DNA of 64,000 bases. Source: Flavobacterium arcticum. Its GTDB lineage: Bacteria; Bacteroidota; Bacteroidia; Flavobacteriales; Flavobacteriaceae. Below the pieces are notes generated by a model. The model saw only the letters and a program-made list of their open reading frames with translations. It searched no databases and was not told where the DNA came from. Below are positions 1-64,000 of this stretch, one piece after another; positions within the stretch are counted from its first letter, which is position 1, and every line of letters starts with the position of its first letter. The DNA is taken from assembly GCF_003344925.1 (NCBI RefSeq), contig NZ_CP031188.1:2726001-2790000 (forward strand), written 5' to 3'. A program made the translations under genes and the position numbers.

Positions 1-1934
1 ATGTACCTGAGGATATCGAAGATATAAAAAAGATACACCAAACTGAGGGACAATTGCCTTTTGCCCCCGAGGAAGTATTGAACACAGGAACAAATGAAAC
101 AAAGCAAGAAGCACCTAAAGAACGTACTGCTGTAGATGCTATTGAGGAAAGTAATGCTGAAGAAGGCGAAGATGATTCGGCATCAGGTAAAGAAGAACTT
201 CCTGAACTGAATTATGAGGCGCTATCAATGGAAGAGCTTACTGCTGAACTTGAAAAGCTTGTAGTTTTTGAAAAAGTAATGCTAGTTAAGGATCATGTAG
301 AAGATATTAAAAAAGAATTTTACGCGAAGTATACTCATGACCTAGAAGAGAAAAAAGAAGAATATAGCCATAATAATGATGGCGATATTTCGGGGTTTGA
401 TTATAACTTTCCGCTAAAAAGTAAATTTGATGAAATTTACTATCAATATAAAGACAGAAAAAACAGTCACTTTAAAAAAATACAAAACGACCTTAAAGGC
501 AACTTAGAAAATAGGCTTGCAATTATTGAGGAGCTAAAAAACCTTGTAGATAGTGATGAGAGCATGAAAGAAGCTCTTAAACATGTAGGCGAACTACGTG
601 ATAAGTGGAAAAATGCTGGCCCTATACCTAGGGATAAATACAACCATGTTTGGAACAACTTCCATTTCCATATGGAGCGTTTTTATGACCACTTGAATTT
701 AGATAGAGAAACTAGAGACATGGATTTTAGACATAATTTGGAGCAAAAGCAAAAGATTATTGTGCGTGTTGAAGAGTTACTAGAAGAAAAAGATATTATG
801 AAAGCTTTCCGCGAATTGCAATCGCTACATAAAATGTGGAAAGAAGAAATAGGACCTGTATCTCGTGAACACCGTGAAGAAATATGGAATCGTTTTAGCG
901 ATTTAACCAAACAACTTCATGATAAGCGCGAAGCATTTAACGCTACAATAAGAGAGCGTGAGGAAGAAAACTTAAAGAAGAAAAAAGATATTATAGCTCA
1001 AATAGATGCTATTGCCCAAGAGCCTGTAAAAAACCATAGTGGTTGGCAAGGACAAATTCAAAAAATTGAAGCGCTTCGCAATGCATTTTTTAGTGCAGGA
1101 AAAGTACCTATCGAAGTAAATGAAGATACTTGGGCGGCTTTTAAAGCAGCAGTAAGAAATTTTAACAGTGTTAAAAACTCTTTTTATAAAGAGATAAAAA
1201 AAGACCAACAAGAGAATCTAAATAAAAAACAGGCTCTTGTAGAAAAAGCCCAATCTCTTAAAGATAGTGACGACTATGCTGCCACTACTCAAGTAATGAA
1301 ACAAATACAAGAGGAGTGGAAAAAAATTGGTCATGTTCCAAGAAAATATTCTGATTCATTATGGAAAGAGTTTAAAGCAGCTTGTAACCATTATTTTGAT
1401 AAGTTACACGCACATCGTAACGAAGCAAATAAAGATGAGCTAGAAGCTTTTGAAAAGAAGAAAGAGTATCTTGAATCTCTAAAAGATTTTGAGCTTGTAG
1501 GAGACCATAAAACCGATCTTGATGCTATTAAGCAACATATAGATAACTGGAAAGCCATAGGGCGTGTACCACAAGCAAGAAGACATATAGAAGGTAAGTT
1601 TAATAAAATACTAGATGCACTTTTCGATAAACTTAGTCTTTCTAAAAAAGAGACTGAGATGGTTAAATTTAGTAATCGTCTAGAACACCTTGCTGAAAAT
1701 GAAGACTCTCGCAAACTAGAAAATGAACAAATTTTCATTATGCGTAAAATTGACGAGGTAAAAAGTGAGATATTACAATTAGAAAATAATATCCAGTTTA
1801 TATCTAATGCTAAAGCAGATAATCCCTTTATAAAAGAAGTCAATAAAAATATTGAACGTCATAAAGAAGATCTTAAAACTTGGAAAGAAAAATTGACCCA
1901 AATAAGGAATTTTAATCAAGGAAATGTAGAATAA
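1..1934 (+). CDS. DUF349-repeat protein, 5' end cut by the window
   Basis: This is a large, charged, mostly helical protein with several repeats of the DUF349 type. Each repeat has a pattern like 'LRDKWKNAGPIPRDKYNHVW', and similar units recur about every 70-80 residues (for example 'MWKEEIGPVSREHREEIW' and 'EWKKIGHVPRKYSDSLW'). The frame is open leftwards to base 3 with no stop, and the first in-frame start-like codon is a TTG at 54. The true start therefore lies outside the window. The family is widespread in Bacteroidota and its function is unknown to me. It ends just before a hairpin shared with the convergent mazG. Confidence 0.85.
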   Translation, partial: VPEDIEDIKKIHQTEGQLPFAPEEVLNTGTNETKQEAPKERTAVDAIEESNAEEGEDDSASGKEELPELNYEALSMEELTAELEKLVVFEKVMLVKDHVEDIKKEFYAKYTHDLEEKKEEYSHNNDGDISGFDYNFPLKSKFDEIYYQYKDRKNSHFKKIQNDLKGNLENRLAIIEELKNLVDSDESMKEALKHVGELRDKWKNAGPIPRDKYNHVWNNFHFHMERFYDHLNLDRETRDMDFRHNLEQKQKIIVRVEELLEEKDIMKAFRELQSLHKMWKEEIGPVSREHREEIWNRFSDLTKQLHDKREAFNATIREREEENLKKKKDIIAQIDAIAQEPVKNHSGWQGQIQKIEALRNAFFSAGKVPIEVNEDTWAAFKAAVRNFNSVKNSFYKEIKKDQQENLNKKQALVEKAQSLKDSDDYAATTQVMKQIQEEWKKIGHVPRKYSDSLWKEFKAACNHYFDKLHAHRNEANKDELEAFEKKKEYLESLKDFELVGDHKTDLDAIKQHIDNWKAIGRVPQARRHIEGKFNKILDALFDKLSLSKKETEMVKFSNRLEHLAENEDSRKLENEQIFIMRKIDEVKSEILQLENNIQFISNAKADNPFIKEVNKNIERHKEDLKTWKEKLTQIRNFNQGNVE

Positions 1935-1935
1935 T

Positions 1936-1966
1936 AAAAAAAGCGACTTTAAAAGTCGCTTTTTTA
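1936..1966. terminator. Bidirectional terminator between DUF349 gene and mazG
   Basis: A GC-containing stem (AGCGACT/AGTCGCT, 1942-1960) is flanked by an A-run on the left and a T-run on the right. It can end transcription from both convergent genes. Confidence 0.8.
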
Positions 1967-1967
1967 T

Positions 1968-2741
1968 TTATAGTTTTTTAGCTTCATTCCAAAATACATC
2001 CATTTCGGCAAGCGTCATATCTGCTAATGGTTTACCTAGTTCATTGGCTTTGCTTTCAAGATATTGAAAACGTTTTATAAACTTCTTATTAGTACGCTCT
2101 AAAGCATCTTCGGGGTTAATATTTAAAAACCTTGCATAGTTTATCATAGAAAATAATACATCGCCAAACTCAGCTTCAATTTTTTCTTTATCACCTCCCT
2201 GTACCTCATCTTGAAACTCCTGTAGCTCCTCTTCTACTTTATCCCACACCTGGTGTGATTCTTCCCAATCAAACCCTACACCCTTAGCTTTGTCTTGTAT
2301 GCGACTCGCTTTAACTAATGCTGGTAAACTTTTAGGCACACCTTCTAGTACTGATTTTTTACCCTCTTTCAACTTCAGTTTCTCCCAGTTTTGTTTTACC
2401 TGTTCTTCATTCTCTACCACAACATCTCCATAAATATGCGGATGACGGTGTATAAGTTTATCACATATCTCATTAGCTACATCTGCAATATCAAAATCGC
2501 CCGTTTCACTGCCTATTTTCGAATAAAAAACAATATGTAATAATACATCGCCCAACTCTTTTTTTACCTCTTGTAGGTCATTATTTAGTATGGCATCGCC
2601 TAATTCATATGTTTCTTCTATAGTAAGATGGCGCAAAGTTTGTAATGTCTGCTTTTTATCCCAAGGACATTTCTCCCTAAGATCATCCATTATATCTAAT
2701 AACCTGTTAAATGCGTCGAGTTGCTGTTGTCTAGTATTCAT
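1968..2741 (-). CDS. mazG: MazG nucleoside triphosphate pyrophosphohydrolase
   Basis: This enzyme hydrolyses NTPs and dNTPs to the monophosphate and pyrophosphate, a cytoplasmic house-cleaning role. The 257 residues contain two all-alpha MazG domains. The first carries the metal-binding EExxE...ExxD pattern (E42, E43, E46, then E62 and D65). The second repeats it around 'EEELQEFQDEV' and 'EFGDVLF'. The length fits full-length tandem-domain MazG. It follows the DUF5606 gene on the same strand, but a hairpin lies between them, so it may have its own promoter. Confidence 0.95.
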   Translation of the reverse strand: MNTRQQQLDAFNRLLDIMDDLREKCPWDKKQTLQTLRHLTIEETYELGDAILNNDLQEVKKELGDVLLHIVFYSKIGSETGDFDIADVANEICDKLIHRHPHIYGDVVVENEEQVKQNWEKLKLKEGKKSVLEGVPKSLPALVKASRIQDKAKGVGFDWEESHQVWDKVEEELQEFQDEVQGGDKEKIEAEFGDVLFSMINYARFLNINPEDALERTNKKFIKRFQYLESKANELGKPLADMTLAEMDVFWNEAKKL

Positions 2742-2760
2742 TTGTTTTTTTGTAAAAATA

Positions 2761-2799
2761 AAAAATCCTGCCGCTTAAAAAGCAACGGCAGGATTTTTT
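2761..2799 (-). terminator. Terminator downstream of the DUF5606 gene
   Basis: An 11-bp stem (2763-2773 with 2786-2796, core CCTGCCG/CGGCAGG) is followed on the minus strand by a T-rich tract. It lies between the DUF5606 stop and the mazG start. Confidence 0.75.
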
Positions 2800-2818
2800 A
2801 TTAGTAAGATAATAATTT

Positions 2819-3268
2819 TTATTCTTCTGTTTTAGGAGCTTCTTCTTCTACAGGAGCCTCTGTTGGTTCATCAGCTTTCAGTAATGCTTTAGATACAAGA
2901 CCTTTTGCTTGTAACATATTATACCAGTTAAGTATCTTTTTAATATCAGAAGTATATACTCTGTCTTCGTCAAATTCTGGCATTACTTCACGAAAATAAG
3001 CTACCAATGTTGCGTTATCTTCTTTATGCGATATCGCAGCTCCATCGTCTTCTTTCTCAGCTATAGCTGTAAAAACTTCAGACAAACGTACTTCGCCGCC
3101 ATAAGTATAAACTGATATCTCTGACAAAAGACTCACGTTACTACGTAGTCCTACAGTTATTTTTTTTCCGTCTATTAATGATTCTGCGACAAAACCTGTA
3201 CGCGTTTGTAATTTCAAGGCATATAGTCCCGGTTTTCCGGAAATTGCTAATATTTTTTCTATACTCAT
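2819..3268 (-). CDS. DUF5606 domain protein
   Basis: This is a 149-residue cytoplasmic protein that I recognise as the Bacteroidota DUF5606 family. The N-terminus reads 'MSIEKILAISGKPGLYALK', with a predicted small beta-rich domain, then a helical part, then an acidic Glu/Pro-rich tail over about the last 20 residues. Its function is unknown. It lies 58 bases downstream of def on the same strand and is probably co-transcribed with it. It ends at a clear terminator. Confidence 0.85.
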   Translation of the reverse strand: MSIEKILAISGKPGLYALKLQTRTGFVAESLIDGKKITVGLRSNVSLLSEISVYTYGGEVRLSEVFTAIAEKEDDGAAISHKEDNATLVAYFREVMPEFDEDRVYTSDIKKILNWYNMLQAKGLVSKALLKADEPTEAPVEEEAPKTEE

Positions 3269-3326
3269 TTTATGCAGTTTTTTATAAGGGTGACAAATAT
3301 CTAATCTTTGAGGTTAAAAACAAAAA

Positions 3327-3914
3327 TTATCTGCCTTTTTTGGCAGCAAATTTCATTTTATAATCAGGTCTTGTTTTGCCATCCATTATGTTTTGAAGCT
3401 TCTTTTGTATCAAGCGTTTTTTTAATGATGATATCTTATCTGTAAACAGCACTCCTTCTACATGATCATACTCATGCTGTATTACTCTAGCAATCAATCC
3501 ATCATAAACATCAGTATGTTTCTTATAGTCTTCATCTACATACTCAATAGTAATTTTTTCTTGACGGTATACATCTTCGCGCACCTCTGGTATGCTAAGA
3601 CAACCTTCGTTAAAGCCCCATTCTTCTCCTTCTTCTTTGGTTATAATAGGGTTTATAAATGTTTTAGAAAAGTTTGCTAATAATTCTTGCTCTTCTTTAC
3701 TAAGATCTTCGTCGTCACTAAACGCCTTAGTATCAACAATAAAAAGCCTAATAGGCATACCTACCTGTGGCGCTGCAAGCCCCACACCATAAGCGTTATA
3801 CATTGTTTCATACATGTCGGCAATAACTTTCTTCAATTCAGGATAGTCATTACTTATCTCTTCGCACTTTTTCCTCAGTACAGGATCGCCATATCCTACT
3901 ATTGGTAATATCAT
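3327..3914 (-). CDS. def: Peptide deformylase
   Basis: The enzyme removes the formyl group from the N-terminal methionine of nascent proteins and uses an active-site metal. All three family motifs are present: GVGLAAPQ (residues 43-50), EGCLS (103-107) and the HEYDH metal site (147-151). I chose the ATG at 3914 because family members start with 'MILPIVGYGDPVLR'. A longer form from the ATG at 3962 would add 16 residues, and a TAnnTTTG-like box at 3980-3987 would fit that start, so the longer form is not excluded. It is probably co-transcribed with the DUF5606 gene. Confidence 0.95.
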   Translation of the reverse strand: MILPIVGYGDPVLRKKCEEISNDYPELKKVIADMYETMYNAYGVGLAAPQVGMPIRLFIVDTKAFSDDEDLSKEEQELLANFSKTFINPIITKEEGEEWGFNEGCLSIPEVREDVYRQEKITIEYVDEDYKKHTDVYDGLIARVIQHEYDHVEGVLFTDKISSLKKRLIQKKLQNIMDGKTRPDYKMKFAAKKGR

Positions 3915-3979
3915 TTTTGTTATCGTTTTATTTTTTAGGGCATTGCACCAGCCTTCAAGCATTAATCAAATATCGTGCG

Positions 3980-3987
3980 CAAAAATA
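3980..3987 (-). promoter_or_regulatory. Possible -7 element upstream of def
   Basis: The minus strand reads TATTTTTG, which matches TAnnTTTG. No good -33 element is visible, so this is weak. It lies 17 bases from the alternative ATG at 3962 and 65 bases from the favoured ATG at 3914. Confidence 0.3.
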
Positions 3988-4082
3988 GTAAATTAAAAAT
4001 AATTCATCTTTCCTTATACTATTACAAATGCTAAATTTTTGTGAGAATTACAGGATAAAAGCCATAATAGCTAGCCATTTAC

Positions 4083-4090
4083 TACCTTTG
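4083..4090 (+). promoter_or_regulatory. Possible -7 element for the FUSC gene
   Basis: TACCTTTG fits TAnnTTTG and lies 17 bases before the ATG at 4108. No -33 TTG is seen at the expected distance. Confidence 0.35.
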
Positions 4091-4107
4091 TTAGACAGGA
4101 AAAAAGA

Positions 4108-6324
4108 ATGATAGAAAAATTAAAACAGTTTATTGATAGTACAAATTTCACCAAAGCACTTACTGTTACATTTGCGGCAGTAATGCCTGTTATTATATTA
4201 TCGCAGTTTGATTTATTCCAAATGGGGTTTGCCTTGGCTATTGGAGCTGTACTTACTTATCCTGCCGATATTCCTAGTAACCTATTACACCGTACACGAG
4301 GTTTATTAACAACATCAATAATCATTGTGGTTTGTACACTTACAGTGAATTTGTTGTATAACATCCCTGCATTGTTTTACCCTGTTATATTACTACTGGT
4401 GTTTTTACTCTCTATGATATCTGTTTATGGGCAAAGAGCTACAATGGTATCATTTTCTGGTTTACTCGCACTTGCACTCGCTAGTGGTCATGTACAACAA
4501 GGCTGGGACATAGTAATATATTGTGGCTTAGTATGGGCAGGAGGGCTTATATATACACTAACATCAATAATTTTTAACTACCTGAGTCCGCATCGTTATA
4601 CTGAATTACAAATGGCAGAATGTTTAAAACTGACCAGTAAATACATGAAGCAACGTGGGCATCTTTGGGACACTCATGCCAATACCGAAAAAATTACTAG
4701 AAAGCAACTTTTCTTACAGGTAGAGCTTAATGCTAATCATGAAAGTCTTAGAGAAGTATTATTACGTTCGGGGTCTAATGCTGGTAACTCTAACCGTAGC
4801 CGAAAAATGCTTTTAGTATTTATATCGCTTGTAGAAATGATGGAGCTTGCATTATCTACATCTTTTGACCATAGTAAACTACGTGAAAAATTCAGTACAC
4901 ACCCCAAGGTTATTACTACTTATCAAAACCTTGCCTATAACCTTGCTGCTGCATTAAAGAATATATCAAAAAGTATTAAAAACAAAAAGAAATACATTAC
5001 AATACACCAATTACTGGATGACCTCGAAGCATTTGATAAAGCAATACGTGACTATGAAAACGAGAGAGGTAAAGCAGCTACAGAGGATGTATACCTGTTA
5101 ACTAATATGTTACATTATGCCGAAAAGCAGGTTGAAAAAATTAAAATAATGGAGCGTGCATTTACCCTGAATACAGCAATTAAAGATATGCAGGGACGCG
5201 ACAAAGACATGGAGAAATTCTTGACACCAGAGTATTACCCATTACACACATTAAAAGAAAACTTAAGCTTCTCCTCTACTATTTTTAGGCTATCGTTACG
5301 GCTTACCATTACTATAGCCATTGGTTTTATTATTGGAGCGCTATTCCCTTTACAAAAAGTATATTGGATATTGCTTACTATAATAGTAATTATGCGTCCT
5401 GGTTACGGGCTTACAAAACAGCGCTCTTATCAGCGTATTGTAGGTACTGTTATAGGCTGTATTATCGCTTTTGGTTTGTTAACGCTACTGCACCACCCTG
5501 TTATTATTGCAGTTTTAGCAATAGGGTTTATGCTTTTGGGCTTTACTTTTACAGCTATTAACTACCGAATTGGGGCTACTTTTGTAACTATTTTTGTAGT
5601 ATTTGTATATAGTATGCTAAACCCTGATATTGCACAGGTAATACAGTATAGGTTAATAGATACTGCTGTAGGTGCTACCCTTGCTTTTATAGCCAATCAT
5701 TTTTTATGGCCGTCTTGGGAGTTTATAAACCTACCTGTATTTATAAGAAAATCTATTGAAGCCAACAGAAATTATCTCGAACAAATATCAAAACTATATA
5801 ATAAAAAAGGGAGTGTACCTACCTCTTATAGACTAGCACGTAAAAGTGCTTTTATAGAGGTGGGCAACCTAACAGCATCCTACCAAAGGATGACACAAGA
5901 ACCAAAATCGAAACAAAAACAACAACCACAAGTATATAAATTAGCGGTGCTTAACCACACGTTGTTGTCATCACTAGCATCGTTGGGTACATACATACAA
6001 TCACATCATACCACAAAAGCATCAGATGCTTTTAATGTAGTAGTACAAGCCGTTGCCCGAAACCTAAACTATACCATAGCACTACTAAATATGGATATAC
6101 AGGCAGAAGAAATACAACTCGCACAAAAAGAAGAACTTGCTGCCCGCTTTACCGAACTGAAAAACATACGTGCCCGCGAATTACAAGAAAACCATCTAAC
6201 TGATGAGGAAACCTTTAAACTAAAAATGCAGGAAGCACAGCTTATTATAGAGCAACTGATATGGCTTAATAACTTGTCTGAAAAGATTGTAAAAGCTGCA
6301 AAGCAATTGGAATTAGGGAAGTAA
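4108..6324 (+). CDS. FUSC-family inner-membrane protein (YccS-like)
   Basis: The 738-residue protein has two blocks of about six hydrophobic helices each (about residues 15-150 and 390-540). These are separated by a large soluble region and followed by a soluble C-terminal tail. This layout matches the YccS/YhfK/FUSC family, related to aromatic-acid efflux and plant aluminium-activated malate transporters. The second block contains 'YWILLTIIVIMRPGYGLTKQ', the FUSC signature region. The substrate is unknown. The gene is monocistronic, sits between def and mqo, and interrupts what I expect to be a def-ruvX neighbourhood. Confidence 0.85.
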   Translation: MIEKLKQFIDSTNFTKALTVTFAAVMPVIILSQFDLFQMGFALAIGAVLTYPADIPSNLLHRTRGLLTTSIIIVVCTLTVNLLYNIPALFYPVILLLVFLLSMISVYGQRATMVSFSGLLALALASGHVQQGWDIVIYCGLVWAGGLIYTLTSIIFNYLSPHRYTELQMAECLKLTSKYMKQRGHLWDTHANTEKITRKQLFLQVELNANHESLREVLLRSGSNAGNSNRSRKMLLVFISLVEMMELALSTSFDHSKLREKFSTHPKVITTYQNLAYNLAAALKNISKSIKNKKKYITIHQLLDDLEAFDKAIRDYENERGKAATEDVYLLTNMLHYAEKQVEKIKIMERAFTLNTAIKDMQGRDKDMEKFLTPEYYPLHTLKENLSFSSTIFRLSLRLTITIAIGFIIGALFPLQKVYWILLTIIVIMRPGYGLTKQRSYQRIVGTVIGCIIAFGLLTLLHHPVIIAVLAIGFMLLGFTFTAINYRIGATFVTIFVVFVYSMLNPDIAQVIQYRLIDTAVGATLAFIANHFLWPSWEFINLPVFIRKSIEANRNYLEQISKLYNKKGSVPTSYRLARKSAFIEVGNLTASYQRMTQEPKSKQKQQPQVYKLAVLNHTLLSSLASLGTYIQSHHTTKASDAFNVVVQAVARNLNYTIALLNMDIQAEEIQLAQKEELAARFTELKNIRARELQENHLTDEETFKLKMQEAQLIIEQLIWLNNLSEKIVKAAKQLELGK

Positions 6325-6340
6325 GATTATTAATTTAAAA

Positions 6341-6371
6341 CAAAAAAACACCCATAAGGATGTTTTTTTAT
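6341..6371. terminator. Terminator between the FUSC gene and mqo
   Basis: A-rich and T-rich arms (AAAAAACACCC / GGATGTTTTTT, 6342-6369, one C/A mismatch, loop ATAA) can serve both convergent genes. Confidence 0.65.
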
Positions 6372-6393
6372 TCTTACTAACTATATGTTTTAA

Positions 6394-7914
6394 CTACTCA
6401 TAGTATTTTTCATCAAGTGTTTCTAACCCTAGTACTTGAGCTGCTTTATATCGTGCTTGTCGCAATAACTCAGGGTTAGCATTTATAGATTGCCCGTACG
6501 ATGGTATCATTTCACGCAATTTTTGCTGCCATGCTTCACTTCGCATTTCACCAGGAAAACAACGATTCATAACATCTAGCATTATGGATACTGCTGTACT
6601 CGCCCCTGGCGATGCGCCAAGTAGTGCAGCAAGCGAACCATCGGCACTAGTAATAACCTCTGTACCAAATTCGAGTTTACCGCCCTCTTCGGCATCTTTT
6701 TTAATTACCTGTACACGCTGCCCTGCTGTTTCGAGTTCCCAATCTTCACTCTTAGCGTCTGGCAAATATTCGCGTAAAGCCTCCATTCTATCTTCTTGCG
6801 ACTGGGTCACCTGTTCTATAAGGTACTTGGTAAGCGCAAGGTTATGATAACCTGCTGCAAGCATCGGTAAAATATTATCGGTACTTATACTTTTAGGCAA
6901 ATCCAAGTATGACCCTTGTTTTAAAAACTTAGTACTAAAACCTGCATACGGACCAAAAAGCAATTCTCTTTTACCATTTATCATACGACTATCAATATGC
7001 GGTACCGACATGGGCGGTGCCCCCACCGATGCTTTACCATATACTTTGGCATCGTGTTTTTGTATTACCGCTTCGTTAATACATTTTAGCCATTGCCCAC
7101 TTACAGGAAAACCACCAAAACCATCACCTTCGGGTATATCTGACTTTTCGAGTAAGTGTAACGAACCGCCTCCTGCGCCAATAAATACAAATTTTGTATA
7201 AGTTCGCTTCTTTTCTCCAGTTTCAAGGTCTCTTATTTTTAATTTCCATTTACCATTACCAGTTCCTGAGCGACGCATATCGCGCACCTCTTGCCCAAAG
7301 TATAAGTTAACTCCTGGCTGATCTACTAGCCATGCAAGCATATCGCGTGTTAACTCGCCAAAATTAACATCAGTACCTATTTTCATGCTGGTAGCAGCAA
7401 TAGGCTCATTAGCATCGCGACCTTCCATAACTAATGGAATCCATTTTTTTATGGTTTCGGGATCGTCACTATATTCCATCCCTTTAAATATCGGATACTT
7501 TTGTAAAGCTTTGTAACGTTTTTTTAGATAATCTACATTATCCTTACCCCACACAAAACTCATGTGTGGTACACTGTTTACAAAATCTTCTGGTTTGGTG
7601 ATACGATTTTGATGTACTAGATATGTCCAAAATTGCTTAGACTCTTCAAAAAACTCAGCAATTTTCACCGCTTTTTTAGTATCTATTTCGCCATTAGGTA
7701 ATGTAGGCGTATAGTTAAGTTCACAAAAAGCAGAGTGCCCCGTGCCTGCGTTATTCCATGCGGCAGAACTTTCGGCAGCAGCAACATCAAGTCTTTCATA
7801 AATATCAATCTTTATTTCGGGCATTAATTCTTTTAAGAGCATACCTAGTGTAGCACTCATTATACCTGCGCCAATTAATATAACATCAGGTTCGTTTTGT
7901 ATGGTATCAGACAT
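6394..7914 (-). CDS. mqo: Malate:quinone oxidoreductase
   Basis: This membrane-associated FAD enzyme oxidises malate to oxaloacetate and passes electrons to quinone, so it works in both the TCA cycle and respiration. The N-terminus has the dinucleotide-binding motif GAGIMS at about residues 16-21. The following '[20 protein letters not shown]' stretch is characteristic of Mqo. The length of 506 residues is normal for the family. A TAnnTTTG box lies 18 bases upstream. It is transcribed alone, convergent with the FUSC gene. Confidence 0.95.
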
Positions 7915-7931
7915 TGGTAAAGTTTAAAATG

Positions 7932-7939
7932 CAAAGGTA
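7932..7939 (-). promoter_or_regulatory. Possible -7 element for mqo
   Basis: The minus strand reads TACCTTTG, 17 bases from the mqo ATG. No -33 element was found. Confidence 0.4.
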
Positions 7940-8015
7940 AACCACGCTTTCTAAAACTTATATTAATATCATGCTATAAAAATTGTAATCTCAATTTTTA
8001 CTAAAATTGAAAATT

Positions 8016-8465
8016 TTAAATGATATTTTTTCGTGATAAATAATCTTGAAGCATAATTGTTGCGGAAATTTCATCAATTAGTGCTTTATTCTGACGTTGT
8101 TTTTTCTTTAACCCACTATTTATCATTGTTTGAAATGCCATTTTACTTGTAAAACGCTCATCTACCCCCTCTAAAACCATATCAGGAAATGATTTTTTAA
8201 ACTTTTCTACAAAGGCAGCTATCAACGGGGCACTTTGTGATGGCTCATTATTCATTTGCTTAGGTTCACCAATTAAAACCTTTTCTACATGTTCTTTTTC
8301 AAAATAATCTTTTAGCCATTCTATAGCAGTTCCCGACGGTATAGTTGTAAGCCCCGAAGCTATCATTTGCATTTCATCGGTTACTGCTATACCAGTACGT
8401 TTTAGTCCATAGTCTATAGCAAGAATACGTCCTTTTCCTTTACTACCAAAAAAATCATTTGTCAT
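8016..8465 (-). CDS. ruvX: RuvX/YqgF family putative Holliday junction resolvase / pre-16S rRNA nuclease
   Basis: This is an RNase H-fold nuclease, described either as a Holliday junction resolvase or as the 16S rRNA 5' end maturation enzyme YqgF. The first strand with the catalytic Asp is 'ILAIDYGLKRTGIA' (D18). 'GVDERFTSKMA' is the second conserved acidic region, and 'KKKQRQNKALIDEISATIML' closes the domain with a further acidic residue. The length of 149 residues is normal. It starts 3 bases after the stop of the upstream methyltransferase gene, so the two are co-transcribed. Confidence 0.93.
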   Translation of the reverse strand: MTNDFFGSKGKGRILAIDYGLKRTGIAVTDEMQMIASGLTTIPSGTAIEWLKDYFEKEHVEKVLIGEPKQMNNEPSQSAPLIAAFVEKFKKSFPDMVLEGVDERFTSKMAFQTMINSGLKKKQRQNKALIDEISATIMLQDYLSRKNII

Positions 8466-8468
8466 AAG

Positions 8469-9212
8469 TTAATTCTTTTCAAGTCTTCCTATTCGCAAAA
8501 GTAAAGGAAATGTTACCCTCATATCACTTTTTGCCCAGCTTTCTTTTAAATCATCTTTTATAATATTTAATGGATTACTGCCATTTTGCCTGATATAATG
8601 CTGCACAGCAGACCATGTTTCAAGATACCCCACGAGCTGCTCAAATGTCCATGTAAAAGTAATTGAAAACTGTTTGTTAGTTTCAACCTCATCAAAAGGA
8701 AAAGGTATTGTTTTATACTCCTCCTCTATGTACCTACGCTCAGAATCCCAAAAATTACCAATTATATTATTGTAAAAATAATTTATTACTCCTTCTGTTT
8801 CTGTATTAGATTGAAAAAGTCCATACCCCATTACAGCTATAACCCCTGAAGGCTTTAGGATGCGATAAACCTCATTATAAAAAGCATCAAATTCAAACCA
8901 ATGTATAGCCTGTGCTATTGTAATAAGATCAAACTCTTCAGTGTTAAAACTAGTATGTTCTGCCCTCTGTATTTTGTAGATAATATTTTCTTGCTGTACA
9001 GCATTGTCTAATTGTTTTTGGCTAATATCAATACCATAAACAGTTGTAAAAAAAAGAGCTATTGCAGTAGCAACCTGACCATTACCCGTTGCTACATCTA
9101 ATGCTTTATTTTTATTTTTTACAAAAGTCATTATATAGGAAATCATTTCTTGTGGATAATGAGGGCGGTATATTGAATAATCTTTAGCTTGCAACGAAAA
9201 ATTATCTTTCAT
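8469..9212 (-). CDS. Class I SAM-dependent methyltransferase
   Basis: A Methyltransferase_11-type fold is visible. Motif I is 'ALDVATGNGQVA', an acidic post-I residue follows in 'YGIDISQ', and 'FDLITIAQAIHWF' and 'ILKPSGVIAVMGYG' match motifs II and III. The 'YRPHYP' near the N-terminus is typical of a broad family of small-molecule methyltransferases, and the substrate is unknown. I chose the ATG at 9212 ('MKDNFSLQAKDYS') because it fits the family. A longer frame begins at 9242. It forms an operon with ruvX and is divergent from dapD. Confidence 0.85.
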   Translation of the reverse strand: MKDNFSLQAKDYSIYRPHYPQEMISYIMTFVKNKNKALDVATGNGQVATAIALFFTTVYGIDISQKQLDNAVQQENIIYKIQRAEHTSFNTEEFDLITIAQAIHWFEFDAFYNEVYRILKPSGVIAVMGYGLFQSNTETEGVINYFYNNIIGNFWDSERRYIEEEYKTIPFPFDEVETNKQFSITFTWTFEQLVGYLETWSAVQHYIRQNGSNPLNIIKDDLKESWAKSDMRVTFPLLLRIGRLEKN

Positions 9213-9294
9213 TATTAATGATTTTTTAGTAAATTTAATCAATTACTATTCTTTTGATAAAGAATGTTAAAAGAATTATACTATAGGGGAGTTA

Positions 9295-9330
9295 TTTGAT
9301 AGCGATAATTTAACTAGATTGCTATCTTTG
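9295..9330 (+). promoter_or_regulatory. Probable promoter of dapD
   Basis: TTTG at 9295-9298 and TATCTTTG at 9323-9330 are separated by 24 bases, slightly more than the usual 17-23. The ATG is 18 bases downstream. The match also argues against a TTG start at 9319, which would lie within the promoter. Confidence 0.5.
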
Positions 9331-9348
9331 CCCAAAAGAATTTTTGCT

Positions 9349-10164
9349 ATGAATTCCATACAAACTATAATAGAACACGCTTGGGAGAAAAGAGCGTTGT
9401 TACAAGAACCATCAACTACCGACGCAATCCGTGAAGTTATAGAATTACTAGACTCAGGAAAATTACGTGTTGCCGAACCTATTGAAGGTGGTTGGCAAGT
9501 AAATGAATGGGTAAAAAAAGCAGTAGTAATGTATTTTCCGATACAAAAAATGGAAACGCTAGAAGCGGGTATTTTTGAATATCATGATAAAATGCCACTA
9601 AAACATAACTATGCAGAAAAAGGAATTCGTGTTGTTCCTAATGCTGTAGCACGTCATGGAGCTTATATAGCATCGGGGGTTATATTAATGCCTAGTTATG
9701 TAAACATTGGTGCTTATGTAGACAGTGGTACTATGGTAGATACATGGGCTACTGTGGGTAGTTGTGCACAAATTGGTAAAAATGTACACCTTAGCGGTGG
9801 TGTAGGTATTGGCGGTGTATTAGAGCCTCTACAAGCTGCGCCAGTAATTATAGAAGATGGAGCTTTTATAGGATCTAGATGTATAGTAGTAGAAGGTGTA
9901 AAAGTAGAAACTGAAGCTGTACTAGGTGCAAATGTATGCCTAACAGCATCGACAAAAATTATAGACGTTACAGGTGATACCCCTGTAGAGATGAAGGGTG
10001 TTGTACCAGCACGATCTGTGGTTATACCAGGAAGTTACACCAAAAAATTTGCTGCTGGAGAATATCAAGTACCGTGTGCCTTAATTATAGGTAAACGTAA
10101 ACCTTCAACCGACTTAAAGACCTCGCTCAATAATGCCTTAAGGGAATATGATGTAGCGGTTTAA
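9349..10164 (+). CDS. dapD: 2,3,4,5-tetrahydropyridine-2,6-dicarboxylate N-succinyltransferase
   Basis: The enzyme succinylates tetrahydrodipicolinate in the diaminopimelate/lysine pathway, which supplies peptidoglycan cross-links. The N-terminal helical domain starts 'MNSIQTIIEHAWEKRALLQ'. From about residue 95 the sequence shows the hexapeptide-repeat left-handed beta helix ('GVILMPSYVNIGAYVDSGTM', 'GSCAQIGKNVHLSGGVGIGG'). The length of 271 residues is normal. The ATG at 9349 is used because the upstream TTG lies inside the promoter. The glycosyltransferase gene follows after 9 bases. Confidence 0.95.
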   Translation: MNSIQTIIEHAWEKRALLQEPSTTDAIREVIELLDSGKLRVAEPIEGGWQVNEWVKKAVVMYFPIQKMETLEAGIFEYHDKMPLKHNYAEKGIRVVPNAVARHGAYIASGVILMPSYVNIGAYVDSGTMVDTWATVGSCAQIGKNVHLSGGVGIGGVLEPLQAAPVIIEDGAFIGSRCIVVEGVKVETEAVLGANVCLTASTKIIDVTGDTPVEMKGVVPARSVVIPGSYTKKFAAGEYQVPCALIIGKRKPSTDLKTSLNNALREYDVAV

Positions 10165-10173
10165 TAACTGATA

Positions 10174-12036
10174 ATGAGCGGAAAACACATAAAAATATCT
10201 GCGCTCGCCATTGTATATAATGAAGAGCACAACATAAGAGAATACCTTAACAACATGTCTTTTGCAGACGAGATTATTGTTGTAGACTCTTACAGTGATG
10301 ATAAAACTCCTGATATAATAAAGGAAGAGTACCCTCATGTAAAATTTTATCAGCGCAAATTTGATGATTTTTCTTCGCAACGTAATTATACGCTAGACCT
10401 TGCAACACATGATTGGATCGCTTTTTTTGATGCTGATGAAAGGATAACAGAGAAAGGTATAAATGAAATACTAGACGTTGTAAGAAGTGGTCCTGAAGAA
10501 GTAGCACTATGGGTAAAACGAGTATTTTACTATCAAGGTAAACCACTTGTAAATAACAATTTTAATGAAGATAGAACAGCTAGGATTTTTAGAAAATCTA
10601 AATGTCGCTATTCTGATAAATTAGTACACGAAAAACTAATTATAAATGGTAAAAGTCGAGTTCTAAAATATGCTATTGAGCATTATTCTTTTATAAATAA
10701 AGAAGACTTCTTGCAAAAAAGGCTTCACTATTCGAGATTAAAAGCTACAGAGTTTTATAATGAAGGGGTAAATACTAATATCTTCCACTTTACTGTACGA
10801 CCAGGCTTTCGATTCTTTAAATATTACATACTAAAATTTGGGTTTATCAATGGTAGGCGCGGTTATGAAATTGCACGAATACTTGGCTATCATGTATACA
10901 TGCGTTATGTATATCTAAGAGAAATGAATGCCGCACGTACAAAAATATTGGTAATACAACAAAAAATGATAGGCGATGTACTGGCAAGTAGTAGTATTTG
11001 TAATACATTAAAAGCTGAATATCCGTGCTCTCGCATAGACTATTTGGTAAATACTTTTACCACACCTGTGGTAGAAAACAACCCTAATATAGATAATATA
11101 ATTCCATTTGAAGATGGATATAGAGAAAGTAAACTCAAGTTTTTTAAATTCCTTAAAAAAATAAGAAAAACAAATTATGATGTAGTAATTGATGCCTATG
11201 CCAAATGGGAAAGCGGAATTATAACATCGTTCTCTGGAGCCGAAACCAAAATAGGATATAAAAAGTGGTATACTTCATTTTTTTACAATAAAACAATAGC
11301 ACCAGATAAAACAGTATCAGGATCGGCTTTATATCACCGTATGCAGCTTGCAGAAGCTTTAACAGAGAAAAAGCACCCTATTGTTTACCCTAAAATATAC
11401 CTCATAGAGCAAGAAAGGCAAGAGGCAAAAAAACAAATGAGTGAAAAACTCAATATGCATTTGCCTGTATTTATGATAAGTGTTTTGGGTAGTGATAATA
11501 TAAAAAGCCTGCCCGCAGAAGAAATGGCAAAAATGATAGATAAAATAAGTGATAGTTGTAATGCACAACTACTATTTAACTACCTGCCATCACAAATAGA
11601 AAAAGCAAAAGAGATATATAACTTATGTAGTCCTAAAACACAGGCTAAAATATTTTTTGATTTTTATTTTAAAGATCTTAGATCATTTTTAGCTGTGCTA
11701 GAACAATGTAATGCATTAATAGGCAATGAAGGAGGAGCCGTAAATATGGCTAAAGCCTTAGATATACCTACTTTTACTATCTTCTCGCCATGGATAAACA
11801 AAAACTCATGGAATATGCTTACTGAAAACGAAAAGCATACTGCTTTGCACCTGAAAGATTATTTCCCTGAAATATATGGCACTAAGCACCCTAAAGAGTT
11901 TAAAGACCAATCATTAGAACTGTATAAAAAACTCACGCTAAATTTATTTGAAAATGATCTTGAAGCGTTTTTAAAACGTATTATGAAACAGGCGAAAGAT
12001 GAGGGTCTTTTACTATCCCGTAAGGAGTCCATTTAA
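10174..12036 (+). CDS. Fused GT2 - GT9 glycosyltransferase (LPS core type)
   Basis: One 620-residue frame joins two enzymes. Residues about 1-245 are a GT2 of the KdtX/WaaE type: 'ISALAIVYNEEHNIREYL' near the start, the DADE motif at 86-89, and a basic stretch around 'RPGFRFFKYYIL'. From about residue 250 it becomes a GT9 ADP-heptose:LPS heptosyltransferase-like domain. That part begins 'TKILVIQQKMIGDVLASSSI' and contains 'LIGNEGGAVNMAKALDIPTF', the GT9 donor-site region. It probably adds two core sugars in succession. Its 3' end overlaps the convergent GT2 gene by 56 bases. No stop or frame change separates the halves. Confidence 0.88.
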   Translation: MSGKHIKISALAIVYNEEHNIREYLNNMSFADEIIVVDSYSDDKTPDIIKEEYPHVKFYQRKFDDFSSQRNYTLDLATHDWIAFFDADERITEKGINEILDVVRSGPEEVALWVKRVFYYQGKPLVNNNFNEDRTARIFRKSKCRYSDKLVHEKLIINGKSRVLKYAIEHYSFINKEDFLQKRLHYSRLKATEFYNEGVNTNIFHFTVRPGFRFFKYYILKFGFINGRRGYEIARILGYHVYMRYVYLREMNAARTKILVIQQKMIGDVLASSSICNTLKAEYPCSRIDYLVNTFTTPVVENNPNIDNIIPFEDGYRESKLKFFKFLKKIRKTNYDVVIDAYAKWESGIITSFSGAETKIGYKKWYTSFFYNKTIAPDKTVSGSALYHRMQLAEALTEKKHPIVYPKIYLIEQERQEAKKQMSEKLNMHLPVFMISVLGSDNIKSLPAEEMAKMIDKISDSCNAQLLFNYLPSQIEKAKEIYNLCSPKTQAKIFFDFYFKDLRSFLAVLEQCNALIGNEGGAVNMAKALDIPTFTIFSPWINKNSWNMLTENEKHTALHLKDYFPEIYGTKHPKEFKDQSLELYKKLTLNLFENDLEAFLKRIMKQAKDEGLLLSRKESI

Positions 12037-12814
12037 TTTTCTTCTCTTTAACTTCTTTACGTATTGCTAGGTTAGCAGCCAATGATTCAGGGGTCTTATA
12101 GCCCCTACTATGGTCTAGGTGCAAGCATATTGCTTTGTGCCTTATCTGTTTTCCTTTTACACCATAATTCTCTAAACGCTCACCAAATTCACGGTCAGGA
12201 CCTCCATATTTCATACGCTCGTCATAACCATTAATAGCTATCATGTCTTCTTTAAAACCTGAAGAATTACAATTATTAAAAGAAGGAGTTGTAGTCGTTA
12301 CATTATCTAAAACAGTAGCAAGAATAGGACTAGAGGAAAGTTTTAATTTTTGAGAAAAACCGAGTTTATCAATACCCTTTAACCAGTTTACGTCAAAACA
12401 ACGTTGAGTTAGTATATCTTCTTTTGTTATTGCTTCACTGGTACTCATAGGTAGTTTGCAGTACCCGCCTGATAAAAACTTACCTTTCTCGGCAAACTTT
12501 GCATGTACTGCTACAAAATCTTCACGCGGAATGCAATCGCCATCTGTCATAATAATATACTCATTCGCAGCTTCTACTATAGCTATATTAAGTAGCTCTT
12601 GTCTACGATAACCTTTATCTTCATGCCAAATATGCCTTAGAGTAACAGGATAATTGGCAGCATAACGGTCTATCAGATCTTTGGTTGTTGAACGAGAACC
12701 ATCATCTGCAACAATAACTTCAAAATCTTTATACGTTTGGTTACTATAGCCTATAAGTACTTTTTCTAGCCATTTTTCTGCATTATATGTACTTACTATT
12801 ACTGATATTTTCAT
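11981..12814 (-). CDS. GT2 glycosyltransferase with galactosyltransferase-like C-terminus
   Basis: The N-terminus is a GT-A fold: 'ISVIVSTYNAEKWLEKVL', 'VIVADDGS', and 'YIIMTDGDCIPREDF', which holds the DxD motif. The later part ('GFKEDMIAINGYDERMKYGG' then 'DREFGERL') matches the Glyco_transf_7C region of galactosyltransferase-like enzymes. Donor and acceptor are unknown. It is a paralogue of the GT2 at 14609-15412, sharing the 'IWHEDKG.R' segment. It overlaps the end of the GT2-GT9 gene on the opposite strand and lies downstream of the LPS-kinase-like gene. Confidence 0.88.
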   Translation of the reverse strand: MKISVIVSTYNAEKWLEKVLIGYSNQTYKDFEVIVADDGSRSTTKDLIDRYAANYPVTLRHIWHEDKGYRRQELLNIAIVEAANEYIIMTDGDCIPREDFVAVHAKFAEKGKFLSGGYCKLPMSTSEAITKEDILTQRCFDVNWLKGIDKLGFSQKLKLSSSPILATVLDNVTTTTPSFNNCNSSGFKEDMIAINGYDERMKYGGPDREFGERLENYGVKGKQIRHKAICLHLDHSRGYKTPESLAANLAIRKEVKEKKIKWTPYGIVKDPHLSPVS

Positions 12815-12870
12815 AGATATTGATTTATTATTGAATTACCGTATAACGATTGTATAAAGATATTATTTTT

Positions 12871-13635
12871 TTAATTTTTTCGTAACCCTAGCTTTCTCTT
12901 AATGGCGCGTTTCCTGTGAAACCTGTTAGCAAAATATTGAGTATGTTTTATCATAGGCTTTAATACCGCTTCATAAGTACACCCATATAATTTTGCATAC
13001 TCATCGCTCATTACTGTTATCAGGTGTTCTTCTGGAGTAAGCTTAGCCATATTAATAACTCTTTGTTCTAAACTCATTTGAGAATGAAACTGCATTCTAT
13101 TAAGATCTACCAAAAAGAATTCATATTGCTCATGCCCTACTTTTTTTATAAGCGTATTACCAGGTGTATGATCTAGAAAAGCAATCCCTTTTTCATGTAG
13201 TTTAAAAGTAAATTGCGTAAACTGTCGCAATATAATTTCATGTTCAGGATAATCAGGTATTTCTATAAGTTGCCTAAATGTAAGGTCGGCTTCAAGCTGT
13301 TCGCTCATGTAATAGCTATCTTGTAACGATAAAGCAGCTTTATGCTCAAAATAAGCAATGGGCTGTGGGGTGCCAATACCTTTTTCTAATAGAATATTAG
13401 CAAACTCATAAGAACGTTGGGCTTTAGACTTCCGAAAGAAACGGTAAACCAACTTATTTACAACATTAGGCACTTTAAACGATTTTACATTTACTGTAGT
13501 ACCTCCTAACTCAAAAAGCTTTATTTTGTTACGCTTACCATCTATAAATAAAGTACCTTGTGTAGCGAAATTTTCGATTATCGCTGTAATTTCTGAGGAC
13601 TGATTCTGAAAATCAGTATGGATCACTTTATTCAT
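12871..13635 (-). CDS. Lipopolysaccharide kinase (WaaP/InaA-like) family protein
   Basis: A small atypical protein kinase fold is seen. 'LHEKGIAFLDHTPGNTLI' provides the catalytic-loop Asp and Asn (HxDxxxxN-like) and 'FFLVDLNRMQF' corresponds to the metal-binding DxN motif. Such proteins (WaaP, KdkA, InaA) phosphorylate inner-core sugars of LPS, which fits the surrounding glycosyltransferases. I set the start at the ATG 13635 ('MNKVIHTDF'), because the longer frame starts with a TTG and a strong promoter lies just upstream. The basic C-terminus (RFHRKRAIKRKLGLRK) may contact membrane phosphates. Confidence 0.8.
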   Translation of the reverse strand: MNKVIHTDFQNQSSEITAIIENFATQGTLFIDGKRNKIKLFELGGTTVNVKSFKVPNVVNKLVYRFFRKSKAQRSYEFANILLEKGIGTPQPIAYFEHKAALSLQDSYYMSEQLEADLTFRQLIEIPDYPEHEIILRQFTQFTFKLHEKGIAFLDHTPGNTLIKKVGHEQYEFFLVDLNRMQFHSQMSLEQRVINMAKLTPEEHLITVMSDEYAKLYGCTYEAVLKPMIKHTQYFANRFHRKRAIKRKLGLRKN

Positions 13636-13654
13636 CGGCAACTGCAATTTTCAA

Positions 13655-13686
13655 CAAAAGTAACCATTTGCATTTTAGACTTCAAA
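13655..13686 (-). promoter_or_regulatory. Promoter of the LPS-kinase-like gene
   Basis: On the minus strand TTTG (13683-13686) is followed after 20 bases by TACTTTTG (13655-13662). Both elements and the spacing fit the Bacteroidota consensus. The ATG is 19 bases downstream. Confidence 0.65.
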
Positions 13687-13726
13687 TAATTGCTTTATTT
13701 TTACCAAATAATCCATAAATCAATAT

Positions 13727-14581
13727 ATGTTTAGCCATTACCTCATTACTCGTTTTAACCTTAAAAACCCTAAGTGGGATGTTACCAAAAACAACGAAAC
13801 CTTACTTACGGATGAATGGCTAGAACATAGGCTTTGGCTATTCGAAAACTTTTGTTTTCCATCGGTAGTAGCACAAACCAATAAGAACTTTACATGGCTT
13901 ATTTATTTTGATATAACTACTCCTGATACTTACAGACAAAAAATAGAAACTCTTATTGCTGGGCACGGTAATATAAAACTTTTTTATATCGAAGGAATGC
14001 CTGCTTTTTATCCTGAGATAAAAAACTTGATTACTGCCGAGACAAAAAATGTACCTTACCTTATCACTTCACGTATTGATAATGATGATTGTATTCGCAA
14101 CAGTTTTATAAACGAGGTGCAAAATCAGTTTAAGGAGCAAGATTATATGGCTATAGATGTTATAAAAGGTTATTCGTTACAAATAAAACCTGTTGTTATG
14201 CTTGGTAAAAAAGAGCATATATTTAATCCTTTCATAAGTCTCATTGAAAAAAATAACGAACCAAAAACGGTATGGCTTAACGACCATAATCATTGGAAAA
14301 AAGAAACCCGTATTACCCAAGTAACCGATAAAAGATTGTGGATGTCCATAATACATGAAAAGAACAAAGTAAACGAATTTGATGGTTATGGTAATATAAA
14401 ATGGGAAGATGTAAAAACCGAGTTTATCGTTTCGCCTGCTATGCAAGCCAACATCAGTAAAAACATACTGCCGCACAGCAAATGGGCTTGGACGAGCTTT
14501 AAAAACGGACTGTACGTAAACTGGGTACTATTTAACAAAATGCTCAAAAAGGCTTTGGGTATTTATAAGATTAAATCATAA
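13727..14581 (+). CDS. Rhamnosyltransferase-like glycosyltransferase
   Basis: I recognise the putative rhamnosyl-transferase (Rhamno_transf) type. It begins 'MFSHYLITRFNLKNPKWDV', has 'NFTWLIYFDITTPDTYRQKI' in the middle, and carries the acidic 'YLITSRIDNDDCI' motif near residue 120, likely the metal/nucleotide-sugar DxD equivalent. It has 284 residues and no membrane segment. The sugar specificity is not shown by the sequence. It is followed after 27 bases by a GT2 gene on the same strand and is probably co-transcribed with it. Confidence 0.78.
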   Translation: MFSHYLITRFNLKNPKWDVTKNNETLLTDEWLEHRLWLFENFCFPSVVAQTNKNFTWLIYFDITTPDTYRQKIETLIAGHGNIKLFYIEGMPAFYPEIKNLITAETKNVPYLITSRIDNDDCIRNSFINEVQNQFKEQDYMAIDVIKGYSLQIKPVVMLGKKEHIFNPFISLIEKNNEPKTVWLNDHNHWKKETRITQVTDKRLWMSIIHEKNKVNEFDGYGNIKWEDVKTEFIVSPAMQANISKNILPHSKWAWTSFKNGLYVNWVLFNKMLKKALGIYKIKS

Positions 14582-14608
14582 CACTTCTATTTTCTAAAAA
14601 ATGCCACT

Positions 14609-15412
14609 ATGCGAAAACTACCTACTTCTACCCTTGTAACACCTACCTATAACTGGCCAGAAGCATTAGAACTGCTACTATTGAGTTTACTAAGGCAAAC
14701 CCACCTACCTGACGAAATTATTATTGCCGATGATGGTTCTAAGGAAGAAACAAAAAGTGTAATTGATAAGTACAAGGATAAGTTTAGTGTGCCTCTAATA
14801 CATATATGGCATGAGGATAAGGGCAACAGAAAACCTGCTATAATGAACAAAGCCATTGCACAAGCAAAAGGCGATTATATTATAGAGATTGACGGCGATA
14901 TAATTATGGAAAAGCATTTTATAGAAGACCACCTGCGCTTTGCCGAAGAGGGTATGTACCTGTTTGGCTCTAGAGTTACGATTACTAAAGAAAAGCTACC
15001 CGAACTGTATAAAAAACAGCTTATGCATTTCGGTTTCTTATCAAGTGGTATCAAAAAAAGAGGACGCACGCTGCGTGTGCCGTTATTCATGAACTTTATA
15101 AAACCCGTATCACTACGTTCTAAAAAATTAAGAGGTTGTAATATGTCATTCTGGAAAAAAGATTTTATGGCTATCAACGGGTTTAACGAAAGCCTTGTGG
15201 GTTGGGGTATAGATGACAGCGAAATGATACAACGACTACACAACTTAGGCATACTGGGCAAACGCTTAAAATATAGTGGTATAGCCTATCACATTTACCA
15301 TAAAGAACAATCAAAAAGCCACATTGACGTTAATCGTAAAATTGAAGAAGAAACTACCCAAAAAAAATTAACCTATATAGAAAAAGGTGTAGATCAGTAC
15401 TTAGATAAATAA
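14609..15412 (+). CDS. GT2 glycosyltransferase
   Basis: The GT-A features are clear: 'TSTLVTPTYNWPEALELLL', 'IIIADDGS', and 'YIIEIDGDIIMEKHF' with the DxD motif near residue 93. The C-terminal acceptor region contains 'LRGCNMSFWKKDFMAINGFN' and 'GWGIDDSEMIQRL', typical of the Glyco_transf_7C part, where the DDSE element acts in catalysis or metal binding. It is a paralogue of the GT2 at 11981-12814. Its stop lies one base from the stop of the convergent GT4 gene. Confidence 0.88.
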   Translation: MRKLPTSTLVTPTYNWPEALELLLLSLLRQTHLPDEIIIADDGSKEETKSVIDKYKDKFSVPLIHIWHEDKGNRKPAIMNKAIAQAKGDYIIEIDGDIIMEKHFIEDHLRFAEEGMYLFGSRVTITKEKLPELYKKQLMHFGFLSSGIKKRGRTLRVPLFMNFIKPVSLRSKKLRGCNMSFWKKDFMAINGFNESLVGWGIDDSEMIQRLHNLGILGKRLKYSGIAYHIYHKEQSKSHIDVNRKIEEETTQKKLTYIEKGVDQYLDK

Positions 15413-15413
15413 G

Positions 15414-16520
15414 TTACTGCATTGCTTTTTTATACACATCAAGGGTTTGCGGAGCTAATGTTGCTGCCATAAACCCTTTTTTTATGGCATTACTCCCCAA
15501 TTCAGAAAATTTCTCTATAAGTTGCTCATCATCTATAAGTTTAGCCAGATTCTCGGCAAGGCATTTATAATCTTTTACAGCGCAAATAAAACCATTAGTA
15601 CCGTTCACCATTACTTCGGGTACTACACCCACATTAGTAGTAACAACAGGCAAACCCAGAAGCATTGCTTCCAATACCGATGTTGGTCCGCCCTCACGTT
15701 GCGATGTCATTACAAACGCATCAAACTGATGATTAAATCGATAAGCTCCTGCTATACGTCCCATAAAAAACACGTGTTTTTCAAGTTCTTTTTCTTTAAT
15801 AAGTTCCTTTAATTCATCTGTGAGCTTGGTATATTCCCCCACTTGTACAAAAGCTACATCTTTTCGCCCCATTGTATTAATAAGGTGGTCTGCTGTATCA
15901 ATTAAAGTGAAATGATCTTTTGCAGCGGTATGGTTGGCTATATTACCTACTATAAAAGTATTCTCGGGGATATTAAATTTCGCTCTTATATCCTCAGCAT
16001 CATTGGTGTCTTTTAAAATATCAGGCGAAACACAATCGTGTATTACGATGGTTTTCTTTTTAGCAGCTTCTGTTAATATCGCTGAAAATTCCTCCTGTAC
16101 TCTTTGAGAAACACATATAGTAGCAGCAACATTTTTATAGTTATACTTATACTTACTTAATAAACTACTACGGCTACCCATCCCCTTTTTAGAGAAAACA
16201 GCTTTGGTTTTAAGCCCTGTAAGCAAATCAGAAATAGTATATACCGTAAGTGAATCGCTGGTATGCAAATGAATAACATCGGGCTTTACCTTTTTTACCA
16301 CATCTTTTAAGTATAGATAATTGGCAAACTTATTTAGTTTTTTCTTTTTAGCTTCAATAAAACTAATACCTAATTCTTTGCAACGGTTGTGCAGTATCGA
16401 GTTGGTAACACCAAAAACAATATGCTCCGTTCCCAACTTTTCGAGTTCAGGTATATAATCAATAAGCTGTTGTTCATTCCCCCCCCATCCTCTGGCTCCC
16501 GATACGTGTAGTATTTTCAT
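15414..16520 (-). CDS. GT4-family glycosyltransferase
   Basis: A GT-B fold retaining glycosyltransferase is seen. The N-terminal domain starts 'MKILHVSGARGWGGNEQQL', and the C-terminal donor site is 'EGGPTSVLEAMLLGLPVVTT' with the family's EG...E pattern at about residues 280-300. The acceptor is unknown, probably LPS or capsule. The ATG at 16520 is preferred, because the longer frame starts at a GTG (16538) that overlaps a TAnnTTTG promoter box. It is convergent with the GT2 gene and divergent from the aminotransferase gene. Confidence 0.88.
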   Translation of the reverse strand: MKILHVSGARGWGGNEQQLIDYIPELEKLGTEHIVFGVTNSILHNRCKELGISFIEAKKKKLNKFANYLYLKDVVKKVKPDVIHLHTSDSLTVYTISDLLTGLKTKAVFSKKGMGSRSSLLSKYKYNYKNVAATICVSQRVQEEFSAILTEAAKKKTIVIHDCVSPDILKDTNDAEDIRAKFNIPENTFIVGNIANHTAAKDHFTLIDTADHLINTMGRKDVAFVQVGEYTKLTDELKELIKEKELEKHVFFMGRIAGAYRFNHQFDAFVMTSQREGGPTSVLEAMLLGLPVVTTNVGVVPEVMVNGTNGFICAVKDYKCLAENLAKLIDDEQLIEKFSELGSNAIKKGFMAATLAPQTLDVYKKAMQ

Positions 16521-16537
16521 AATAACTATATAATGCA

Positions 16538-16545
16538 CAAATGTA
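16538..16545 (-). promoter_or_regulatory. -7 element of the GT4 gene
   Basis: The minus strand reads TACATTTG, 17 bases from the ATG at 16520. The -33 element is not clear. The box decides the start, since the alternative GTG at 16538 lies on it. Confidence 0.45.
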
Positions 16546-16609
16546 GCTATTAATCATAATTATGAAAACATATCCTTTACTACTACCCTAAAATAAAGAC
16601 AACTTTAGT

Positions 16610-16617
16610 TATTTTTG
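16610..16617 (+). promoter_or_regulatory. Possible -7 element of the aminotransferase gene
   Basis: TATTTTTG lies 16 bases before the ATG at 16634. No TTG is seen at the -33 distance. Confidence 0.35.
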
Positions 16618-16633
16618 CTTTAAATAGTATGTC

Positions 16634-17740
16634 ATGATAAAATTCCTAGATCTTCAAAAAGTAAACCTTCTGCATCAGCAGGAAATAGAAACCCGCTTAC
16701 TAAAAACGTTTAGAAGCGGTTGGTATCTTTTTGGCGAAGAAGTAAAACTACTGGAACAAAATCTTTGCGACTATATCGGGGCAAAACACGCTATTGGTGT
16801 TGCTAACGGACTGGATGCGCTACGCCTTATTTTTAAAGCTTATATAGGGCTTGGCATAATGCAGGAGGGTGATGAGGTTATTGTTCCTGTAAATACTTAT
16901 ATAGCCTCTATACTAGCTATTACAGATAATAAGCTAACCCCCATTTTAGTAGAACCCAACATTGAAAACTACAATATTGATATTAGCAAAATAGAGGAGA
17001 AAATTACAGCAAGAACAAAAGCTATACTAATAGTACATCTTTACGGGAAAGCTGTATTTTCTGATGCATTAAAACAACTCGCTGTAAAGCATAACCTGAA
17101 AATTATTGAAGATAATGCACAGGCTATAGGTGCAACATGGAATGGTGTAAAAACAGGTAACCTTGGCGATGCAGCAGGTTTTAGCTTTTACCCTGGTAAA
17201 AACTTAGGGGCACTAGGCGATGCTGGTGCCGTAACCACCAACAATGAAACATTAGCCAAAACTATTAGCGCTATTGCCAATTATGGTTCGGAAGAAAAAT
17301 ATATAAATAAGTACCAAGGATTAAATTCCCGATTGGATGAAATACAGGCTGCCGTGCTCAACGTAAAGTTGCCTTATTTGAATGAAGAAAACCAAAAACG
17401 AAAAGAAATTGCCAAGTATTACAATGAACATATAAATAACTCTGCTATTATATTGCCTAAACTGCCTGATAATGAAAATGAACACGTTTGGCATTTGTAC
17501 GTCATTCGCACCCAAAAAAGAGAACAACTACAGCACTATTTAACCCAAAACGGAATCCAAACATTAATACACTACCCTATACCACCACATAAGCAAGAGG
17601 CGTATAGCGATTTGAATACTTTATCTTTCCCGATAACAGAACAAATACATAACGAAGTTTTAAGTTTACCTATAAGTCCTGTGTTAACAGATGAAGAGCT
17701 TGAAACAGTTGTAAAAGCAATAAACAATTTTGAAATTTAA
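16634..17740 (+). CDS. DegT/DnrJ/EryC1/StrS-type PLP sugar aminotransferase
   Basis: The enzyme transaminates nucleotide-linked keto-sugars, making amino sugars for O-antigen or other glycans. The 368-residue fold-type I protein has the PLP lysine in '[17 protein letters not shown]' (K189). It also has the cofactor Asp in '[11 protein letters not shown]' (D160) and '[11 protein letters not shown]' at the phosphate-binding turn. The sequence style resembles FdtB/WecE enzymes, but the exact sugar cannot be read from it. It leads an apparent same-strand run with tsaC (6-base gap), cca and ctaA. Confidence 0.9.
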
Positions 17741-17746
17741 TTAGCC

Positions 17747-18322
17747 ATGAGCGACAGCAATATAAACGACGAAGTACACCACGCATTTGAAGTAATAAAA
17801 AATGGAGGTATTATCCTCTACCCTACTGATACCGTTTGGGGTATCGGTTGTGATGCTACCAATGCCGAAGCAGTAAAAAAAATATATGCCTTAAAACAGC
17901 GTGAAGAAAGCAAAAGCATGATAGTACTTATGAACAGCGACCGAATGATGTACAATGTATTTAAAGAAATACCCGACGTAGCATGGGAAATTATTGAAGT
18001 AAGTGAAAAACCAACCACTTTAATACTAGACAAGCCACGTAATATAGCTGCAAATATTATAGCTCCTGATAACACGCTTGGCGTACGATTAGTAAAAGAA
18101 CCTTTTTGCTATAAACTGATGGAGCGTATGAAAAAACCACTTGTATCTACCTCTGCAAATATAGGTGGAATGCCAACACCAAATTCTTTTAAAGAAATTG
18201 ACCATCATATTTTGGATGGCGTAGACTATGTCGTAAATTTGCACCACGATAAAATTGCCGCAAAACCATCAACAATTATCAAACTCGGCAATGATTTACA
18301 GGTAAAAGTTATCCGACCTTAA
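17747..18322 (+). CDS. tsaC: L-threonylcarbamoyladenylate synthase (Sua5/YrdC/YwlC family)
   Basis: The enzyme makes threonylcarbamoyl-AMP from threonine, bicarbonate and ATP, the first step of t6A37 modification of tRNAs. The YrdC core is visible: '[20 protein letters not shown]' at the substrate pocket, '[17 protein letters not shown]' and '[15 protein letters not shown]'. The 191-residue length is the short YrdC type, without the Sua5 C-terminal domain. Its TAA overlaps the ATG of cca (TAATG), suggesting coupled translation. Confidence 0.92.
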
Positions 18323-19764
18323 TGACAGAAACTATTTCATACAAACAAGCATTAAATAATAACATATTTAATATAACCTCGCAAGCTGCTGACCAAATTA
18401 ACGTGAAAAGCTACGTTATTGGCGGTTTTGTTAGGGATTTTTTATTACAACGAAATTTTAAAAAAGACATTGATATTGTTGCCGTAGGTAGCGGTATCGA
18501 TTTGGCACAGCAGGTTGCCCAGTTGTTACCCAACAAACCCAAAGTACAGGTCTTTAAAAACTATGGTACGGCGATGCTTCGTTATGAAAACGAACCGAAC
18601 GATTTTATTGACATTGAGTTTGTAGGTGCTCGAAAAGAGTCCTACCAATGGGAAAGTCGTAAACCACTAGTAACAACTGGAACGCTAGAAGACGATCAAA
18701 ACCGTCGTGACTTTACTATAAACGCATTGGCGCTTTCATTAGATAAAGAAGATTTTGGCACACTAGTAGACCCTTTTAACGGTGTCGAAGATTTGAAAAA
18801 CAAAATTATACGTACACCATTAGATCCAGATATTACTTATTCGGATGATCCGTTGCGTATGATGCGTGCCATACGCTTTGCTACACAATTAGGCTTCACT
18901 ATAGAAGAAAAATCGCTTAATGCTATAACGCGTAATAAAGAGCGTATCAATATTATATCGGGTGAGCGTATTGTAGATGAGTTGAATAAAATATTAATGA
19001 CCGATGTACCTTCTGTAGGTTTTAAGTTGTTGCACCAAACAGGGTTATTACATATTATACTACCTGAGCTTACTGCACTGCAAGGTGTAGAAGAAGTAGA
19101 GGGACAAACGCATAAAGATAACTTTTACCACACGCTAGAGGTAGTAGATAATATTGCCCCAAATACAGATGATGTATGGTTACGATGGGCTGCATTACTA
19201 CACGATATTGGTAAAGCCCCTACCAAAAGATTCCATAAAAAAGTTGGGTGGACATTTCACGGGCATGAGTTTTTAGGAGGAAAAATGGTTAAAAAGTTAT
19301 TTGGAAGATTGCATATGCCATTAAACCAAAAAATGAAATTTGTTGCCAAAATGGTAATGTTAAGTTCGCGTCCTATAGTATTGGCGCAAGACATTGTTAC
19401 CGACTCGGCAGTCCGTAGGCTTATTTTTGATGCTGGTGAAGATGTAGAGGATTTAATGACACTGTGTGAAGCAGATATTACCACAAAGAACCCAAATAAG
19501 TTTAAAAAGTACCATAAGAATTTTAAAATAGTCCGTCAAAAGATTGTTGAGGTTGAAGAACGTGACCATGTTCGTAATTTTCAGCCCCCTATTAGTGGTG
19601 AAGAAATTATGGAGATATTTAACCTAAAACCTTCTCGCGAAATAGGGCAACTTAAAGAGGCAATTAAAGAAGCAATACTAGAAGGTGAAATACCTAATGA
19701 ATACCAGCCTGCTCATGACTTTATGATGGAGAAAGCTGAAAAAATGGGATTGATAAAACAATAA
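18322..19764 (+). CDS. cca: CCA tRNA nucleotidyltransferase with HD domain
   Basis: The enzyme adds or repairs the 3' CCA end of tRNAs. The N-terminal polymerase head has GGFVRD (residues 34-39) and the catalytic DxD at 49/51 ('DIDIVAVG'). '[13 protein letters not shown]' and '[17 protein letters not shown]' are the following conserved motifs. An HD hydrolase domain follows ('[11 protein letters not shown]' and '[13 protein letters not shown]', about residues 270-300). The total of 480 residues is normal for the Bacteroidota form. It overlaps tsaC by one base and is followed by ctaA after 11 bases. Confidence 0.94.
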
Positions 19765-19775
19765 CAATACACGTT

Positions 19776-20795
19776 ATGAAACAAAATAAAGCTGTTATTA
19801 CCTGGCTATTGTTAGGTTGTGTTTTAGTATTTATAATGGTAGTAGTAGGCGGTATAACAAGGCTTACTAACTCGGGACTATCTATGACCGACTGGCACTT
19901 GGTTACCGATACTTTCCCTCCTATGAGTGAGGAGAAGTGGGAGCACGCCTTTGAAGAATATAAAAAGTTCCCTGAGTATCAAAAAATCAATATTCATAAC
20001 GATTTCACATTAGATGATTACAAATTCATTTATTTCTGGGAGTGGTTCCACAGATTTATAGGACGTATTATAGGGATAGTATTTATCATTCCTTTTGTAT
20101 ATTTCCTTATCCGTAAAAAGCTTGATAAAGCTACTATTAATAAATGCCTTATACTACTTGGCATGGGAGCTTTGCAAGGTTTCTTTGGGTGGTTTATGGT
20201 TAAAAGCGGACTTATAGATAATCCTGATGTAAGCCATTTTAGGTTATCATTACACCTTACTTTTGCCTTCATAACCTTTGCATATACGCTTTGGGTAGCT
20301 CTTGATATTATATATCCTGAGCGCAAAGCAGCGATAACTCCACTCAAAAAAATTGCTCGTGTTGCCTTAATTATACTATTACTACAAATAATTTACGGTG
20401 GCTTTGTTGCTGGGCTTAATGCTGGGCTTATACATAACCACTGGCCTATGATGAGCGAAGGACAGTTTATGCACGATAGTATTTTTATAGAAAAACCTAC
20501 GCTTGCTACTGCATTAACAGAAGGAAAAAGTGGTGTGCAGTTTGTACACCGAACAATGGCTTATTTTGTAGTAGGACTAATACTGTTCCTGTATTTTAAA
20601 AGCAAAAAAATTGCGTTAAACACACAACAAAAAAATGGACTAAACGCTCTCGTAATAATCGTATTTATACAGTTTATATTAGGAATATTTACACTACTAT
20701 TAAGAGTTCCGCTATGGTTAGGACTAGCGCATCAAGTAGTTGCTTTTTTCCTACTTACAGCTATGACTTATACGCTACATAGACTTAGCAAATAA
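19776..20795 (+). CDS. ctaA: Heme A synthase (COX15/CtaA)
   Basis: This integral membrane enzyme oxidises heme O to heme A for aa3-type cytochrome oxidases. About eight hydrophobic helices are seen in 339 residues. The first is followed by 'GGITRLTNSGLSMTDWHLV', the hallmark of the family. Likely heme-ligand histidines occur in 'FWEWFHRFIGRIIG', 'FRLSLHLTFAF', 'VQFVHRTMAY' and 'GLAHQVVAF'. It follows cca closely. Confidence 0.93.
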   Translation: MKQNKAVITWLLLGCVLVFIMVVVGGITRLTNSGLSMTDWHLVTDTFPPMSEEKWEHAFEEYKKFPEYQKINIHNDFTLDDYKFIYFWEWFHRFIGRIIGIVFIIPFVYFLIRKKLDKATINKCLILLGMGALQGFFGWFMVKSGLIDNPDVSHFRLSLHLTFAFITFAYTLWVALDIIYPERKAAITPLKKIARVALIILLLQIIYGGFVAGLNAGLIHNHWPMMSEGQFMHDSIFIEKPTLATALTEGKSGVQFVHRTMAYFVVGLILFLYFKSKKIALNTQQKNGLNALVIIVFIQFILGIFTLLLRVPLWLGLAHQVVAFFLLTAMTYTLHRLSK

Positions 20796-20885
20796 ACTTT
20801 GGGATAACCTTAATAGTGTATTAGGAATAATTTTAGAACTCGGTTTGTAACTTCGTGTTATTATTAACAATCAAAATAATACACC

Positions 20886-21068
20886 ATGCCAAATCAAGAA
20901 GAAATTAAAGGAAACTGGAACGAGTACAAAGGGAAACTAAAACAAGAGTACGGACAGCTTACTGATGATGATTTAACGTACCAAGAAGGTAAAGAAGATG
21001 AAATGTGGGGACGCTTAGAGCAAAAACTAGGTAAGGCTAAAAAAGAAATAATGTCTATTTTTGATTAG
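20886..21068 (+). CDS. CsbD-family small protein
   Basis: This is a 60-residue hydrophilic protein. '[20 protein letters not shown]', followed by '[20 protein letters not shown]', is the CsbD signature. Members are abundant general-stress proteins of unknown mechanism. The gene is monocistronic, 90 bases after ctaA, and is followed by two hairpins in tandem, the second a strong terminator. Confidence 0.9.
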
Positions 21069-21070
21069 AA

Positions 21071-21101
21071 GAATGGTTGATTTGCCCCCAAAAAACCATT
21101 C
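21071..21101 (+). repeat. Hairpin after csbD
   Basis: GAATGGTT (21071-21078) pairs with AACCATTC (21094-21101) across a 15-base loop. It lies two bases after the csbD stop and just before the terminator palindrome. It could protect the 3' end of a short stable mRNA. Confidence 0.5.
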
Positions 21102-21102
21102 T

Positions 21103-21138
21103 AAAAAAACGCTATTTTAATTAAAATAGCGTTTTTTT
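21103..21138. terminator. Bidirectional terminator between csbD and the LytTR regulator
   Basis: A perfect 36-base palindrome: an A7 tract and ACGCTATTTTAA form the left arm, mirrored by TTAAAATAGCGT and a T7 tract. It serves both convergent genes. Confidence 0.85.
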
Positions 21139-21153
21139 ATTTTCATATATAAC

Positions 21154-21912
21154 CTAGCTGCCCAGCCATTGCCTAAAATCGCTTACGCGCTCACGGCTTA
21201 CAATAACCTCATCTTCATTATAAGTAAGTAGTATCACTTTTAGTCGCGAATTGGTATATACCACTATATCCTTAATAGCATCGATGCTTACAACATATTT
21301 ACGGCTTACACGGTAAAATTTAGCAGGGTCTAGTTCACTTTCCAGTTGTTCTAAAGTACACTCTAATAAGTAATCCCTATTTTCAGTTGTATGGATATAA
21401 GTACCTTTATTCTCACTGAAAAAACATTCGGCATCATCCACATTTACAACTTTTAACCGCTGTCCCATTTTTATCGTAAATCGCTTTTTATAGCTCTTCT
21501 CTATTGGGTTGACTAGCATACGTTTTATTTGCTCAAAATCGAGCGATAAGTTTTGCGGTTGCGGACGGTGTTCACGGTATTTATTAATGGCTATTTCAAG
21601 ATCATCCTCATCTATAGGTTTTAATAAATAATCTATACTATTAAGTTTAAAAGCGCGTAGTGCATACTCGTCATAAGCAGTAGTAAAAATAATAGCGCTA
21701 TCTATTTGTACAACTTCAAATATTTCGAATGAAAGCCCGTCAGAAAGCTGTATATCTAAAAATATAAGTTCAGGATGTGCATTGTTACTAAACCATTCTA
21801 TCGCTTCTTCAACGGAGTGCAACATAGTACCTGCTTCTACACCTATTTTTTGCAATTTACGTTGCAATAGTCTTGCCGCAGGTTTCTCATCTTCAATTAT
21901 AATAACGTTCAT
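21154..21912 (-). CDS. LytTR-type response regulator
   Basis: The receiver domain has acidic residues at 'IIIEDEKP' (E7/D8), the phospho-acceptor D53 in 'LIFLDIQLSDG', 'IIFTTAYDEYA' and the conserved Lys in 'YLLKPID'. From about residue 145 follows a LytTR DNA-binding domain ('DAECFFSENKGTYIHT', 'FYRVSRKYVVSIDAI'). At 252 residues it matches the LytR/AlgR group. It is the last gene of an operon whose kinase is encoded at 23216-24556, so it is the likely phosphorylation partner. Confidence 0.93.
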   Translation of the reverse strand: MNVIIIEDEKPAARLLQRKLQKIGVEAGTMLHSVEEAIEWFSNNAHPELIFLDIQLSDGLSFEIFEVVQIDSAIIFTTAYDEYALRAFKLNSIDYLLKPIDEDDLEIAINKYREHRPQPQNLSLDFEQIKRMLVNPIEKSYKKRFTIKMGQRLKVVNVDDAECFFSENKGTYIHTTENRDYLLECTLEQLESELDPAKFYRVSRKYVVSIDAIKDIVVYTNSRLKVILLTYNEDEVIVSRERVSDFRQWLGS

Positions 21913-21956
21913 GTTGGTTGATTGTTTTTTAATCTAAATGTATAATAATTAAACTC

Positions 21957-22277
21957 TTATTCCCATTTTTTCGATTCTCTGTCTTCGTGGCTCATCATCT
22001 CTTTTATTTTACGTTCTTCCCAATTGTTACCTAAAAATATTTGTGACCCGAAAACACCGAAAGCGTGAAACATAAGACCGAAGCCCCAAAAGAAAGCTGT
22101 GTTAAACGTACGAAAAGTAAAAAAATCTTCTCCTGGTTTTAAATCTACCCAGTTTAAAGTTAATAAAAAAGTATTTACTAATACATAAGCAGTAAGGTGT
22201 ATAAAAAAGCCTTTGATAGCTTTTACCCTCTTTTTTGCACGGTCATACCGCATTTGTTCTTCTAATGATCTTTCCAT
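21957..22277 (-). CDS. 2TM-domain membrane protein
   Basis: This 106-residue protein has one 2TM module. An amphipathic charged N-terminus ('RAKKRVKAIKGFFIHL') leads into two hydrophobic helices (about residues 25-45 and 60-85), and 'NNWEERKIKEM' closes the module. The family is common in Flavobacteriia and its role is unknown. It sits between the tandem-2TM gene and the response regulator in a two-component operon. Confidence 0.85.
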   Translation of the reverse strand: MERSLEEQMRYDRAKKRVKAIKGFFIHLTAYVLVNTFLLTLNWVDLKPGEDFFTFRTFNTAFFWGFGLMFHAFGVFGSQIFLGNNWEERKIKEMMSHEDRESKKWE

Positions 22278-22290
22278 ACTATTTGTATTT

Positions 22291-22914
22291 TTATAGCTTT
22301 TTATTTTCTTCTTCCATTAACTCTATAAGTTTGCGCTCTTCCCAATTTTTCCCCATAAATAATGAAGTTCCAAATACTTTAAAAATATGGATAACAAGTC
22401 CTATACTCCACCCTAATGCAGTGCCACATGCAATATAAATAAACAAATCTTGTTCTGTTTGAACCCCAACCCAAAGTAGTACCAGTAAAACTATAATAAC
22501 TACTACATAAGCAGTAAGATGTCTGTAAAAATTCCTTAAAGCACGTACTCTCTTTTTTGTACGATCATAATGTATTTGATTATTTAATGGTACTGTTACA
22601 GTATTTACAGCTTCCTCCTTTACATCTTTATTTCCAATTAACTCTTTTAGTTTTCGTTCTTCCCAGTTTCTATTCATAAATGGCATATAACCAAATACTA
22701 GCATACCGTATAGTAACATTGCTATTCCCCACAATAGTACAGAGTACCAAACCCAATTAAAATCACCACTATAAATGAGATTAATATATATTAGTATCGA
22801 GTTTGTAATAATGTATATCAGCAAGTTAAAATAAAATCCTTTTATAGCTTTTACTTTTTTTTCTGCTTGTTTATACGTTTCGTGTTTATTTTGTTCACTT
22901 TTCATTACTTCCAT
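22291..22914 (-). CDS. Tandem 2TM-domain membrane protein
   Basis: The 207 residues hold two 2TM modules. The first (about 12-95) runs from 'KKVKAIKGFYFNLLIY' to 'NRNWEERKLKEL'. The second (about 118-203) runs from 'KKRVRALRNFYRHLTAY' to 'GKNWEERKLIEL'. Each has two hydrophobic helices, so four are expected in total. The start could be the ATG at 22914 or the ATG at 22905; the latter shares bases with the upstream stop (TAATG). No catalytic motif is seen. The duplication looks internal and local, given the related neighbours on both sides. Confidence 0.83.
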   Translation of the reverse strand: MEVMKSEQNKHETYKQAEKKVKAIKGFYFNLLIYIITNSILIYINLIYSGDFNWVWYSVLLWGIAMLLYGMLVFGYMPFMNRNWEERKLKELIGNKDVKEEAVNTVTVPLNNQIHYDRTKKRVRALRNFYRHLTAYVVVIIVLLVLLWVGVQTEQDLFIYIACGTALGWSIGLVIHIFKVFGTSLFMGKNWEERKLIELMEEENKKL

Positions 22915-23213
22915 TTGTTTTTATTTGTATCCTGCTCCATAAACTCTTTTATTTTGCGTTCTTCCCAGTTTCTGCTCATAAAAGGTAAATAACCAAAAGC
23001 ACCAAGCCCATGTATTAGTACTCCGCTACCCCAAGCAATTGTAGAGTACCAAAACCAATGATATTCAGGAGTAAATCTCAGGTTTATAAATATCAATACT
23101 GGTATTACTATACAATAGCAGGTAAGGTTAATATAAAAACCTTTTATGTCTTTTACTTTATTTTTAGCTCGTTCATAAGCTGCTGCTTCATTATGTCTTT
23201 CTTCCGTTACCAT
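22905..23213 (-). CDS. 2TM-domain membrane protein
   Basis: This is a 102-residue single 2TM module: 'ERAKNKVKDIKGFYINL', two hydrophobic helices, then 'SRNWEERKIKEFMEQ'. It is most like the 2TM tail of the upstream kinase, sharing 'DIKGFY', an H-x-W/L-W-F-F/Y-Y-x-T pattern and 'NWEERKI.EF'. That suggests it arose by duplication of the kinase 3' end. It begins 2 bases after the kinase stop. Confidence 0.83.
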   Translation of the reverse strand: MVTEERHNEAAAYERAKNKVKDIKGFYINLTCYCIVIPVLIFINLRFTPEYHWFWYSTIAWGSGVLIHGLGAFGYLPFMSRNWEERKIKEFMEQDTNKNKWK

Positions 23214-23215
23214 TT

Positions 23216-24556
23216 TTATTTATTTTTCTCCTGTTCGATAAACTCCCTTATTTTGCGTTCTTCCCAATTATTCCCCAAAAATGGCAAGTAGTTAAAAACG
23301 CTCATTCCGTGTATTAGAACCCCTATACCCCACCCCATAGTAGGGTAAAAGAACCATAAATGCTGTGGTGATGTAATAAGGTTAAGTATCATTAAACCCA
23401 AATTAACTACTATAAAAGAAGTAAGGTGACCATAAAAGCCTTTTATATCCTCTACTCTTTTTTGTGCTTTATAATAACTGGTTTCTTTTTCGTTATATAT
23501 TGGTGCTTCCATAATTGTCACCTGTTTTGTTAGTATTGGTAACCTTACCGTAAAATACTCTTGTGTTTGTTCTACAATTACCTTTTTGTTTGTTATAATA
23601 TCATAACGACTCACAATGTTTTGAAGTCCCACTCCTTTTCGACTACTAAGTACCTCTTTCTTTCTAAAATCATTTTGTACTATCAAGTAGCCTTTTTCTT
23701 CAAAAATTTTGATGTGTAATGGCTTTTTCTGGCTTACTACATTATGTTTTATGGTGTTTTCTAACAACAATTGTAATGATAGCGGTACTACTTTAGCTTC
23801 AGGGTTTGTTGTAGCATCGAGCATTTCAAAAGATATACTATTTTCGAAACGCATCTTAAGCAGGTTCATATATGTCTTAGCAAAACTCAATTCTTCCTGT
23901 ACGCTTACCAGTTCTTTATCGCGCTGCTCCAGTACATATCGATATACTTTAGAGAGCGAAGTAGTAAACCGCTGTGCATTATCTGGGTTTTCTTCTATAA
24001 GCGAGCTTAATACATTTAGACTATTAAACAAAAAGTGCGGGTCTATCTGATTTTTTAGCGTTTCAAATTTTGCCGAAGCCGTACCTGCAATAATTTTTTG
24101 TTGTTTTACCCTGTTTTCTTGATATCTTTTATAAAAATAAAAAATGTGTCCCAGCATACTCATTATCAAAGTAATGGTCATAGCTACATAATAATTAGAA
24201 AGCTGCTCTTCTGCCCAAAACTGTTGTAATGATTTACCTTCTATCGCCACATCTTCAAATATCCTTATTAGGAATATTACAAAAAGTGAGACTATAACCG
24301 AAGCAACAAAGCCTACTAATACACGCAATACCATCACCTTACGGTTATTAAAAACTCTTGCTACACCAGCAAATACAAGGTTATTGGCTCCGTAAAGTGA
24401 AAATGTATAAAGCATTGTAAAAAGAAAACTCATTAGTAGGCTGGAGTTCCAATTAACATTTTCTCCTGAAACAATGGCAATAATAACCAGTATCACAAAA
24501 ATGATAACACTAAGTCCCAGTGCTTTAAGAAAACTTTTAAATAATGCTTTAATCAT
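23216..24556 (-). CDS. LytS-type sensor histidine kinase fused to a 2TM domain
   Basis: Four hydrophobic helices occupy about residues 10-145. They are followed by a His_kinase (LytS) domain with the phospho-acceptor H174 in 'LKNQIDPHFLFNSLNVL', an N-box 'LQLLLENTIKHNV', and 'GVGLQNIVSRYD' as the G-box. The sensor region has no periplasmic domain of note. After the ATPase part, a complete 2TM module (about 355-446, ending 'NNWEERKIREFIEQ') is attached, giving six expected helices. It works with the LytTR regulator at the operon's end. It begins 11 bases after the stop of the upstream exported-protein gene. Confidence 0.92.
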   Translation of the reverse strand: MIKALFKSFLKALGLSVIIFVILVIIAIVSGENVNWNSSLLMSFLFTMLYTFSLYGANNLVFAGVARVFNNRKVMVLRVLVGFVASVIVSLFVIFLIRIFEDVAIEGKSLQQFWAEEQLSNYYVAMTITLIMSMLGHIFYFYKRYQENRVKQQKIIAGTASAKFETLKNQIDPHFLFNSLNVLSSLIEENPDNAQRFTTSLSKVYRYVLEQRDKELVSVQEELSFAKTYMNLLKMRFENSISFEMLDATTNPEAKVVPLSLQLLLENTIKHNVVSQKKPLHIKIFEEKGYLIVQNDFRKKEVLSSRKGVGLQNIVSRYDIITNKKVIVEQTQEYFTVRLPILTKQVTIMEAPIYNEKETSYYKAQKRVEDIKGFYGHLTSFIVVNLGLMILNLITSPQHLWFFYPTMGWGIGVLIHGMSVFNYLPFLGNNWEERKIREFIEQEKNK

Positions 24557-24567
24557 TGTTGTCTATA

Positions 24568-25191
24568 TTATTTTTTACACTGCTCTAATTGCTGGGTTGC
24601 TCTGTCTAATCCCCATTTCGGGTGAAAAGGTGTCTCAGGCTTAAAGGTAGCAAAAAGTTCTACAGCACGTTCTATCTCAGCACACATCGGGGCAGTGTCG
24701 TTACCAAAATATCGGGCTGAACCTATCTCAAAATCGGCCTTAGAGAATACTACTCTTGGGTTATCAGGTGCTATTGCCAAAGCTTTAGCATAAATTGCAT
24801 TTACTTTTCCTGAAAGTTTCATACCATTAGTCATAGGGTCATAAACTATCCATGCAGTGTGTATCAATGCCTGCATTACTAATAGCTCGGCATTATTAGG
24901 AGCTATCATCATGGCTTTATCTTGTGCTTCTTGTGCTTTAGCCAGCAAAGCAGGAACTTTGTCTTTATTCGCAGGATTAAAAGCTGCTGTAGTATTAACT
25001 AATGCTACATAATAAGGTGGTAACCAGTTATCCTTTTCTGCTCCTCCTATTCTTTCAAATAAAGCCGATGCTTCTGTATTTTTATTTTCTTGCCAAAGGT
25101 CAAAAGCTGTTTGCATTCCTGTTTCATACTGCGATTGTGCGCATACTGCACTACATACTAAAAAAACGAACATTGTAATTAATCGTATCAT
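24568..25191 (-). CDS. Exported TPR-like protein of unknown function
   Basis: A type I signal peptide ('MIRLITMFVFLVCSAVCAQ') precedes a 190-residue helical region. Pairs of helices around 'WQENKNTEASALFERIGG', 'QEAQDKAMMIAPNNAELLVM' and 'YAKALAIAPDNPRVVFSKA' look like tetratricopeptide repeats. It probably acts in the periplasm as a binding or scaffold protein. It is first in the operon with the 2TM kinase and response regulator, so it may belong to the same sensory circuit. A near-consensus box (CATCTTTG on the minus strand) lies upstream. Confidence 0.75.
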   Translation of the reverse strand: MIRLITMFVFLVCSAVCAQSQYETGMQTAFDLWQENKNTEASALFERIGGAEKDNWLPPYYVALVNTTAAFNPANKDKVPALLAKAQEAQDKAMMIAPNNAELLVMQALIHTAWIVYDPMTNGMKLSGKVNAIYAKALAIAPDNPRVVFSKADFEIGSARYFGNDTAPMCAEIERAVELFATFKPETPFHPKWGLDRATQQLEQCKK

Positions 25192-25310
25192 ATTTTTAAG
25201 TTTTAAATTGGTTGTTATAATTTAACAGTACAAAGATGCAACGGTTTACTAAGGTAGAAAAAACTGTTTATCTGAACTGTTACTTTTTAATGATGAGTTG
25301 TAATTTGGTG

Positions 25311-25318
25311 TATATTTG
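25311..25318 (+). promoter_or_regulatory. Possible -7 element of the STM3941-like gene
   Basis: TATATTTG lies 18 bases before the ATG at 25337. No -33 TTG is present at a normal distance. Confidence 0.4.
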
Positions 25319-25336
25319 TTTGAAAAACACTACCCC

Positions 25337-25864
25337 ATGAGCGAAATAGAAATTCCAAGAAGCCGACAAAAAATAATATTATTGACATTAGGCTCTTTAC
25401 TGTTTATAGCTGCGGGATATTGGATTTCAATTGAAATTGCTGATGAACAAACTAGACTCCCTACTCTGTATGTAAAAATAATTGGAATAATTTCTATTGG
25501 TTTTGGAAGTATTGGATTTATATATAGCTTAAAATCATTGTTTAATCGTAAACATTCACTAATAATTAACAATAAAGGAGTTATAGATAATTCTAGCGGT
25601 GTAAGCGTTGGACTAATTAAATGGAGCGATATAACAGATATTGAGATTACACAGGTTAAATCAACAAAATTCATCTTACTATTTGTCGAAAACCCTGAAC
25701 ACTATATTAACAACTCGAAATCATTTAAAAAGTTTCTACTAAAATCAAATCACAAAATGTATGGAACTCCTTTAAGTATCTCATCTACTTCATTACAATG
25801 CACTTTTGATGATTTAGAAAAAGAAATACGCTCAGGTTTAGAAAGATACCATTCTTTAAATTAA
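25337..25864 (+). CDS. STM3941-family membrane protein
   Basis: The 175-residue protein starts 'MSEIEIPRSRQKIILLTLGS', a start I recognise from the STM3941 family. Two hydrophobic helices (about residues 12-32 and 50-72) precede a soluble domain that looks PH-like, with 'LIKWSDITDIEITQ' and a C-terminal helix. Function is unknown. The ATG at 25337 is preferred over an upstream start that would overlap the promoter box. The gene is AT-rich by eye and ends three bases from the convergent TonB receptor gene. Confidence 0.75.
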   Translation: MSEIEIPRSRQKIILLTLGSLLFIAAGYWISIEIADEQTRLPTLYVKIIGIISIGFGSIGFIYSLKSLFNRKHSLIINNKGVIDNSSGVSVGLIKWSDITDIEITQVKSTKFILLFVENPEHYINNSKSFKKFLLKSNHKMYGTPLSISSTSLQCTFDDLEKEIRSGLERYHSLN

Positions 25865-25867
25865 ATA

Positions 25868-28021
25868 CTACAAATTATCCAACTGATTGGTTTTCTTATC
25901 ATCGCTGATAGTCCAAAAGAAACCTACGAAAAAGAAACGGTCAGCAGGTTGGGTAACAGCTTGTCTATCAAACTGACCATTTATATTAGGTGTATTAGCA
26001 TAACTATAACCAAACACATTATTACTCCCCGTAACATTAGATACTGAGAAATACAATATTTTCTGCTGACTCAAGAGCCAAGCCCAGCTTACACTAAGGC
26101 TATTATAGCTTTTAGTCGTGCCGTTCATAAAAGCTACTTCGTTAGGGTTATCATACGGTCTTCCTGAGTTGAAACTATGGGTTACTCCTACCTGTGACCT
26201 TAGTGAGCTTATAAAATACTTTGTTACTATAGATAGGTTGTGTTTTGCAATATAAGATGGCGTTACTGAGTTTTCATAATTTCTGTAATCGCGTTCACTA
26301 TCTATGTAGGAGTACGAAACCCAGTATTCCAGATTTTTAACCGTTTTATCATCTCGCCAAAATAAGTCAAGCCCCTGTGCATACCCACTCCCGTTATTAT
26401 TAAACTGTGTGCCATACTGTGGCATATTAGTATCATATTTTACTAAATCGGCATAGTCTTTATAATACGCCTCCGCTCTAAAGGTGCGCCCGTTATGGTT
26501 ATACATATAGTTAGCAATGTAGTGTGATGTTTTTTCGTACTCAAAGTTTCTATAATACTTCAAGTACCCCTGTCGTGGTGTTTGATAAAAATCGCCATAG
26601 GCAACGGAGAACTGCCCTTTCTTCCCTACTTTATAAGCTAACGCTGCTCTTGGCTCGAAAGAAGTTTCACCCAATACACTTGAGTTAGAGGTACGTAAAC
26701 CCGCTTTTAAAGCTAAGTTTTTTGAGAAAAATATATCGGTTTCGGCATATAGCGCTGCTATAGAGTTATTGTAACCACTATTGAAAGAGAAACCTGTAGG
26801 CTCGTTATAATCTTCATTAAAATCAGTGATGAAGTAATCTCCTCCAAAAGTCAACTTAAAACGGTTTGTAATTGTTTTTTTCAACCGCAACTTAATGTGC
26901 GAGCTATGCTCTCCGTTGGTAACATTATTTTCATTAATACCTATATCGTTATGACTATAACCATAACTGAATCCGGTATGTATTGACCACATATTACCTA
27001 ACAACCCTTTGTAAGAACTATTAGCATACAAGTTATCGTTAGTAATGCCCGTACGTATAGGCTCAGTATAATTAACATCTTTTTGATTGATACTGAAATC
27101 GGCATGGTCGAAAGCAACATAGGTTTTTAATAAACCATTAGAAAACTTATATCGGTACACCGTTTCGCCCGATAATGACTGGTAGGGTTTATTCCAACTT
27201 ACATTTTGAGGTATCATCCACTGATAAGGCTCTAGGTTGACGTAAGCCATATTAAAACTAAGAGAACTCTTCTCCCATTTCTGAGTATTGCCAAGCCCAA
27301 GCCCTACCGTCATCAGCGATATATCGGTTTGCTCTTGTTCAGGTTCATCAATCGTATTAAGTAATAATACGCTGGATAGTGCCTCGCCATACTCTGCTGA
27401 GTATCCTCCTGTAGAAAATGTCATTCCCTTAAAAAGGAAAGGCGAAAAACGACCACGTGTAGGTAAATTATTAGCCGATGCACCATACGGCTGCGCCACC
27501 CTAATGCCATCTACAAACGTTTGTGTTTCGTCCGATTCTCCACCTCGTACAAATAGCCTACCGCTTTCGCCTACGGTTTGCGTACCGGGCAACGTTTGCA
27601 ATGCTGCTATAATATCGCCTGCACTACCTGCGGTGGTAACAATATCGAGCGGTTTTAGCGCCGTTGTTTTTGTATTGTCTCCTGCCTGAAACGTTCCTGC
27701 CGAAATAACCACGGCATCAAGCGTGTTTACATCCTCGCGCATGGTAAAGGTTTGCGGTTTATACTCCCCTACCACTATACGTTGTCTCAACTCTTCATAA
27801 CTAACAAAAGAGATAATCAGCGTTCTGATTCCTGTTTCAGTAGTCTCAAAAGAAAAAGTACCGTCCTCCGCAGTAACAGCACCGTCATACGTACCATCGA
27901 TATACACATTAGCTGCTGTAAGCGGATTGCCTTTAGCATCGGTTACTTTACCGCTTATGGTTACCTGTGCAAAAATTGTATTACAAACACAAAGAAAAAT
28001 AATTGTAAAGATTGATTTCAT
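25868..28021 (-). CDS. TonB-dependent receptor with carboxypeptidase-like N-terminal domain
   Basis: The order is: signal peptide ('MKSIFTIIFLCVCNTIFAQ'), a CarboxypepD_reg-like beta domain ('ISGKVTDAKGNPLTAANVYI'), a plug domain ('ALQTLPGTQTVGESGRLFVR', 'GGYSAEYGEALSSVL') and a long beta-barrel ending in the aromatic 'RFFFVGFFWTIS'. It is an outer-membrane importer of unknown ligand. At 717 residues it is short and lacks a SusD partner nearby, so it is not a polysaccharide utilisation locus. The ATG at 28021 is used because the signal peptide begins there. The longer frame upstream overlaps the intergenic region. Confidence 0.9.
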   Translation of the reverse strand: MKSIFTIIFLCVCNTIFAQVTISGKVTDAKGNPLTAANVYIDGTYDGAVTAEDGTFSFETTETGIRTLIISFVSYEELRQRIVVGEYKPQTFTMREDVNTLDAVVISAGTFQAGDNTKTTALKPLDIVTTAGSAGDIIAALQTLPGTQTVGESGRLFVRGGESDETQTFVDGIRVAQPYGASANNLPTRGRFSPFLFKGMTFSTGGYSAEYGEALSSVLLLNTIDEPEQEQTDISLMTVGLGLGNTQKWEKSSLSFNMAYVNLEPYQWMIPQNVSWNKPYQSLSGETVYRYKFSNGLLKTYVAFDHADFSINQKDVNYTEPIRTGITNDNLYANSSYKGLLGNMWSIHTGFSYGYSHNDIGINENNVTNGEHSSHIKLRLKKTITNRFKLTFGGDYFITDFNEDYNEPTGFSFNSGYNNSIAALYAETDIFFSKNLALKAGLRTSNSSVLGETSFEPRAALAYKVGKKGQFSVAYGDFYQTPRQGYLKYYRNFEYEKTSHYIANYMYNHNGRTFRAEAYYKDYADLVKYDTNMPQYGTQFNNNGSGYAQGLDLFWRDDKTVKNLEYWVSYSYIDSERDYRNYENSVTPSYIAKHNLSIVTKYFISSLRSQVGVTHSFNSGRPYDNPNEVAFMNGTTKSYNSLSVSWAWLLSQQKILYFSVSNVTGSNNVFGYSYANTPNINGQFDRQAVTQPADRFFFVGFFWTISDDKKTNQLDNL

Positions 28022-28126
28022 TATAACTGTTGTTTTTTGATGGTACAAAGTTGCACCACAATATACAACCGTCATAAAAAACAATACTGAACTGTAATAT
28101 GATACTGATGAGTTGTTTAAACAAAT

Positions 28127-28159
28127 AAAAAAGCCTTTCCAGTTGGAAAGGCTTTTTTT
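28127..28159 (-). terminator. Terminator of the ATPase/Toprim operon
   Basis: The stem GCCTTTCC/GGAAAGGC (28133-28152, loop AGTT) is flanked by an A-run and a T-run. It closely resembles the hairpin at 29837-29869 on the other side of the module. Confidence 0.8.
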
Positions 28160-28160
28160 G

Positions 28161-28715
28161 TTAAATATATTTCGCAATAAATTCCTTTAAAGACTCTCCA
28201 TATTCGGCATCTAAATCCCAACAATCTAAAGTATAATCTCGTTTTTCCTCTTTAGCTTCTAACTTTTGAAAAGACAAGTAAGAATAAACCTGAGTTTTCA
28301 AATCTGGTACATTATAACCCTTACCACTAGCATTTAAGCATTTATTAAAAGGCTTAAAACATTCAAAGATACTTTGATGTTCAGGTACAGTTAATCTGAT
28401 AAGCAATTCCTCTAAAGCACCAATGTCAGTATTATTAGGGAATAAGAAAATTTCAAATTCAACTCCACATTCATTTTTTTGCTTTTGAACATTGTCTAAC
28501 GCAGCCTGAAAATCATTATCTGCATCAAATATCAAAAGGTTAATACCTCCTTGATCTGTATTCATTATAAATTTATTCTTTACGAGATGAATACTGTCTT
28601 TACCTTTTACGTCCACATAATCAATTTCTTCAATATTAAAATGATGTTTTACAAAATCACGTAAGAATTTTTCATCGGCTTTCCCTTCTCCAAAAAATCG
28701 TATTGACTTGCTCAT
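28161..28715 (-). CDS. Toprim-domain protein, DUF3226-like (partner of the AAA ATPase)
   Basis: This 184-residue protein has a small Toprim fold. The conserved Glu is E10 in 'RFFGEGKADEKFL' and the DxD is D64/D66 in 'NLLIFDADNDF'. The N-terminal EGxxDxxFL pattern is that of Toprim nucleases. I place it near DUF3226, also comparable to RloB and DUF4435. A likely role is metal-dependent nucleic-acid cleavage controlled by the upstream ATPase. Its ATG overlaps the ATPase stop (TAATG, 28713-28717), so translation is coupled. The gene is AT-rich. Function is inferred, not shown. Confidence 0.8.
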   Translation of the reverse strand: MSKSIRFFGEGKADEKFLRDFVKHHFNIEEIDYVDVKGKDSIHLVKNKFIMNTDQGGINLLIFDADNDFQAALDNVQKQKNECGVEFEIFLFPNNTDIGALEELLIRLTVPEHQSIFECFKPFNKCLNASGKGYNVPDLKTQVYSYLSFQKLEAKEEKRDYTLDCWDLDAEYGESLKEFIAKYI

Positions 28716-29791
28716 TATCTTAATTCATTTTCTTGTTCGATAGCAAACTCAAATTCTTCGAAATTGTAACGGTAAGCTTTTATACTTTCATCAGGTAATC
28801 GTTTCAAAGTAAAGCTTTTAGTGTCATTCTGGTGTTCTGAATAGTCCTTTTCTTCTAACACTTCTTTAATCGACTTTAAAAACTCATTATTATGCGTTGA
28901 AATAAATAATTGAACCTTATTATTTTTTGCAACTCTAAAAATGGTTCTTATAAAATCTTTATATTTGGTATAGTGTATACCTGTATCTATTTCATCAATA
29001 CATATATATTTACCTTTACATATAACTATCTCAAGTACTATTCTAAATAACCTTATAGTACCATCGCCAAACATTGGAAGTGATAACATTTCATCTTTAT
29101 CTAACAACCAAATACCAATTAAAGGTTCCTTATTAATAGAGTTTATCGTAATTTCAATGTCTTGAATATTTGGAATAATAAATCTAATATTAGACATTAA
29201 TTCTTCTCTTTTTTCTTTGCTATTCGCAAAATTATCAAGGTAAAATCCAATTAAATCATTGGAATAATAAGACGAAGAATAGACATAATTTACAAAATCA
29301 ATTGTTTTTTCATAATTTTGAACTGTATCAAATTTTCGATATACTTCTTTTTTATTTCCTAAATTGACTTTTAATAATTCGTCAGTCATAGTCAAACCAT
29401 TAAAATGTTTTAACAAGCTATTTCTTTCTTCAACAGGAATATCATTAGCCTTAATAGTTTTAAAACTTGCAATAAATTTTGAGGTATTATAATAATTCAT
29501 AGAAATATTTATACTCTCTTTTTTTGTATATCTATTTATGAAAAAATGAAATGGATTCGAAAAAAATACACTTGAAGAATTTATAATATTTTTAAATTGT
29601 AATAGCGCTTGAAAATGTTGAATCGTTTGAGAAATATTTTCTTCAAATAGAAGAGATTCTAAAAAACTTGTCTTTCCAGCATTATTATTTCCCAATATTA
29701 TATTATATAAACCAAATTCACCTGTTGAAAAGTGATTAAAGCATTTGAAGTTTTCAATAGTAATATTTTTGATATGTTTCGTCTTTTCCAT
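28715..29791 (-). CDS. OLD/RecF-like AAA ATPase
   Basis: This 358-residue SMC/RecF-like ATPase starts 'HIKNITIENFKCFNHF', the usual first strands of this family. Walker A is G34-T41 in 'LGNNNAGKTSFLESLL', Walker B is 'YICIDEIDTG' (about 262-271, D266/E267) and the switch His lies in 'LFISTHNNEF' (about residue 300). The middle part (about 60-220) is AT-rich and has no recognisable domain, perhaps a sensor. The length fits stand-alone ATPases paired with a separate Toprim effector (AriA, AbiLi), not the fused OLD form. It is first in a two-gene operon. Confidence 0.85.
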   Translation of the reverse strand: MEKTKHIKNITIENFKCFNHFSTGEFGLYNIILGNNNAGKTSFLESLLFEENISQTIQHFQALLQFKNIINSSSVFFSNPFHFFINRYTKKESINISMNYYNTSKFIASFKTIKANDIPVEERNSLLKHFNGLTMTDELLKVNLGNKKEVYRKFDTVQNYEKTIDFVNYVYSSSYYSNDLIGFYLDNFANSKEKREELMSNIRFIIPNIQDIEITINSINKEPLIGIWLLDKDEMLSLPMFGDGTIRLFRIVLEIVICKGKYICIDEIDTGIHYTKYKDFIRTIFRVAKNNKVQLFISTHNNEFLKSIKEVLEEKDYSEHQNDTKSFTLKRLPDESIKAYRYNFEEFEFAIEQENELR

Positions 29792-29836
29792 ACAACAAAA
29801 CTAATCAAATTTTTATTATCATATTCTTACACTGAC

Positions 29837-29869
29837 AAAAAAAAGCCTTCCCAATCGGGAAGGCTTTTA
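29837..29869 (-). terminator. Terminator downstream of icmF
   Basis: The stem GCCTTCCC/GGGAAGGC (29845-29864, loop AATC) is flanked by an A-run and T-run. It is nearly the same as the hairpin at 28127-28159. Confidence 0.8.
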
Positions 29870-29899
29870 TCTTATAATCAAATTTTCAAAAAATCGAAA

Positions 29900-32800
29900 T
29901 TACATATTTCTCCTGTACTGCCCGCCTACTTCAAATAATGCAGCAGTAATTTGACCTAATGAGCTTACTTTGGTAGCTTCCATAAGCTTTTCAAAGATAT
30001 TTTCATTTTTAATAGCCGTTTCTTGTATTACGGCAAGGGTTTCTTTTACCTTTTCGGCATGCGCACTATGTAGCGTATTTAGTGTCTCAATCTGAAATTG
30101 TTTTTCTTCCTCTGTTGCACGGATAACCTCTAATGGTACAACCGTAGGCGAACCTTTACTACTCAAGAAAGTATTTACCCCAATAATAGGGAACTCACCA
30201 GTATGTTTCAAGGTTTCATAATACAAGCTTTCTTCCTGTATTTTACTACGTTGGTACATGGTTTCCATAGCACCAAGTACTCCACCACGCTCTGTAATAC
30301 GGTCAAACTCTGTTAATACGGCTGCTTCTACAAGGTCAGTAAGTTCTTCTATAATAAACGAACCTTGTATTGGGTTTTCGTTTTTAGCAAGTCCTAGCTC
30401 TTTGTTTATGATTAGCTGAATTGCCATTGCTCTACGCACACTCTCCTCTGTGGGTGTAGTAATCGCTTCATCATATGCGTTGGTATGTAGCGAGTTACAA
30501 TTATCATAAATAGCATATAATGCCTGTAGCGTAGTACGAATGTCGTTAAAGTCAATTTCTTGTGCGTGTAGCGAACGTCCTGATGTTTGAATGTGATACT
30601 TCAACATCTGTGCACGCTCGTTAGCGCCGTATTTATTTTTAAGTGCTTTAGCCCATATTTTACGAGCCACACGACCTATTACTGCATATTCAGGGTCGAT
30701 ACCATTACTAAAGAAGAACGACAGGTTAGGACCAAAATCGTTAATGTTCATGCCACGGCTTAGGTAGTATTCCACGTATGTAAAGCCATTAGCAAGCGTA
30801 AACGCTAACTGTGTAATAGGATTAGCACCCGCCTCGGCAATGTGGTATCCTGATATAGAAACCGAGTAGAAGTTCCTTACATTATTAGTAATAAAATATT
30901 CCTGTACATCGCCCATTAATCGAAGTGCAAACTCCGTAGAGAAAATACAAGTGTTTTGTGCTTGGTCTTCTTTTAATATATCGGCTTGCACTGTACCACG
31001 CACTTGGCTTAGGGTACGTATTTTTATTTCATTATATACATCAGCAGGTAGTACCATATCTCCAGTAGCACCTAGTAACATTAACCCTAAACCATCGTTA
31101 CCTTTTGGCAATTCGCCATTATAACGCGGACGTGCTACGCCTTTATCAGCATATATTTTTTTGATTTTTGCTTCAACTTCTGCTTCCAGTCCGTGTTCTT
31201 TAATGTAAAGCTCACATTGCTGGTCGATAGCTGCATTCATAAAGAAACCTAACAACATTGGTGCAGGACCATTAATAGTCATACTCACCGATGTCATAGC
31301 ATCTGCTAGGTTGAAACCTGAATATAATTTTTTAGCATCATCCAAACAGCAGATAGAAACACCTGCATTACCAATTTTACCATAAATATCTGGACGGAAA
31401 TCTGGGTCATTACCATAAAGTGTAACACTATCAAATGCTGTAGATAAACGTTTTGCAGGCATACCTAAGCTTACATAGTGAAAACGTCTGTTGGTACGCT
31501 CGGGACCTCCCTCTCCTGCAAACATACGTGTAGGGTCTTCGCCCTCTCGTTTAAACGGATATAATCCTGATGTAAATGGGAATTCTCCCGGTACATTTTC
31601 TTGTAAACACCAACGTAATATATCGCCCCAAGCCTGATACTTTGGTAAGGCAATTTTCGGTATTTGTGAGTGCGAAAGCGACTCGGTATGCGTTTGTATT
31701 TTTATTTCTTTATTTCTTACTTTAAAGGTATAAACAGGATTTTTATATTTGTTTACTTTTTCATCCCAAGTCAAAATAATTTCCCAATTGTAAGGGTCAA
31801 GATCCATTTTTACACGGTCGAACTCTTTTAGTAAAAGTGACGATAATTCCTGCTTACCGTCTTGCCCTTCGGCTTGGCTCATTGCGAAAGAAGATTCTTC
31901 TATACCAAACTTAGTAAGTTGTGGTATTTTACCTGTAACCGACTCTATGGTTTTATATATACCGTATAGTTTTTGTGCCACCTCTTGCTGAGATAAGGCT
32001 ACCTCATCATACTTACGGTTATTCTCTGCTATTTCGCTTAGATAACGTGTACGGCTTGGCGGAATCACAAATATTTTCTCGCTCATTTCGCGGGTAATTT
32101 CAAAAGTTGACTTTAAGTCGGCTTCTGTTCTTTCCGCTACTTTATCCATTATCTTTTTGTACAGCGTATTCATCCCTGGGTCGTTAAACTGCGAAGCAAT
32201 CGTACCAAATACAGGTAAAGTATCTGGGTCGTCATGCCACAGGTTATGATTACGTTGGTATTGTTTTTTAACATCACGAAGCGCATCTAGCGAACCACGT
32301 TTGTCAAACTTATTAATGGCAACAAGGTCAGCAAAATCAAGCATGTCAATTTTTTCCAACTGTGTAGCAGCACCAAATTCTGGTGTCATTACATATAACG
32401 ACACATCAGAGTGCTCTAATATCTCGGTATCAGATTGACCAATACCTGATGTTTCAAGAATTATAATATCATATTTTGCAGCTTTAAGCACTTGTATAGC
32501 TTCGGCTACATATTTAGAAAGTGCTAAGTTACTTTGCCTTGTAGCAAGCGAACGCATATATACCCTCGGGTTATTTATGGCATTCATCCTGATGCGGTCG
32601 CCCAGTAAAGCACCACCTGTTTTACGCTTAGAAGGGTCTACAGATATAAGACCAATTGTTTTCTCTGGGAAATCAATAAGGAAACGACGTACCAACTCAT
32701 CTACTAAAGATGATTTACCTGCACCACCTGTACCTGTTATACCTAGTACTGGTATTTTTGAAGTTTCGTTTTTCTTATGGATAGCATCAAGCGTTTCTTT

Positions 32801-33340
32801 AGCTATTTCAGGGAAATTCTCTGCTGCCGAGATAACTCTTGCAATAGCTGTAGGTACTTTATCTTCAAGATGATTTGCTTCATCGGTTAGCTTATCGCCA
32901 ATAGGGTAATCGGCTTGTTGTACTAAATCGTTTATCATCCCTTGAAGTCCAAGCTCACGACCATCATCTGGCGAATAAATACGGGTAATACCATATTCGT
33001 GCAACTCTTTTATCTCTTCAGGCAAAATAACACCGCCACCACCACCAAATATTTTTATATGTCCTGCTCCTTTTTCTTTTAAAAGGTCGTGCATATACTT
33101 AAAATATTCGTTGTGCCCACCTTGGTAAGATGTCATGGCTATAGCATTAGCATCTTCTTGTATAGCAGTATTTACCACTTCTTCTACACTACGGTCGTGC
33201 CCAAGGTGTATAACCTCTACACCTGTCGATTGAATAATACGACGCATAATATTTATTGCAGCATCGTGACCATCAAATAATGAGGCTGCTGTAACTATTC
33301 TTACTTTATTTTTGGGAGTATAAGGTTGTGCTTGTTCCAT
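29900..33340 (-). CDS. icmF: Fused isobutyryl-CoA mutase IcmF / methylmalonyl-CoA mutase-family protein
   Basis: This is a B12-dependent acyl-CoA mutase carrying its own chaperone. Near the N-terminus is a cobalamin-binding domain with '[16 protein letters not shown]' (H25 the likely lower Co ligand). A MeaB-like GTPase follows, with P-loop '[17 protein letters not shown]' around residue 205. The mutase barrel occupies the C-terminal half ('[20 protein letters not shown]', '[17 protein letters not shown]'). This domain order and the 1146-residue length define IcmF. It rearranges isobutyryl-CoA to n-butyryl-CoA or related substrates. The ATG at 33340 is chosen because the longer frame adds only nine unlikely residues. 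It is transcribed alone. Confidence 0.9.
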
Positions 33341-33439
33341 TGTTGAAATATATTCAATTTTAAGCACGCAATTTACGGAATTATTAAAAAATTCAAAGCA
33401 AATTAGAGGTATAAAAATGTATATGGTAAAAAAGCTAAC

Positions 33440-33628
33440 TTATTGTACTGCTTTTGCTTTTCGTTCTTTAATTATCTTTCTAAGCTCTGGAGCTATATAA
33501 GATAAAACTACAGTGAATACCCCTACAAAAAGAGCATCGTTTAGGTTATTATAAACAAAGTAGTATAACACACCTGTAAATACTGACGACAATAAAACAA
33601 AAACTAAAATAATTTTAATAATTCGCAT
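33440..33628 (-). CDS. Small membrane protein of unknown function
   Basis: From the ATG at 33628 the product has 62 residues with two hydrophobic helices ('IIKIILVFVLLSSVFTGVLY' and 'DALFVGVFTVVLSYIAPEL') and a basic C-terminus ('RKIIKERKAKAVQ'). I recognise no family. A TATATTTG box and a 22-base palindrome lie just upstream, which supports a real gene. It lies downstream of the VOC gene on the same strand. Confidence 0.6.
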   Translation of the reverse strand: MRIIKIILVFVLLSSVFTGVLYYFVYNNLNDALFVGVFTVVLSYIAPELRKIIKERKAKAVQ

Positions 33629-33639
33629 GATGTGAAACG

Positions 33640-33661
33640 TATTTGATATACATATCAAATA
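33640..33661. promoter_or_regulatory. 22-base palindrome upstream of the small membrane protein gene
   Basis: TATTTGATAT, AC, ATATCAAATA is a perfect inverted repeat with a 2-base centre. It overlaps a minus-strand TATATTTG box (33656-33663) and ends 11 bases before the ATG. This is a typical repressor-site placement. No T-run follows, so it is not a terminator. Confidence 0.5.
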
Positions 33662-33685
33662 TAATAAATTAAAAGTTGATTTTAT

Positions 33686-34339
33686 TTACATAACAAACTG
33701 ATGCACAACTCCGCTATTCATAAACAATACACGAGTATGATAAGAATGGGCTTTTATTGTTACAGGGTACCATTCGCGCTCATTTTCAACTAAAATAAAA
33801 AGTCCCTCATCATTGCCCAAAACAGTAAATTGTTCTGCACGAGGCTGTCTATGAAAAATAGGTACTCCAAACTTTGCGGTAATACTATCGGCAAACTCAG
33901 GAACTTTTTGAGTAACCAAACCTATTTCGCTTATCGAAATATAAGATTCATTACTAAAAGCTGTACTAGATAATACATTATTATCATAGCGAGTAATGAA
34001 CTCTAGTATATTACCATTATTATCATAAAAATAGAAAGATCGCGCATGCCAATTCCTAAAATCGGCAATATTGCTTCCGCCTGGCACGGGTATAATATCG
34101 ACTTTCTTTTTCATAAAGTCATGCCCTTCATCAAATCGATTATTAGGAATATCTATAGCAAAATGATATACGGGTTTTACATTTTCAGATTTTTTAAAAA
34201 TCAGCTTGGTATAGCCTATTTGGTAAAAAAGTACTGATTTACCTTCTTTCATATATGGTTCCAGCCCTAGAACCTCTCTATAAAAAGATTCTGTTCCAGT
34301 AATAGTATCCGTAAGCAATTCCAGTTCTAATATTTTCAT
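33686..34339 (-). CDS. VOC-superfamily (glyoxalase-like) protein
   Basis: The 217-residue protein has two beta-alpha-beta-beta-beta modules. The first contains 'YREVLGLEPYMKEGKSVLFY' and 'YFYDNNGNILEFITRYDN', and the second starts at 'SISEIGLVTQKVPEFADSI'. Such proteins bind a metal between modules. The Glu in 'NILEFI' and a His in 'PVYHFAIDI' are candidate ligands. The reaction is unknown: it may be a dioxygenase, lyase or resistance protein. It follows the catalase gene on the same strand, but a terminator separates them. Confidence 0.8.
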   Translation of the reverse strand: MKILELELLTDTITGTESFYREVLGLEPYMKEGKSVLFYQIGYTKLIFKKSENVKPVYHFAIDIPNNRFDEGHDFMKKKVDIIPVPGGSNIADFRNWHARSFYFYDNNGNILEFITRYDNNVLSSTAFSNESYISISEIGLVTQKVPEFADSITAKFGVPIFHRQPRAEQFTVLGNDEGLFILVENEREWYPVTIKAHSYHTRVLFMNSGVVHQFVM

Positions 34340-34404
34340 TTGAAGATGGTTTCAATACTAAGCAAGGTAGTCAATTCTTAAATGTAATGATATTTTTATT
34401 ATGT

Positions 34405-34436
34405 AAATAAGCCTCTGCATTACAGAGGCTTATTTG
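34405..34436 (-). terminator. Terminator of the catalase gene
   Basis: GCCTCTG (34411-34417) pairs with CAGAGGC (34423-34429), extended by flanking A and T bases. The minus-strand T-tract is short. Confidence 0.6.
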
Positions 34437-34456
34437 TTATTTGTGAAATGTTTTTA

Positions 34457-35935
34457 TTATCTCATCATATCCATATCTACATTAATACCTAATCCTTTGG
34501 CTATTGCCATACCTAGGTTAACATCAGCTCTAAACCAGTGGCAGAGTTGCCTATTGATTATTTCTTCTTTTTTAACACCGTTTATCCCACTCATAGCTCC
34601 AACAATATTGTGTATAGTATTGGCTTTAGCCTCATCTGTCATCAATCGGAAAAGGTTTCCTGGTTGTGTATAGTGGTCATTCTCATTTTCTGCATTGCGA
34701 TCATACCAGTCGGCTATACTGCTCTCCAACTCCTGTGCAGGTTCTTTATAGCTTTCATCTATTTTTATATCATCAAAGCTATTCGGGAAGTAATTTGGTT
34801 TACTACCTCCGTTACCATCAATTCGCATAGCTCCATCTCTCTGGTAATTATTCACAGCAAAAGGACAGCGGTTTACAGGTATTTGCTCATAATTCGCTCC
34901 TAATCTATAACGATGTGCATCTGGGTAAGACAATAACCTACCTTGCAACATCTTATCTGGTGAGTACCCCACACCATCTACCACGTGTGCAGGAGCAAAA
35001 GCAGCCTGCTCTACATCCTGAAAATAATTATCGGGGTTACGATTTAGCTCTAGTACCCCAACATCTATAAGCGGATAATCTTTATGTGGCCATACTTTAG
35101 TCAAGTCAAACGGGTTAAGATGATACGTTTTTGCTTCTGCTTCGGGCATTACCTGTATTTTTAAATTCCATTTAGGGTAATTGCCTTGCTCTATATTTTC
35201 AAAAAGATCACGTTGCGAAAAATCAGGATCTTTACCTTTCATTGCTGTAGCCTCTTCATCGGTAAAATTTTTAATTCCTTGTGCTGTTTTAAAATGGAAT
35301 TTTACATAAAAGCGCTCATCATTTTTATTCATGAACGAAAAAGTATGGCTACCATAACCATTCATGTGTCTATGCCCATAGGGTGTACCTCTATCGCTCA
35401 TTAAAATTAATACCTGATGTAAACTTTCGGGGTTAAGCGACCAGTAGTCCCACATCATAGTAGGCGATTTCATATTGGTTTGCGGGTCGCGTTTTTGGGT
35501 ATGTATAAAGTCGCCAAACTTTTTAGGATCTTTTATAAAAAATACTGGAGTATTATTTCCTACCAAATCCCAATTGCCATCTTCGGTATAAAATTTCAGT
35601 GCAAAACCACGAGGGTCACGCTCCGTATCAGCAGAACCTTTTTCGCCCCCTACAGTAGAAAAACGAAGCAATGTATTTGTCTGTTTTCCAACTTCCGAAA
35701 ATAATTTAGCTTTGGTATATTTAGTAATATCATGTGTAACTGTAAAAGTACCAAATGCCGCAGAGCCTTTAGCATGTACTACCCTTTCAGGAATACGCTC
35801 TCTATTAAAATGAGCCATTTTTTCGTGTAGTATATAATCTTCTAGTAATATAGGTCCGCGAGGTCCTACAGTTTTCGAATCTTCATTCTCTGTATAAGGT
35901 CTTCCTGAGGCGGTTGTAAGTTTATTATGTTTCAT
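34457..35935 (-). CDS. katA: Monofunctional heme catalase
   Basis: The enzyme disproportionates hydrogen peroxide. It is a small-subunit, clade-3-like catalase of 492 residues. The catalytic His is H54 in '[15 protein letters not shown]', the active-site Asn is in '[15 protein letters not shown]' and the proximal Tyr is in '[15 protein letters not shown]'. '[20 protein letters not shown]' is the heme-binding region. No signal peptide is seen, so it is cytoplasmic. A plausible promoter and an inverted repeat resembling an activator site lie upstream. Confidence 0.95.
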
Positions 35936-35964
35936 AGTTATATGGTTTATAGATTTTAATTACA

Positions 35965-35999
35965 CAAATATAATTTTCAATAGTATTTATTTATACAAA
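35965..35999 (-). promoter_or_regulatory. Probable catalase promoter
   Basis: The minus strand has TTTG (35996-35999), a 23-base spacer and TATATTTG (35965-35972), 29 bases before the ATG. The spacer is at the upper limit of the consensus. Confidence 0.55.
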
Positions 36000-36003
36000 A
36001 AAG

Positions 36004-36025
36004 CATTGTTTATACTTATACAATG
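36004..36025. promoter_or_regulatory. Inverted repeat upstream of the catalase promoter
   Basis: CATTGT (36004-36009) and ACAATG (36020-36025) flank 10 bases. The geometry ATTGT-N10-ACAAT fits the T-N11-A boxes of LysR-type regulators. It ends 4 bases from the -33 element, where an OxyR-like activator would bind. It also lies 55 bases upstream of the divergent DUF4197 gene. Confidence 0.35.
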
Positions 36026-36080
36026 ATAATAACACTCTATTGGAACAGTTTTTGTTTAAATTTATGAAAAATAAAAGACA

Positions 36081-36812
36081 ATGAGAAAAATAGTATTCAC
36101 TTTATTATTAGTAACTACCTTATATACAAATGCTAATGCTCAATTTAAAGACCTACTTAACAAAGCAAAAGATAAGGTGAGTAGTGTAACAGGAGATAAC
36201 TCACTTAGTAATACAGACATTGCATCTGGACTTAAAGAAGCACTTAATAAAGGGGTAACAGAGCAAGTTACCAAACTAACGGCTGAAGATGGTTTTTATA
36301 AAAATGAAGCTGTAAAAATACTGCTACCCGAAGAGCTGCAAAAAGTAGATAAAACTCTTAGAAAAATGGGTATGAACGATCTTGCCGATGAAGGTATAAA
36401 GGTACTGAACCGTGCTGCCGAAGAAGCTGTAAAAGAGGCTACACCAATATTTGTAGATGCTATAACTAATATGAGTTTTAACGATGCTAAAAATATATTA
36501 GTAGGTGAAGATAACTCGGCAACACTATACCTCGAAAAAACAACAACTCAACCACTATATACAAAATTTAGTCCTGTAGTAAATGAATCGTTAGAAAAAG
36601 TAGGTGCTAATACCGTTTGGGAAACTATTATAACAAAATATAACAGTTTACCTTTTGTTAGTGATGTAAACCCAGACCTTACTGACTATGTTACCAATAA
36701 AGCTCTAGAAGGTGTTTTTACCATGATAGCAGTAGAAGAAAAGGATATAAGGACAAATTTATCGTCTAGAACTTCCGATTTGTTAAAAAAAGTATTTGCT
36801 TTACAGGATTAA
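36081..36812 (+). CDS. DUF4197 protein, periplasmic form
   Basis: The 243-residue protein has a type I signal peptide ('MRKIVFTLLLVTTLYTNANAQ') and a helical DUF4197 domain over most of its length ('DIASGLKEALNKGVTEQVTK', 'VKILLPEELQKVDKTLRKMG', 'NPDLTDYVTNKALEGVF'). Function is unknown to me. It is a tandem paralogue of the next gene, 16 bases away. The two differ mainly at the N-terminus, where this copy ends in a signal peptidase I site and the other in a lipobox. Confidence 0.85.
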   Translation: MRKIVFTLLLVTTLYTNANAQFKDLLNKAKDKVSSVTGDNSLSNTDIASGLKEALNKGVTEQVTKLTAEDGFYKNEAVKILLPEELQKVDKTLRKMGMNDLADEGIKVLNRAAEEAVKEATPIFVDAITNMSFNDAKNILVGEDNSATLYLEKTTTQPLYTKFSPVVNESLEKVGANTVWETIITKYNSLPFVSDVNPDLTDYVTNKALEGVFTMIAVEEKDIRTNLSSRTSDLLKKVFALQD

Positions 36813-36828
36813 ACAAAAGCATTTATTT

Positions 36829-37539
36829 ATGAAGAAAATATTTGGAGCTATAATAGCCATATCATTTACCCTTTCGAGCTGTGCCGAATTACAACAAGTA
36901 GCCTCTCAACTACCACAAGCATCAGGAATTCTGAGTAATGCCGATATCGCATCGGGGCTTAAAGAAGCTCTTGATAAAGGTATTGACAAACAAGTAGCTA
37001 AACTTACTAAAACTGATGGTTTTTATAAAAACCAAATGGTAAAAATACTATTGCCAGATGAATTGCAACAGGTAGATAAAACTTTACGTAAAATAGGGTT
37101 AAGTAAACTTGCTGATGAGGGATTAAAAGTAATGAATCGTGCTGCCGAAGATGCTGTAAAAGAAGCTACACCAATATTTGTATCGGCTGTTAAAAATATG
37201 ACTTTTAATGATGCTAAAAATATACTTATGGGTGCTGATAATTCAGCGACAAATTACCTACAAAGTACAACATCATCACAATTATATACTAAATTTAATC
37301 CTGTTATAAAATCGTCTTTTGACAAAGTAGGAGCTGATAAAATATGGAGTAATATAATAGCTAAATATAATGCAGTCCCTTTTGTAGAAAAAGTAAACCC
37401 AGACCTTACTGATTATGTTACCAACAAAGCATTAGAAGGTGTTTTTACTATGATAGCGGTAGAAGAAAAGGATATACGTACTAATATTAACGAGAGAACA
37501 TCTACGTTACTTAAAAAAGTATTTGCTTTGCAAGATTAA
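36829..37539 (+). CDS. DUF4197 lipoprotein
   Basis: The ATG at 36829 gives 'MKKIFGAIIAISFTLSSCAE', with the lipobox LSSC, so this 236-residue copy should be membrane-anchored. The DUF4197 domain matches the preceding gene closely and the final ~30 residues are nearly identical ('ALEGVFTMIAVEEKDIRTN'). The pair probably arose by tandem duplication. A longer frame starting at 36796 overlaps the upstream gene and lacks a signal at its start. A tandem 10-mer and a terminator follow 100 bases later. Confidence 0.85.
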   Translation: MKKIFGAIIAISFTLSSCAELQQVASQLPQASGILSNADIASGLKEALDKGIDKQVAKLTKTDGFYKNQMVKILLPDELQQVDKTLRKIGLSKLADEGLKVMNRAAEDAVKEATPIFVSAVKNMTFNDAKNILMGADNSATNYLQSTTSSQLYTKFNPVIKSSFDKVGADKIWSNIIAKYNAVPFVEKVNPDLTDYVTNKALEGVFTMIAVEEKDIRTNINERTSTLLKKVFALQD

Positions 37540-37643
37540 TGCGCTTAAAAACTCATTATCAATAACATATAAATAACACACACTTAACAAATATGCGGAA
37601 ATTAATCGTTTATTTTGCACTCAAATAGATGAGTTTTCTCAAA

Positions 37644-37663
37644 AGTTAGTTAGAGTTAGTTAG
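37644..37663. repeat. Tandem 10-mer repeat
   Basis: AGTTAGTTAG occurs twice with no gap, directly abutting the terminator stem at 37664. It lies in a 182-base gap without a credible gene. Confidence 0.6.
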
Positions 37664-37700
37664 AAAAATGCCGATATAGTATTATATCGGCATTTTTATT
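37664..37700. terminator. Bidirectional terminator between DUF4197 genes and the iron operon
   Basis: A 15-bp perfect stem (37664-37678 with 37683-37697, loop GTAT) begins with an A-run and ends with a T-run. Confidence 0.85.
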
Positions 37701-37721
37701 ATCTGTAAATCAGTATAGTTA

Positions 37722-39101
37722 CTATAGCGAACCAAGGAATGCTAGTAGCGCTTCTCTATCAGATTTTTTCAACTTTTTAAAGGCTTTTTGAGTATTTTCT
37801 GCCTCACCTCCATGCCATAATATGGCTTCGGTAAGATTGCGTGCCCTACCATCGTGTAAGAAATTTGTATGCCCATTTACAAGCTCAGTAAGCCCTATAC
37901 CCCATAAAGGTCGGGTTTTCCATTCTCTACCATCAGCCATATAATCAGGTCTATTATCTGCAAGTCCTTCTCCCATATCATGCACAAGCATATCTGTATA
38001 AGGATAAAATGTTTGGAACGAAATAGCCGAAATAGGACTATATCCTGTTTTTTGACGCGGTGTATGGCATGATGCACAACCAATACGTTCAAAAATAGCA
38101 GCACCTTGTTTTACCTGTACATTATCTATGCCTCTTGGTGCAGGCACGGCAAGCGTTTGGCAATATAAAACTACTTGGTCTAATATATCTGAAGATAGTT
38201 CAGGGTCATCGCCAAAACCATCGCTACCATTAGATTGCCCTTCGCCTGTTTCTGTATTATGTACTACATTAGTTATACCCATATCTTCTACATAAGCAGT
38301 AGCACATTGAGTTCTTATAGTTCCTGTATTAGCTTTCCAGCCAAAACGTCCTAATACTGTTTGTTGCATAAACTTATCCCAAACATAGTTTGCTTTACCA
38401 GATATACCATCGCCATTAGCATCGGCTATATCTTGCATTGCTACTATATCAGCTTCAGGTATAGCCTCTAGTAATCCTAACCCAAAAACAGGTGAACCTA
38501 TTCTTGCCGAAAGCATTGTACCAGCAGGTACAGGTATATAAGTATCAAATAGTGAAAATTCAGGTTTGCGTAATGCTACAACTGTACCATCATCAAAAGT
38601 TTCTATAACTTCGGTAAAAGCTACATTATAGCTTGCTTCGGGCATGTAACCAAATATCGCTTGATTTTGTATTTGTCCTCCAAATCCCGGTACAGGGTTA
38701 GGTCCGCCATGTTCATCCATACCTGCTATACTAGAGCGTAACAATAAACCACTCCTGTTATTAAGCATATCAGGAAAAGCTGCTCTACCATCGCGCGGAT
38801 GACATGATATACAAGACGAACTATTAAATATTGGCCCTAGCCCTTGATTGATAGTAGAAGGAGCTGTTACAAAAACAGATTCAAAATCTACATCGCCTAA
38901 AAGGTGCATTTCAAGATCAGTACTAGTAAGGTTTGGTGCAGGTGTTCTATAAGCATTACTGGTTACACTAAAAAGTGTAGTTTCGCCACCAGCATAAAGC
39001 CTTTCAGATAAGTCTACTACCTCAGTATAACTAGATGTATCATCATTTTGACAGGATACAAAACCTAAAATTAAAATCGGGAAAAGAATTTTTTTAATCA
39101 T
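37722..39101 (-). CDS. Di-heme oxidoreductase-like c-type cytochrome lipoprotein
   Basis: This 459-residue exported lipoprotein starts 'MIKKILFPILILGFVSCQND' (lipobox). It has two CxxCH heme sites, 'CISCHPRDG' near residue 97 and 'CASCHTPRQK' near residue 340. The surroundings ('GLLLRSSIAG', 'ARIGSPVFGLGLLEAIPE') match the DHOR family (formerly a DUF, 'thiol oxidoreductase'). In Bacteroidota these genes sit beside imelysins. The role is likely redox chemistry linked to iron acquisition, but the exact reaction is unknown. It is the third gene of the porin/imelysin operon. Confidence 0.88.
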   Translation of the reverse strand: MIKKILFPILILGFVSCQNDDTSSYTEVVDLSERLYAGGETTLFSVTSNAYRTPAPNLTSTDLEMHLLGDVDFESVFVTAPSTINQGLGPIFNSSSCISCHPRDGRAAFPDMLNNRSGLLLRSSIAGMDEHGGPNPVPGFGGQIQNQAIFGYMPEASYNVAFTEVIETFDDGTVVALRKPEFSLFDTYIPVPAGTMLSARIGSPVFGLGLLEAIPEADIVAMQDIADANGDGISGKANYVWDKFMQQTVLGRFGWKANTGTIRTQCATAYVEDMGITNVVHNTETGEGQSNGSDGFGDDPELSSDILDQVVLYCQTLAVPAPRGIDNVQVKQGAAIFERIGCASCHTPRQKTGYSPISAISFQTFYPYTDMLVHDMGEGLADNRPDYMADGREWKTRPLWGIGLTELVNGHTNFLHDGRARNLTEAILWHGGEAENTQKAFKKLKKSDREALLAFLGSL

Positions 39102-39176
39102 GTATAGAAAATGAAAAGAAGAATACCCTTACAAGTAAGGATATTCTTCGGTTTTTATAAACGTATATTTTATAAA

Positions 39177-40256
39177 CTACAGGCTATTAACATAGGGCTT
39201 AAGGTTACCCTGAAGTACGGCTAAAAGTTCACTTACTCTTTGCTGCGCTACAGATACCGATTCTCTATTATTATAAATAGCATCAGTAAAAGTACCAGGT
39301 ATATTTTCTATCGCTGTTATTGCAGCCGTTATTTTTGCTTTAATATCAGCATCAAGTGTAGGGTTAGTAAGTGCAACAATATCTGTAAGACCTGCTCCAT
39401 CTACACCATTAAAATCGCCCATATATATGTTTTGAATACTACGGATGTTGTTTGCAAAATCAAGTTTTGAGTTATTACTAAAACGAGACTCTTCAAACTG
39501 AGCATTTGGTGTACCACCTTCAGAGTTTAAAGGGTCTTCAATTTTACCATTAGCTACCTCATCAGATATTATAATAATTCCTTCTATAACTTCTTCAAGT
39601 GCTGCTTTTTGTGAAGGGTAAAGGTTACTACTTACACCTGCATTGATAAAGTTTGATCCAAAGTTACCACCATCTGCTTTCCATCCATCATATAATGTTT
39701 GGGTATTACTTTGCAAGTCGGCTGCAGCAGCTACAAGATACTCTAATTGTCTCTCTGTCATTTGCTCAACTGTTTTATCACCGTTTTCACCCCATAATAA
39801 AAACTCAATAAGGTGAAAACCTCTTGCTTCATTATTAGTTGCAATAACTTCTGGTGTTATAGGCTGACCACTATTAAGTATAGCGTTCATAGAGCTAACA
39901 TCTACAGGCCATGTATCCATTGCTGGGTCTATACCTCCTGTATCTACAGGACCATAAAGAAACCCCTCTGACTCTTCCCATGGTGCACGTGTAGCACTCC
40001 ATGCTGTTCTTGCAGCATTAAAATTTTCTTCAGTAGTCTCAGTAGAAAGTGTGCTTACAGCTGTTCTTAATGCTAGTGCTTTTTCATTAAGATCATTGTA
40101 TGTTGCTGTAATTACATCTGTTGTTAAGTCTGTTAAAACCTCTGTATAAAGTACTCCATTAGTATTAGTATCTGCTGAATCATCGTTATTACTACAACCA
40201 ATAAATGTTGTAGATGCCATTGCTAAAAGACTAAGGCTGAATATTCTTTTTTTCAT
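39177..40256 (-). CDS. Imelysin-family (IrpA/M75-like) lipoprotein
   Basis: The N-terminus 'MKKRIFSLSLLAMASTTFIG' is followed by Cys, so this is a lipoprotein. The imelysin signature GxHxxE appears as 'ARGFHLIEFLLWGENG' near residue 145. A second helical bundle follows, with the conserved 'ANNIRSIQNIYMGD'. Imelysins are iron-regulated periplasmic or surface proteins that probably bind iron or a siderophore. The 'peptidase' label of the family is doubtful. It lies between the porin gene and the di-heme cytochrome gene and is co-transcribed with both. Confidence 0.88.
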   Translation of the reverse strand: MKKRIFSLSLLAMASTTFIGCSNNDDSADTNTNGVLYTEVLTDLTTDVITATYNDLNEKALALRTAVSTLSTETTEENFNAARTAWSATRAPWEESEGFLYGPVDTGGIDPAMDTWPVDVSSMNAILNSGQPITPEVIATNNEARGFHLIEFLLWGENGDKTVEQMTERQLEYLVAAAADLQSNTQTLYDGWKADGGNFGSNFINAGVSSNLYPSQKAALEEVIEGIIIISDEVANGKIEDPLNSEGGTPNAQFEESRFSNNSKLDFANNIRSIQNIYMGDFNGVDGAGLTDIVALTNPTLDADIKAKITAAITAIENIPGTFTDAIYNNRESVSVAQQRVSELLAVLQGNLKPYVNSL

Positions 40257-40293
40257 AATATGAATTATATATAGTGTTAATTAATTTTAAATC

Positions 40294-41643
40294 TTAAAAT
40301 GAGAAACCTATTCCCGCAGAGAAAGTGTTCTCTTTTTGTTTTTCACCTGTGTTTAATGAGGTAACAGGATCTATTTGATCAGAACCCAATGTACGGTTCT
40401 GGTAATGTGCTTTAAATACTATTCCTGGTGTTACAAACCAGTTGAAACCTCCCATTACTGCACTACGTTCCCAGCGTGGTTTTTTTACAACACTACCCTC
40501 TACTTCATACATTGTATCATAATAGTCATAACGTACAAACGGATATACTTTTTGTGTGGCGTTAGGTTTTATAAAGTGTAATACTTCATACCCACCCTCA
40601 AATGAAAAACCAAGTACATTTTTACCTACTGGCGTACGTTTTACTCCAAGATTGTTAGAAAGTGTAGCATTTTTTCGAGAAACGATATTAGAGTTTTCTA
40701 AATTACCCCAAAGTACTACCGAGTTAAATCGTAAATTATCTTCGTTATAAGTTATATGCCCTTCAAACATGGTAACATAAGCACTCTCTTCCATATCTGG
40801 TTTAGGTCGGTTGGCTGCTGCATCATTAATATAAGCCGAAAGCCCTACAAATGTATTTTTATGTGTACCAAACTTATAATCTAGTCGTCCTGTAAGTGCT
40901 ATAGAGTTACCATTCACCATATCAAAACGAGTTTGATAACCATTTTTTATCCATCCTCTTGAGCTAAAACCTGATGCGTCAAGACCATTAGTTACTGATA
41001 GTTCATATTTAAATCTTTTTGCAAAAGTCCCGTAAAACTGTACTCCTACTTCATACCAACCTAATGGTAGTATTTCATTTTCCATCTCTTGACGGTGCGT
41101 AGTAAAATAGTATATAGGTCTATCAAGGTTTTGTGCTAAGTTGAAGTGTAATTTCATTCTACCAACTTTTGCATTAAAATATGGCTTAATCTTGAAGTCA
41201 ATATGAATCTGCTCTATCTTCACATCTCCACCAGCTTCTACTTCTTGCTCATATTCCCCAAACTCTTCTTGATTATCTAGCGCTATAGTAGAACCCGTAC
41301 CGCCATGCTCAAACTCTATCTCTGATTTAAATGATATCTTGTCATTAAAAATATAGCCTAAGTATAAATTTAAACGCTCAGCATCAAATTTATCTCTTAT
41401 ACTAGGGTCAGTATCATATTTTGTGTAATTATAGTAATTTACTACACCATAACCACTTAATGTAAAATTACTCCAGTTAATAAGTGTTTTATTATCATCA
41501 ATTAATTCTTGCTTTAACTCTTCACGAAGTTCTTTTTTAACTTCTTGTTTCAACTGCTCTAATTGTAGTGAATCTATCTGTGCGTATGAACAAAAATTTA
41601 CTACCAAGACTAAAACAAAAGTCGCTATTAATTTAAATTTCAT
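40294..41643 (-). CDS. Outer-membrane porin-like beta-barrel
   Basis: A signal peptide ('MKFKLIATFVLVLVVNFCSYAQ') is followed by a short coiled coil ('LEQLKQEVKKELREELKQEL'), then about 400 residues of alternating aromatic strands. The chain ends in a terminal Phe ('FSAGIGFSF'), as outer-membrane barrels do. It resembles phosphate-selective porin-type proteins. As first gene of the imelysin operon, it probably passes an iron-related or other small substrate. A strong Bacteroidota promoter lies 20 bases upstream. Confidence 0.8.
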   Translation of the reverse strand: MKFKLIATFVLVLVVNFCSYAQIDSLQLEQLKQEVKKELREELKQELIDDNKTLINWSNFTLSGYGVVNYYNYTKYDTDPSIRDKFDAERLNLYLGYIFNDKISFKSEIEFEHGGTGSTIALDNQEEFGEYEQEVEAGGDVKIEQIHIDFKIKPYFNAKVGRMKLHFNLAQNLDRPIYYFTTHRQEMENEILPLGWYEVGVQFYGTFAKRFKYELSVTNGLDASGFSSRGWIKNGYQTRFDMVNGNSIALTGRLDYKFGTHKNTFVGLSAYINDAAANRPKPDMEESAYVTMFEGHITYNEDNLRFNSVVLWGNLENSNIVSRKNATLSNNLGVKRTPVGKNVLGFSFEGGYEVLHFIKPNATQKVYPFVRYDYYDTMYEVEGSVVKKPRWERSAVMGGFNWFVTPGIVFKAHYQNRTLGSDQIDPVTSLNTGEKQKENTFSAGIGFSF

Positions 41644-41663
41644 CCCTGTTTTTTAATTTCGTG

Positions 41664-41695
41664 CAAATCTAAACTGTTTTTTTATTTTTAACAAA
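41664..41695 (-). promoter_or_regulatory. Promoter of the porin-imelysin-cytochrome operon
   Basis: The minus strand has TTTG (41692-41695), 20 bases, then TAGATTTG (41664-41671). The ATG is 20 bases further. Both elements lie inside a repeated 10-mer TTTAGATTTG (41692-41701 and 41664-41673). Confidence 0.7.
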
Positions 41696-41971
41696 TCTAA
41701 ATAAGGTTTTATTTTAACATTTTTTTATTAAGGGATGTTATTAAAACAACAAACACTTTTAACCGACTAAAAAACTCATATAAAAGACTGATATTTAAAA
41801 TTTTAACAAGAGTAAAACACATTAATAGACATCTACAAACAATCCATTAATACTTCAAAATCTCTCCATACTATCGTGATAGTATATAAACTTGAATGTA
41901 TTATTGAGTAGAATAAACTATGAAAACATTGAGCCTTATAAGCAATATATTGAATTGATATAAATTGTAAC
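41696..41971. other. 276-base intergenic remainder without a recognised gene
   Basis: This AT-rich stretch separates the porin promoter from the end of the binding-protein gene. It holds one perfect 18-base palindrome (41868-41885) and no open frame longer than a few codons with coding character. Confidence 0.6.
41868..41885. promoter_or_regulatory. 18-base palindrome, candidate operator
   Basis: ATACTATC, GT, GATAGTAT is a perfect inverted repeat. It has no adjoining T-run, so it is unlikely to be a terminator. It sits 225 bases upstream of the porin ATG and 86 bases after the stop of the binding-protein gene. Confidence 0.4.
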
Positions 41972-42769
41972 CTATTCTAACCTTTGCTGTAGTTGCTTGA
42001 AATACGGAAAAGCTTTTACCATACGGCTACCATACCAAGAAAACATTTCACCATCTACAAACACCGTTTTAGCATGGTGCGTAAATCGCCCTATTTCAAA
42101 AGCATCCTCTTCTTTAAAAGGATATGGTTCTGACGAAAGGAATACTACATCTGGGTCACCCTGTATACGTATCTTTTGAATAATAATCTCAGGGTACCTA
42201 CCCCTATCTTCATAAATATTAGTAAAGTTATTTAGCTTTAGCATTTCATTTATGAAGTTATCGCCTCCTGCTGCCATATAAGGGTTTTTCCAAATAAAAT
42301 AAGCTGCTTTTTGCACCTCTCTATCTTGCATAAAAATTTTAAAGTCAGCTAATGCAAAGTTTATTTTATCAATCCACTGTTGCGCTTGAGTACGCACAGC
42401 AAATAGTTGCCCAAGTTGAGTAATCATATCAAGGTTATCCTGTATTGTTATAATATTACTAACCCATACAGGTGCTATCTCTTGTAATGCTGTTACTATT
42501 TCTTCGGTATTCTCTTCCTTATTAGCAATAATAATATCAGGCTTTAGCAACTTTATTTTTTCAATATGTACTTTTTTAGTCCCTCCTATTATTTTTTTAG
42601 TCGATTTAAGATGATATGGATGTACACAAAATTTTGTGACTCCTACAATCCTGTCCTCTAAACCAAGATCAAATAACAACTCTGTTTGCGACGGCACTAA
42701 TGATACAATACGTTGTGGCACAGCATCAAGTGTTATAGTATTACCTATTTGGTCGGTATATGTTTTCAT
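41972..42769 (-). CDS. Substrate-binding-protein-like (BtuF/helical backbone) protein without signal peptide
   Basis: This is a helical-backbone periplasmic binding fold: 'PQRIVSLVPSQTELLFDLG' in the first lobe, 'LLKPDIIIANKEENTEEIV', then a long helix, and a second lobe with 'GDPDVVFLSSEPYPF'. Such proteins normally carry B12, heme or siderophores to an ABC importer. The protein starts directly with the beta domain ('MKTYTDQIGNTITLDAVPQR') and has no signal peptide, and no permease or ATPase gene is adjacent. It may be cytoplasmic, with a different role. It follows pyrF after 21 bases. Confidence 0.82.
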   Translation of the reverse strand: MKTYTDQIGNTITLDAVPQRIVSLVPSQTELLFDLGLEDRIVGVTKFCVHPYHLKSTKKIIGGTKKVHIEKIKLLKPDIIIANKEENTEEIVTALQEIAPVWVSNIITIQDNLDMITQLGQLFAVRTQAQQWIDKINFALADFKIFMQDREVQKAAYFIWKNPYMAAGGDNFINEMLKLNNFTNIYEDRGRYPEIIIQKIRIQGDPDVVFLSSEPYPFKEEDAFEIGRFTHHAKTVFVDGEMFSWYGSRMVKAFPYFKQLQQRLE

Positions 42770-42790
42770 GATAATAATTACAAAGTAAAA

Positions 42791-43603
42791 TTACGAAAGT
42801 AACTGTGCCATTTGTTCTTGTATTTTTAAAGCCTCTTCGCGTGCTTTCTCGGCAAAACCCTCTTTGTTAGAAGCATAAATAATACCACGTGATGAGTTTA
42901 TTAAAAGTCCTACCTTATCGTTCATACCATATTTACAAACCTCTTGCAGGCTTCCTCCTTGTGCGCCAACACCAGGTACAAGTAAAAAATTATCGGGTAC
43001 TATTTTTCTTATTTCTTTAAAATATTCTGCTTTGGTAGCCCCAACTACATACATAAGGTTTTCGCTATTCTCCCATGTTTGCGATGTTTTTAGTACTGTT
43101 TTGTACAATTCGTCATCATCTGTTTTTTGTATCTGAAAATCGAAAGCTCCTTCATTCGACGTTAAGGCAAGCAATATGGTAAACTTATCTTTTACCGCTA
43201 AAAAAGGCGATACACTATCTTTCCCCATATATGGCGCAACCGTCACCGAATCGAAATTCATATCCTGTAAAAATGCCTTAGCATACATAGCCGATGTATT
43301 CCCAATATCGCCACGCTTAGCATCGGCAATGGTAAATACTTCGGGGTGCTTTTGATTTAAGTAGTCAATTGTTTTTTCTAAAGAATGCCAACCTTTCAAC
43401 CCGTGGGCTTCATAAAAGGCAGTATTAGGCTTATAAGACACAGCCAAATCGTGGGTAGCATCTATAATAGCTTTATTAAATTCAAATATAGGGTCTTCCG
43501 TTGCCAGCAAGTGCTTTGGTATGCGCTCCATATCGGTATCAAGCCCTATACACAAGAAAGATTTTTTTTGTTGTATTTGATTATATAGTTGTTCTGTTGT
43601 CAT
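42791..43603 (-). CDS. pyrF: Orotidine 5'-phosphate decarboxylase
   Basis: The enzyme makes UMP from OMP in the last step of pyrimidine synthesis. The active-site DxKxxD lies in '[19 protein letters not shown]' and the phosphate-binding end is '[11 protein letters not shown]' and '[10 protein letters not shown]'. This 270-residue form with '[15 protein letters not shown]' is the type 2 (longer) PyrF. The ATG at 43603 is used; an upstream in-frame codon would add 10 residues. It is likely co-transcribed with the following binding-protein gene. Confidence 0.95.
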
Positions 43604-43630
43604 GCTAATATTGTAGTTATTTATATTTTG

Positions 43631-43638
43631 CAAAAGTA
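43631..43638 (-). promoter_or_regulatory. -7 element of pyrF
   Basis: The minus strand reads TACTTTTG, 27 bases before the ATG. No clear -33 is seen. Confidence 0.4.
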
Positions 43639-43680
43639 AACAATGTGTGTTGTATTTCGAAACATAACATAAGTGTTATA

Positions 43681-43712
43681 AAAAATCCCGCCAATTGGCG
43701 GGATTTTTTATA
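43681..43712 (-). terminator. Terminator of prfA
   Basis: A 12-bp stem (43681-43692 with 43697-43708, core TCCCGCC/GGCGGGA, loop AATT) has an A-run on one side and a T-run on the other. Confidence 0.85.
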
Positions 43713-43715
43713 TTT

Positions 43716-44789
43716 TTAGAAAACTTCGCTTTCTTTTAGTTTCTCTGTATTGTTTACGAGTTGCAACTCCTCAACAATTTTTTGAATATTACCATTCATA
43801 ACACCATCAAGGTCATATAATGTTAATCCTATTCTGTGTTCAGTAACACGTCCTTGTGGGTAGTTATACGTACGGATTTTAGCCGAACGGTCACCACTAC
43901 TCACCTGAGATGTACGCTTGGCAGCATCTGCTTCTTGCTTTTTAGCAAGTTCCATCTCATACAGTCGAGAACGTAGTACTTGTAATGCTTTATCTTTATT
44001 TTTATGTTGCGACTTCTGGTCTTGACACTGTGCTACTAATCCTGTAGGAACGTGTGTTAAACGTACCGCCGATTTAGTAGTATTTACGGATTGTCCTCCA
44101 GGTCCTGATGAACAGAAGAAATCGACACGAACATCGTTCATATCAATTTGTACATCAAAATCTTCTGCTTCTGGCAATACCATAACAGTCGCTGCCGATG
44201 TATGCACACGCCCTTGTGTTTCGGTTTGTGGTACACGTTGTACACGGTGTACGCCTGCTTCAAACTTTAGTGTGCCATATACATCTTCTCCAGTAACATC
44301 AAAAATAACCTCTTTAAAACCACCCGATGTACCTTCGTTCATATCAACTACACTAGTTCTCCAACCTCTTCCCTCGCAGTATTTAGTGTACATCCTGAAC
44401 AAATCGCCTGCAAATATACTAGCTTCGTCGCCACCAGCTCCGGCACGTATCTCTACCATTACATTTTTAGCGTCTTCAGGATCTTTAGGTATCAACATAA
44501 ACTTGATTTCTTCTTCAAGTTTTGGTAGTCTATCTTTTGCTTCTTCGAGTTGCATTTTTGCCATTTCGGTCATTTCTGCATCCCTACCATCAGCTATAAT
44601 TTCGTTTGCCTCTTTTATATTATCAGTAAGCGCTACATACTCATCACGCTTTTCTACTAATGCTTTTAGGTCTTTATACTCTTTATTTAACTGCACATAG
44701 CGTTTCTGGTCAGATATAATATCTGGTTGAATTATAAGGTCGGATACCTCATCAAAACGCTGCTTTATATATTGTAATCTATCTAACAT
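43716..44789 (-). CDS. prfA: Peptide chain release factor 1
   Basis: RF1 reads UAA and UAG stop codons and releases the polypeptide. The GGQ loop lies in '[20 protein letters not shown]' and the recognition domain precedes it with '[20 protein letters not shown]'. Its length of 357 residues is normal. It has its own promoter-like elements upstream and a strong terminator after it. Confidence 0.96.
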
Positions 44790-44817
44790 ACTGTTTCTAT
44801 CCTATTTTTTAGCCGTG

Positions 44818-44845
44818 CAAAATTACGTAAAAAATCAATACCAAA
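44818..44845 (-). promoter_or_regulatory. Possible prfA promoter
   Basis: The minus strand has TTTG (44842-44845), a 16-base spacer and TAATTTTG (44818-44825), about 28 bases before the ATG. The spacer is one base shorter than usual. Confidence 0.4.
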
Positions 44846-44859
44846 ATACTGTTGCCTTT

Positions 44860-45234
44860 TTAGTTGCAATTATTGCAATAACCCGTAACCCAACCTGTAG
44901 TATTTTCTTGTACATATCCTTTTGGTAAATTTACAATAACGGGCTGTGGCAAACACTCTACTTTTTGGCATTCAACACATCTAAAATGGAAATGTTCGTG
45001 GTTATGGCTATCTTCTTTACAGTCTAAACATAACGCAAAATAATATTTACCTTCATCAGATAATATACGGTGGGTAATACCATCTTCACAAAAACTATTA
45101 AGCACACGGTATATAGTAACCCTATCCATTTTCTCAGTAATCTGAGCTTCTATCATTTCTTGACTTAGTGCTGTACCTGATGATTTAAGCAATTCTATTA
45201 CAGCTTTTTTTGCGGGCGTCGATCTTCTTTTCAT
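44860..45234 (-). CDS. Fur-family transcriptional regulator
   Basis: A winged helix ('STPAKKAVIELLKSSGTALS', 'MDRVTIYRVLNSFCEDGITH') is followed by a metal-binding dimerisation domain. The His-rich 'DSHNHEHFHFRCVECQKVEC' and the C-terminal 'CNNCN' supply CxxC pairs for a structural zinc. At 124 residues from the ATG at 45234 it is a short Fur/Zur/PerR-type protein. Which metal or signal it senses cannot be read. The longer in-frame start at 45258 would extend into the inverted repeat. It is divergent from the flavoprotein gene. Confidence 0.88.
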   Translation of the reverse strand: MKRRSTPAKKAVIELLKSSGTALSQEMIEAQITEKMDRVTIYRVLNSFCEDGITHRILSDEGKYYFALCLDCKEDSHNHEHFHFRCVECQKVECLPQPVIVNLPKGYVQENTTGWVTGYCNNCN

Positions 45235-45242
45235 TTCACTAA

Positions 45243-45257
45243 TGCAATTGTATTGCA
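45243..45257. promoter_or_regulatory. Candidate Fur-family operator
   Basis: TGCAAT, TGT, ATTGCA is a perfect 6-3-6 inverted repeat between the Fur-family gene and the flavoprotein gene. It covers the -33 TTG of the flavoprotein promoter and lies 9 bases from the regulator's ATG. Confidence 0.55.
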
Positions 45258-45282
45258 ATAATACTAATTTTATTTATATTTG
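45253..45282 (+). promoter_or_regulatory. Promoter of the flavoprotein gene
   Basis: TTG (45253-45255), a 19-base spacer and TATATTTG (45275-45282) fit the consensus closely. The ATG follows 46 bases later. Confidence 0.7.
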
Positions 45283-45328
45283 CCTAACTATTCAGCATCT
45301 AATCTAATAAAAATTAAGCAATAAGTCT

Positions 45329-46228
45329 ATGGAAAATAAATATGAAGTAATAATAGTTGGTGGCAGCTATGCAGGGTTATCAGCAGCAATGGCATTAGGG
45401 CGTGCATCTCGAAAAACTCTAATAATAGATAGTGGTAAACCATGCAACAGGAAAACACCACATTCGCACAACTTTATAACTCATGATGGCGAAACACCTG
45501 CTGCTATTGCCAAAAAAGCAAAAGATCAGGTTTTAAAATATCCTACAGTACAGTTTGTTAATGATAAAGCCATTGACGTTAAACGAATTGAGAATGGTTT
45601 TATAATTACTACTGAAAACAATAATGCTTATCAATCGAAAAAAATATTATTTGCTACAGGAGTATATGACATAATGCCAAATATTGATGGATTTTCAGAA
45701 TGTTGGGGAATATCAGTAATACATTGCCCTTATTGTCATGGTTATGAAGTAAAGGGACAAAAAACAGCTATACTAGCCAATGGCGATGTAGCCTATCATT
45801 ATTCGATGTTATTACAGCAATGGACAAAAGATATGACGATTTTAACCAATGGAAAAGCTGAATTTAATGATGAGCAATTAACAAAACTAAAAAACAATAA
45901 TATATCAATTATAGAAAGTACTGTAGCGCAATTGATACACAAACAAGGACAACTAGAGTGTGTTGTATTTAGTGATGGGACTAGCCACAACTTCCCTGTA
46001 ATGTATGCTCGCCCTGAATTTAAACAGCATTGCGACATTACCGAAAAAATGAATTTACTTAATGATACTGGCTTTATTAACGTGGATGAAATGCACCATA
46101 CCGGTGCAGAAGGATTGTATGCTGCAGGCGATTGTACTACACCTATGCGTTCGGTAGCAACAGCAGTAGCTTCGGGCATGAAGGCAGGGGCTGTTATTAA
46201 TAACGATATGGCACTAGAAACATTTTAG
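45329..46228 (+). CDS. Thioredoxin-reductase-like FAD/NAD(P) oxidoreductase
   Basis: The FAD-binding motif is in 'VIIVGGSYAGLSAAMALGRA' (residues 7-26) and a redox pair lies in 'VIHCPYCHGYEVKG' (C133, C136). A C-terminal FAD-contacting 'GLYAAGDCTTPMRSVATAVA' closes the fold. The CPYC and two-domain order are those of thioredoxin-reductase-type pyridine nucleotide disulphide oxidoreductases. The 299-residue length fits. It may reduce a disulphide or a small molecule. Expression is probably controlled by the divergent Fur-family regulator. Confidence 0.88.
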   Translation: MENKYEVIIVGGSYAGLSAAMALGRASRKTLIIDSGKPCNRKTPHSHNFITHDGETPAAIAKKAKDQVLKYPTVQFVNDKAIDVKRIENGFIITTENNNAYQSKKILFATGVYDIMPNIDGFSECWGISVIHCPYCHGYEVKGQKTAILANGDVAYHYSMLLQQWTKDMTILTNGKAEFNDEQLTKLKNNNISIIESTVAQLIHKQGQLECVVFSDGTSHNFPVMYARPEFKQHCDITEKMNLLNDTGFINVDEMHHTGAEGLYAAGDCTTPMRSVATAVASGMKAGAVINNDMALETF

Positions 46229-46263
46229 AAGTAGACTATTTGTATTTTGTGTAATATTGTTAC

Positions 46264-47082
46264 ATGGAATACAAAACCTATATGCCCTGTAAAGAACTCG
46301 CTAAGCAAGTAAAACTTTATTGGAGTCTTGAAACCAAAGATAATGATGCTTCGCATGAACGTGAGCGTATTTTTCCCGATGGTTGTATAGAGCTTATTTT
46401 CAACTATGGTGACAGATTCAAAAAATATGAGACCAATGGCGAATTTCATTTACAACCTTACAATTTTATTCACGGGCAGTTAAAAACATATTTTGAGTTA
46501 CAGGCTACTGGCAAAATCGGTATTTTTAGTGCTCGTTTTCACCCAGCAGGGTTACAACCTTTTATTAATTTTAATGTAGATAGTTTTACTGACAGTACCT
46601 TAACCGTTAGTGAGGTTTGGGAACAGGGAGGAGAAATACTAGCAATCGAGATGCTATATTGTGCTACGCACAAAGAACGAATTAAAACGCTAGAAAACTT
46701 CTTGATAAACAAAAAACAGATTTTAAAAATTGATAACACTCCTGTAGAACACTGCGTTAATAGCATACTAAAAACAATAGGAGCTATAACTATCGAAAGC
46801 TTATCAGTAGAACTGAGTATTAGTAAACGACAACTAGAAAGACGGTTTATAGCAGCCGTAGGCATTTCGCCAAAATTATTAGCGCGCATAGTACGATTTC
46901 AGCATGTACTTCAATTAATAGAAAGTAAAACCTTTAAAAGTTTTACAACAGTAGCCTATGAAGGTGGCTTTTATGATCAGGCACATTTTATTAAGGACTT
47001 TAAAGATTTCACAGGATTAAACCCAAAAAAATATTTCTCTGAAAATCTAGAAATGGTAAAACATTTTAGCTTTGATGAGTAA
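46264..47082 (+). CDS. AraC-family transcriptional regulator
   Basis: The C-terminal ~100 residues form the double helix-turn-helix ('ITIESLSVELSISKRQLERR' and 'FTTVAYEGGFYDQAHFIKDF', ending 'GLNPKKYF'). The N-terminal domain begins 'MEYKTYMPCKELAKQVKLYW' and contains 'FPDGCIELIFNYGD', typical of the DUF6597-type sensor domain of this subgroup. The effector is unknown. It lies 35 bases after the flavoprotein gene on the same strand, so it may share its transcript or regulate it. Confidence 0.9.
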   Translation: MEYKTYMPCKELAKQVKLYWSLETKDNDASHERERIFPDGCIELIFNYGDRFKKYETNGEFHLQPYNFIHGQLKTYFELQATGKIGIFSARFHPAGLQPFINFNVDSFTDSTLTVSEVWEQGGEILAIEMLYCATHKERIKTLENFLINKKQILKIDNTPVEHCVNSILKTIGAITIESLSVELSISKRQLERRFIAAVGISPKLLARIVRFQHVLQLIESKTFKSFTTVAYEGGFYDQAHFIKDFKDFTGLNPKKYFSENLEMVKHFSFDE

Positions 47083-47148
47083 TGACGTTTTTTTACAATT
47101 TTATAATTACCTCATCTCCCATCTTTGCAGTATAAAAAACATCTAATC

Positions 47149-47640
47149 ATGAAAACAAAAATACTTTTATGTGCTGCTATATTATGCAGTACTATAGCTT
47201 GCAAAAACAAAAAAGAAGATGCATCTGCTAAAACTTATAAGCAAATAAAAAAAGTAAGTTGGCTAATTGGTAATTGGGGCGCTACATCTAATCAAGGTAC
47301 TCTAATAGAGAATTGGCAAAAAACAAATGACTCTGTTTATAATGGGCAAAGCTTTTTTATAATTGAAAATGATACTGTTTTTGCCGAACATATAGCACTA
47401 GAAGAAGTAAACGGAAAACTAACCTATATTGTAAATGTATCAGGGCAAAATAATAATAAACCTGTAAGATTTGAAATGACTTCTATAACTAACAATCAAA
47501 TTATTTTTGAAAATCCTGAACATGACTTCCCTACTAAAATAATATATAACAACGTGACTAACGACTCGTTAGTCGCAGAGATATCAGGCATAAAAAATGG
47601 AAAGCCTAATTCACAAAAGTTTACTATGGCTAGACAGTAA
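47149..47640 (+). CDS. DUF6265-like lipoprotein
   Basis: The ATG at 47149 gives 'MKTKILLCAAILCSTIACKN', a lipoprotein signal with lipobox TIAC. The mature part (about 140 residues) has 'VSWLIGNWGATSNQGTLIEN', the SWLxGxW pattern of the DUF6265 family, and 'YNGQSFFIIENDTVFAEHI'. These are small beta-barrel-like proteins of unknown function. I chose this ATG over the longer frame at 47125 because the signal peptide begins here. Confidence 0.8.
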   Translation: MKTKILLCAAILCSTIACKNKKEDASAKTYKQIKKVSWLIGNWGATSNQGTLIENWQKTNDSVYNGQSFFIIENDTVFAEHIALEEVNGKLTYIVNVSGQNNNKPVRFEMTSITNNQIIFENPEHDFPTKIIYNNVTNDSLVAEISGIKNGKPNSQKFTMARQ

Positions 47641-47675
47641 TAGTTTTATATCTTGGCGGTATAAAAATAAAACTT

Positions 47676-48242
47676 GTGGAAATAATAGCAGACGAAACAT
47701 TTGCCAAAATAGATTATACTACCCAAAAACTTGAAAGAGCAGAATATGAAAATTGTACCTTTATAAATTGCGATTTTTCGAATGCAGATATTAATCAAAT
47801 ACAATTCAATGAATGTCATTTCGAAAATTGTAACCTTAGTATGGCGCAGACTGGGCATACTTCTTTTAGAGAAGTAACTTTCAAAAAATGTAAAATGCTA
47901 GGGGTAAACTTTAGTAATTGTGATACATTTTTACTCTCTTTCGCTTTTGATGATTGTGTTTTAGACCTTGCTTCTTTTTATGGCTTAAAGCTAAAAAACA
48001 CCCAGTTTATAAACTGTAATCTTAAAGAAGTAGATTTTACCGAAGCTACATTAAATAACGCAGTATTTGATGGTAGTAATCTTGTACAAGCTGTTTTTGG
48101 GAATACTAATTTAGAGAAATCAGATTTTCGTACAGCTATTAATTATTCTATAGACCCCGAAATAAACCGTATTAAAAAAGCTAAATTCTCTTTGCCTGCT
48201 ATTACAGGGTTATTAGATAAATACAACATTGATATACAATAA
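47676..48242 (+). CDS. Pentapeptide-repeat protein
   Basis: The repeats of the A(D/N)LxF type are visible across about residues 20-160 ('YENCTFINCDFSNADINQIQ', 'FKKCKMLGVNFSNCDTFLLS', 'TLNNAVFDGSNLVQAVFGN'), forming a right-handed quadrilateral beta helix. Proteins of this shape (MfpA, Qnr) can mimic DNA and protect gyrase, but most family members have no known role. The length of 188 residues is close to Qnr. The frame opens at a GTG, with no ATG nearby, so the start is less certain. Confidence 0.82.
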   Translation: MEIIADETFAKIDYTTQKLERAEYENCTFINCDFSNADINQIQFNECHFENCNLSMAQTGHTSFREVTFKKCKMLGVNFSNCDTFLLSFAFDDCVLDLASFYGLKLKNTQFINCNLKEVDFTEATLNNAVFDGSNLVQAVFGNTNLEKSDFRTAINYSIDPEINRIKKAKFSLPAITGLLDKYNIDIQ

Positions 48243-48285
48243 AAAAACAGCCACACTTCAATACATTTTAGTGTGGCTGCCTTTA
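48241..48285 (-). terminator. Terminator of pepD
   Basis: CAGCCACACT (48248-48257) pairs with AGTGTGGCTG (48270-48279). On the minus strand the stem is followed by an uninterrupted T-run. In the plus direction only a weak T-tract follows. Confidence 0.75.
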
Positions 48286-48304
48286 TAATATATCATTACT
48301 AATT

Positions 48305-49768
48305 TTAGTTCTTAGCAGGAATATTCTCTAATATCTCTAATACAAATTTCCAGTATTTTTGAGCAGAAGATATACTTGCTCTCTCGTCAGGACTATGCGC
48401 TCCTTTTATGGTTGGTCCAAAAGATATCATATCCATATCTGGGTAATGTGTACCTAATAATCCACACTCTAAACCAGCATGACAAGCAACCACAGCAGGT
48501 TTTTCACCATTTTGTTTCTCGTATATGGCCGTAAGCACGTCTAGTATTTCAGAGTTTACGTTAGGTGTCCAGCCAGGGTATGAACCTGATAAAGTAACCT
48601 CGCAACCTATCAACTCAAATGCCGAGCGTAAAGCATTGGCTAAATCAAATTTAGAAGTTTCAACAGAAGAACGTGTTAAACAACCCACGTGTATTTTACC
48701 TTCTTTTACTGTAACTTTTGCAATATTGTTTGATGTTTCTACTAGGTCTTCCATATCAGCACTCATGCGGTATACACCATTATGTGCAGTATATAAAGCA
48801 CGTACAAGCCCTTCTTGAACGCCAAGCTCCATAACTTTAGCAGGTAAATCTGTTTTCTCTATAACAACCTCTAGGTTAGGTTCCATAGTACTAAACTCTT
48901 CCTTGATATCTTCTACAGTTTCTTGCATATCAAAGACAAAAGCCTCATCAAATATCTCTGAAATAATAACTTTTGCAAAGCTCTCACGAGGGATAGCATT
49001 ACGAAGGCTACCACCATTAATTTCAGCTATTTGTAATCCGAAATTTTCAAAACCGTCAAATAATAAACGGTTCATTATTTTATTGGCATTACCTAAGCCT
49101 TTGTCAATATCCATCCCCGAGTGCCCTCCATTAAGTCCTTTTATAGTTATGGTATAACCTATAGAGTTTTCAGGAACTTCTTCTTCATTATACTCACGTG
49201 TTGCAGTTACATCTACGCCACCAGCACAACCTATATCAATTTCATCATCTTCTTCTGTATCTAGGTTTAAAAGAATTTCGCCTTCAAGCAATCCGCCTTT
49301 AAGCCCCATAGCACCCGTCATTCCTGTTTCTTCATCTATGGTAAATAGCGCTTCTATTGCAGGGTGTTTAATATCTGTACTTTCTAGTATTGCCATAATA
49401 GTTGCAACACCTAGTCCGTTATCTGCACCTAGCGTAGTCCCATTAGCACGTACCCAGTCGCCATCTACATACATTTCGATACCTTGTGTATCAAAATCAA
49501 AGTCGGTAGCCGAGTTTTTTTGATGCACCATATCAAGGTGACTTTGCATTACTATCATTTTCCTGTCTTCCATACCTTGGGTAGCAGGTTTTTTAATAAT
49601 AACATTACCTACTTCGTCTATTACTACAGGTAGGCTTAATTTTTCGCCAAAATCTTTCATAAAGGCTATTACACGCTCTTCTTTTTTAGAAGGTCGTGGT
49701 ACTGCATTAAGATCGGCAAATTTATTCCAAAGTGCTTTTGGCTCAAGGTTTCTAATCGCTTCGTTCAT
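48305..49768 (-). CDS. pepD: Aminoacyl-histidine dipeptidase
   Basis: This M20 metallopeptidase cleaves dipeptides such as carnosine-type Xaa-His. Two-zinc ligands lie in 'MIVMQSHLDMVHQKN', 'LGADNGLGVATIMA' and 'FTIDEETGMTGAMG' (DEET, with the catalytic Glu). A lid domain is inserted in the middle. The 487-residue length is normal for PepD. The start at the ATG 49768 is supported by a strong promoter just upstream. It is transcribed alone and ends at a minus-strand terminator. Confidence 0.93.
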   Translation of the reverse strand: MNEAIRNLEPKALWNKFADLNAVPRPSKKEERVIAFMKDFGEKLSLPVVIDEVGNVIIKKPATQGMEDRKMIVMQSHLDMVHQKNSATDFDFDTQGIEMYVDGDWVRANGTTLGADNGLGVATIMAILESTDIKHPAIEALFTIDEETGMTGAMGLKGGLLEGEILLNLDTEEDDEIDIGCAGGVDVTATREYNEEEVPENSIGYTITIKGLNGGHSGMDIDKGLGNANKIMNRLLFDGFENFGLQIAEINGGSLRNAIPRESFAKVIISEIFDEAFVFDMQETVEDIKEEFSTMEPNLEVVIEKTDLPAKVMELGVQEGLVRALYTAHNGVYRMSADMEDLVETSNNIAKVTVKEGKIHVGCLTRSSVETSKFDLANALRSAFELIGCEVTLSGSYPGWTPNVNSEILDVLTAIYEKQNGEKPAVVACHAGLECGLLGTHYPDMDMISFGPTIKGAHSPDERASISSAQKYWKFVLEILENIPAKN

Positions 49769-49791
49769 TAGTTTATTTTTTTATTGCGAAA

Positions 49792-49822
49792 CAAAGGTAA
49801 GAGTATGCAATAACGTGACAAA
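49792..49822 (-). promoter_or_regulatory. Promoter of pepD
   Basis: The minus strand has TTTG (49819-49822), a 19-base spacer and TACCTTTG (49792-49799), 23 bases before the ATG. This is among the best consensus matches in the window. Confidence 0.7.
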
Positions 49823-49836
49823 GTAAAGATTAAAGT

Positions 49837-50778
49837 TTAAATAATACAGGAAACCACCCATAATGCAATACAGGAAATAAATATCCATAATAACAAACCC
49901 TGTATTAATGGCTTAACCCCTACTGTTTTTATCACTTTTAATGATAAACTACAACCTATAAGAAATAAAGTAAGTGTTAATCCTGCTTTAGCAGTCACTA
50001 CTAAATAAGGGCTTACTAACTGTATAACGGGAATATAAGTATTTGTAATCATAGCTAGTACAAAAAGCCCAATAAAATAAGGAATCTTTACTTTAGTATC
50101 ACGGTTCTTAAATAGAAATGTAGAAAGGAATGCCAATGGTATAATCCAAAGCGCACGGGCAAGTTTTACTGTAGTGGCTACTTGTAATGCTTCATCTCCA
50201 TAACTACCTGATGCTCCTACTACCGAACTGGTGTCGTGTATAGCTATAGCACACCAGAGCCCAAATTGCTGTTGGGAGAGTTGCAACCAATGCCCAATAA
50301 CAGGAAAAACTAATAATGCTATAGCGTTTAAAATAAATACCACACCCAGCGCTACAGATATTTGATGTTCTTTAGCTTTTATTACTGGAGATATAGCTGC
50401 TATAGCACTTCCGCCACAAATAGCAGTTCCCGATGAGATGAGATAAGAAGTCTTCTTTTCTACTTTTAATAATTTGCCTAACAGAAAACCAAAAACCATT
50501 GTACTAATTATAGAAATAATAGTAAAAATAATCCCTTCTTTTCCTGCTTTTATTGCTGATGTGGCGTTCATTCCAAACCCTAACCCTACCACAGATGCCT
50601 TTAGTAAAAAATGGATTGCTTTACCGTTATATTCTAGAAAAGGATGCCCTATAAACCACGCTACTAAAACCCCTAAAATCAACGCCAAAGGTGGTGATAC
50701 AAAAGATGTGAGACATAAAAACACTAGAACAATAAAAAGTATTTTCGCTAACTTTTCATTTTTATTAATTATTTGCAT
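49837..50778 (-). CDS. YeiH-family putative sulfate exporter
   Basis: This 313-residue inner-membrane protein has about nine to ten hydrophobic helices. The conserved glycine-rich 'YLISSGTAICGGSAIAAISP' and 'AIAIHDTSSVVGASGSYGD' are signatures of the YeiH (Cons_hypoth698) family. The substrate is not established for most members. The LysR regulator gene lies 80 bases upstream on the same strand. YeiH homologues are often controlled by such a neighbour (YeiE-like), so it is the likely regulator. Confidence 0.88.
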   Translation of the reverse strand: MQIINKNEKLAKILFIVLVFLCLTSFVSPPLALILGVLVAWFIGHPFLEYNGKAIHFLLKASVVGLGFGMNATSAIKAGKEGIIFTIISIISTMVFGFLLGKLLKVEKKTSYLISSGTAICGGSAIAAISPVIKAKEHQISVALGVVFILNAIALLVFPVIGHWLQLSQQQFGLWCAIAIHDTSSVVGASGSYGDEALQVATTVKLARALWIIPLAFLSTFLFKNRDTKVKIPYFIGLFVLAMITNTYIPVIQLVSPYLVVTAKAGLTLTLFLIGCSLSLKVIKTVGVKPLIQGLLLWIFISCIALWVVSCII

Positions 50779-50858
50779 AGTTATAATTATTAATTATTTT
50801 ACTACGCAAATTTCCTAATAAATACGTGCGCTATTAAATCATTTATTCCTATTACCGA

Positions 50859-51752
50859 TTACCTGAAGTTATAGCTAAATGCAAAATCGGCAAATAATTC
50901 TGAAAGACCTCCTTCCTGTCCTTTTTTTTGAATAAAATAAAAATAACGCTCGATACTTAGTCCATTAACATCAATAATAGAAAAACGATTTTGTTGTAGT
51001 TCATGAAAAATAGAATGAACAGATAAAAAAGCCGCTACATCAGCATTTTGTATATATAGCTTCATACTCTCTGTACTGCCTAACTGCATTTCTATATTCA
51101 GATCAGAAAGACTTATTCCCTTTGGTTTTAGCGCATGCGATAATACTTCTAGCGTACCCGACCCTGGTTCCCGAAGCAATAAGGGCTGTTTTACTAACTC
51201 ATTAATTGTAATAGCCTGTTTTCGGACTAAAGGGTGTCCTGCCTTAACTACCAAAACGAGTTCATCTTTTATAAAACGAGTATATTTAAATAAATTATTC
51301 TTAGTATGTCCTTCTATTACTCCTAAATCAATAGTGTCAGCTGCCAAAGCTTGCTCAACCTGTTCTGTATTACTAATTCCCATTTCTAAACGTATATCAG
51401 CATAGCGTTTATTAAACTGTGCCAAAATACTTGGTAATACATATTGTGCAATAGTAGTACTCGCTCCTATTCGAAACATTCCACTATATCTATGAGATAA
51501 CGAAGCCATCTCATAATCCATATCACGATAGGCAGCAAATATTTTGGTAGCGTGTTGCAGTAAAAGCTCTCCTGCGGGAGTAAGTGATATTCTAGATCCG
51601 TTTCTTTCGAATAATTTTACTCCAAACTGTTTCTCTAATTCATGTATGTGCTTTGTTACCGCTGGTTGAGTTATAAACAGCTCTGCGGCAGCTTTAGTAA
51701 AATTTAGCCTTTTGGCTACCGTATAAAATACTTTTAGTCGAAAATCAGACAT
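50859..51752 (-). CDS. LysR-type transcriptional regulator
   Basis: The N-terminal winged helix is 'LNFTKAAAELFITQPAVTKH' with 'LEKQFGVKLFERNGSRI' after it. The effector domain (about residues 90-290) is a periplasmic-binding-like fold. The start is the ATG at 51752. Its gene precedes the YeiH-type transporter gene and is divergent from the DUF3810 gene, so it probably regulates one of these neighbours. The closest known type is CysB/YeiE-like, but the ligand is not shown. Confidence 0.92.
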   Translation of the reverse strand: MSDFRLKVFYTVAKRLNFTKAAAELFITQPAVTKHIHELEKQFGVKLFERNGSRISLTPAGELLLQHATKIFAAYRDMDYEMASLSHRYSGMFRIGASTTIAQYVLPSILAQFNKRYADIRLEMGISNTEQVEQALAADTIDLGVIEGHTKNNLFKYTRFIKDELVLVVKAGHPLVRKQAITINELVKQPLLLREPGSGTLEVLSHALKPKGISLSDLNIEMQLGSTESMKLYIQNADVAAFLSVHSIFHELQQNRFSIIDVNGLSIERYFYFIQKKGQEGGLSELFADFAFSYNFR

Positions 51753-51813
51753 AAACTATAAAGTTTCAATACAAAAATACTACTTATATTTACAATCACT
51801 ATTGATTTATCCG

Positions 51814-52875
51814 ATGAAGAAAAAGAAAATACTAACGCTGTTTTTTATAGCACAGATTATAATTGTAAACATTCTCTCTTTATTCCCTGATTTTGTAGAA
51901 AAGTATTATAGTAACGGGCTCTACCCTTATATCGCTGCTACATCGAGAGCCATATTTGGTATTTTCGGGTTCTCTATAGGCGATATTATATATGGTATTG
52001 TTATTATTATGATAATACGTTGGCTATGGCGCAAACGAAAAACATGGCGCAAACAATGGAAAGTTAACTTACTTACCGTAGGTAGTGGCCTATCTATATT
52101 TTATTTTTTATTCTATTTTTTATGGGCTGTAAATTATCATAGAGTGCCATTAAACGAAAAAATGGGTATTGACAAGAAATATACACCCGAAGAATTAATT
52201 TCTTTTACAAAAAAACTTATCGATAAGACTAATGCTTTACAGCTACAAATAATGCATAATGATAGCTTAAAAGTTGTAACTCCCTACTCTGTTGAAGAGA
52301 TATATACATTATCACCCAACGGATATAAAGAACTCTCAAAACAGTTTTCTTATTTCAATTTTAAAAGAGAGAGCCTTAAATCATCTTTAATAAGTACACC
52401 TTTATCCTATATGGGGTTTGGGGGTTATTTAAATCCTTTTACTAACGAGGCTCAAGTAAACTATAACTTACCTTTATATAACCTACCCACAACATCTTGC
52501 CACGAAATGTCGCATCAGCTAGGGTATGCTTCAGAGAGTGAAGCTAATTTTATAGGTTTTATGACCTCAATAAAAAATAAAGATATTTATTTTCAATATT
52601 CGGGCTATTCGTTTGCATTAAAATACTGCCTACGTAGTATCAAGAAAATTGATGAGGATAAAATGGAAAGCCTTTTACCTCTCATTAATAAAGGGGTGCT
52701 ACTAAATTTTGAAGAAAGTGACCATTTTAGAGAGCAATATCAATCATTCATAGAAACTTTCTTTAAATACTTTTATGATAATTACCTTAAGCTAAATCAT
52801 CAAAAAGACGGACTGGAAACCTACAGTAAGTTTGTGGGATTACTAGTAAATTATTATTCTGATAAAGATTTATAA
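51814..52875 (+). CDS. DUF3810 protein, putative membrane zinc metallopeptidase
   Basis: Three hydrophobic segments (about residues 7-30, 38-70 and 80-105) precede a soluble domain. That domain contains 'PTTSCHEMSHQLGYASESEA', with the zinc-binding HExxH (HEMSH) and a following Glu-containing 'SEANFIGFM'. This is a gluzincin-like motif. The family is DUF3810, annotated only as unknown in most genomes. I infer membrane-bound peptidase activity from the motif. The ATG at 51814 is used because the longer frame begins without a start that fits. The ECF-sigma gene follows. Confidence 0.82.
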   Translation: MKKKKILTLFFIAQIIIVNILSLFPDFVEKYYSNGLYPYIAATSRAIFGIFGFSIGDIIYGIVIIMIIRWLWRKRKTWRKQWKVNLLTVGSGLSIFYFLFYFLWAVNYHRVPLNEKMGIDKKYTPEELISFTKKLIDKTNALQLQIMHNDSLKVVTPYSVEEIYTLSPNGYKELSKQFSYFNFKRESLKSSLISTPLSYMGFGGYLNPFTNEAQVNYNLPLYNLPTTSCHEMSHQLGYASESEANFIGFMTSIKNKDIYFQYSGYSFALKYCLRSIKKIDEDKMESLLPLINKGVLLNFEESDHFREQYQSFIETFFKYFYDNYLKLNHQKDGLETYSKFVGLLVNYYSDKDL

Positions 52876-52881
52876 AAAACA

Positions 52882-52899
52882 GTTGTAACATTTTACAAC
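52882..52899. repeat. Inverted repeat upstream of the sigma-factor gene
   Basis: GTTGTAA (52882-52888), loop CATT, TTACAAC (52893-52899). It lies 20 bases before the sigma-factor ATG. It could be an operator or contain the GTAAC of an ECF promoter. The T-tract needed for a terminator is absent. Confidence 0.5.
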
Positions 52900-52918
52900 T
52901 TTAGTACACTTATGCAGT

Positions 52919-53413
52919 ATGGACTCAGTAATGGAGAAATCTTTCGTACAGCAACTTCAGGAAAATCAAAACCTGATACATAAAATATGTAGGCTCTACA
53001 CTAATGGTGAAGATGCTCACAAAGACCTTTTCCAAGAAATCACCATACAACTCTGGAAAGCCTATCCAAAATTTAGAGGCGACTCTAAGTTTACCACTTG
53101 GGCATATCGCGTAGGGCTTAACACCGCTATTACACTATACCGAAAGAAGAGTCGAACGGTAAATACTATAGAATTTGACAACACGCTACACAAAATAAAC
53201 CAAGAAGAATATAATTATGAAGAGGAAGAGCATTTAAGACTGCTATATCAAGCTGTACAACAGCTAAACGATATAGACAAGGCATTAGTGTTTATGTACT
53301 TGGAAGATAAAGACTATAGTGAAATTGCCGAAACCTTAGGTATTAGCGAAGTTAATGCTAGGGTAAAAATGAACAGAATAAAAGGGAAATTGAAAAAAAT
53401 ATTAAATCCGTAA
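52919..53413 (+). CDS. ECF-type RNA polymerase sigma factor
   Basis: The 164-residue factor has region 2 ('DLFQEITIQLWKAYPKFRGD', 'SKFTTWAYRVGLNTAI') and region 4 ('EDKDYSEIAETLGISEVNAR'). There is no region 1 or 3, as in extracytoplasmic-function sigmas. It probably drives the following genes and itself. The next gene, 7 bases downstream, is a 4-TM membrane protein that may act as an anti-sigma factor. An inverted repeat lies 20 bases upstream. Confidence 0.92.
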   Translation: MDSVMEKSFVQQLQENQNLIHKICRLYTNGEDAHKDLFQEITIQLWKAYPKFRGDSKFTTWAYRVGLNTAITLYRKKSRTVNTIEFDNTLHKINQEEYNYEEEEHLRLLYQAVQQLNDIDKALVFMYLEDKDYSEIAETLGISEVNARVKMNRIKGKLKKILNP

Positions 53414-53420
53414 CAGGACT

Positions 53421-54062
53421 ATGGAACCATTAGATAAATTAAAAAACGACTGGAAGAAAAACGGAGGTAAGTATCCTAAATTTTCTGAAAAAGAAATTTA
53501 TGCCATGCTACATAAAGGTTCATCATCTATTGTAAAGTGGATACTCATAATCAGTATTCTTGAATTTATATTCTGGATAGGACTTTCGTTTTTAATGAAA
53601 GACAGTCAAGGATCGCAAAGAATTAACAATATGCATATTGATTACATTACTATACCTATGACAATATTGAGTTATGGTATAATAATTTATTTTGCCGTTG
53701 TTTTTTATCTCAATTACAAAAAGATAAATGCTACCGATAATGCCAAGACACTTATGGTAAATATATTAAAAACAAGAAAAGCAGTATCTAATTATATTTT
53801 TATAAACTTAGCCTATATGATGATAGGCTCATTATTAATACTTGTTTTATTCTTTTATTACGATCCTAGTCTTATTAATGCGCTACACCAGTCTGAAGAA
53901 AATGGAGACACAATGAAATTCTATCTAGTATACTTTGGACTTACAATTCTCCTTTTAGGAGTATTCATATTCATAGTATGGTTACTTTATAAACTAATAT
54001 ATGGTACACTCCTTAAGCGTTTGAAAAGAAATTATAACGAACTAAAAAAACTAGACTTTTAA
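53421..54062 (+). CDS. 4-TM membrane protein, possible anti-sigma factor
   Basis: The protein has 213 residues. A cytoplasmic start ('MEPLDKLKNDWKKNGGKYPK') is followed by four hydrophobic helices: about 37-59, 77-97, 119-146 and 170-195. It has a basic end ('LLKRLKRNYNELKKLDF'). I find no anti-sigma motif such as a zinc-binding HxxxCxxC. The position directly after the sigma gene in the operon makes an anti-sigma role plausible but unproven. It is followed 11 bases later by the TraB/GumN gene. Confidence 0.6.
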   Translation: MEPLDKLKNDWKKNGGKYPKFSEKEIYAMLHKGSSSIVKWILIISILEFIFWIGLSFLMKDSQGSQRINNMHIDYITIPMTILSYGIIIYFAVVFYLNYKKINATDNAKTLMVNILKTRKAVSNYIFINLAYMMIGSLLILVLFFYYDPSLINALHQSEENGDTMKFYLVYFGLTILLLGVFIFIVWLLYKLIYGTLLKRLKRNYNELKKLDF

Positions 54063-54073
54063 ATAAAAACATT

Positions 54074-54931
54074 ATGCTGAAATTAATAATTACAGGAGTT
54101 ACTCTTTTAGTAACAGTACTTGGATTTTCACAAAAAACAGAAAATAGTTTACTCTGGAAAATATCTGGTAATGGGCTTAGTGAGCCATCTTATTTATATG
54201 GCACTATACATATAACCTGCGATGCTACATTGGATAATAATGTACTTGCAGCACTAGATGCTACCCAGCAACTTTATCTTGAAATAGATATGGACGACCC
54301 TACAATGCAAACAAAAATGATGGGCGACATGATGATGAAAGATGGTAAAAAAATGAGTCAACTAGTAAGTGTCGAAGATTTTGATGCGATAGATAAGCTG
54401 CTGACAAAAAATGTAGGAATGTCGGCAAAAATGGTAGATAATTTTAAACCTATGATGATAAGCATGATGCTACTACCAAAAATGATAGATTGCCCTATGC
54501 AATCTATAGAAGGAGAGCTAATGAAAGTTACTGCCGAACAAGGCGAAGAGATATACGGACTAGAAACAGTAGCGGCACAAATGGCTATATTTGATGCTAT
54601 TCCCTATGAAGAACAAATAGAAGAGCTAGTAAAAAGCGCTAAAGATGATATGGCTGCAGATAAAGAGAAATACAAGCGAATGCTAGCCATATACAACAGC
54701 AAAGACTTAAATGCTATTATGGCATTTATGAAAGAAGAAGAAAATAAAATGTATGACGACCACAGCGATATAATGTTAGACAACCGAAATAAAAACTGGA
54801 TTGCTAAAATAGAGGAAGCTGCCAAAACCACACCAACCTTTTTTGGCGTAGGTGCAGCGCACCTACCAGGCGAAAACGGTGTTATAAATCTATTGCGAAA
54901 AAAAGGTTATAAAGTAGAGGCTATAAAATAA
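54074..54931 (+). CDS. TraB/GumN-family exported protein
   Basis: The signal peptide ('MLKLIITGVTLLVTVLGFSQ') precedes a 265-residue TraB/GumN domain. The GxxH motifs occur at 'SYLYGTIHITCDATLD' near the N-terminus and 'FFGVGAAHLPGENGVINLL' near the end, spaced as in the putative metallohydrolase Tiki/TraB/PrgY family. The substrate is unknown. It is third in the sigma-factor operon, so it may be part of an envelope-stress regulon. Confidence 0.88.
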   Translation: MLKLIITGVTLLVTVLGFSQKTENSLLWKISGNGLSEPSYLYGTIHITCDATLDNNVLAALDATQQLYLEIDMDDPTMQTKMMGDMMMKDGKKMSQLVSVEDFDAIDKLLTKNVGMSAKMVDNFKPMMISMMLLPKMIDCPMQSIEGELMKVTAEQGEEIYGLETVAAQMAIFDAIPYEEQIEELVKSAKDDMAADKEKYKRMLAIYNSKDLNAIMAFMKEEENKMYDDHSDIMLDNRNKNWIAKIEEAAKTTPTFFGVGAAHLPGENGVINLLRKKGYKVEAIK

Positions 54932-55031
54932 TTTTTATCTTTATAGCTGTTCAAAAAATATAAAATATAAAATATCTAATAACTTATCACTATATACTGC
55001 TATGTAGTCATTAAGTCCTAAAAACACTATA

Positions 55032-57137
55032 ATGAAATACTGTTTTTCTGTTCTTTTCCTAGTTAGTTCATTTACACTATTTTCTCAAAATGAAACTGTT
55101 AACGATAGTATTAAAGAGATGAATACCGAACTAGATGTATTAGTACTAGAAAAAAAGAAACAAGCAGTAGAACGTAAAGCTGACAGAACCATCTTCGATT
55201 TTTCTGAACAAGCCTATTTAAACTCAGGATCTTTACTTGAAGGACTTAAAAAACTACCAGGACTCATAATCTCAGATGTAGCAGGAATGTTATATCAGGG
55301 AAAGCAACTACAGGTATATATGGACGGACGTCCGTTGAATATCTACTCTAACGAACTTAATACTTATTTAGAAGGGTTGCCTGCCAATGCTATAGAAAAA
55401 GTAGAAATCATTACAAACCCAGGAGCAGAATTTCCAGCTACGTCAGGCGGTGCTATTATTAATATCATCTCTTCTAAAAAGGCAAAAAAATATTTAAGCG
55501 CTACTTATTCTAACGGGTACAGTTATACAAATTATGATAAATCAAGACACCGGTTTAATAATAGTCTTACCCTAAGTGCAGCAAATAAATTATTTAGCTG
55601 GCAAATACAGGCTGGACAAAGCTATACCGAAAGTTATCGTAAAAGTAAATTTACTAGTACTGATGCAATACTTTCGGAAAATTATTCTGATAGAACTAAT
55701 CGTTTTTATTATTTAAAGACAGGATTAAAATTTGATTTTAGAAAAGACCGCTTATTAGTTAACTACGACATCAATACAAACAATAATCGTACTGATGTAG
55801 ATGCTAGTGGTTCGGGTTTTACCTCAAATGATAAAAGTAAATCAAAAGGCTACTATCATGATGTAATGCTTACCTATCAAAAACGTTTTGATGACCCTTT
55901 TAAAAAATTAAACTTTCGTTTCAATTATAATAATAACGATAGCGACTTTAACCTAAATTCTAGAATTAACCAGAATCCTGTTTTAGACAATAATAGCAAT
56001 CAAGACTTCTATCAATTTAAAACAGATTATTCTCAACAAATAGATTTCTTAGATAATACAAAAATTAGTGCTGGAGCATTAGCCGATCGTTTAGATTTTG
56101 ATGCAACAAGTTTTAATATAAAAAACCTAGAGTATACAAGAACATCTTTAGCTGCCTATACTGAAGTGCAAGCACTCTACAAGCAATTTGAATTTATAGT
56201 GGGTGGACGATTAGAATCGTATGACATTGAGGGAAATACCGATACAGATAATTTGATTCCTTTCAATCAGACTCGCTTTTTTCCTAACGCAACAATTCAG
56301 TACAAGCTGACATCACAAATTTATTTTAAGACAAACTATAATAAGAAAATAAGCTTACCTAACACTGCTTCACTAAACCCTAATAATACACGCTACCAAA
56401 ACCCTAATATAGGATACTTTGGTAATCCGAACCTAGAACCAACCATTTTCAATAATTATGAAATTGAAGTAAATGCTTATGAATATTTCTTTATAGGATA
56501 CTCTATAACCAATGCTAACAATCAAATTACTGATAGAGTAATCAGTACTGAAAATGGTGCTGCCAGTATTTCTGAAAATATACCTGATGCTACTATCCGT
56601 AATTTTAATTTTGGTATTCCTATCCCTTATATGCTTTTTACAAAGGGACTTAAAAAAACGCTACAATTCGATTTTAACCCTGACGAGATTAACTTCTTAT
56701 ATGTATATGTAGGAAATCAAATGCATAATATACCAAACGTTGACACAAAAAGCATTTGGAATATAAACTTGATGTCGCAAATTATTTTACCTAAAAAAAT
56801 TAAGTTTGTAGCAAGTTACAATACTAGTAATGTAGGAGGGAATCACTATTACTATAAATCGGAAAGACCAATTAATGAACGCCTAGACTTAACATTTTCT
56901 AAGAAATTCTTATCCGATAATTTATCAGTTTCGCTGTATGTAAATGATATACTCAATACCAATAAACAAAAATTTAGTATTGTAGAAACTGACTTTATAT
57001 ATAATAGTAGTTACGATTCTAGAAGAGTCGGTTTTTCATTAAGCTACAAAATACCTTCTAAAAATAAATTAGCAAAAGAAGAAGGCAATATCTTAAACGA
57101 TGATATAAAACAAGGAGAAAACAGTATTGGAAACTAA
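55032..57137 (+). CDS. TonB-dependent-receptor-like outer-membrane beta-barrel protein
   Basis: A signal peptide ('MKYCFSVLFLVSSFTLFSQ') is followed by a plug-like domain ('GSLLEGLKKLPGLIISDVAG', 'EKVEIITNPGAEFPATSGGA') and a 550-residue barrel that ends in aromatic strands ('RRVGFSLSYKIP'). There is no N-terminal carboxypeptidase-like domain. It resembles the outer-membrane receptor / CirA-like group of Bacteroidota without SusD. It lies 100 bases after the TraB gene and may belong to the same ECF-sigma-controlled group. Confidence 0.85.
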   Translation: MKYCFSVLFLVSSFTLFSQNETVNDSIKEMNTELDVLVLEKKKQAVERKADRTIFDFSEQAYLNSGSLLEGLKKLPGLIISDVAGMLYQGKQLQVYMDGRPLNIYSNELNTYLEGLPANAIEKVEIITNPGAEFPATSGGAIINIISSKKAKKYLSATYSNGYSYTNYDKSRHRFNNSLTLSAANKLFSWQIQAGQSYTESYRKSKFTSTDAILSENYSDRTNRFYYLKTGLKFDFRKDRLLVNYDINTNNNRTDVDASGSGFTSNDKSKSKGYYHDVMLTYQKRFDDPFKKLNFRFNYNNNDSDFNLNSRINQNPVLDNNSNQDFYQFKTDYSQQIDFLDNTKISAGALADRLDFDATSFNIKNLEYTRTSLAAYTEVQALYKQFEFIVGGRLESYDIEGNTDTDNLIPFNQTRFFPNATIQYKLTSQIYFKTNYNKKISLPNTASLNPNNTRYQNPNIGYFGNPNLEPTIFNNYEIEVNAYEYFFIGYSITNANNQITDRVISTENGAASISENIPDATIRNFNFGIPIPYMLFTKGLKKTLQFDFNPDEINFLYVYVGNQMHNIPNVDTKSIWNINLMSQIILPKKIKFVASYNTSNVGGNHYYYKSERPINERLDLTFSKKFLSDNLSVSLYVNDILNTNKQKFSIVETDFIYNSSYDSRRVGFSLSYKIPSKNKLAKEEGNILNDDIKQGENSIGN

Positions 57138-57165
57138 AAAAGCGAGGCATTTGCCTCGCTTTTCA
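57136..57165. terminator. Bidirectional terminator after the barrel gene
   Basis: AGCGAGGC (57141-57148) pairs with GCCTCGCT (57153-57160) across loop ATTT. An A-run precedes and T-rich bases follow. Confidence 0.8.
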
Positions 57166-57186
57166 TTTTACAATAAAAAATAAAAC

Positions 57187-58449
57187 TTAATTCTTTAAAA
57201 CTTTTGTTGATGTTACTTTGCCATCATTCGTTTCAACGGAAAGTACATAAATACCTTTAGATACTGAACTGATATCAATAGTATTTGTTTTAGCACTACC
57301 GTTTGGCATAGCCTGTAGTATCAATTTACCGTCTATGGCATATAAACTTACTTTAGTTATAACAACATCCTGAACAGTTACTATATTAAGTTCGTTTAGA
57401 ACTGGGTTAGGATATACTATAAATCCTTTATCTAAACTATTATTAATTTCTTCTAGATTATTCTCGACTTTATCTTCATTATTAGGATTCGCAGGTCGTG
57501 CTGCAAAATTACCAGAACAACCTTCGATATAAAATCTATCTATGGTTCCATACAAGGCTTCAAATCCATCTTCAAGCACCACTTCTGTTCCAGCATGGTA
57601 TATTGCGGAACCTGTTCCTGTTATAGAATTACTTGCATATATACAAATTTCAGCCTCTTCTTCATCAATCATACCTGTTCCTACAGGTGTTATAATATCA
57701 GGGCACTCAAGGCAGCATGGTTCATCACAAATATTATCTATATAAGCAGTATGAAAACCTACATTTTCAGTATCATCAGCTACAATAAACTGAAGTCTTG
57801 CCCTCGCTGTTAAAGTAGTATCAATTCCAAATTCAAGACATTGCCACCCACTATATAAAAAATCTGATGCAGATGTACCTGTACTCTGAAAATCAGGATC
57901 ATTTACTTCAATTATAACGCAAAAGGTATCAAGTAGTATATTTGAATCATCAAATAAATTTACAATAAAGTGAGGTAAATTTCCCGAACTTACCCCCACA
58001 GGGTTATTTGCAACAAGCAAATACTTAAAACTAATAACGGGTCGTGTTACTTCAAATGCAAACCCCATTGAGGTAACACTACTATTATTTAAACTATCAT
58101 TTAATTTTATAGCCTGATTACCTTCATAAACTCTAGGTATAGAGACAGATTCCGCAAATAGATTAGGCTCTAAGCCATCATCAACTACTGAAACTTTAGT
58201 GTTGAAATTGTTGTATTCTACTTCTGAAAATAGCACATCAATCCCCGAATTATCGTCGCTTATGACATCATAATTACAATCTACTGATTCAACACCAGAT
58301 TCGTATGTAAAATTAAATTGAGAATCATTAAATGCTTCTGAATCCTGATAAATGCCCCAAACATATTCAAAACTACCATTTACACATGGTCTTTGAGCAA
58401 ATGCTCCCATAGTTATGGTTATCGCGAGTATAGTTATTAACTTTCTCAT
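57187..58449 (-). CDS. T9SS type A cargo protein with coat-hanger-like motif
   Basis: The N-terminus is a signal peptide ('MRKLITILAITITMGAFAQR'). The middle is a beta-rich extracellular domain with several Cys. Around residue 270 a stretch ('SNSITGTGSAIYHAGTEVVL', then 'EDGFEALYG') matches a short repeat common before T9SS sorting domains. The last ~75 residues are a type A sorting domain ('KGFIVYPNPVLNELNIV', 'GIYVLSVETNDGKVTSTKVL'), cleaved during secretion. No enzymatic motif is seen. It follows the repeat-protein gene after 2 bases. Confidence 0.85.
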   Translation of the reverse strand: MRKLITILAITITMGAFAQRPCVNGSFEYVWGIYQDSEAFNDSQFNFTYESGVESVDCNYDVISDDNSGIDVLFSEVEYNNFNTKVSVVDDGLEPNLFAESVSIPRVYEGNQAIKLNDSLNNSSVTSMGFAFEVTRPVISFKYLLVANNPVGVSSGNLPHFIVNLFDDSNILLDTFCVIIEVNDPDFQSTGTSASDFLYSGWQCLEFGIDTTLTARARLQFIVADDTENVGFHTAYIDNICDEPCCLECPDIITPVGTGMIDEEEAEICIYASNSITGTGSAIYHAGTEVVLEDGFEALYGTIDRFYIEGCSGNFAARPANPNNEDKVENNLEEINNSLDKGFIVYPNPVLNELNIVTVQDVVITKVSLYAIDGKLILQAMPNGSAKTNTIDISSVSKGIYVLSVETNDGKVTSTKVLKN

Positions 58450-58451
58450 AC

Positions 58452-59474
58452 CTATTGCTTGTTAAGTAATAGCTGAACTTGAGCTTTAAGCTCTTTCATT
58501 TCTTTTTCTTGCGCTATAAGGTGTAATGTAAGCTCTTCAATTTTTTCTTGTTGTAATTTCACCATATTACCTAATGCTATTCCATCTTCTTCTACTTCCT
58601 CAGCACTTGGCATATTTGGTAAATGCCCATTATCTGTTATATATTGCTCTACTTCATTAAGTGGCATAAGTTCATAATCATTTGCAAAAACATAATCAGC
58701 CCAAACAGCTTGAAGCCTTACTCTAACCTCTTCAGCTAATATTCCACCACGTACAAAAAGTCTATAATCAGTATAATCTACTAATGTATTAGTAGGGAAA
58801 TCTCCAAAACCTCCATTTTCAAAGCCAATACCCACTTTTTGAGCATTAAACTTTAATATATTATTATCAAATTCTCCATAAATCAAAGGGTTTGGAGTAT
58901 TACTATTAGCTATATATAGCCTATGTCCAAGGACTTCATTACTTCCTGCTAAATGACCTATAAATACACTTTGATTGCCTTGATTATTAAACCCTGCCTG
59001 TTTACCTATAAAAATATTTGAACTCCCAATACTCTGTGCCCCAGCCGCAGCACCAACAATAACATTGCTACTGCCATCAGTATTATCAACCGCAGCTTCA
59101 GAACCAATACAAACATTATGGATACCTTCCCTATTTTCTCTCCCAGCAACAGCACCTATATAAACATTATCATAGCCAATAGTATTTTCATTACCTGCAT
59201 ATGCTCCAACAAATGTATTTGCAAATGCTAACTCATTCATTGTAGAGTTACCCGATGTATTATACCCTGCTCGAAAACCTACAAAAGTACTCCAATTTGT
59301 TTGTGCAGTTACAGAATGTCCAGTCCCAGCACCTATGTATGTACCGGCAGAACCTACAGTACCTGGAGTATTAGCTAAAGTAGTACCAGATGTCGGAAAA
59401 AAATAGCTGGTTGTCTGAGAATACCCAAAAGCAGTAACTAATAGCCCTGCTGCTAAAAAAAACTTCGTTTTCAT
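58452..59474 (-). CDS. YadA-head-like repeat protein with tail-fibre-type C-terminus
   Basis: A signal peptide ('MKTKFFLAAGLLVTAFGYSQ') precedes seven repeats of the form (F/Y/C/I)(I/V)GxxA(G/A), about 16-17 residues apart after the first (residues ~64-177). This is typical of the YadA/Hep_Hag beta-roll head. The C-terminus ('WADYVFANDYELMPLNEVEQ', 'HLPNMPSAEEVEEDG', then a coiled coil) matches the region found at the end of many Bacteroidota tail-fibre-like and S74-like proteins. It probably trimerises. There is no T9SS sorting domain, so the secretion route is unclear. The T9SS cargo gene follows 2 bases later. Confidence 0.75.
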   Translation of the reverse strand: MKTKFFLAAGLLVTAFGYSQTTSYFFPTSGTTLANTPGTVGSAGTYIGAGTGHSVTAQTNWSTFVGFRAGYNTSGNSTMNELAFANTFVGAYAGNENTIGYDNVYIGAVAGRENREGIHNVCIGSEAAVDNTDGSSNVIVGAAAGAQSIGSSNIFIGKQAGFNNQGNQSVFIGHLAGSNEVLGHRLYIANSNTPNPLIYGEFDNNILKFNAQKVGIGFENGGFGDFPTNTLVDYTDYRLFVRGGILAEEVRVRLQAVWADYVFANDYELMPLNEVEQYITDNGHLPNMPSAEEVEEDGIALGNMVKLQQEKIEELTLHLIAQEKEMKELKAQVQLLLNKQ

Positions 59475-59592
59475 AATTATATAATTTAAAATTGGTTACT
59501 GTTTTTATTTCTATAAATCTAGATAATACAACACACTTAAGTGTTAATAAAACATAAACATATTATTTTTCTTATTAAAGAAAACAATTTAC

Positions 59593-59626
59593 AACAAAAA
59601 AAGAGGCTTAAAGCCTCTTTTTTTGT
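59593..59626 (-). terminator. Terminator of the acyltransferase gene
   Basis: AAGAGGC (59601-59607) pairs with GCCTCTT (59613-59619) across loop TTAAA, with an A-run and T-run on the flanks. Confidence 0.8.
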
Positions 59627-59647
59627 TACGACACAATAATTATTATA

Positions 59648-60451
59648 TTAATATTCCCATTGTCGTTTTTTGTTTAACTCTTCTTGTGCTTCGAGTACCT
59701 CGGTAGGTATTACTTTCAAGAAAGACGGGTGCTGTTCTATAGCATATTCTACTTTCTCTACAATAGACTCGATACTTTCATTATCATAGTCAATATCTAG
59801 TGGTTCTTTTATAATAAACGATTGTAATATTCCCTTCTTTTTCATCCTAAGTCCTTTCTTGTCAAAAGAACGACGAAAACCATCTATAACAATAGGTACT
59901 ACTATAGGTTTATGTTGCTTTATAATATGTGCCGTCCCTTTCCTGATAGGTTTAAAAGGTTTGGTAGTACCTTGTGGGAAAGTTATCACCCAACCATCTT
60001 CTAGAGCTTCTCTTATATTTTCGGTATCATTAGGGTTCACTTCACGTTGTACCTCTTTACCCTTAGCACGCCAAGTGCGCTCTACAGTTATAGCACCAGC
60101 ATAAGCAAGTATCCTTGGTAGTAACCCTGCTTTCATTGTTTCTTTAGCGGCTACATAATATATATTCAGTTTAGGGTTCCATATATAGCCTATGTTTTTA
60201 ATAGTGTCTTCACGTCCTTTTAAACTAGCGTTAAACACATGAAACATGGCTACTACATCAGCAAAATATGTTTGATGGTTAGATATAAACAGTACATTTC
60301 TATCTGGTAATGATCGTATAATTTCAGACCCTTCTATATTCAATTCATTAAAGCCTCTATATCGCCTATGGGTAATCATACCAAAAGAGCGTATTAGCCA
60401 TTTTTTAAGGAAAAGTATATGTCCGAAAGGATTTCTTTTAAATAATCCCAT
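59648..60451 (-). CDS. PlsC-type 1-acyl-glycerol-3-phosphate acyltransferase
   Basis: The HX4D acyltransferase box is in 'LFISNHQTYFADVV' (H...D) and the phosphate-binding motif is the EGT-like 'WVITFPQGTTKPF'. The protein is 267 residues long from the ATG at 60451 ('MGLFKRNPFGHILFL'); the longer frame starts with TTG. It is a membrane-associated enzyme of phospholipid synthesis or a related acyl transfer. The exact acceptor is unproven. The Nudix gene precedes it by 43 bases on the same strand. Confidence 0.85.
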   Translation of the reverse strand: MGLFKRNPFGHILFLKKWLIRSFGMITHRRYRGFNELNIEGSEIIRSLPDRNVLFISNHQTYFADVVAMFHVFNASLKGREDTIKNIGYIWNPKLNIYYVAAKETMKAGLLPRILAYAGAITVERTWRAKGKEVQREVNPNDTENIREALEDGWVITFPQGTTKPFKPIRKGTAHIIKQHKPIVVPIVIDGFRRSFDKKGLRMKKKGILQSFIIKEPLDIDYDNESIESIVEKVEYAIEQHPSFLKVIPTEVLEAQEELNKKRQWEY

Positions 60452-60494
60452 TTTTAGTATTAAATCTATAAGCAAATTTACAAAAACTGTGCCT

Positions 60495-61133
60495 TTATAG
60501 CACGCTTTTTATCGTTTCTTTAAGCTCACTCATTATCATGGCGGTAGCCCCCCATACAAAATGTTCTTGTATTTTAAATCCTGGTACCTTAATATTGGGT
60601 GCATATGATGTTTTCATCTCGGTATCCATAATAATTGAATCATCAAGAAATTCCGATAAAGGCAATGCGATAATTTCGGCAACCTCTACAATATCAGGTT
60701 TAAAGTTAGGAGTATTTACTGCCAGTCCTAAAAATGGATATACAAGAAAATTACTTGGTGGTATATAAATTTCAGAAAACGGCATAATAACTTCAATCTC
60801 CGAAGAGCTAACCCCCACCTCTTCACATGTTTCTCTTACTGCTGTAGCTTCAAGGCTTTTATCCTCTAGTTCTACCTTTCCGCCAGGAAAAGAAATTTGT
60901 GCCGAGTGCACACCTGGATAAGTATTACGTTTTATAAGTGTAAGATGAGTAACTCCATCTTTAGGATAAAAAAGCATCATTACTGCTGATTTTTTAGGTT
61001 CTCTCGCTGCGTAGTATTCTGGCGATTGAGTAACCTCTCTTCCTAGAGGTGCCATTTTAATATGAGCAAGAGCAGCTGGTAGCTGTTCTTTTTGTATTTT
61101 TGGAATATATTTTATAAAATCGGTAAACTTCAT
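60495..61133 (-). CDS. Nudix hydrolase, CoA pyrophosphatase-like
   Basis: The Nudix box GX5EX7REUXEEXGU is complete: 'GGKVELEDKSLEATAVRETC' continues into 'EEVGV'. The upstream 'YPGVHSAQISFPGG' and the length of 212 residues fit the NudL/CoAse group, which cleaves CoA to 4'-phosphopantetheine and ADP. The N-terminal extension ('FIKYIPKIQKEQLPAALAHI') is usual in Bacteroidota. The acyltransferase gene follows it, perhaps linking CoA or lipid metabolism. Confidence 0.9.
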   Translation of the reverse strand: MKFTDFIKYIPKIQKEQLPAALAHIKMAPLGREVTQSPEYYAAREPKKSAVMMLFYPKDGVTHLTLIKRNTYPGVHSAQISFPGGKVELEDKSLEATAVRETCEEVGVSSSEIEVIMPFSEIYIPPSNFLVYPFLGLAVNTPNFKPDIVEVAEIIALPLSEFLDDSIIMDTEMKTSYAPNIKVPGFKIQEHFVWGATAMIMSELKETIKSVL

Positions 61134-61188
61134 TCGTTGTAAATTACCGCTAAAGATACTTTAAAAAATAGCATCCTAAAAATTATAC

Positions 61189-61632
61189 ATGTTTAGTAAA
61201 GCCGAAGCACAGCAAATAAAAAAAGAATTTTGGACAACATTTGCAGACACTTATCCTCGAAAATGGATTTTATATGATACGCGTATAAAAGATGTATCCT
61301 TTAAATTTTATGTAGATAACAAAAAGGCAATGGTGCTTTTAGATATCGAACCGAAGGAAGATGATAAGCGAAAAATATATTTTGAAAAAATAGAATCTCT
61401 AAAAACGATATTGCTCGATGATTTTTTGCCCGATGCAATTATAGAACGTGATTATTATCTAGAAAATGGTAAAGCAATAAGCCGAATATGGATAGAAAAA
61501 ACAGGAATTAGTCTATATAATAAAGCATCGTGGAATACTATTTTTGATTTCTTTAATGAAAAAATGGATGCCTTTGAACGCTTTTTCTATGAGTATGAAG
61601 ATTATATTAGAGACCTTGAAATTAATACCTAA
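61189..61632 (+). CDS. DUF4268 protein
   Basis: This 147-residue protein has the DUF4268 pattern: 'FSKAEAQQIKKEFWTTFADT' at the start, 'KDVSFKFYVDNKKAMVLLDI' and 'FDFFNEKMDAFERFFYEYED' near the end. Related C-terminal domains occur in restriction-enzyme-like proteins, but this stand-alone form has no nuclease motif that I can see. Function is unknown. It is divergent from the Nudix gene and ends at a strong terminator. Confidence 0.82.
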   Translation: MFSKAEAQQIKKEFWTTFADTYPRKWILYDTRIKDVSFKFYVDNKKAMVLLDIEPKEDDKRKIYFEKIESLKTILLDDFLPDAIIERDYYLENGKAISRIWIEKTGISLYNKASWNTIFDFFNEKMDAFERFFYEYEDYIRDLEINT

Positions 61633-61633
61633 T

Positions 61634-61673
61634 AAAAAGACCACCCTTTCACTAGTGAAAGGGTGGTCTTTTT
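61634..61673. terminator. Bidirectional terminator after the DUF4268 gene
   Basis: A perfect 40-base palindrome centred on ACTAGT, with arms such as AAAAAGACCACCCTTTC mirrored on the right. A-runs and T-runs flank it. Confidence 0.88.
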
Positions 61674-61700
61674 ATTAGAGTAAAATTTATCTATATTACA

Positions 61701-64000
61701 TTATCGAATCATAGAAAAATGTCCGCGTAATTCTCTACCATCTTCACGTGTTACTACAAACCAATAATCTGTAGAAGGCAGACTTGCTCCTTGCATAGTA
61801 CCGTCCCATCCGTCACTTGTAGCGTTTAAAGATGTTATAAATTTACCATAACGATCATAAATAGCAACGTTAAAATTAGGCTCTACAATGGCATGCTTTA
61901 TATACCATTTTTCATTTACACCATCGCCATTTGGGGTAAAGAATTTAGGGTAATACATTAATACAACTTCTTTACTATCATTACCACAGCCATACATATC
62001 TCGTACAAGTACATTATATACACCTGTTTCTAAATTTTCAAAAACATTACTCTCTTGGTAGTTCATACCATCAATAGAATATTCATAACTTCCATTTCCG
62101 TCAACATGAACTGTAATAGTATTATCATCTTGTGTCCAGTCTGTAGTCTCTACCTTAACAATCTCTGGTTTTTCAGAAGCCTTAACTTCTATCTCAGTAA
62201 AACCATCACAAACTTCTGTACCATAATACTTTTCTACTATAACTGAGTATGTTCCTGGCTCGTTTATATAAATAGTTCTTGTAGTTTCTCCAGTAGACCA
62301 TAAGTAATTACTATATCCAGCTTCTGCTGTTAATGCCAACTCAATATCATCGCACACAGTACCTGTAGTAGTAATTTGTGGCTCTTGATAATCTCCAGTA
62401 AATAATCGGAATGATGTAGTACCATGACAAATATCTATTTCATTATGTACTAGTCTAACATATATAGTTTGACCATTACTTATATTAGTATAGTACTCTG
62501 GTAATGGGTTATCATTATTATCAGCATCTTCTTGTGATAAGTGATAAGTAATTGTGTACATAGCACTAAAAAGAGGTCCTAGAATTTGCTCATTCTGGTC
62601 TGTTAAATGAAATTCAGAGTTTGTTAAAGATCTAGGCTCTGCACATACTAACATATCATTAGGCTGACTTGCAGCAGCAATAGATGGTAGTTCTTGAAAA
62701 TTAAACCATTGGGTAACTATATTACCACAAGCATCCTCTAAACTAAAAACATATACAGCAGGTTCTAACTCTCTAAATATATTATTTGCTCCATTATCTA
62801 TCATAACTGACACACCATCTTTCTCAATAATTTTGAATGATATAGGATATCCTGTAAATTCAAGATACACGTCATTAGGTTCCCCTACACATGCCATAGC
62901 ATAAGCACTACCTATAGACAATCCATGATCATAACTAAACTGACCTAAATCGCTTATACATATAGTATTTACGGCTGTACCATTGCTAAATGTTTCAAAC
63001 TTTTTAAGTATTCTAAATGTACCTGAATATGCTAAATTATTTTTAGTAATGTTATTAACTAGTTTTATTCCAGTTGTACTATTGGGTACGCTACCCTCAG
63101 TATAAATAGCACTAGTTTGCGGATGTACCCAATTTCCCGTTCCGATATCAAGTTTTTGCAACCAATAATTTGCACCTTCTGTTCCATTACTAGTATCGGT
63201 CATTTTTACTGAGAAAGAACCGCAATTAGGTATAAAATCAAAATTATTTTGATCAGAAAAATTATATCCTTCTATATATACAGGCATATCATGCATTATA
63301 CCACAAATATCCGTCGCTTTAAATATATAATCGCCTTCAGGAAGATCGCTCATGTAAAACTTGCCTGACTCTATATTAAAACTAACATCATAAGGAGTCG
63401 ATTGCCCAAAACTTACAGGTGCATTAATAATAATTACCTCTGTTAAATGACCATTACCACTCCTTAAACGTACAGAACCATATCCTGTATCACACGATGG
63501 TAATGTTGCATCAGCAAAAATTTTCTCAACAAATTCAGGAACTTCCATAACTTCTTCTCTAAAAAAACCACAATCATCTACAAATTGGATAGTATAGATA
63601 CCTAAAGGAAGATTGTTTAATACTAAAGTACCTAAGCTATTTATATTTGGAGTCACATCGTAAGGCAAAGTATTACTATAAGTAGTAGGCGCAGAAATTA
63701 TAGTTGCAGAAGCTAATTCAGAATCAGTTACGCTAATTCTTATCTTTCCAAGCTCAGAAAAACAACCATTATTTCTTACTATAACATTCGGATCAGGAAT
63801 TTGTAACTCTAAAAAAATAGATTCTGTTATAGTACGACCACATGCATCAGTTATACTCACTACATAATTACCAAAAGGAACAGGACTAGATGAATCTCCA
63901 AACTCAACATGTCCATCTGTAAAAGTACCATTTACATTTGGGTTAAATAGTACTGGGTCAAACTCGTCAGGAAAACTCAAAAACTCAATAGTAAATGAAT
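61701..64000 (-). CDS. T9SS type B sorting-domain protein, 5' end cut by the window
   Basis: The visible 766 residues are a large surface protein. It contains several repeats of a ~70-80-residue unit with paired Cys ('VSITDACGRTITESIFLELQ', 'IQFVDDCGFFREEVMEVPEF', 'FSLEDACGNIVTQWFNFQEL'). The C-terminus ('FFTPNGDGVNEKWYIKH', 'YDRYGKFITSLNATSDGWDG') is the gliding-motility-associated CHU_C/type B sorting domain. The frame is open to base 64000; the TTG at 63980 is not a real start. Such proteins are usually adhesins of thousands of residues. Confidence 0.9.
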   Translation of the reverse strand, partial: SFTIEFLSFPDEFDPVLFNPNVNGTFTDGHVEFGDSSSPVPFGNYVVSITDACGRTITESIFLELQIPDPNVIVRNNGCFSELGKIRISVTDSELASATIISAPTTYSNTLPYDVTPNINSLGTLVLNNLPLGIYTIQFVDDCGFFREEVMEVPEFVEKIFADATLPSCDTGYGSVRLRSGNGHLTEVIIINAPVSFGQSTPYDVSFNIESGKFYMSDLPEGDYIFKATDICGIMHDMPVYIEGYNFSDQNNFDFIPNCGSFSVKMTDTSNGTEGANYWLQKLDIGTGNWVHPQTSAIYTEGSVPNSTTGIKLVNNITKNNLAYSGTFRILKKFETFSNGTAVNTICISDLGQFSYDHGLSIGSAYAMACVGEPNDVYLEFTGYPISFKIIEKDGVSVMIDNGANNIFRELEPAVYVFSLEDACGNIVTQWFNFQELPSIAAASQPNDMLVCAEPRSLTNSEFHLTDQNEQILGPLFSAMYTITYHLSQEDADNNDNPLPEYYTNISNGQTIYVRLVHNEIDICHGTTSFRLFTGDYQEPQITTTGTVCDDIELALTAEAGYSNYLWSTGETTRTIYINEPGTYSVIVEKYYGTEVCDGFTEIEVKASEKPEIVKVETTDWTQDDNTITVHVDGNGSYEYSIDGMNYQESNVFENLETGVYNVLVRDMYGCGNDSKEVVLMYYPKFFTPNGDGVNEKWYIKHAIVEPNFNVAIYDRYGKFITSLNATSDGWDGTMQGASLPSTDYWFVVTREDGRELRGHFSMIR

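Follow-up and report, generated by a model that had tools for sequence, protein, structure and literature searches.

Among the systems closest to the locus described here, AriB of PARIS is a DUF4435 protein, and the PtuA ATPase of Septu and of retrons has an HNH nuclease as its partner, to which retrons add a reverse transcriptase. In sections of PMC12409363, AriB is described as a Toprim nuclease that cuts tRNA, with AriA as its ABC ATPase sensor. According to sections of a network study (PMC10440598), AbiL acts by abortive infection through a Toprim effector, AbiLii, which is RloB-like, and AAA-ATPase/Toprim_OLD pairs, AbiL included, are placed among toxin-antitoxin-like systems. The same sections report that two ATPase/Toprim_OLD pairs of other bacteria were validated via toxicity neutralization and that modeling of such pairs gave no convincing interface (PMC10440598).

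The locus analyzed here lies in a 64,000-nucleotide stretch of the Flavobacterium arcticum genome (hereafter, the window). Two genes on the minus strand, one for an ATPase of 358 amino acids (positions 28715 to 29791) and one for a DUF3226 Toprim protein of 184 amino acids (28161 to 28715), both present as open reading frames, are coupled by a TAATG stop/start (28713 to 28717, minus strand), the middle A of which is common to both genes. Intrinsic terminators on the same strand bound the pair, one with 14 pairs 3' of the Toprim gene (28127 to 28158) and one with 12 pairs after the mutase gene and upstream of the pair (29841 to 29868); they are very similar and are the sole matches of their common pattern in the window. 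Lying alone between these terminators, the window pair is not embedded in an operon. Its G+C content is 26.3%, versus 34.3% for the window and 39.0% for the mutase gene, and only 1 of 624 segments of 1631 bp, taken every 100 bp, is as low or lower. The adjoining genes encode a mutase with MM_CoA_mutase, MeaB, and B12-binding domains, which we take to be IcmF, and a TonB receptor. The first-pass annotation had described this overlap and these metabolic-type flanks correctly, and its G/C counts (12 and 11 per 60 bases in two lines of the pair and 24 in one of icmF) were exact.

In the sister genome, the order is mutase (95% identical), a 321-aa lipoprotein, and TonB receptor (85% identical), so that the window pair occupies the place of the lipoprotein gene; the terminator downstream of the pair resembles that of the sister genome at the same place. 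The region just after the mutase differs in three other relatives too, which marks it as a variable spot. Because of its low G+C content and the different gene found at this site in the sister genome, the window pair was probably acquired recently. The suggestion that it might be a mobile defense cassette stands only in part, given the lack of any mobile-element gene noticed by eye among the open reading frames of 19776 to 39101 and the location of many relatives in core operons. Inspection by eye also picked out two unrelated features of the window, namely, small similar proteins built of units of ~100 aa ending in NWEERK beside a LytTR-type regulator, with one such unit fused to a histidine kinase end (21957 to 24556), and two adjacent similar proteins of ~245 aa that resemble a tandem duplication (36081 to 37539).

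The ATPase matched the Pfam families AAA_15 (59.6 bits; cut-off, 32.1) and AAA_21 (52.4 bits; cut-off, 27). Its Walker A motif is GNNNAGKT (residues 34 to 41), the Walker B DE lies at 266 and 267, and the switch His is residue 300; G34, N36, G39, K40, T41, D266, E267, and H300 are invariant in alignments of 20 and 61 rows. The predicted structure (pLDDT 93.0) has an SMC/Rad50-like fold by structure comparison, and Foldseek returned the retron Eco8 effector as the best match (E value of 4.7e-12), with PtuA, GajA, and OLD also matching. By profile, alignment, and model, the first gene encodes an ABC-type (SMC/Rad50/OLD-type) ATPase with its active-site residues retained, in agreement with the OLD/RecF-like ATPase and the motifs read from the sequence in the first-pass annotation. 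Strong membership of a housekeeping ATPase family had been named there as a result that would count against a defense role; the NCBIfam RecF model gave only 26.9 bits against a cut-off of 172, and housekeeping RecF was rejected. Segment analysis, mostly of relatives, divides the protein into a conserved start with Walker A (residues 1 to 55), a part that is hypervariable in relatives (56 to 205), a part with Walker B and the switch His (206 to 310), and a C-terminal tail that covaries with the Toprim partner (311 to 358). On the tree of relatives, the window ATPase is a lone long branch that is not firmly placed, with a best identity of 36% and a position outside every supported clade; the mosaic and site results given below therefore rest on relatives and may not hold for the window pair.

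The Toprim protein matched DUF3226 (PF11536) over residues 10 to 182 with 49.9 bits against a cut-off of 27, and the same family was matched by all 23 Toprims of our sample, the window's included. D64 and E102 are invariant in an alignment of 62 rows, and E10, D66, and G99 are at least 90% conserved. The fold is RNase M5-like by structure comparison, and the window protein combines a Toprim fold with the catalytic E and DxD. The product of the second gene is, on profile, alignment, and predicted fold, a Toprim protein that retains its metal ligands, as had been read from E10 and D64/D66 and a resemblance to DUF3226; we infer that it is a putative nuclease effector (E10, D64, D66, and E102) and that the ATPase is a putative sensor and restraint. 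Other searches with the Toprim protein gave a chance NAD kinase match alone in NCBIfam (E value of 0.039), no match in PHROGs, and chance matches only among PDB sequences; AriB chains were absent among the structural matches listed, from which no exclusion follows.

Both proteins were searched against the PADLOC models, the scores being reported here as they stand, apart from PADLOC's own thresholds. The best of all ATPase models was AbiLi (160.2 bits over 2 to 340 of 340), with PDC-M38A (116.2 bits; E value of 6.4e-34) and the weaker AriA model (65.4 bits) also matched; all 20 sample ATPases, including that of the window, match each of these three models at E values up to 1e-10. The window Toprim matched PDC-M38B weakly (23.9 bits; E value of 7.1e-6; residues 82 to 169 only) and AbiLii weakly (23.7 bits). 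At E values up to 0.01, PDC-M38B was matched by 22 of the 23 sample Toprims, two AbiLii models by 1 of 23 each, and the AriB model by 2 of 23 (best E value of 0.0016). At E values up to 1e-4, the Toprim of one relative (L042) reached 29.0 bits with AbiLii and 23.3 bits with PDC-M38B, and that of a nuoE/nuoF relative, Flavobacterium sp. HJJ (L104), matched no PADLOC model. For the window Toprim, no RloB (PF13707) or DUF4435 match in Pfam, no AriB match in PADLOC, and no HNH match was obtained at E values up to 1. Of the families proposed earlier for comparison, AbiL (strongly for the ATPase, weakly for the Toprim) and DUF3226 were thus recovered, and RloB and DUF4435 were not. The literature search returned no publication under DUF3226 or PDC-M38. 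Its model matches place the window pair, as a divergent member, in a candidate class that is catalogued but uncharacterized and stands near AbiL and PDC-M38. The earlier description of the system as undescribed has to be given up, since AbiLi and PDC-M38A match the ATPase and PDC-M38B and AbiLii weakly match the Toprim; uncharacterized, within the literature searched, remains the right word.

DUF3226 matches over the cut-off were found in 17 of 395 genomes of the phylum (28 matches), and an ATPase relative was present in the fetched locus for 25 of the 27 matches outside the window's genome (16 of the 395 genomes). Within the genus, the window's own genome was the only one of 121 with a match over the cut-off; in another five, long frames gave matches that were weak and partial. 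A collection of species genomes was then scanned with five ATPases, which gave 121 confirmed relatives, and the best 80 of the 121, by likeness, were kept. A Toprim gene adjoins the ATPase gene in 75 of these 80, the gap being -4 in 26 and -1 in 16 of the 75; three of the five loci lacking the Toprim gene are at or near a contig end (L077, L082, and L103) and two are not (L047 and L092). Relatives of the two genes, as recognized by sequence, co-occur in many genomes with order and orientation kept, a recurrence whose absence the first-pass annotation had set as grounds for abandoning its proposal. Searches of plasmid and phage collections by tblastn (E values up to 1e-3) turned up no relative of the Toprim. 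A phage-like viral contig holds a fragmentary ATPase relative (L031:5668-6141), beside which the A1 profile detected no Toprim partner. Nine ATPases are 1,369 to 1,565 aa long, owing to a long N-terminal extension, with the Toprim gene still next (L048, L052, L063, L079, L085, L091, L093, L094, and L099); the first 1,200 residues of L063, the sole long ATPase scanned, gave a weak AAA_22 match only. Some relatives look broken, with an internal stop in the Toprim frame of L003 and the ATPases of L101 and L109 in two pieces. One metagenome-assembled genome named Limnohabitans (L105) carries a nuoF ~90% identical to that of Flavobacterium, and its contig is probably mis-binned.

Neighbors of the best 80 of 121 pairs were clustered by blastp and representatives were named by Pfam; the short gene names used here (nuo, metH, ugd/uxs, and pccB) are presumed. 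Recurring core-gene sites hold 42 of the 80 pairs: nuoE/nuoF (13 pairs, L111 being beside nuoF only and some having one side off the contig), nuoB/nuoC (6), nuoF/nuoG (1), metH (8), ugd/uxs (5), and an M42 peptidase or carboxyl transferase (pccB-type) gene (9). Other pairs border succinyl-CoA ligase, UDP-GlcNAc 2-epimerase, MraW, and Clp-type genes. At the nuoE/nuoF site, in each of the 10 loci in which nuoE was read, the cassette starts 2 to 9 bases past its stop, and nuoF starts at most 11 bases from the cassette end in 9 of 11 loci.

For comparison, a control survey took in 20 of the 28 DUF3226 matches, 20 RloB matches among those listed (66 genomes), and 17 of 21 DUF4435 matches, from which 18, 16, and 10 units, respectively, were readable with an ATPase and both neighbors; a first survey with short flanks had covered 24 of the 28 DUF3226 matches. 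In the best-80 set, 75 loci have the Toprim gene and 66 have both neighbors readable. Same-strand neighbors within 50 bp on both sides were found for 26 of 66 pairs in the best-80 set and 4 of 18 in the DUF3226 phylum sample, compared with 0 of 16 RloB and 0 of 10 DUF4435 controls. On either side, the counts were 51 of 66 (49 when large overlaps are left out) and 12 of 18 (10), compared with 2 of 16 and 4 of 10; 2 of the 12 phylum cases rest on doubtful frames that overlap the pair by ~50 bases. Against the 26 controls together, the best-80 excess has P values of 5e-5 (both sides) and 1e-5 (either side), although members at the same site are related and so do not count as independent. When the named sites are left out, it falls to 5 of 31 (P = 0.056) and 14 of 31 (P = 0.10). 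Four of the 20 phylum loci are also in the best-80 set; without these and with a stricter gap, the phylum sample gives 2 of 14 (P = 0.12) and 6 of 14 (P = 0.28), the 26 controls giving 0 and 6, respectively. What is solid in this result is thus that certain core-operon sites recur; the general excess of close neighbors is not firm, because it shrinks both outside the recurring sites and in the phylum sample without the shared loci.

We surveyed the nuoE/nuoF junction across the genus in 61 genomes, 56 of which had nuoF and 54 of which were readable, the two at contig ends being left out. The junction is empty in 53 of the 54, with a gap of 1 to 25 nt (2 nt in the window's own genome). In the remaining genome (G458), an HEPN-MNT type pair lies exactly between nuoE and nuoF (L294:1271-1916), with Pfam matches of PF18765/PF01909 for the nucleotidyltransferase gene and PF01934 for the HepT-like ribonuclease gene; the MNT protein matches PADLOC PDC-S09, and the HepT protein has no PADLOC match. 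We also counted site changes on a quickly built tree of 79 ATPase rows, using labeled rows and setting aside the 39 unlabeled ones. Among labeled rows, nuoE/nuoF (12 rows), metH (7), nuoB/nuoC (6), and ugd/uxs (5) need one change each, compared with shuffle means of 10.4, 6.6, 5.7, and 4.8, respectively, and 0 of 500 shuffles were as low; SH-aLRT values for these groups are 94, 99, 90, and 93. Four of the 39 unlabeled rows fall inside the nuoB/nuoC group, and the tree does not resolve the fork that joins the ugd/uxs group, L032, and the window. The M42 site needs four changes and the pccB site three, and together with one other row they fill a supported 10-row clade. A tree of the concatenated pair leaves 5 of its 11 inner branches open.

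Change within these loci is mosaic. Between F. cheongpyeongense and F. salmonis, nuoE is 98% and nuoF 99% identical, versus 72% for the ATPase and 26% for the Toprim. At the DNA level, identity is 87 to 97% in nuoE and 97 to 98% at the ATPase start, falls to 60% in the middle, and returns to 98%; it is 37 to 54% in 13 of 14 Toprim segments and then 84 to 97% in nuoF. In these two close species with flanks 98 to 99% identical, the ATPase middle is 45 to 60% identical. Two Chryseobacterium loci (L090 and L107) share 88% of the Toprim, 50% of the ATPase, and 98% of nuoF. Two Larkinella loci have neighbors 99% and 96% identical with an ATPase at 53% and a Toprim at 52%, and two Spirosoma loci have a downstream gene at 95%, with 57% and 60%, respectively. 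We compared Toprim and ATPase identities by a partial Mantel type test on 61 pairs (60 of the best-80 loci plus the window), a test that does not fully remove shared ancestry. With the Walker B part allowed for, Toprim identity tracks the last 48 ATPase residues (partial r of 0.48; 0 of 500 permutations as high), follows the first 55 slightly (partial r of 0.12; 13 of 500), and does not follow the middle (partial r of 0.03; 114 of 500). Since Toprim identity follows the tail and not the middle, the tail (residues 311 to 358) may be partner binding, and the middle (56 to 205) may be an independently evolving, sensor-like part.

Taken together, these data favor a model in which the pair is one immune-type unit that would work like AbiL and PARIS, by abortive infection or as a toxin-antitoxin; we put its probability at about two in three, on comparative sequence data. 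In the resting state, the ATPase would bind the Toprim protein via its C-terminal tail and hold it inactive. The variable ATPase middle would recognize a phage product or an infection-linked change, upon which ATP hydrolysis would alter the complex and free or activate the Toprim, which would then act as a nuclease; its target would most likely be RNA, for example tRNA as in the case of AriB, and the infected cell would halt growth ahead of phage release. Lineages of the unit would be tied to particular core-operon junctions, where sensors and effectors could be exchanged by recombination via the conserved flanks and the conserved ends of the ATPase; the window unit stands alone between its two terminators, where the sister genome has the lipoprotein gene. 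We favor this reading because the genes are so consistently paired, because the closest models are defense models, because two ATPase/Toprim_OLD pairs are validated and AriB/AriA provides a precedent (sections of PMC10440598 and PMC12409363), because the Toprim and the ATPase middle diverge beside near-identical flanks while the Toprim tracks the ATPase tail, because an HEPN-MNT pair occupies the same nuoE/nuoF junction in one genome, and because the window pair looks acquired. Against it count the weak match of the Toprim to defense models (24 bits) and the absence of any PADLOC match for that of L104, the lack of Toprim relatives in plasmid and phage collections with a single fragmentary viral ATPase relative, and the absence of a convincing modeled interface for such pairs in the sections of PMC10440598 concerned.

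The TA-type pairing, the TA behavior of two related pairs (sections of PMC10440598), the tiny gaps to core genes, and the presence, in one genome, of a TA-type HEPN-MNT pair at the nuoE/nuoF junction would also suit a plain toxin-antitoxin or addiction module that persists for itself, its insertion in core operons shielding it from deletion and supplying transcription and any defense being absent or incidental. However, the exchange of effectors and the hypervariability of the ATPase middle, next to flanks that stay constant, are more suggestive of an arms race, and the 53 of 54 readable Flavobacterium nuoE/nuoF sites that are empty imply weak retention. We regard such a module as unlikely, if still worth keeping in mind.

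The grouping of pairs by site could also reflect a homing-like selfish element, in which the Toprim nuclease and the ATPase would cut an empty junction and repair would copy the pair in; insertion is exactly at the junction, and the nuoE/nuoF, nuoB/nuoC, metH, and ugd/uxs pairs each require a single change among labeled rows, lower than in any of the 500 shuffles. Yet the same pattern arises from ordinary recombination through the flanks, at one site the Toprim is swapped while the site stays, which a site-specific nuclease should forbid, and an unrelated HEPN-MNT pair is found at the same junction, so that we consider homing very improbable. We give just as little credence to a housekeeping role, the repair or processing of DNA or RNA, in connection with the neighboring metabolic genes. 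An SMC/Rad50-like ATPase fold, an RNase M5-like Toprim fold, and housekeeping neighbors would fit such a role, but over-cut-off DUF3226 occurs in only 1 of 121 genus and 17 of 395 phylum genomes, and the pairs diverge strongly beside conserved flanks and are carried in different operons.

A broader extension of the immune-type reading is possible, though we hold it doubtful: core-operon junctions (those of the complex I nuo genes, metH, and ugd/uxs, among others) might serve as promoterless docks for two-gene immune cassettes that rely on the operon for transcription, replace one another as alleles when the conserved flanks and ATPase ends recombine, and diversify in sensor and effector between flanks that stay nearly identical. 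Coupling to the operon could itself be the trigger, if phage shut the operon down and the restraining ATPase were no longer replenished. The HEPN-MNT module found in one genome is an unrelated occupant of the same dock. The extension is weakened because the phylum sample alone fails to carry the embedding and because the best-80 excess comes mainly from recurring sites with related members. That immune-type cassettes may be tied to particular core-operon junctions and change fast there rests on the relatives, and we find this the most interesting aspect of the results. To judge from these relatives, immune-type genes may also hide singly in core metabolic operons, where searches for defense islands would miss them, and the analysis gives an uncharacterized ATPase-Toprim class a testable anatomy: a possible sensor (56 to 205), a possible effector-holding tail (311 to 358), and a putative cutter.

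How does the pair compare with named systems? OLD nucleases and Gabija GajA are single fused chains, whereas the window ATPase and Toprim are two open reading frames, and the GajB helicase is absent from the two immediate neighbors (mutase and TonB receptor), so neither Gabija nor OLD was retained. Septu and retron PtuA differ in that the partner of the window ATPase is DUF3226, not an HNH nuclease; with no PtuB, Septu was set aside. The window pair, an OLD/RecF-like ATPase coupled to a separate DUF3226 Toprim protein, is arranged, as first proposed, in the manner of PARIS and AbiL. PARIS likewise has an ABC ATPase sensor and a separate Toprim effector (sections of PMC12409363), but the window Toprim matches neither DUF4435 nor AriB at E values up to 1, and PARIS itself was rejected. 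AbiL of Lactococcus (AbiLi/AbiLii) is a two-gene ATPase-Toprim system whose AbiLi model spans nearly the whole window ATPase; its AbiLii is RloB-like (sections of PMC10440598), and an RloB-type AbiL effector was rejected for the window Toprim, which has no RloB match at E values up to 1. PDC-M38, a PADLOC candidate (PDC-M38A and PDC-M38B), has the same two genes, an ATPase and a DUF3226-type Toprim, but it is a catalogue entry only, and the window's Toprim matches PDC-M38B weakly. Operon-embedded ATPase-Toprim pairs were not reported in the parts consulted of the literature matches listed. In Pseudomonas aeruginosa, the core defense hotspots cDHS1/2 carry defense cassettes between conserved core flanks, and recombination through the flanks has been suggested (sections of PMC10250203). 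The cassettes of the relatives are likewise flanked by conserved core genes; unlike cDHS1, which spans 1 to 224 kb (PMC10250203, same sections), each is a lone two-gene unit, often inside a metabolic operon.
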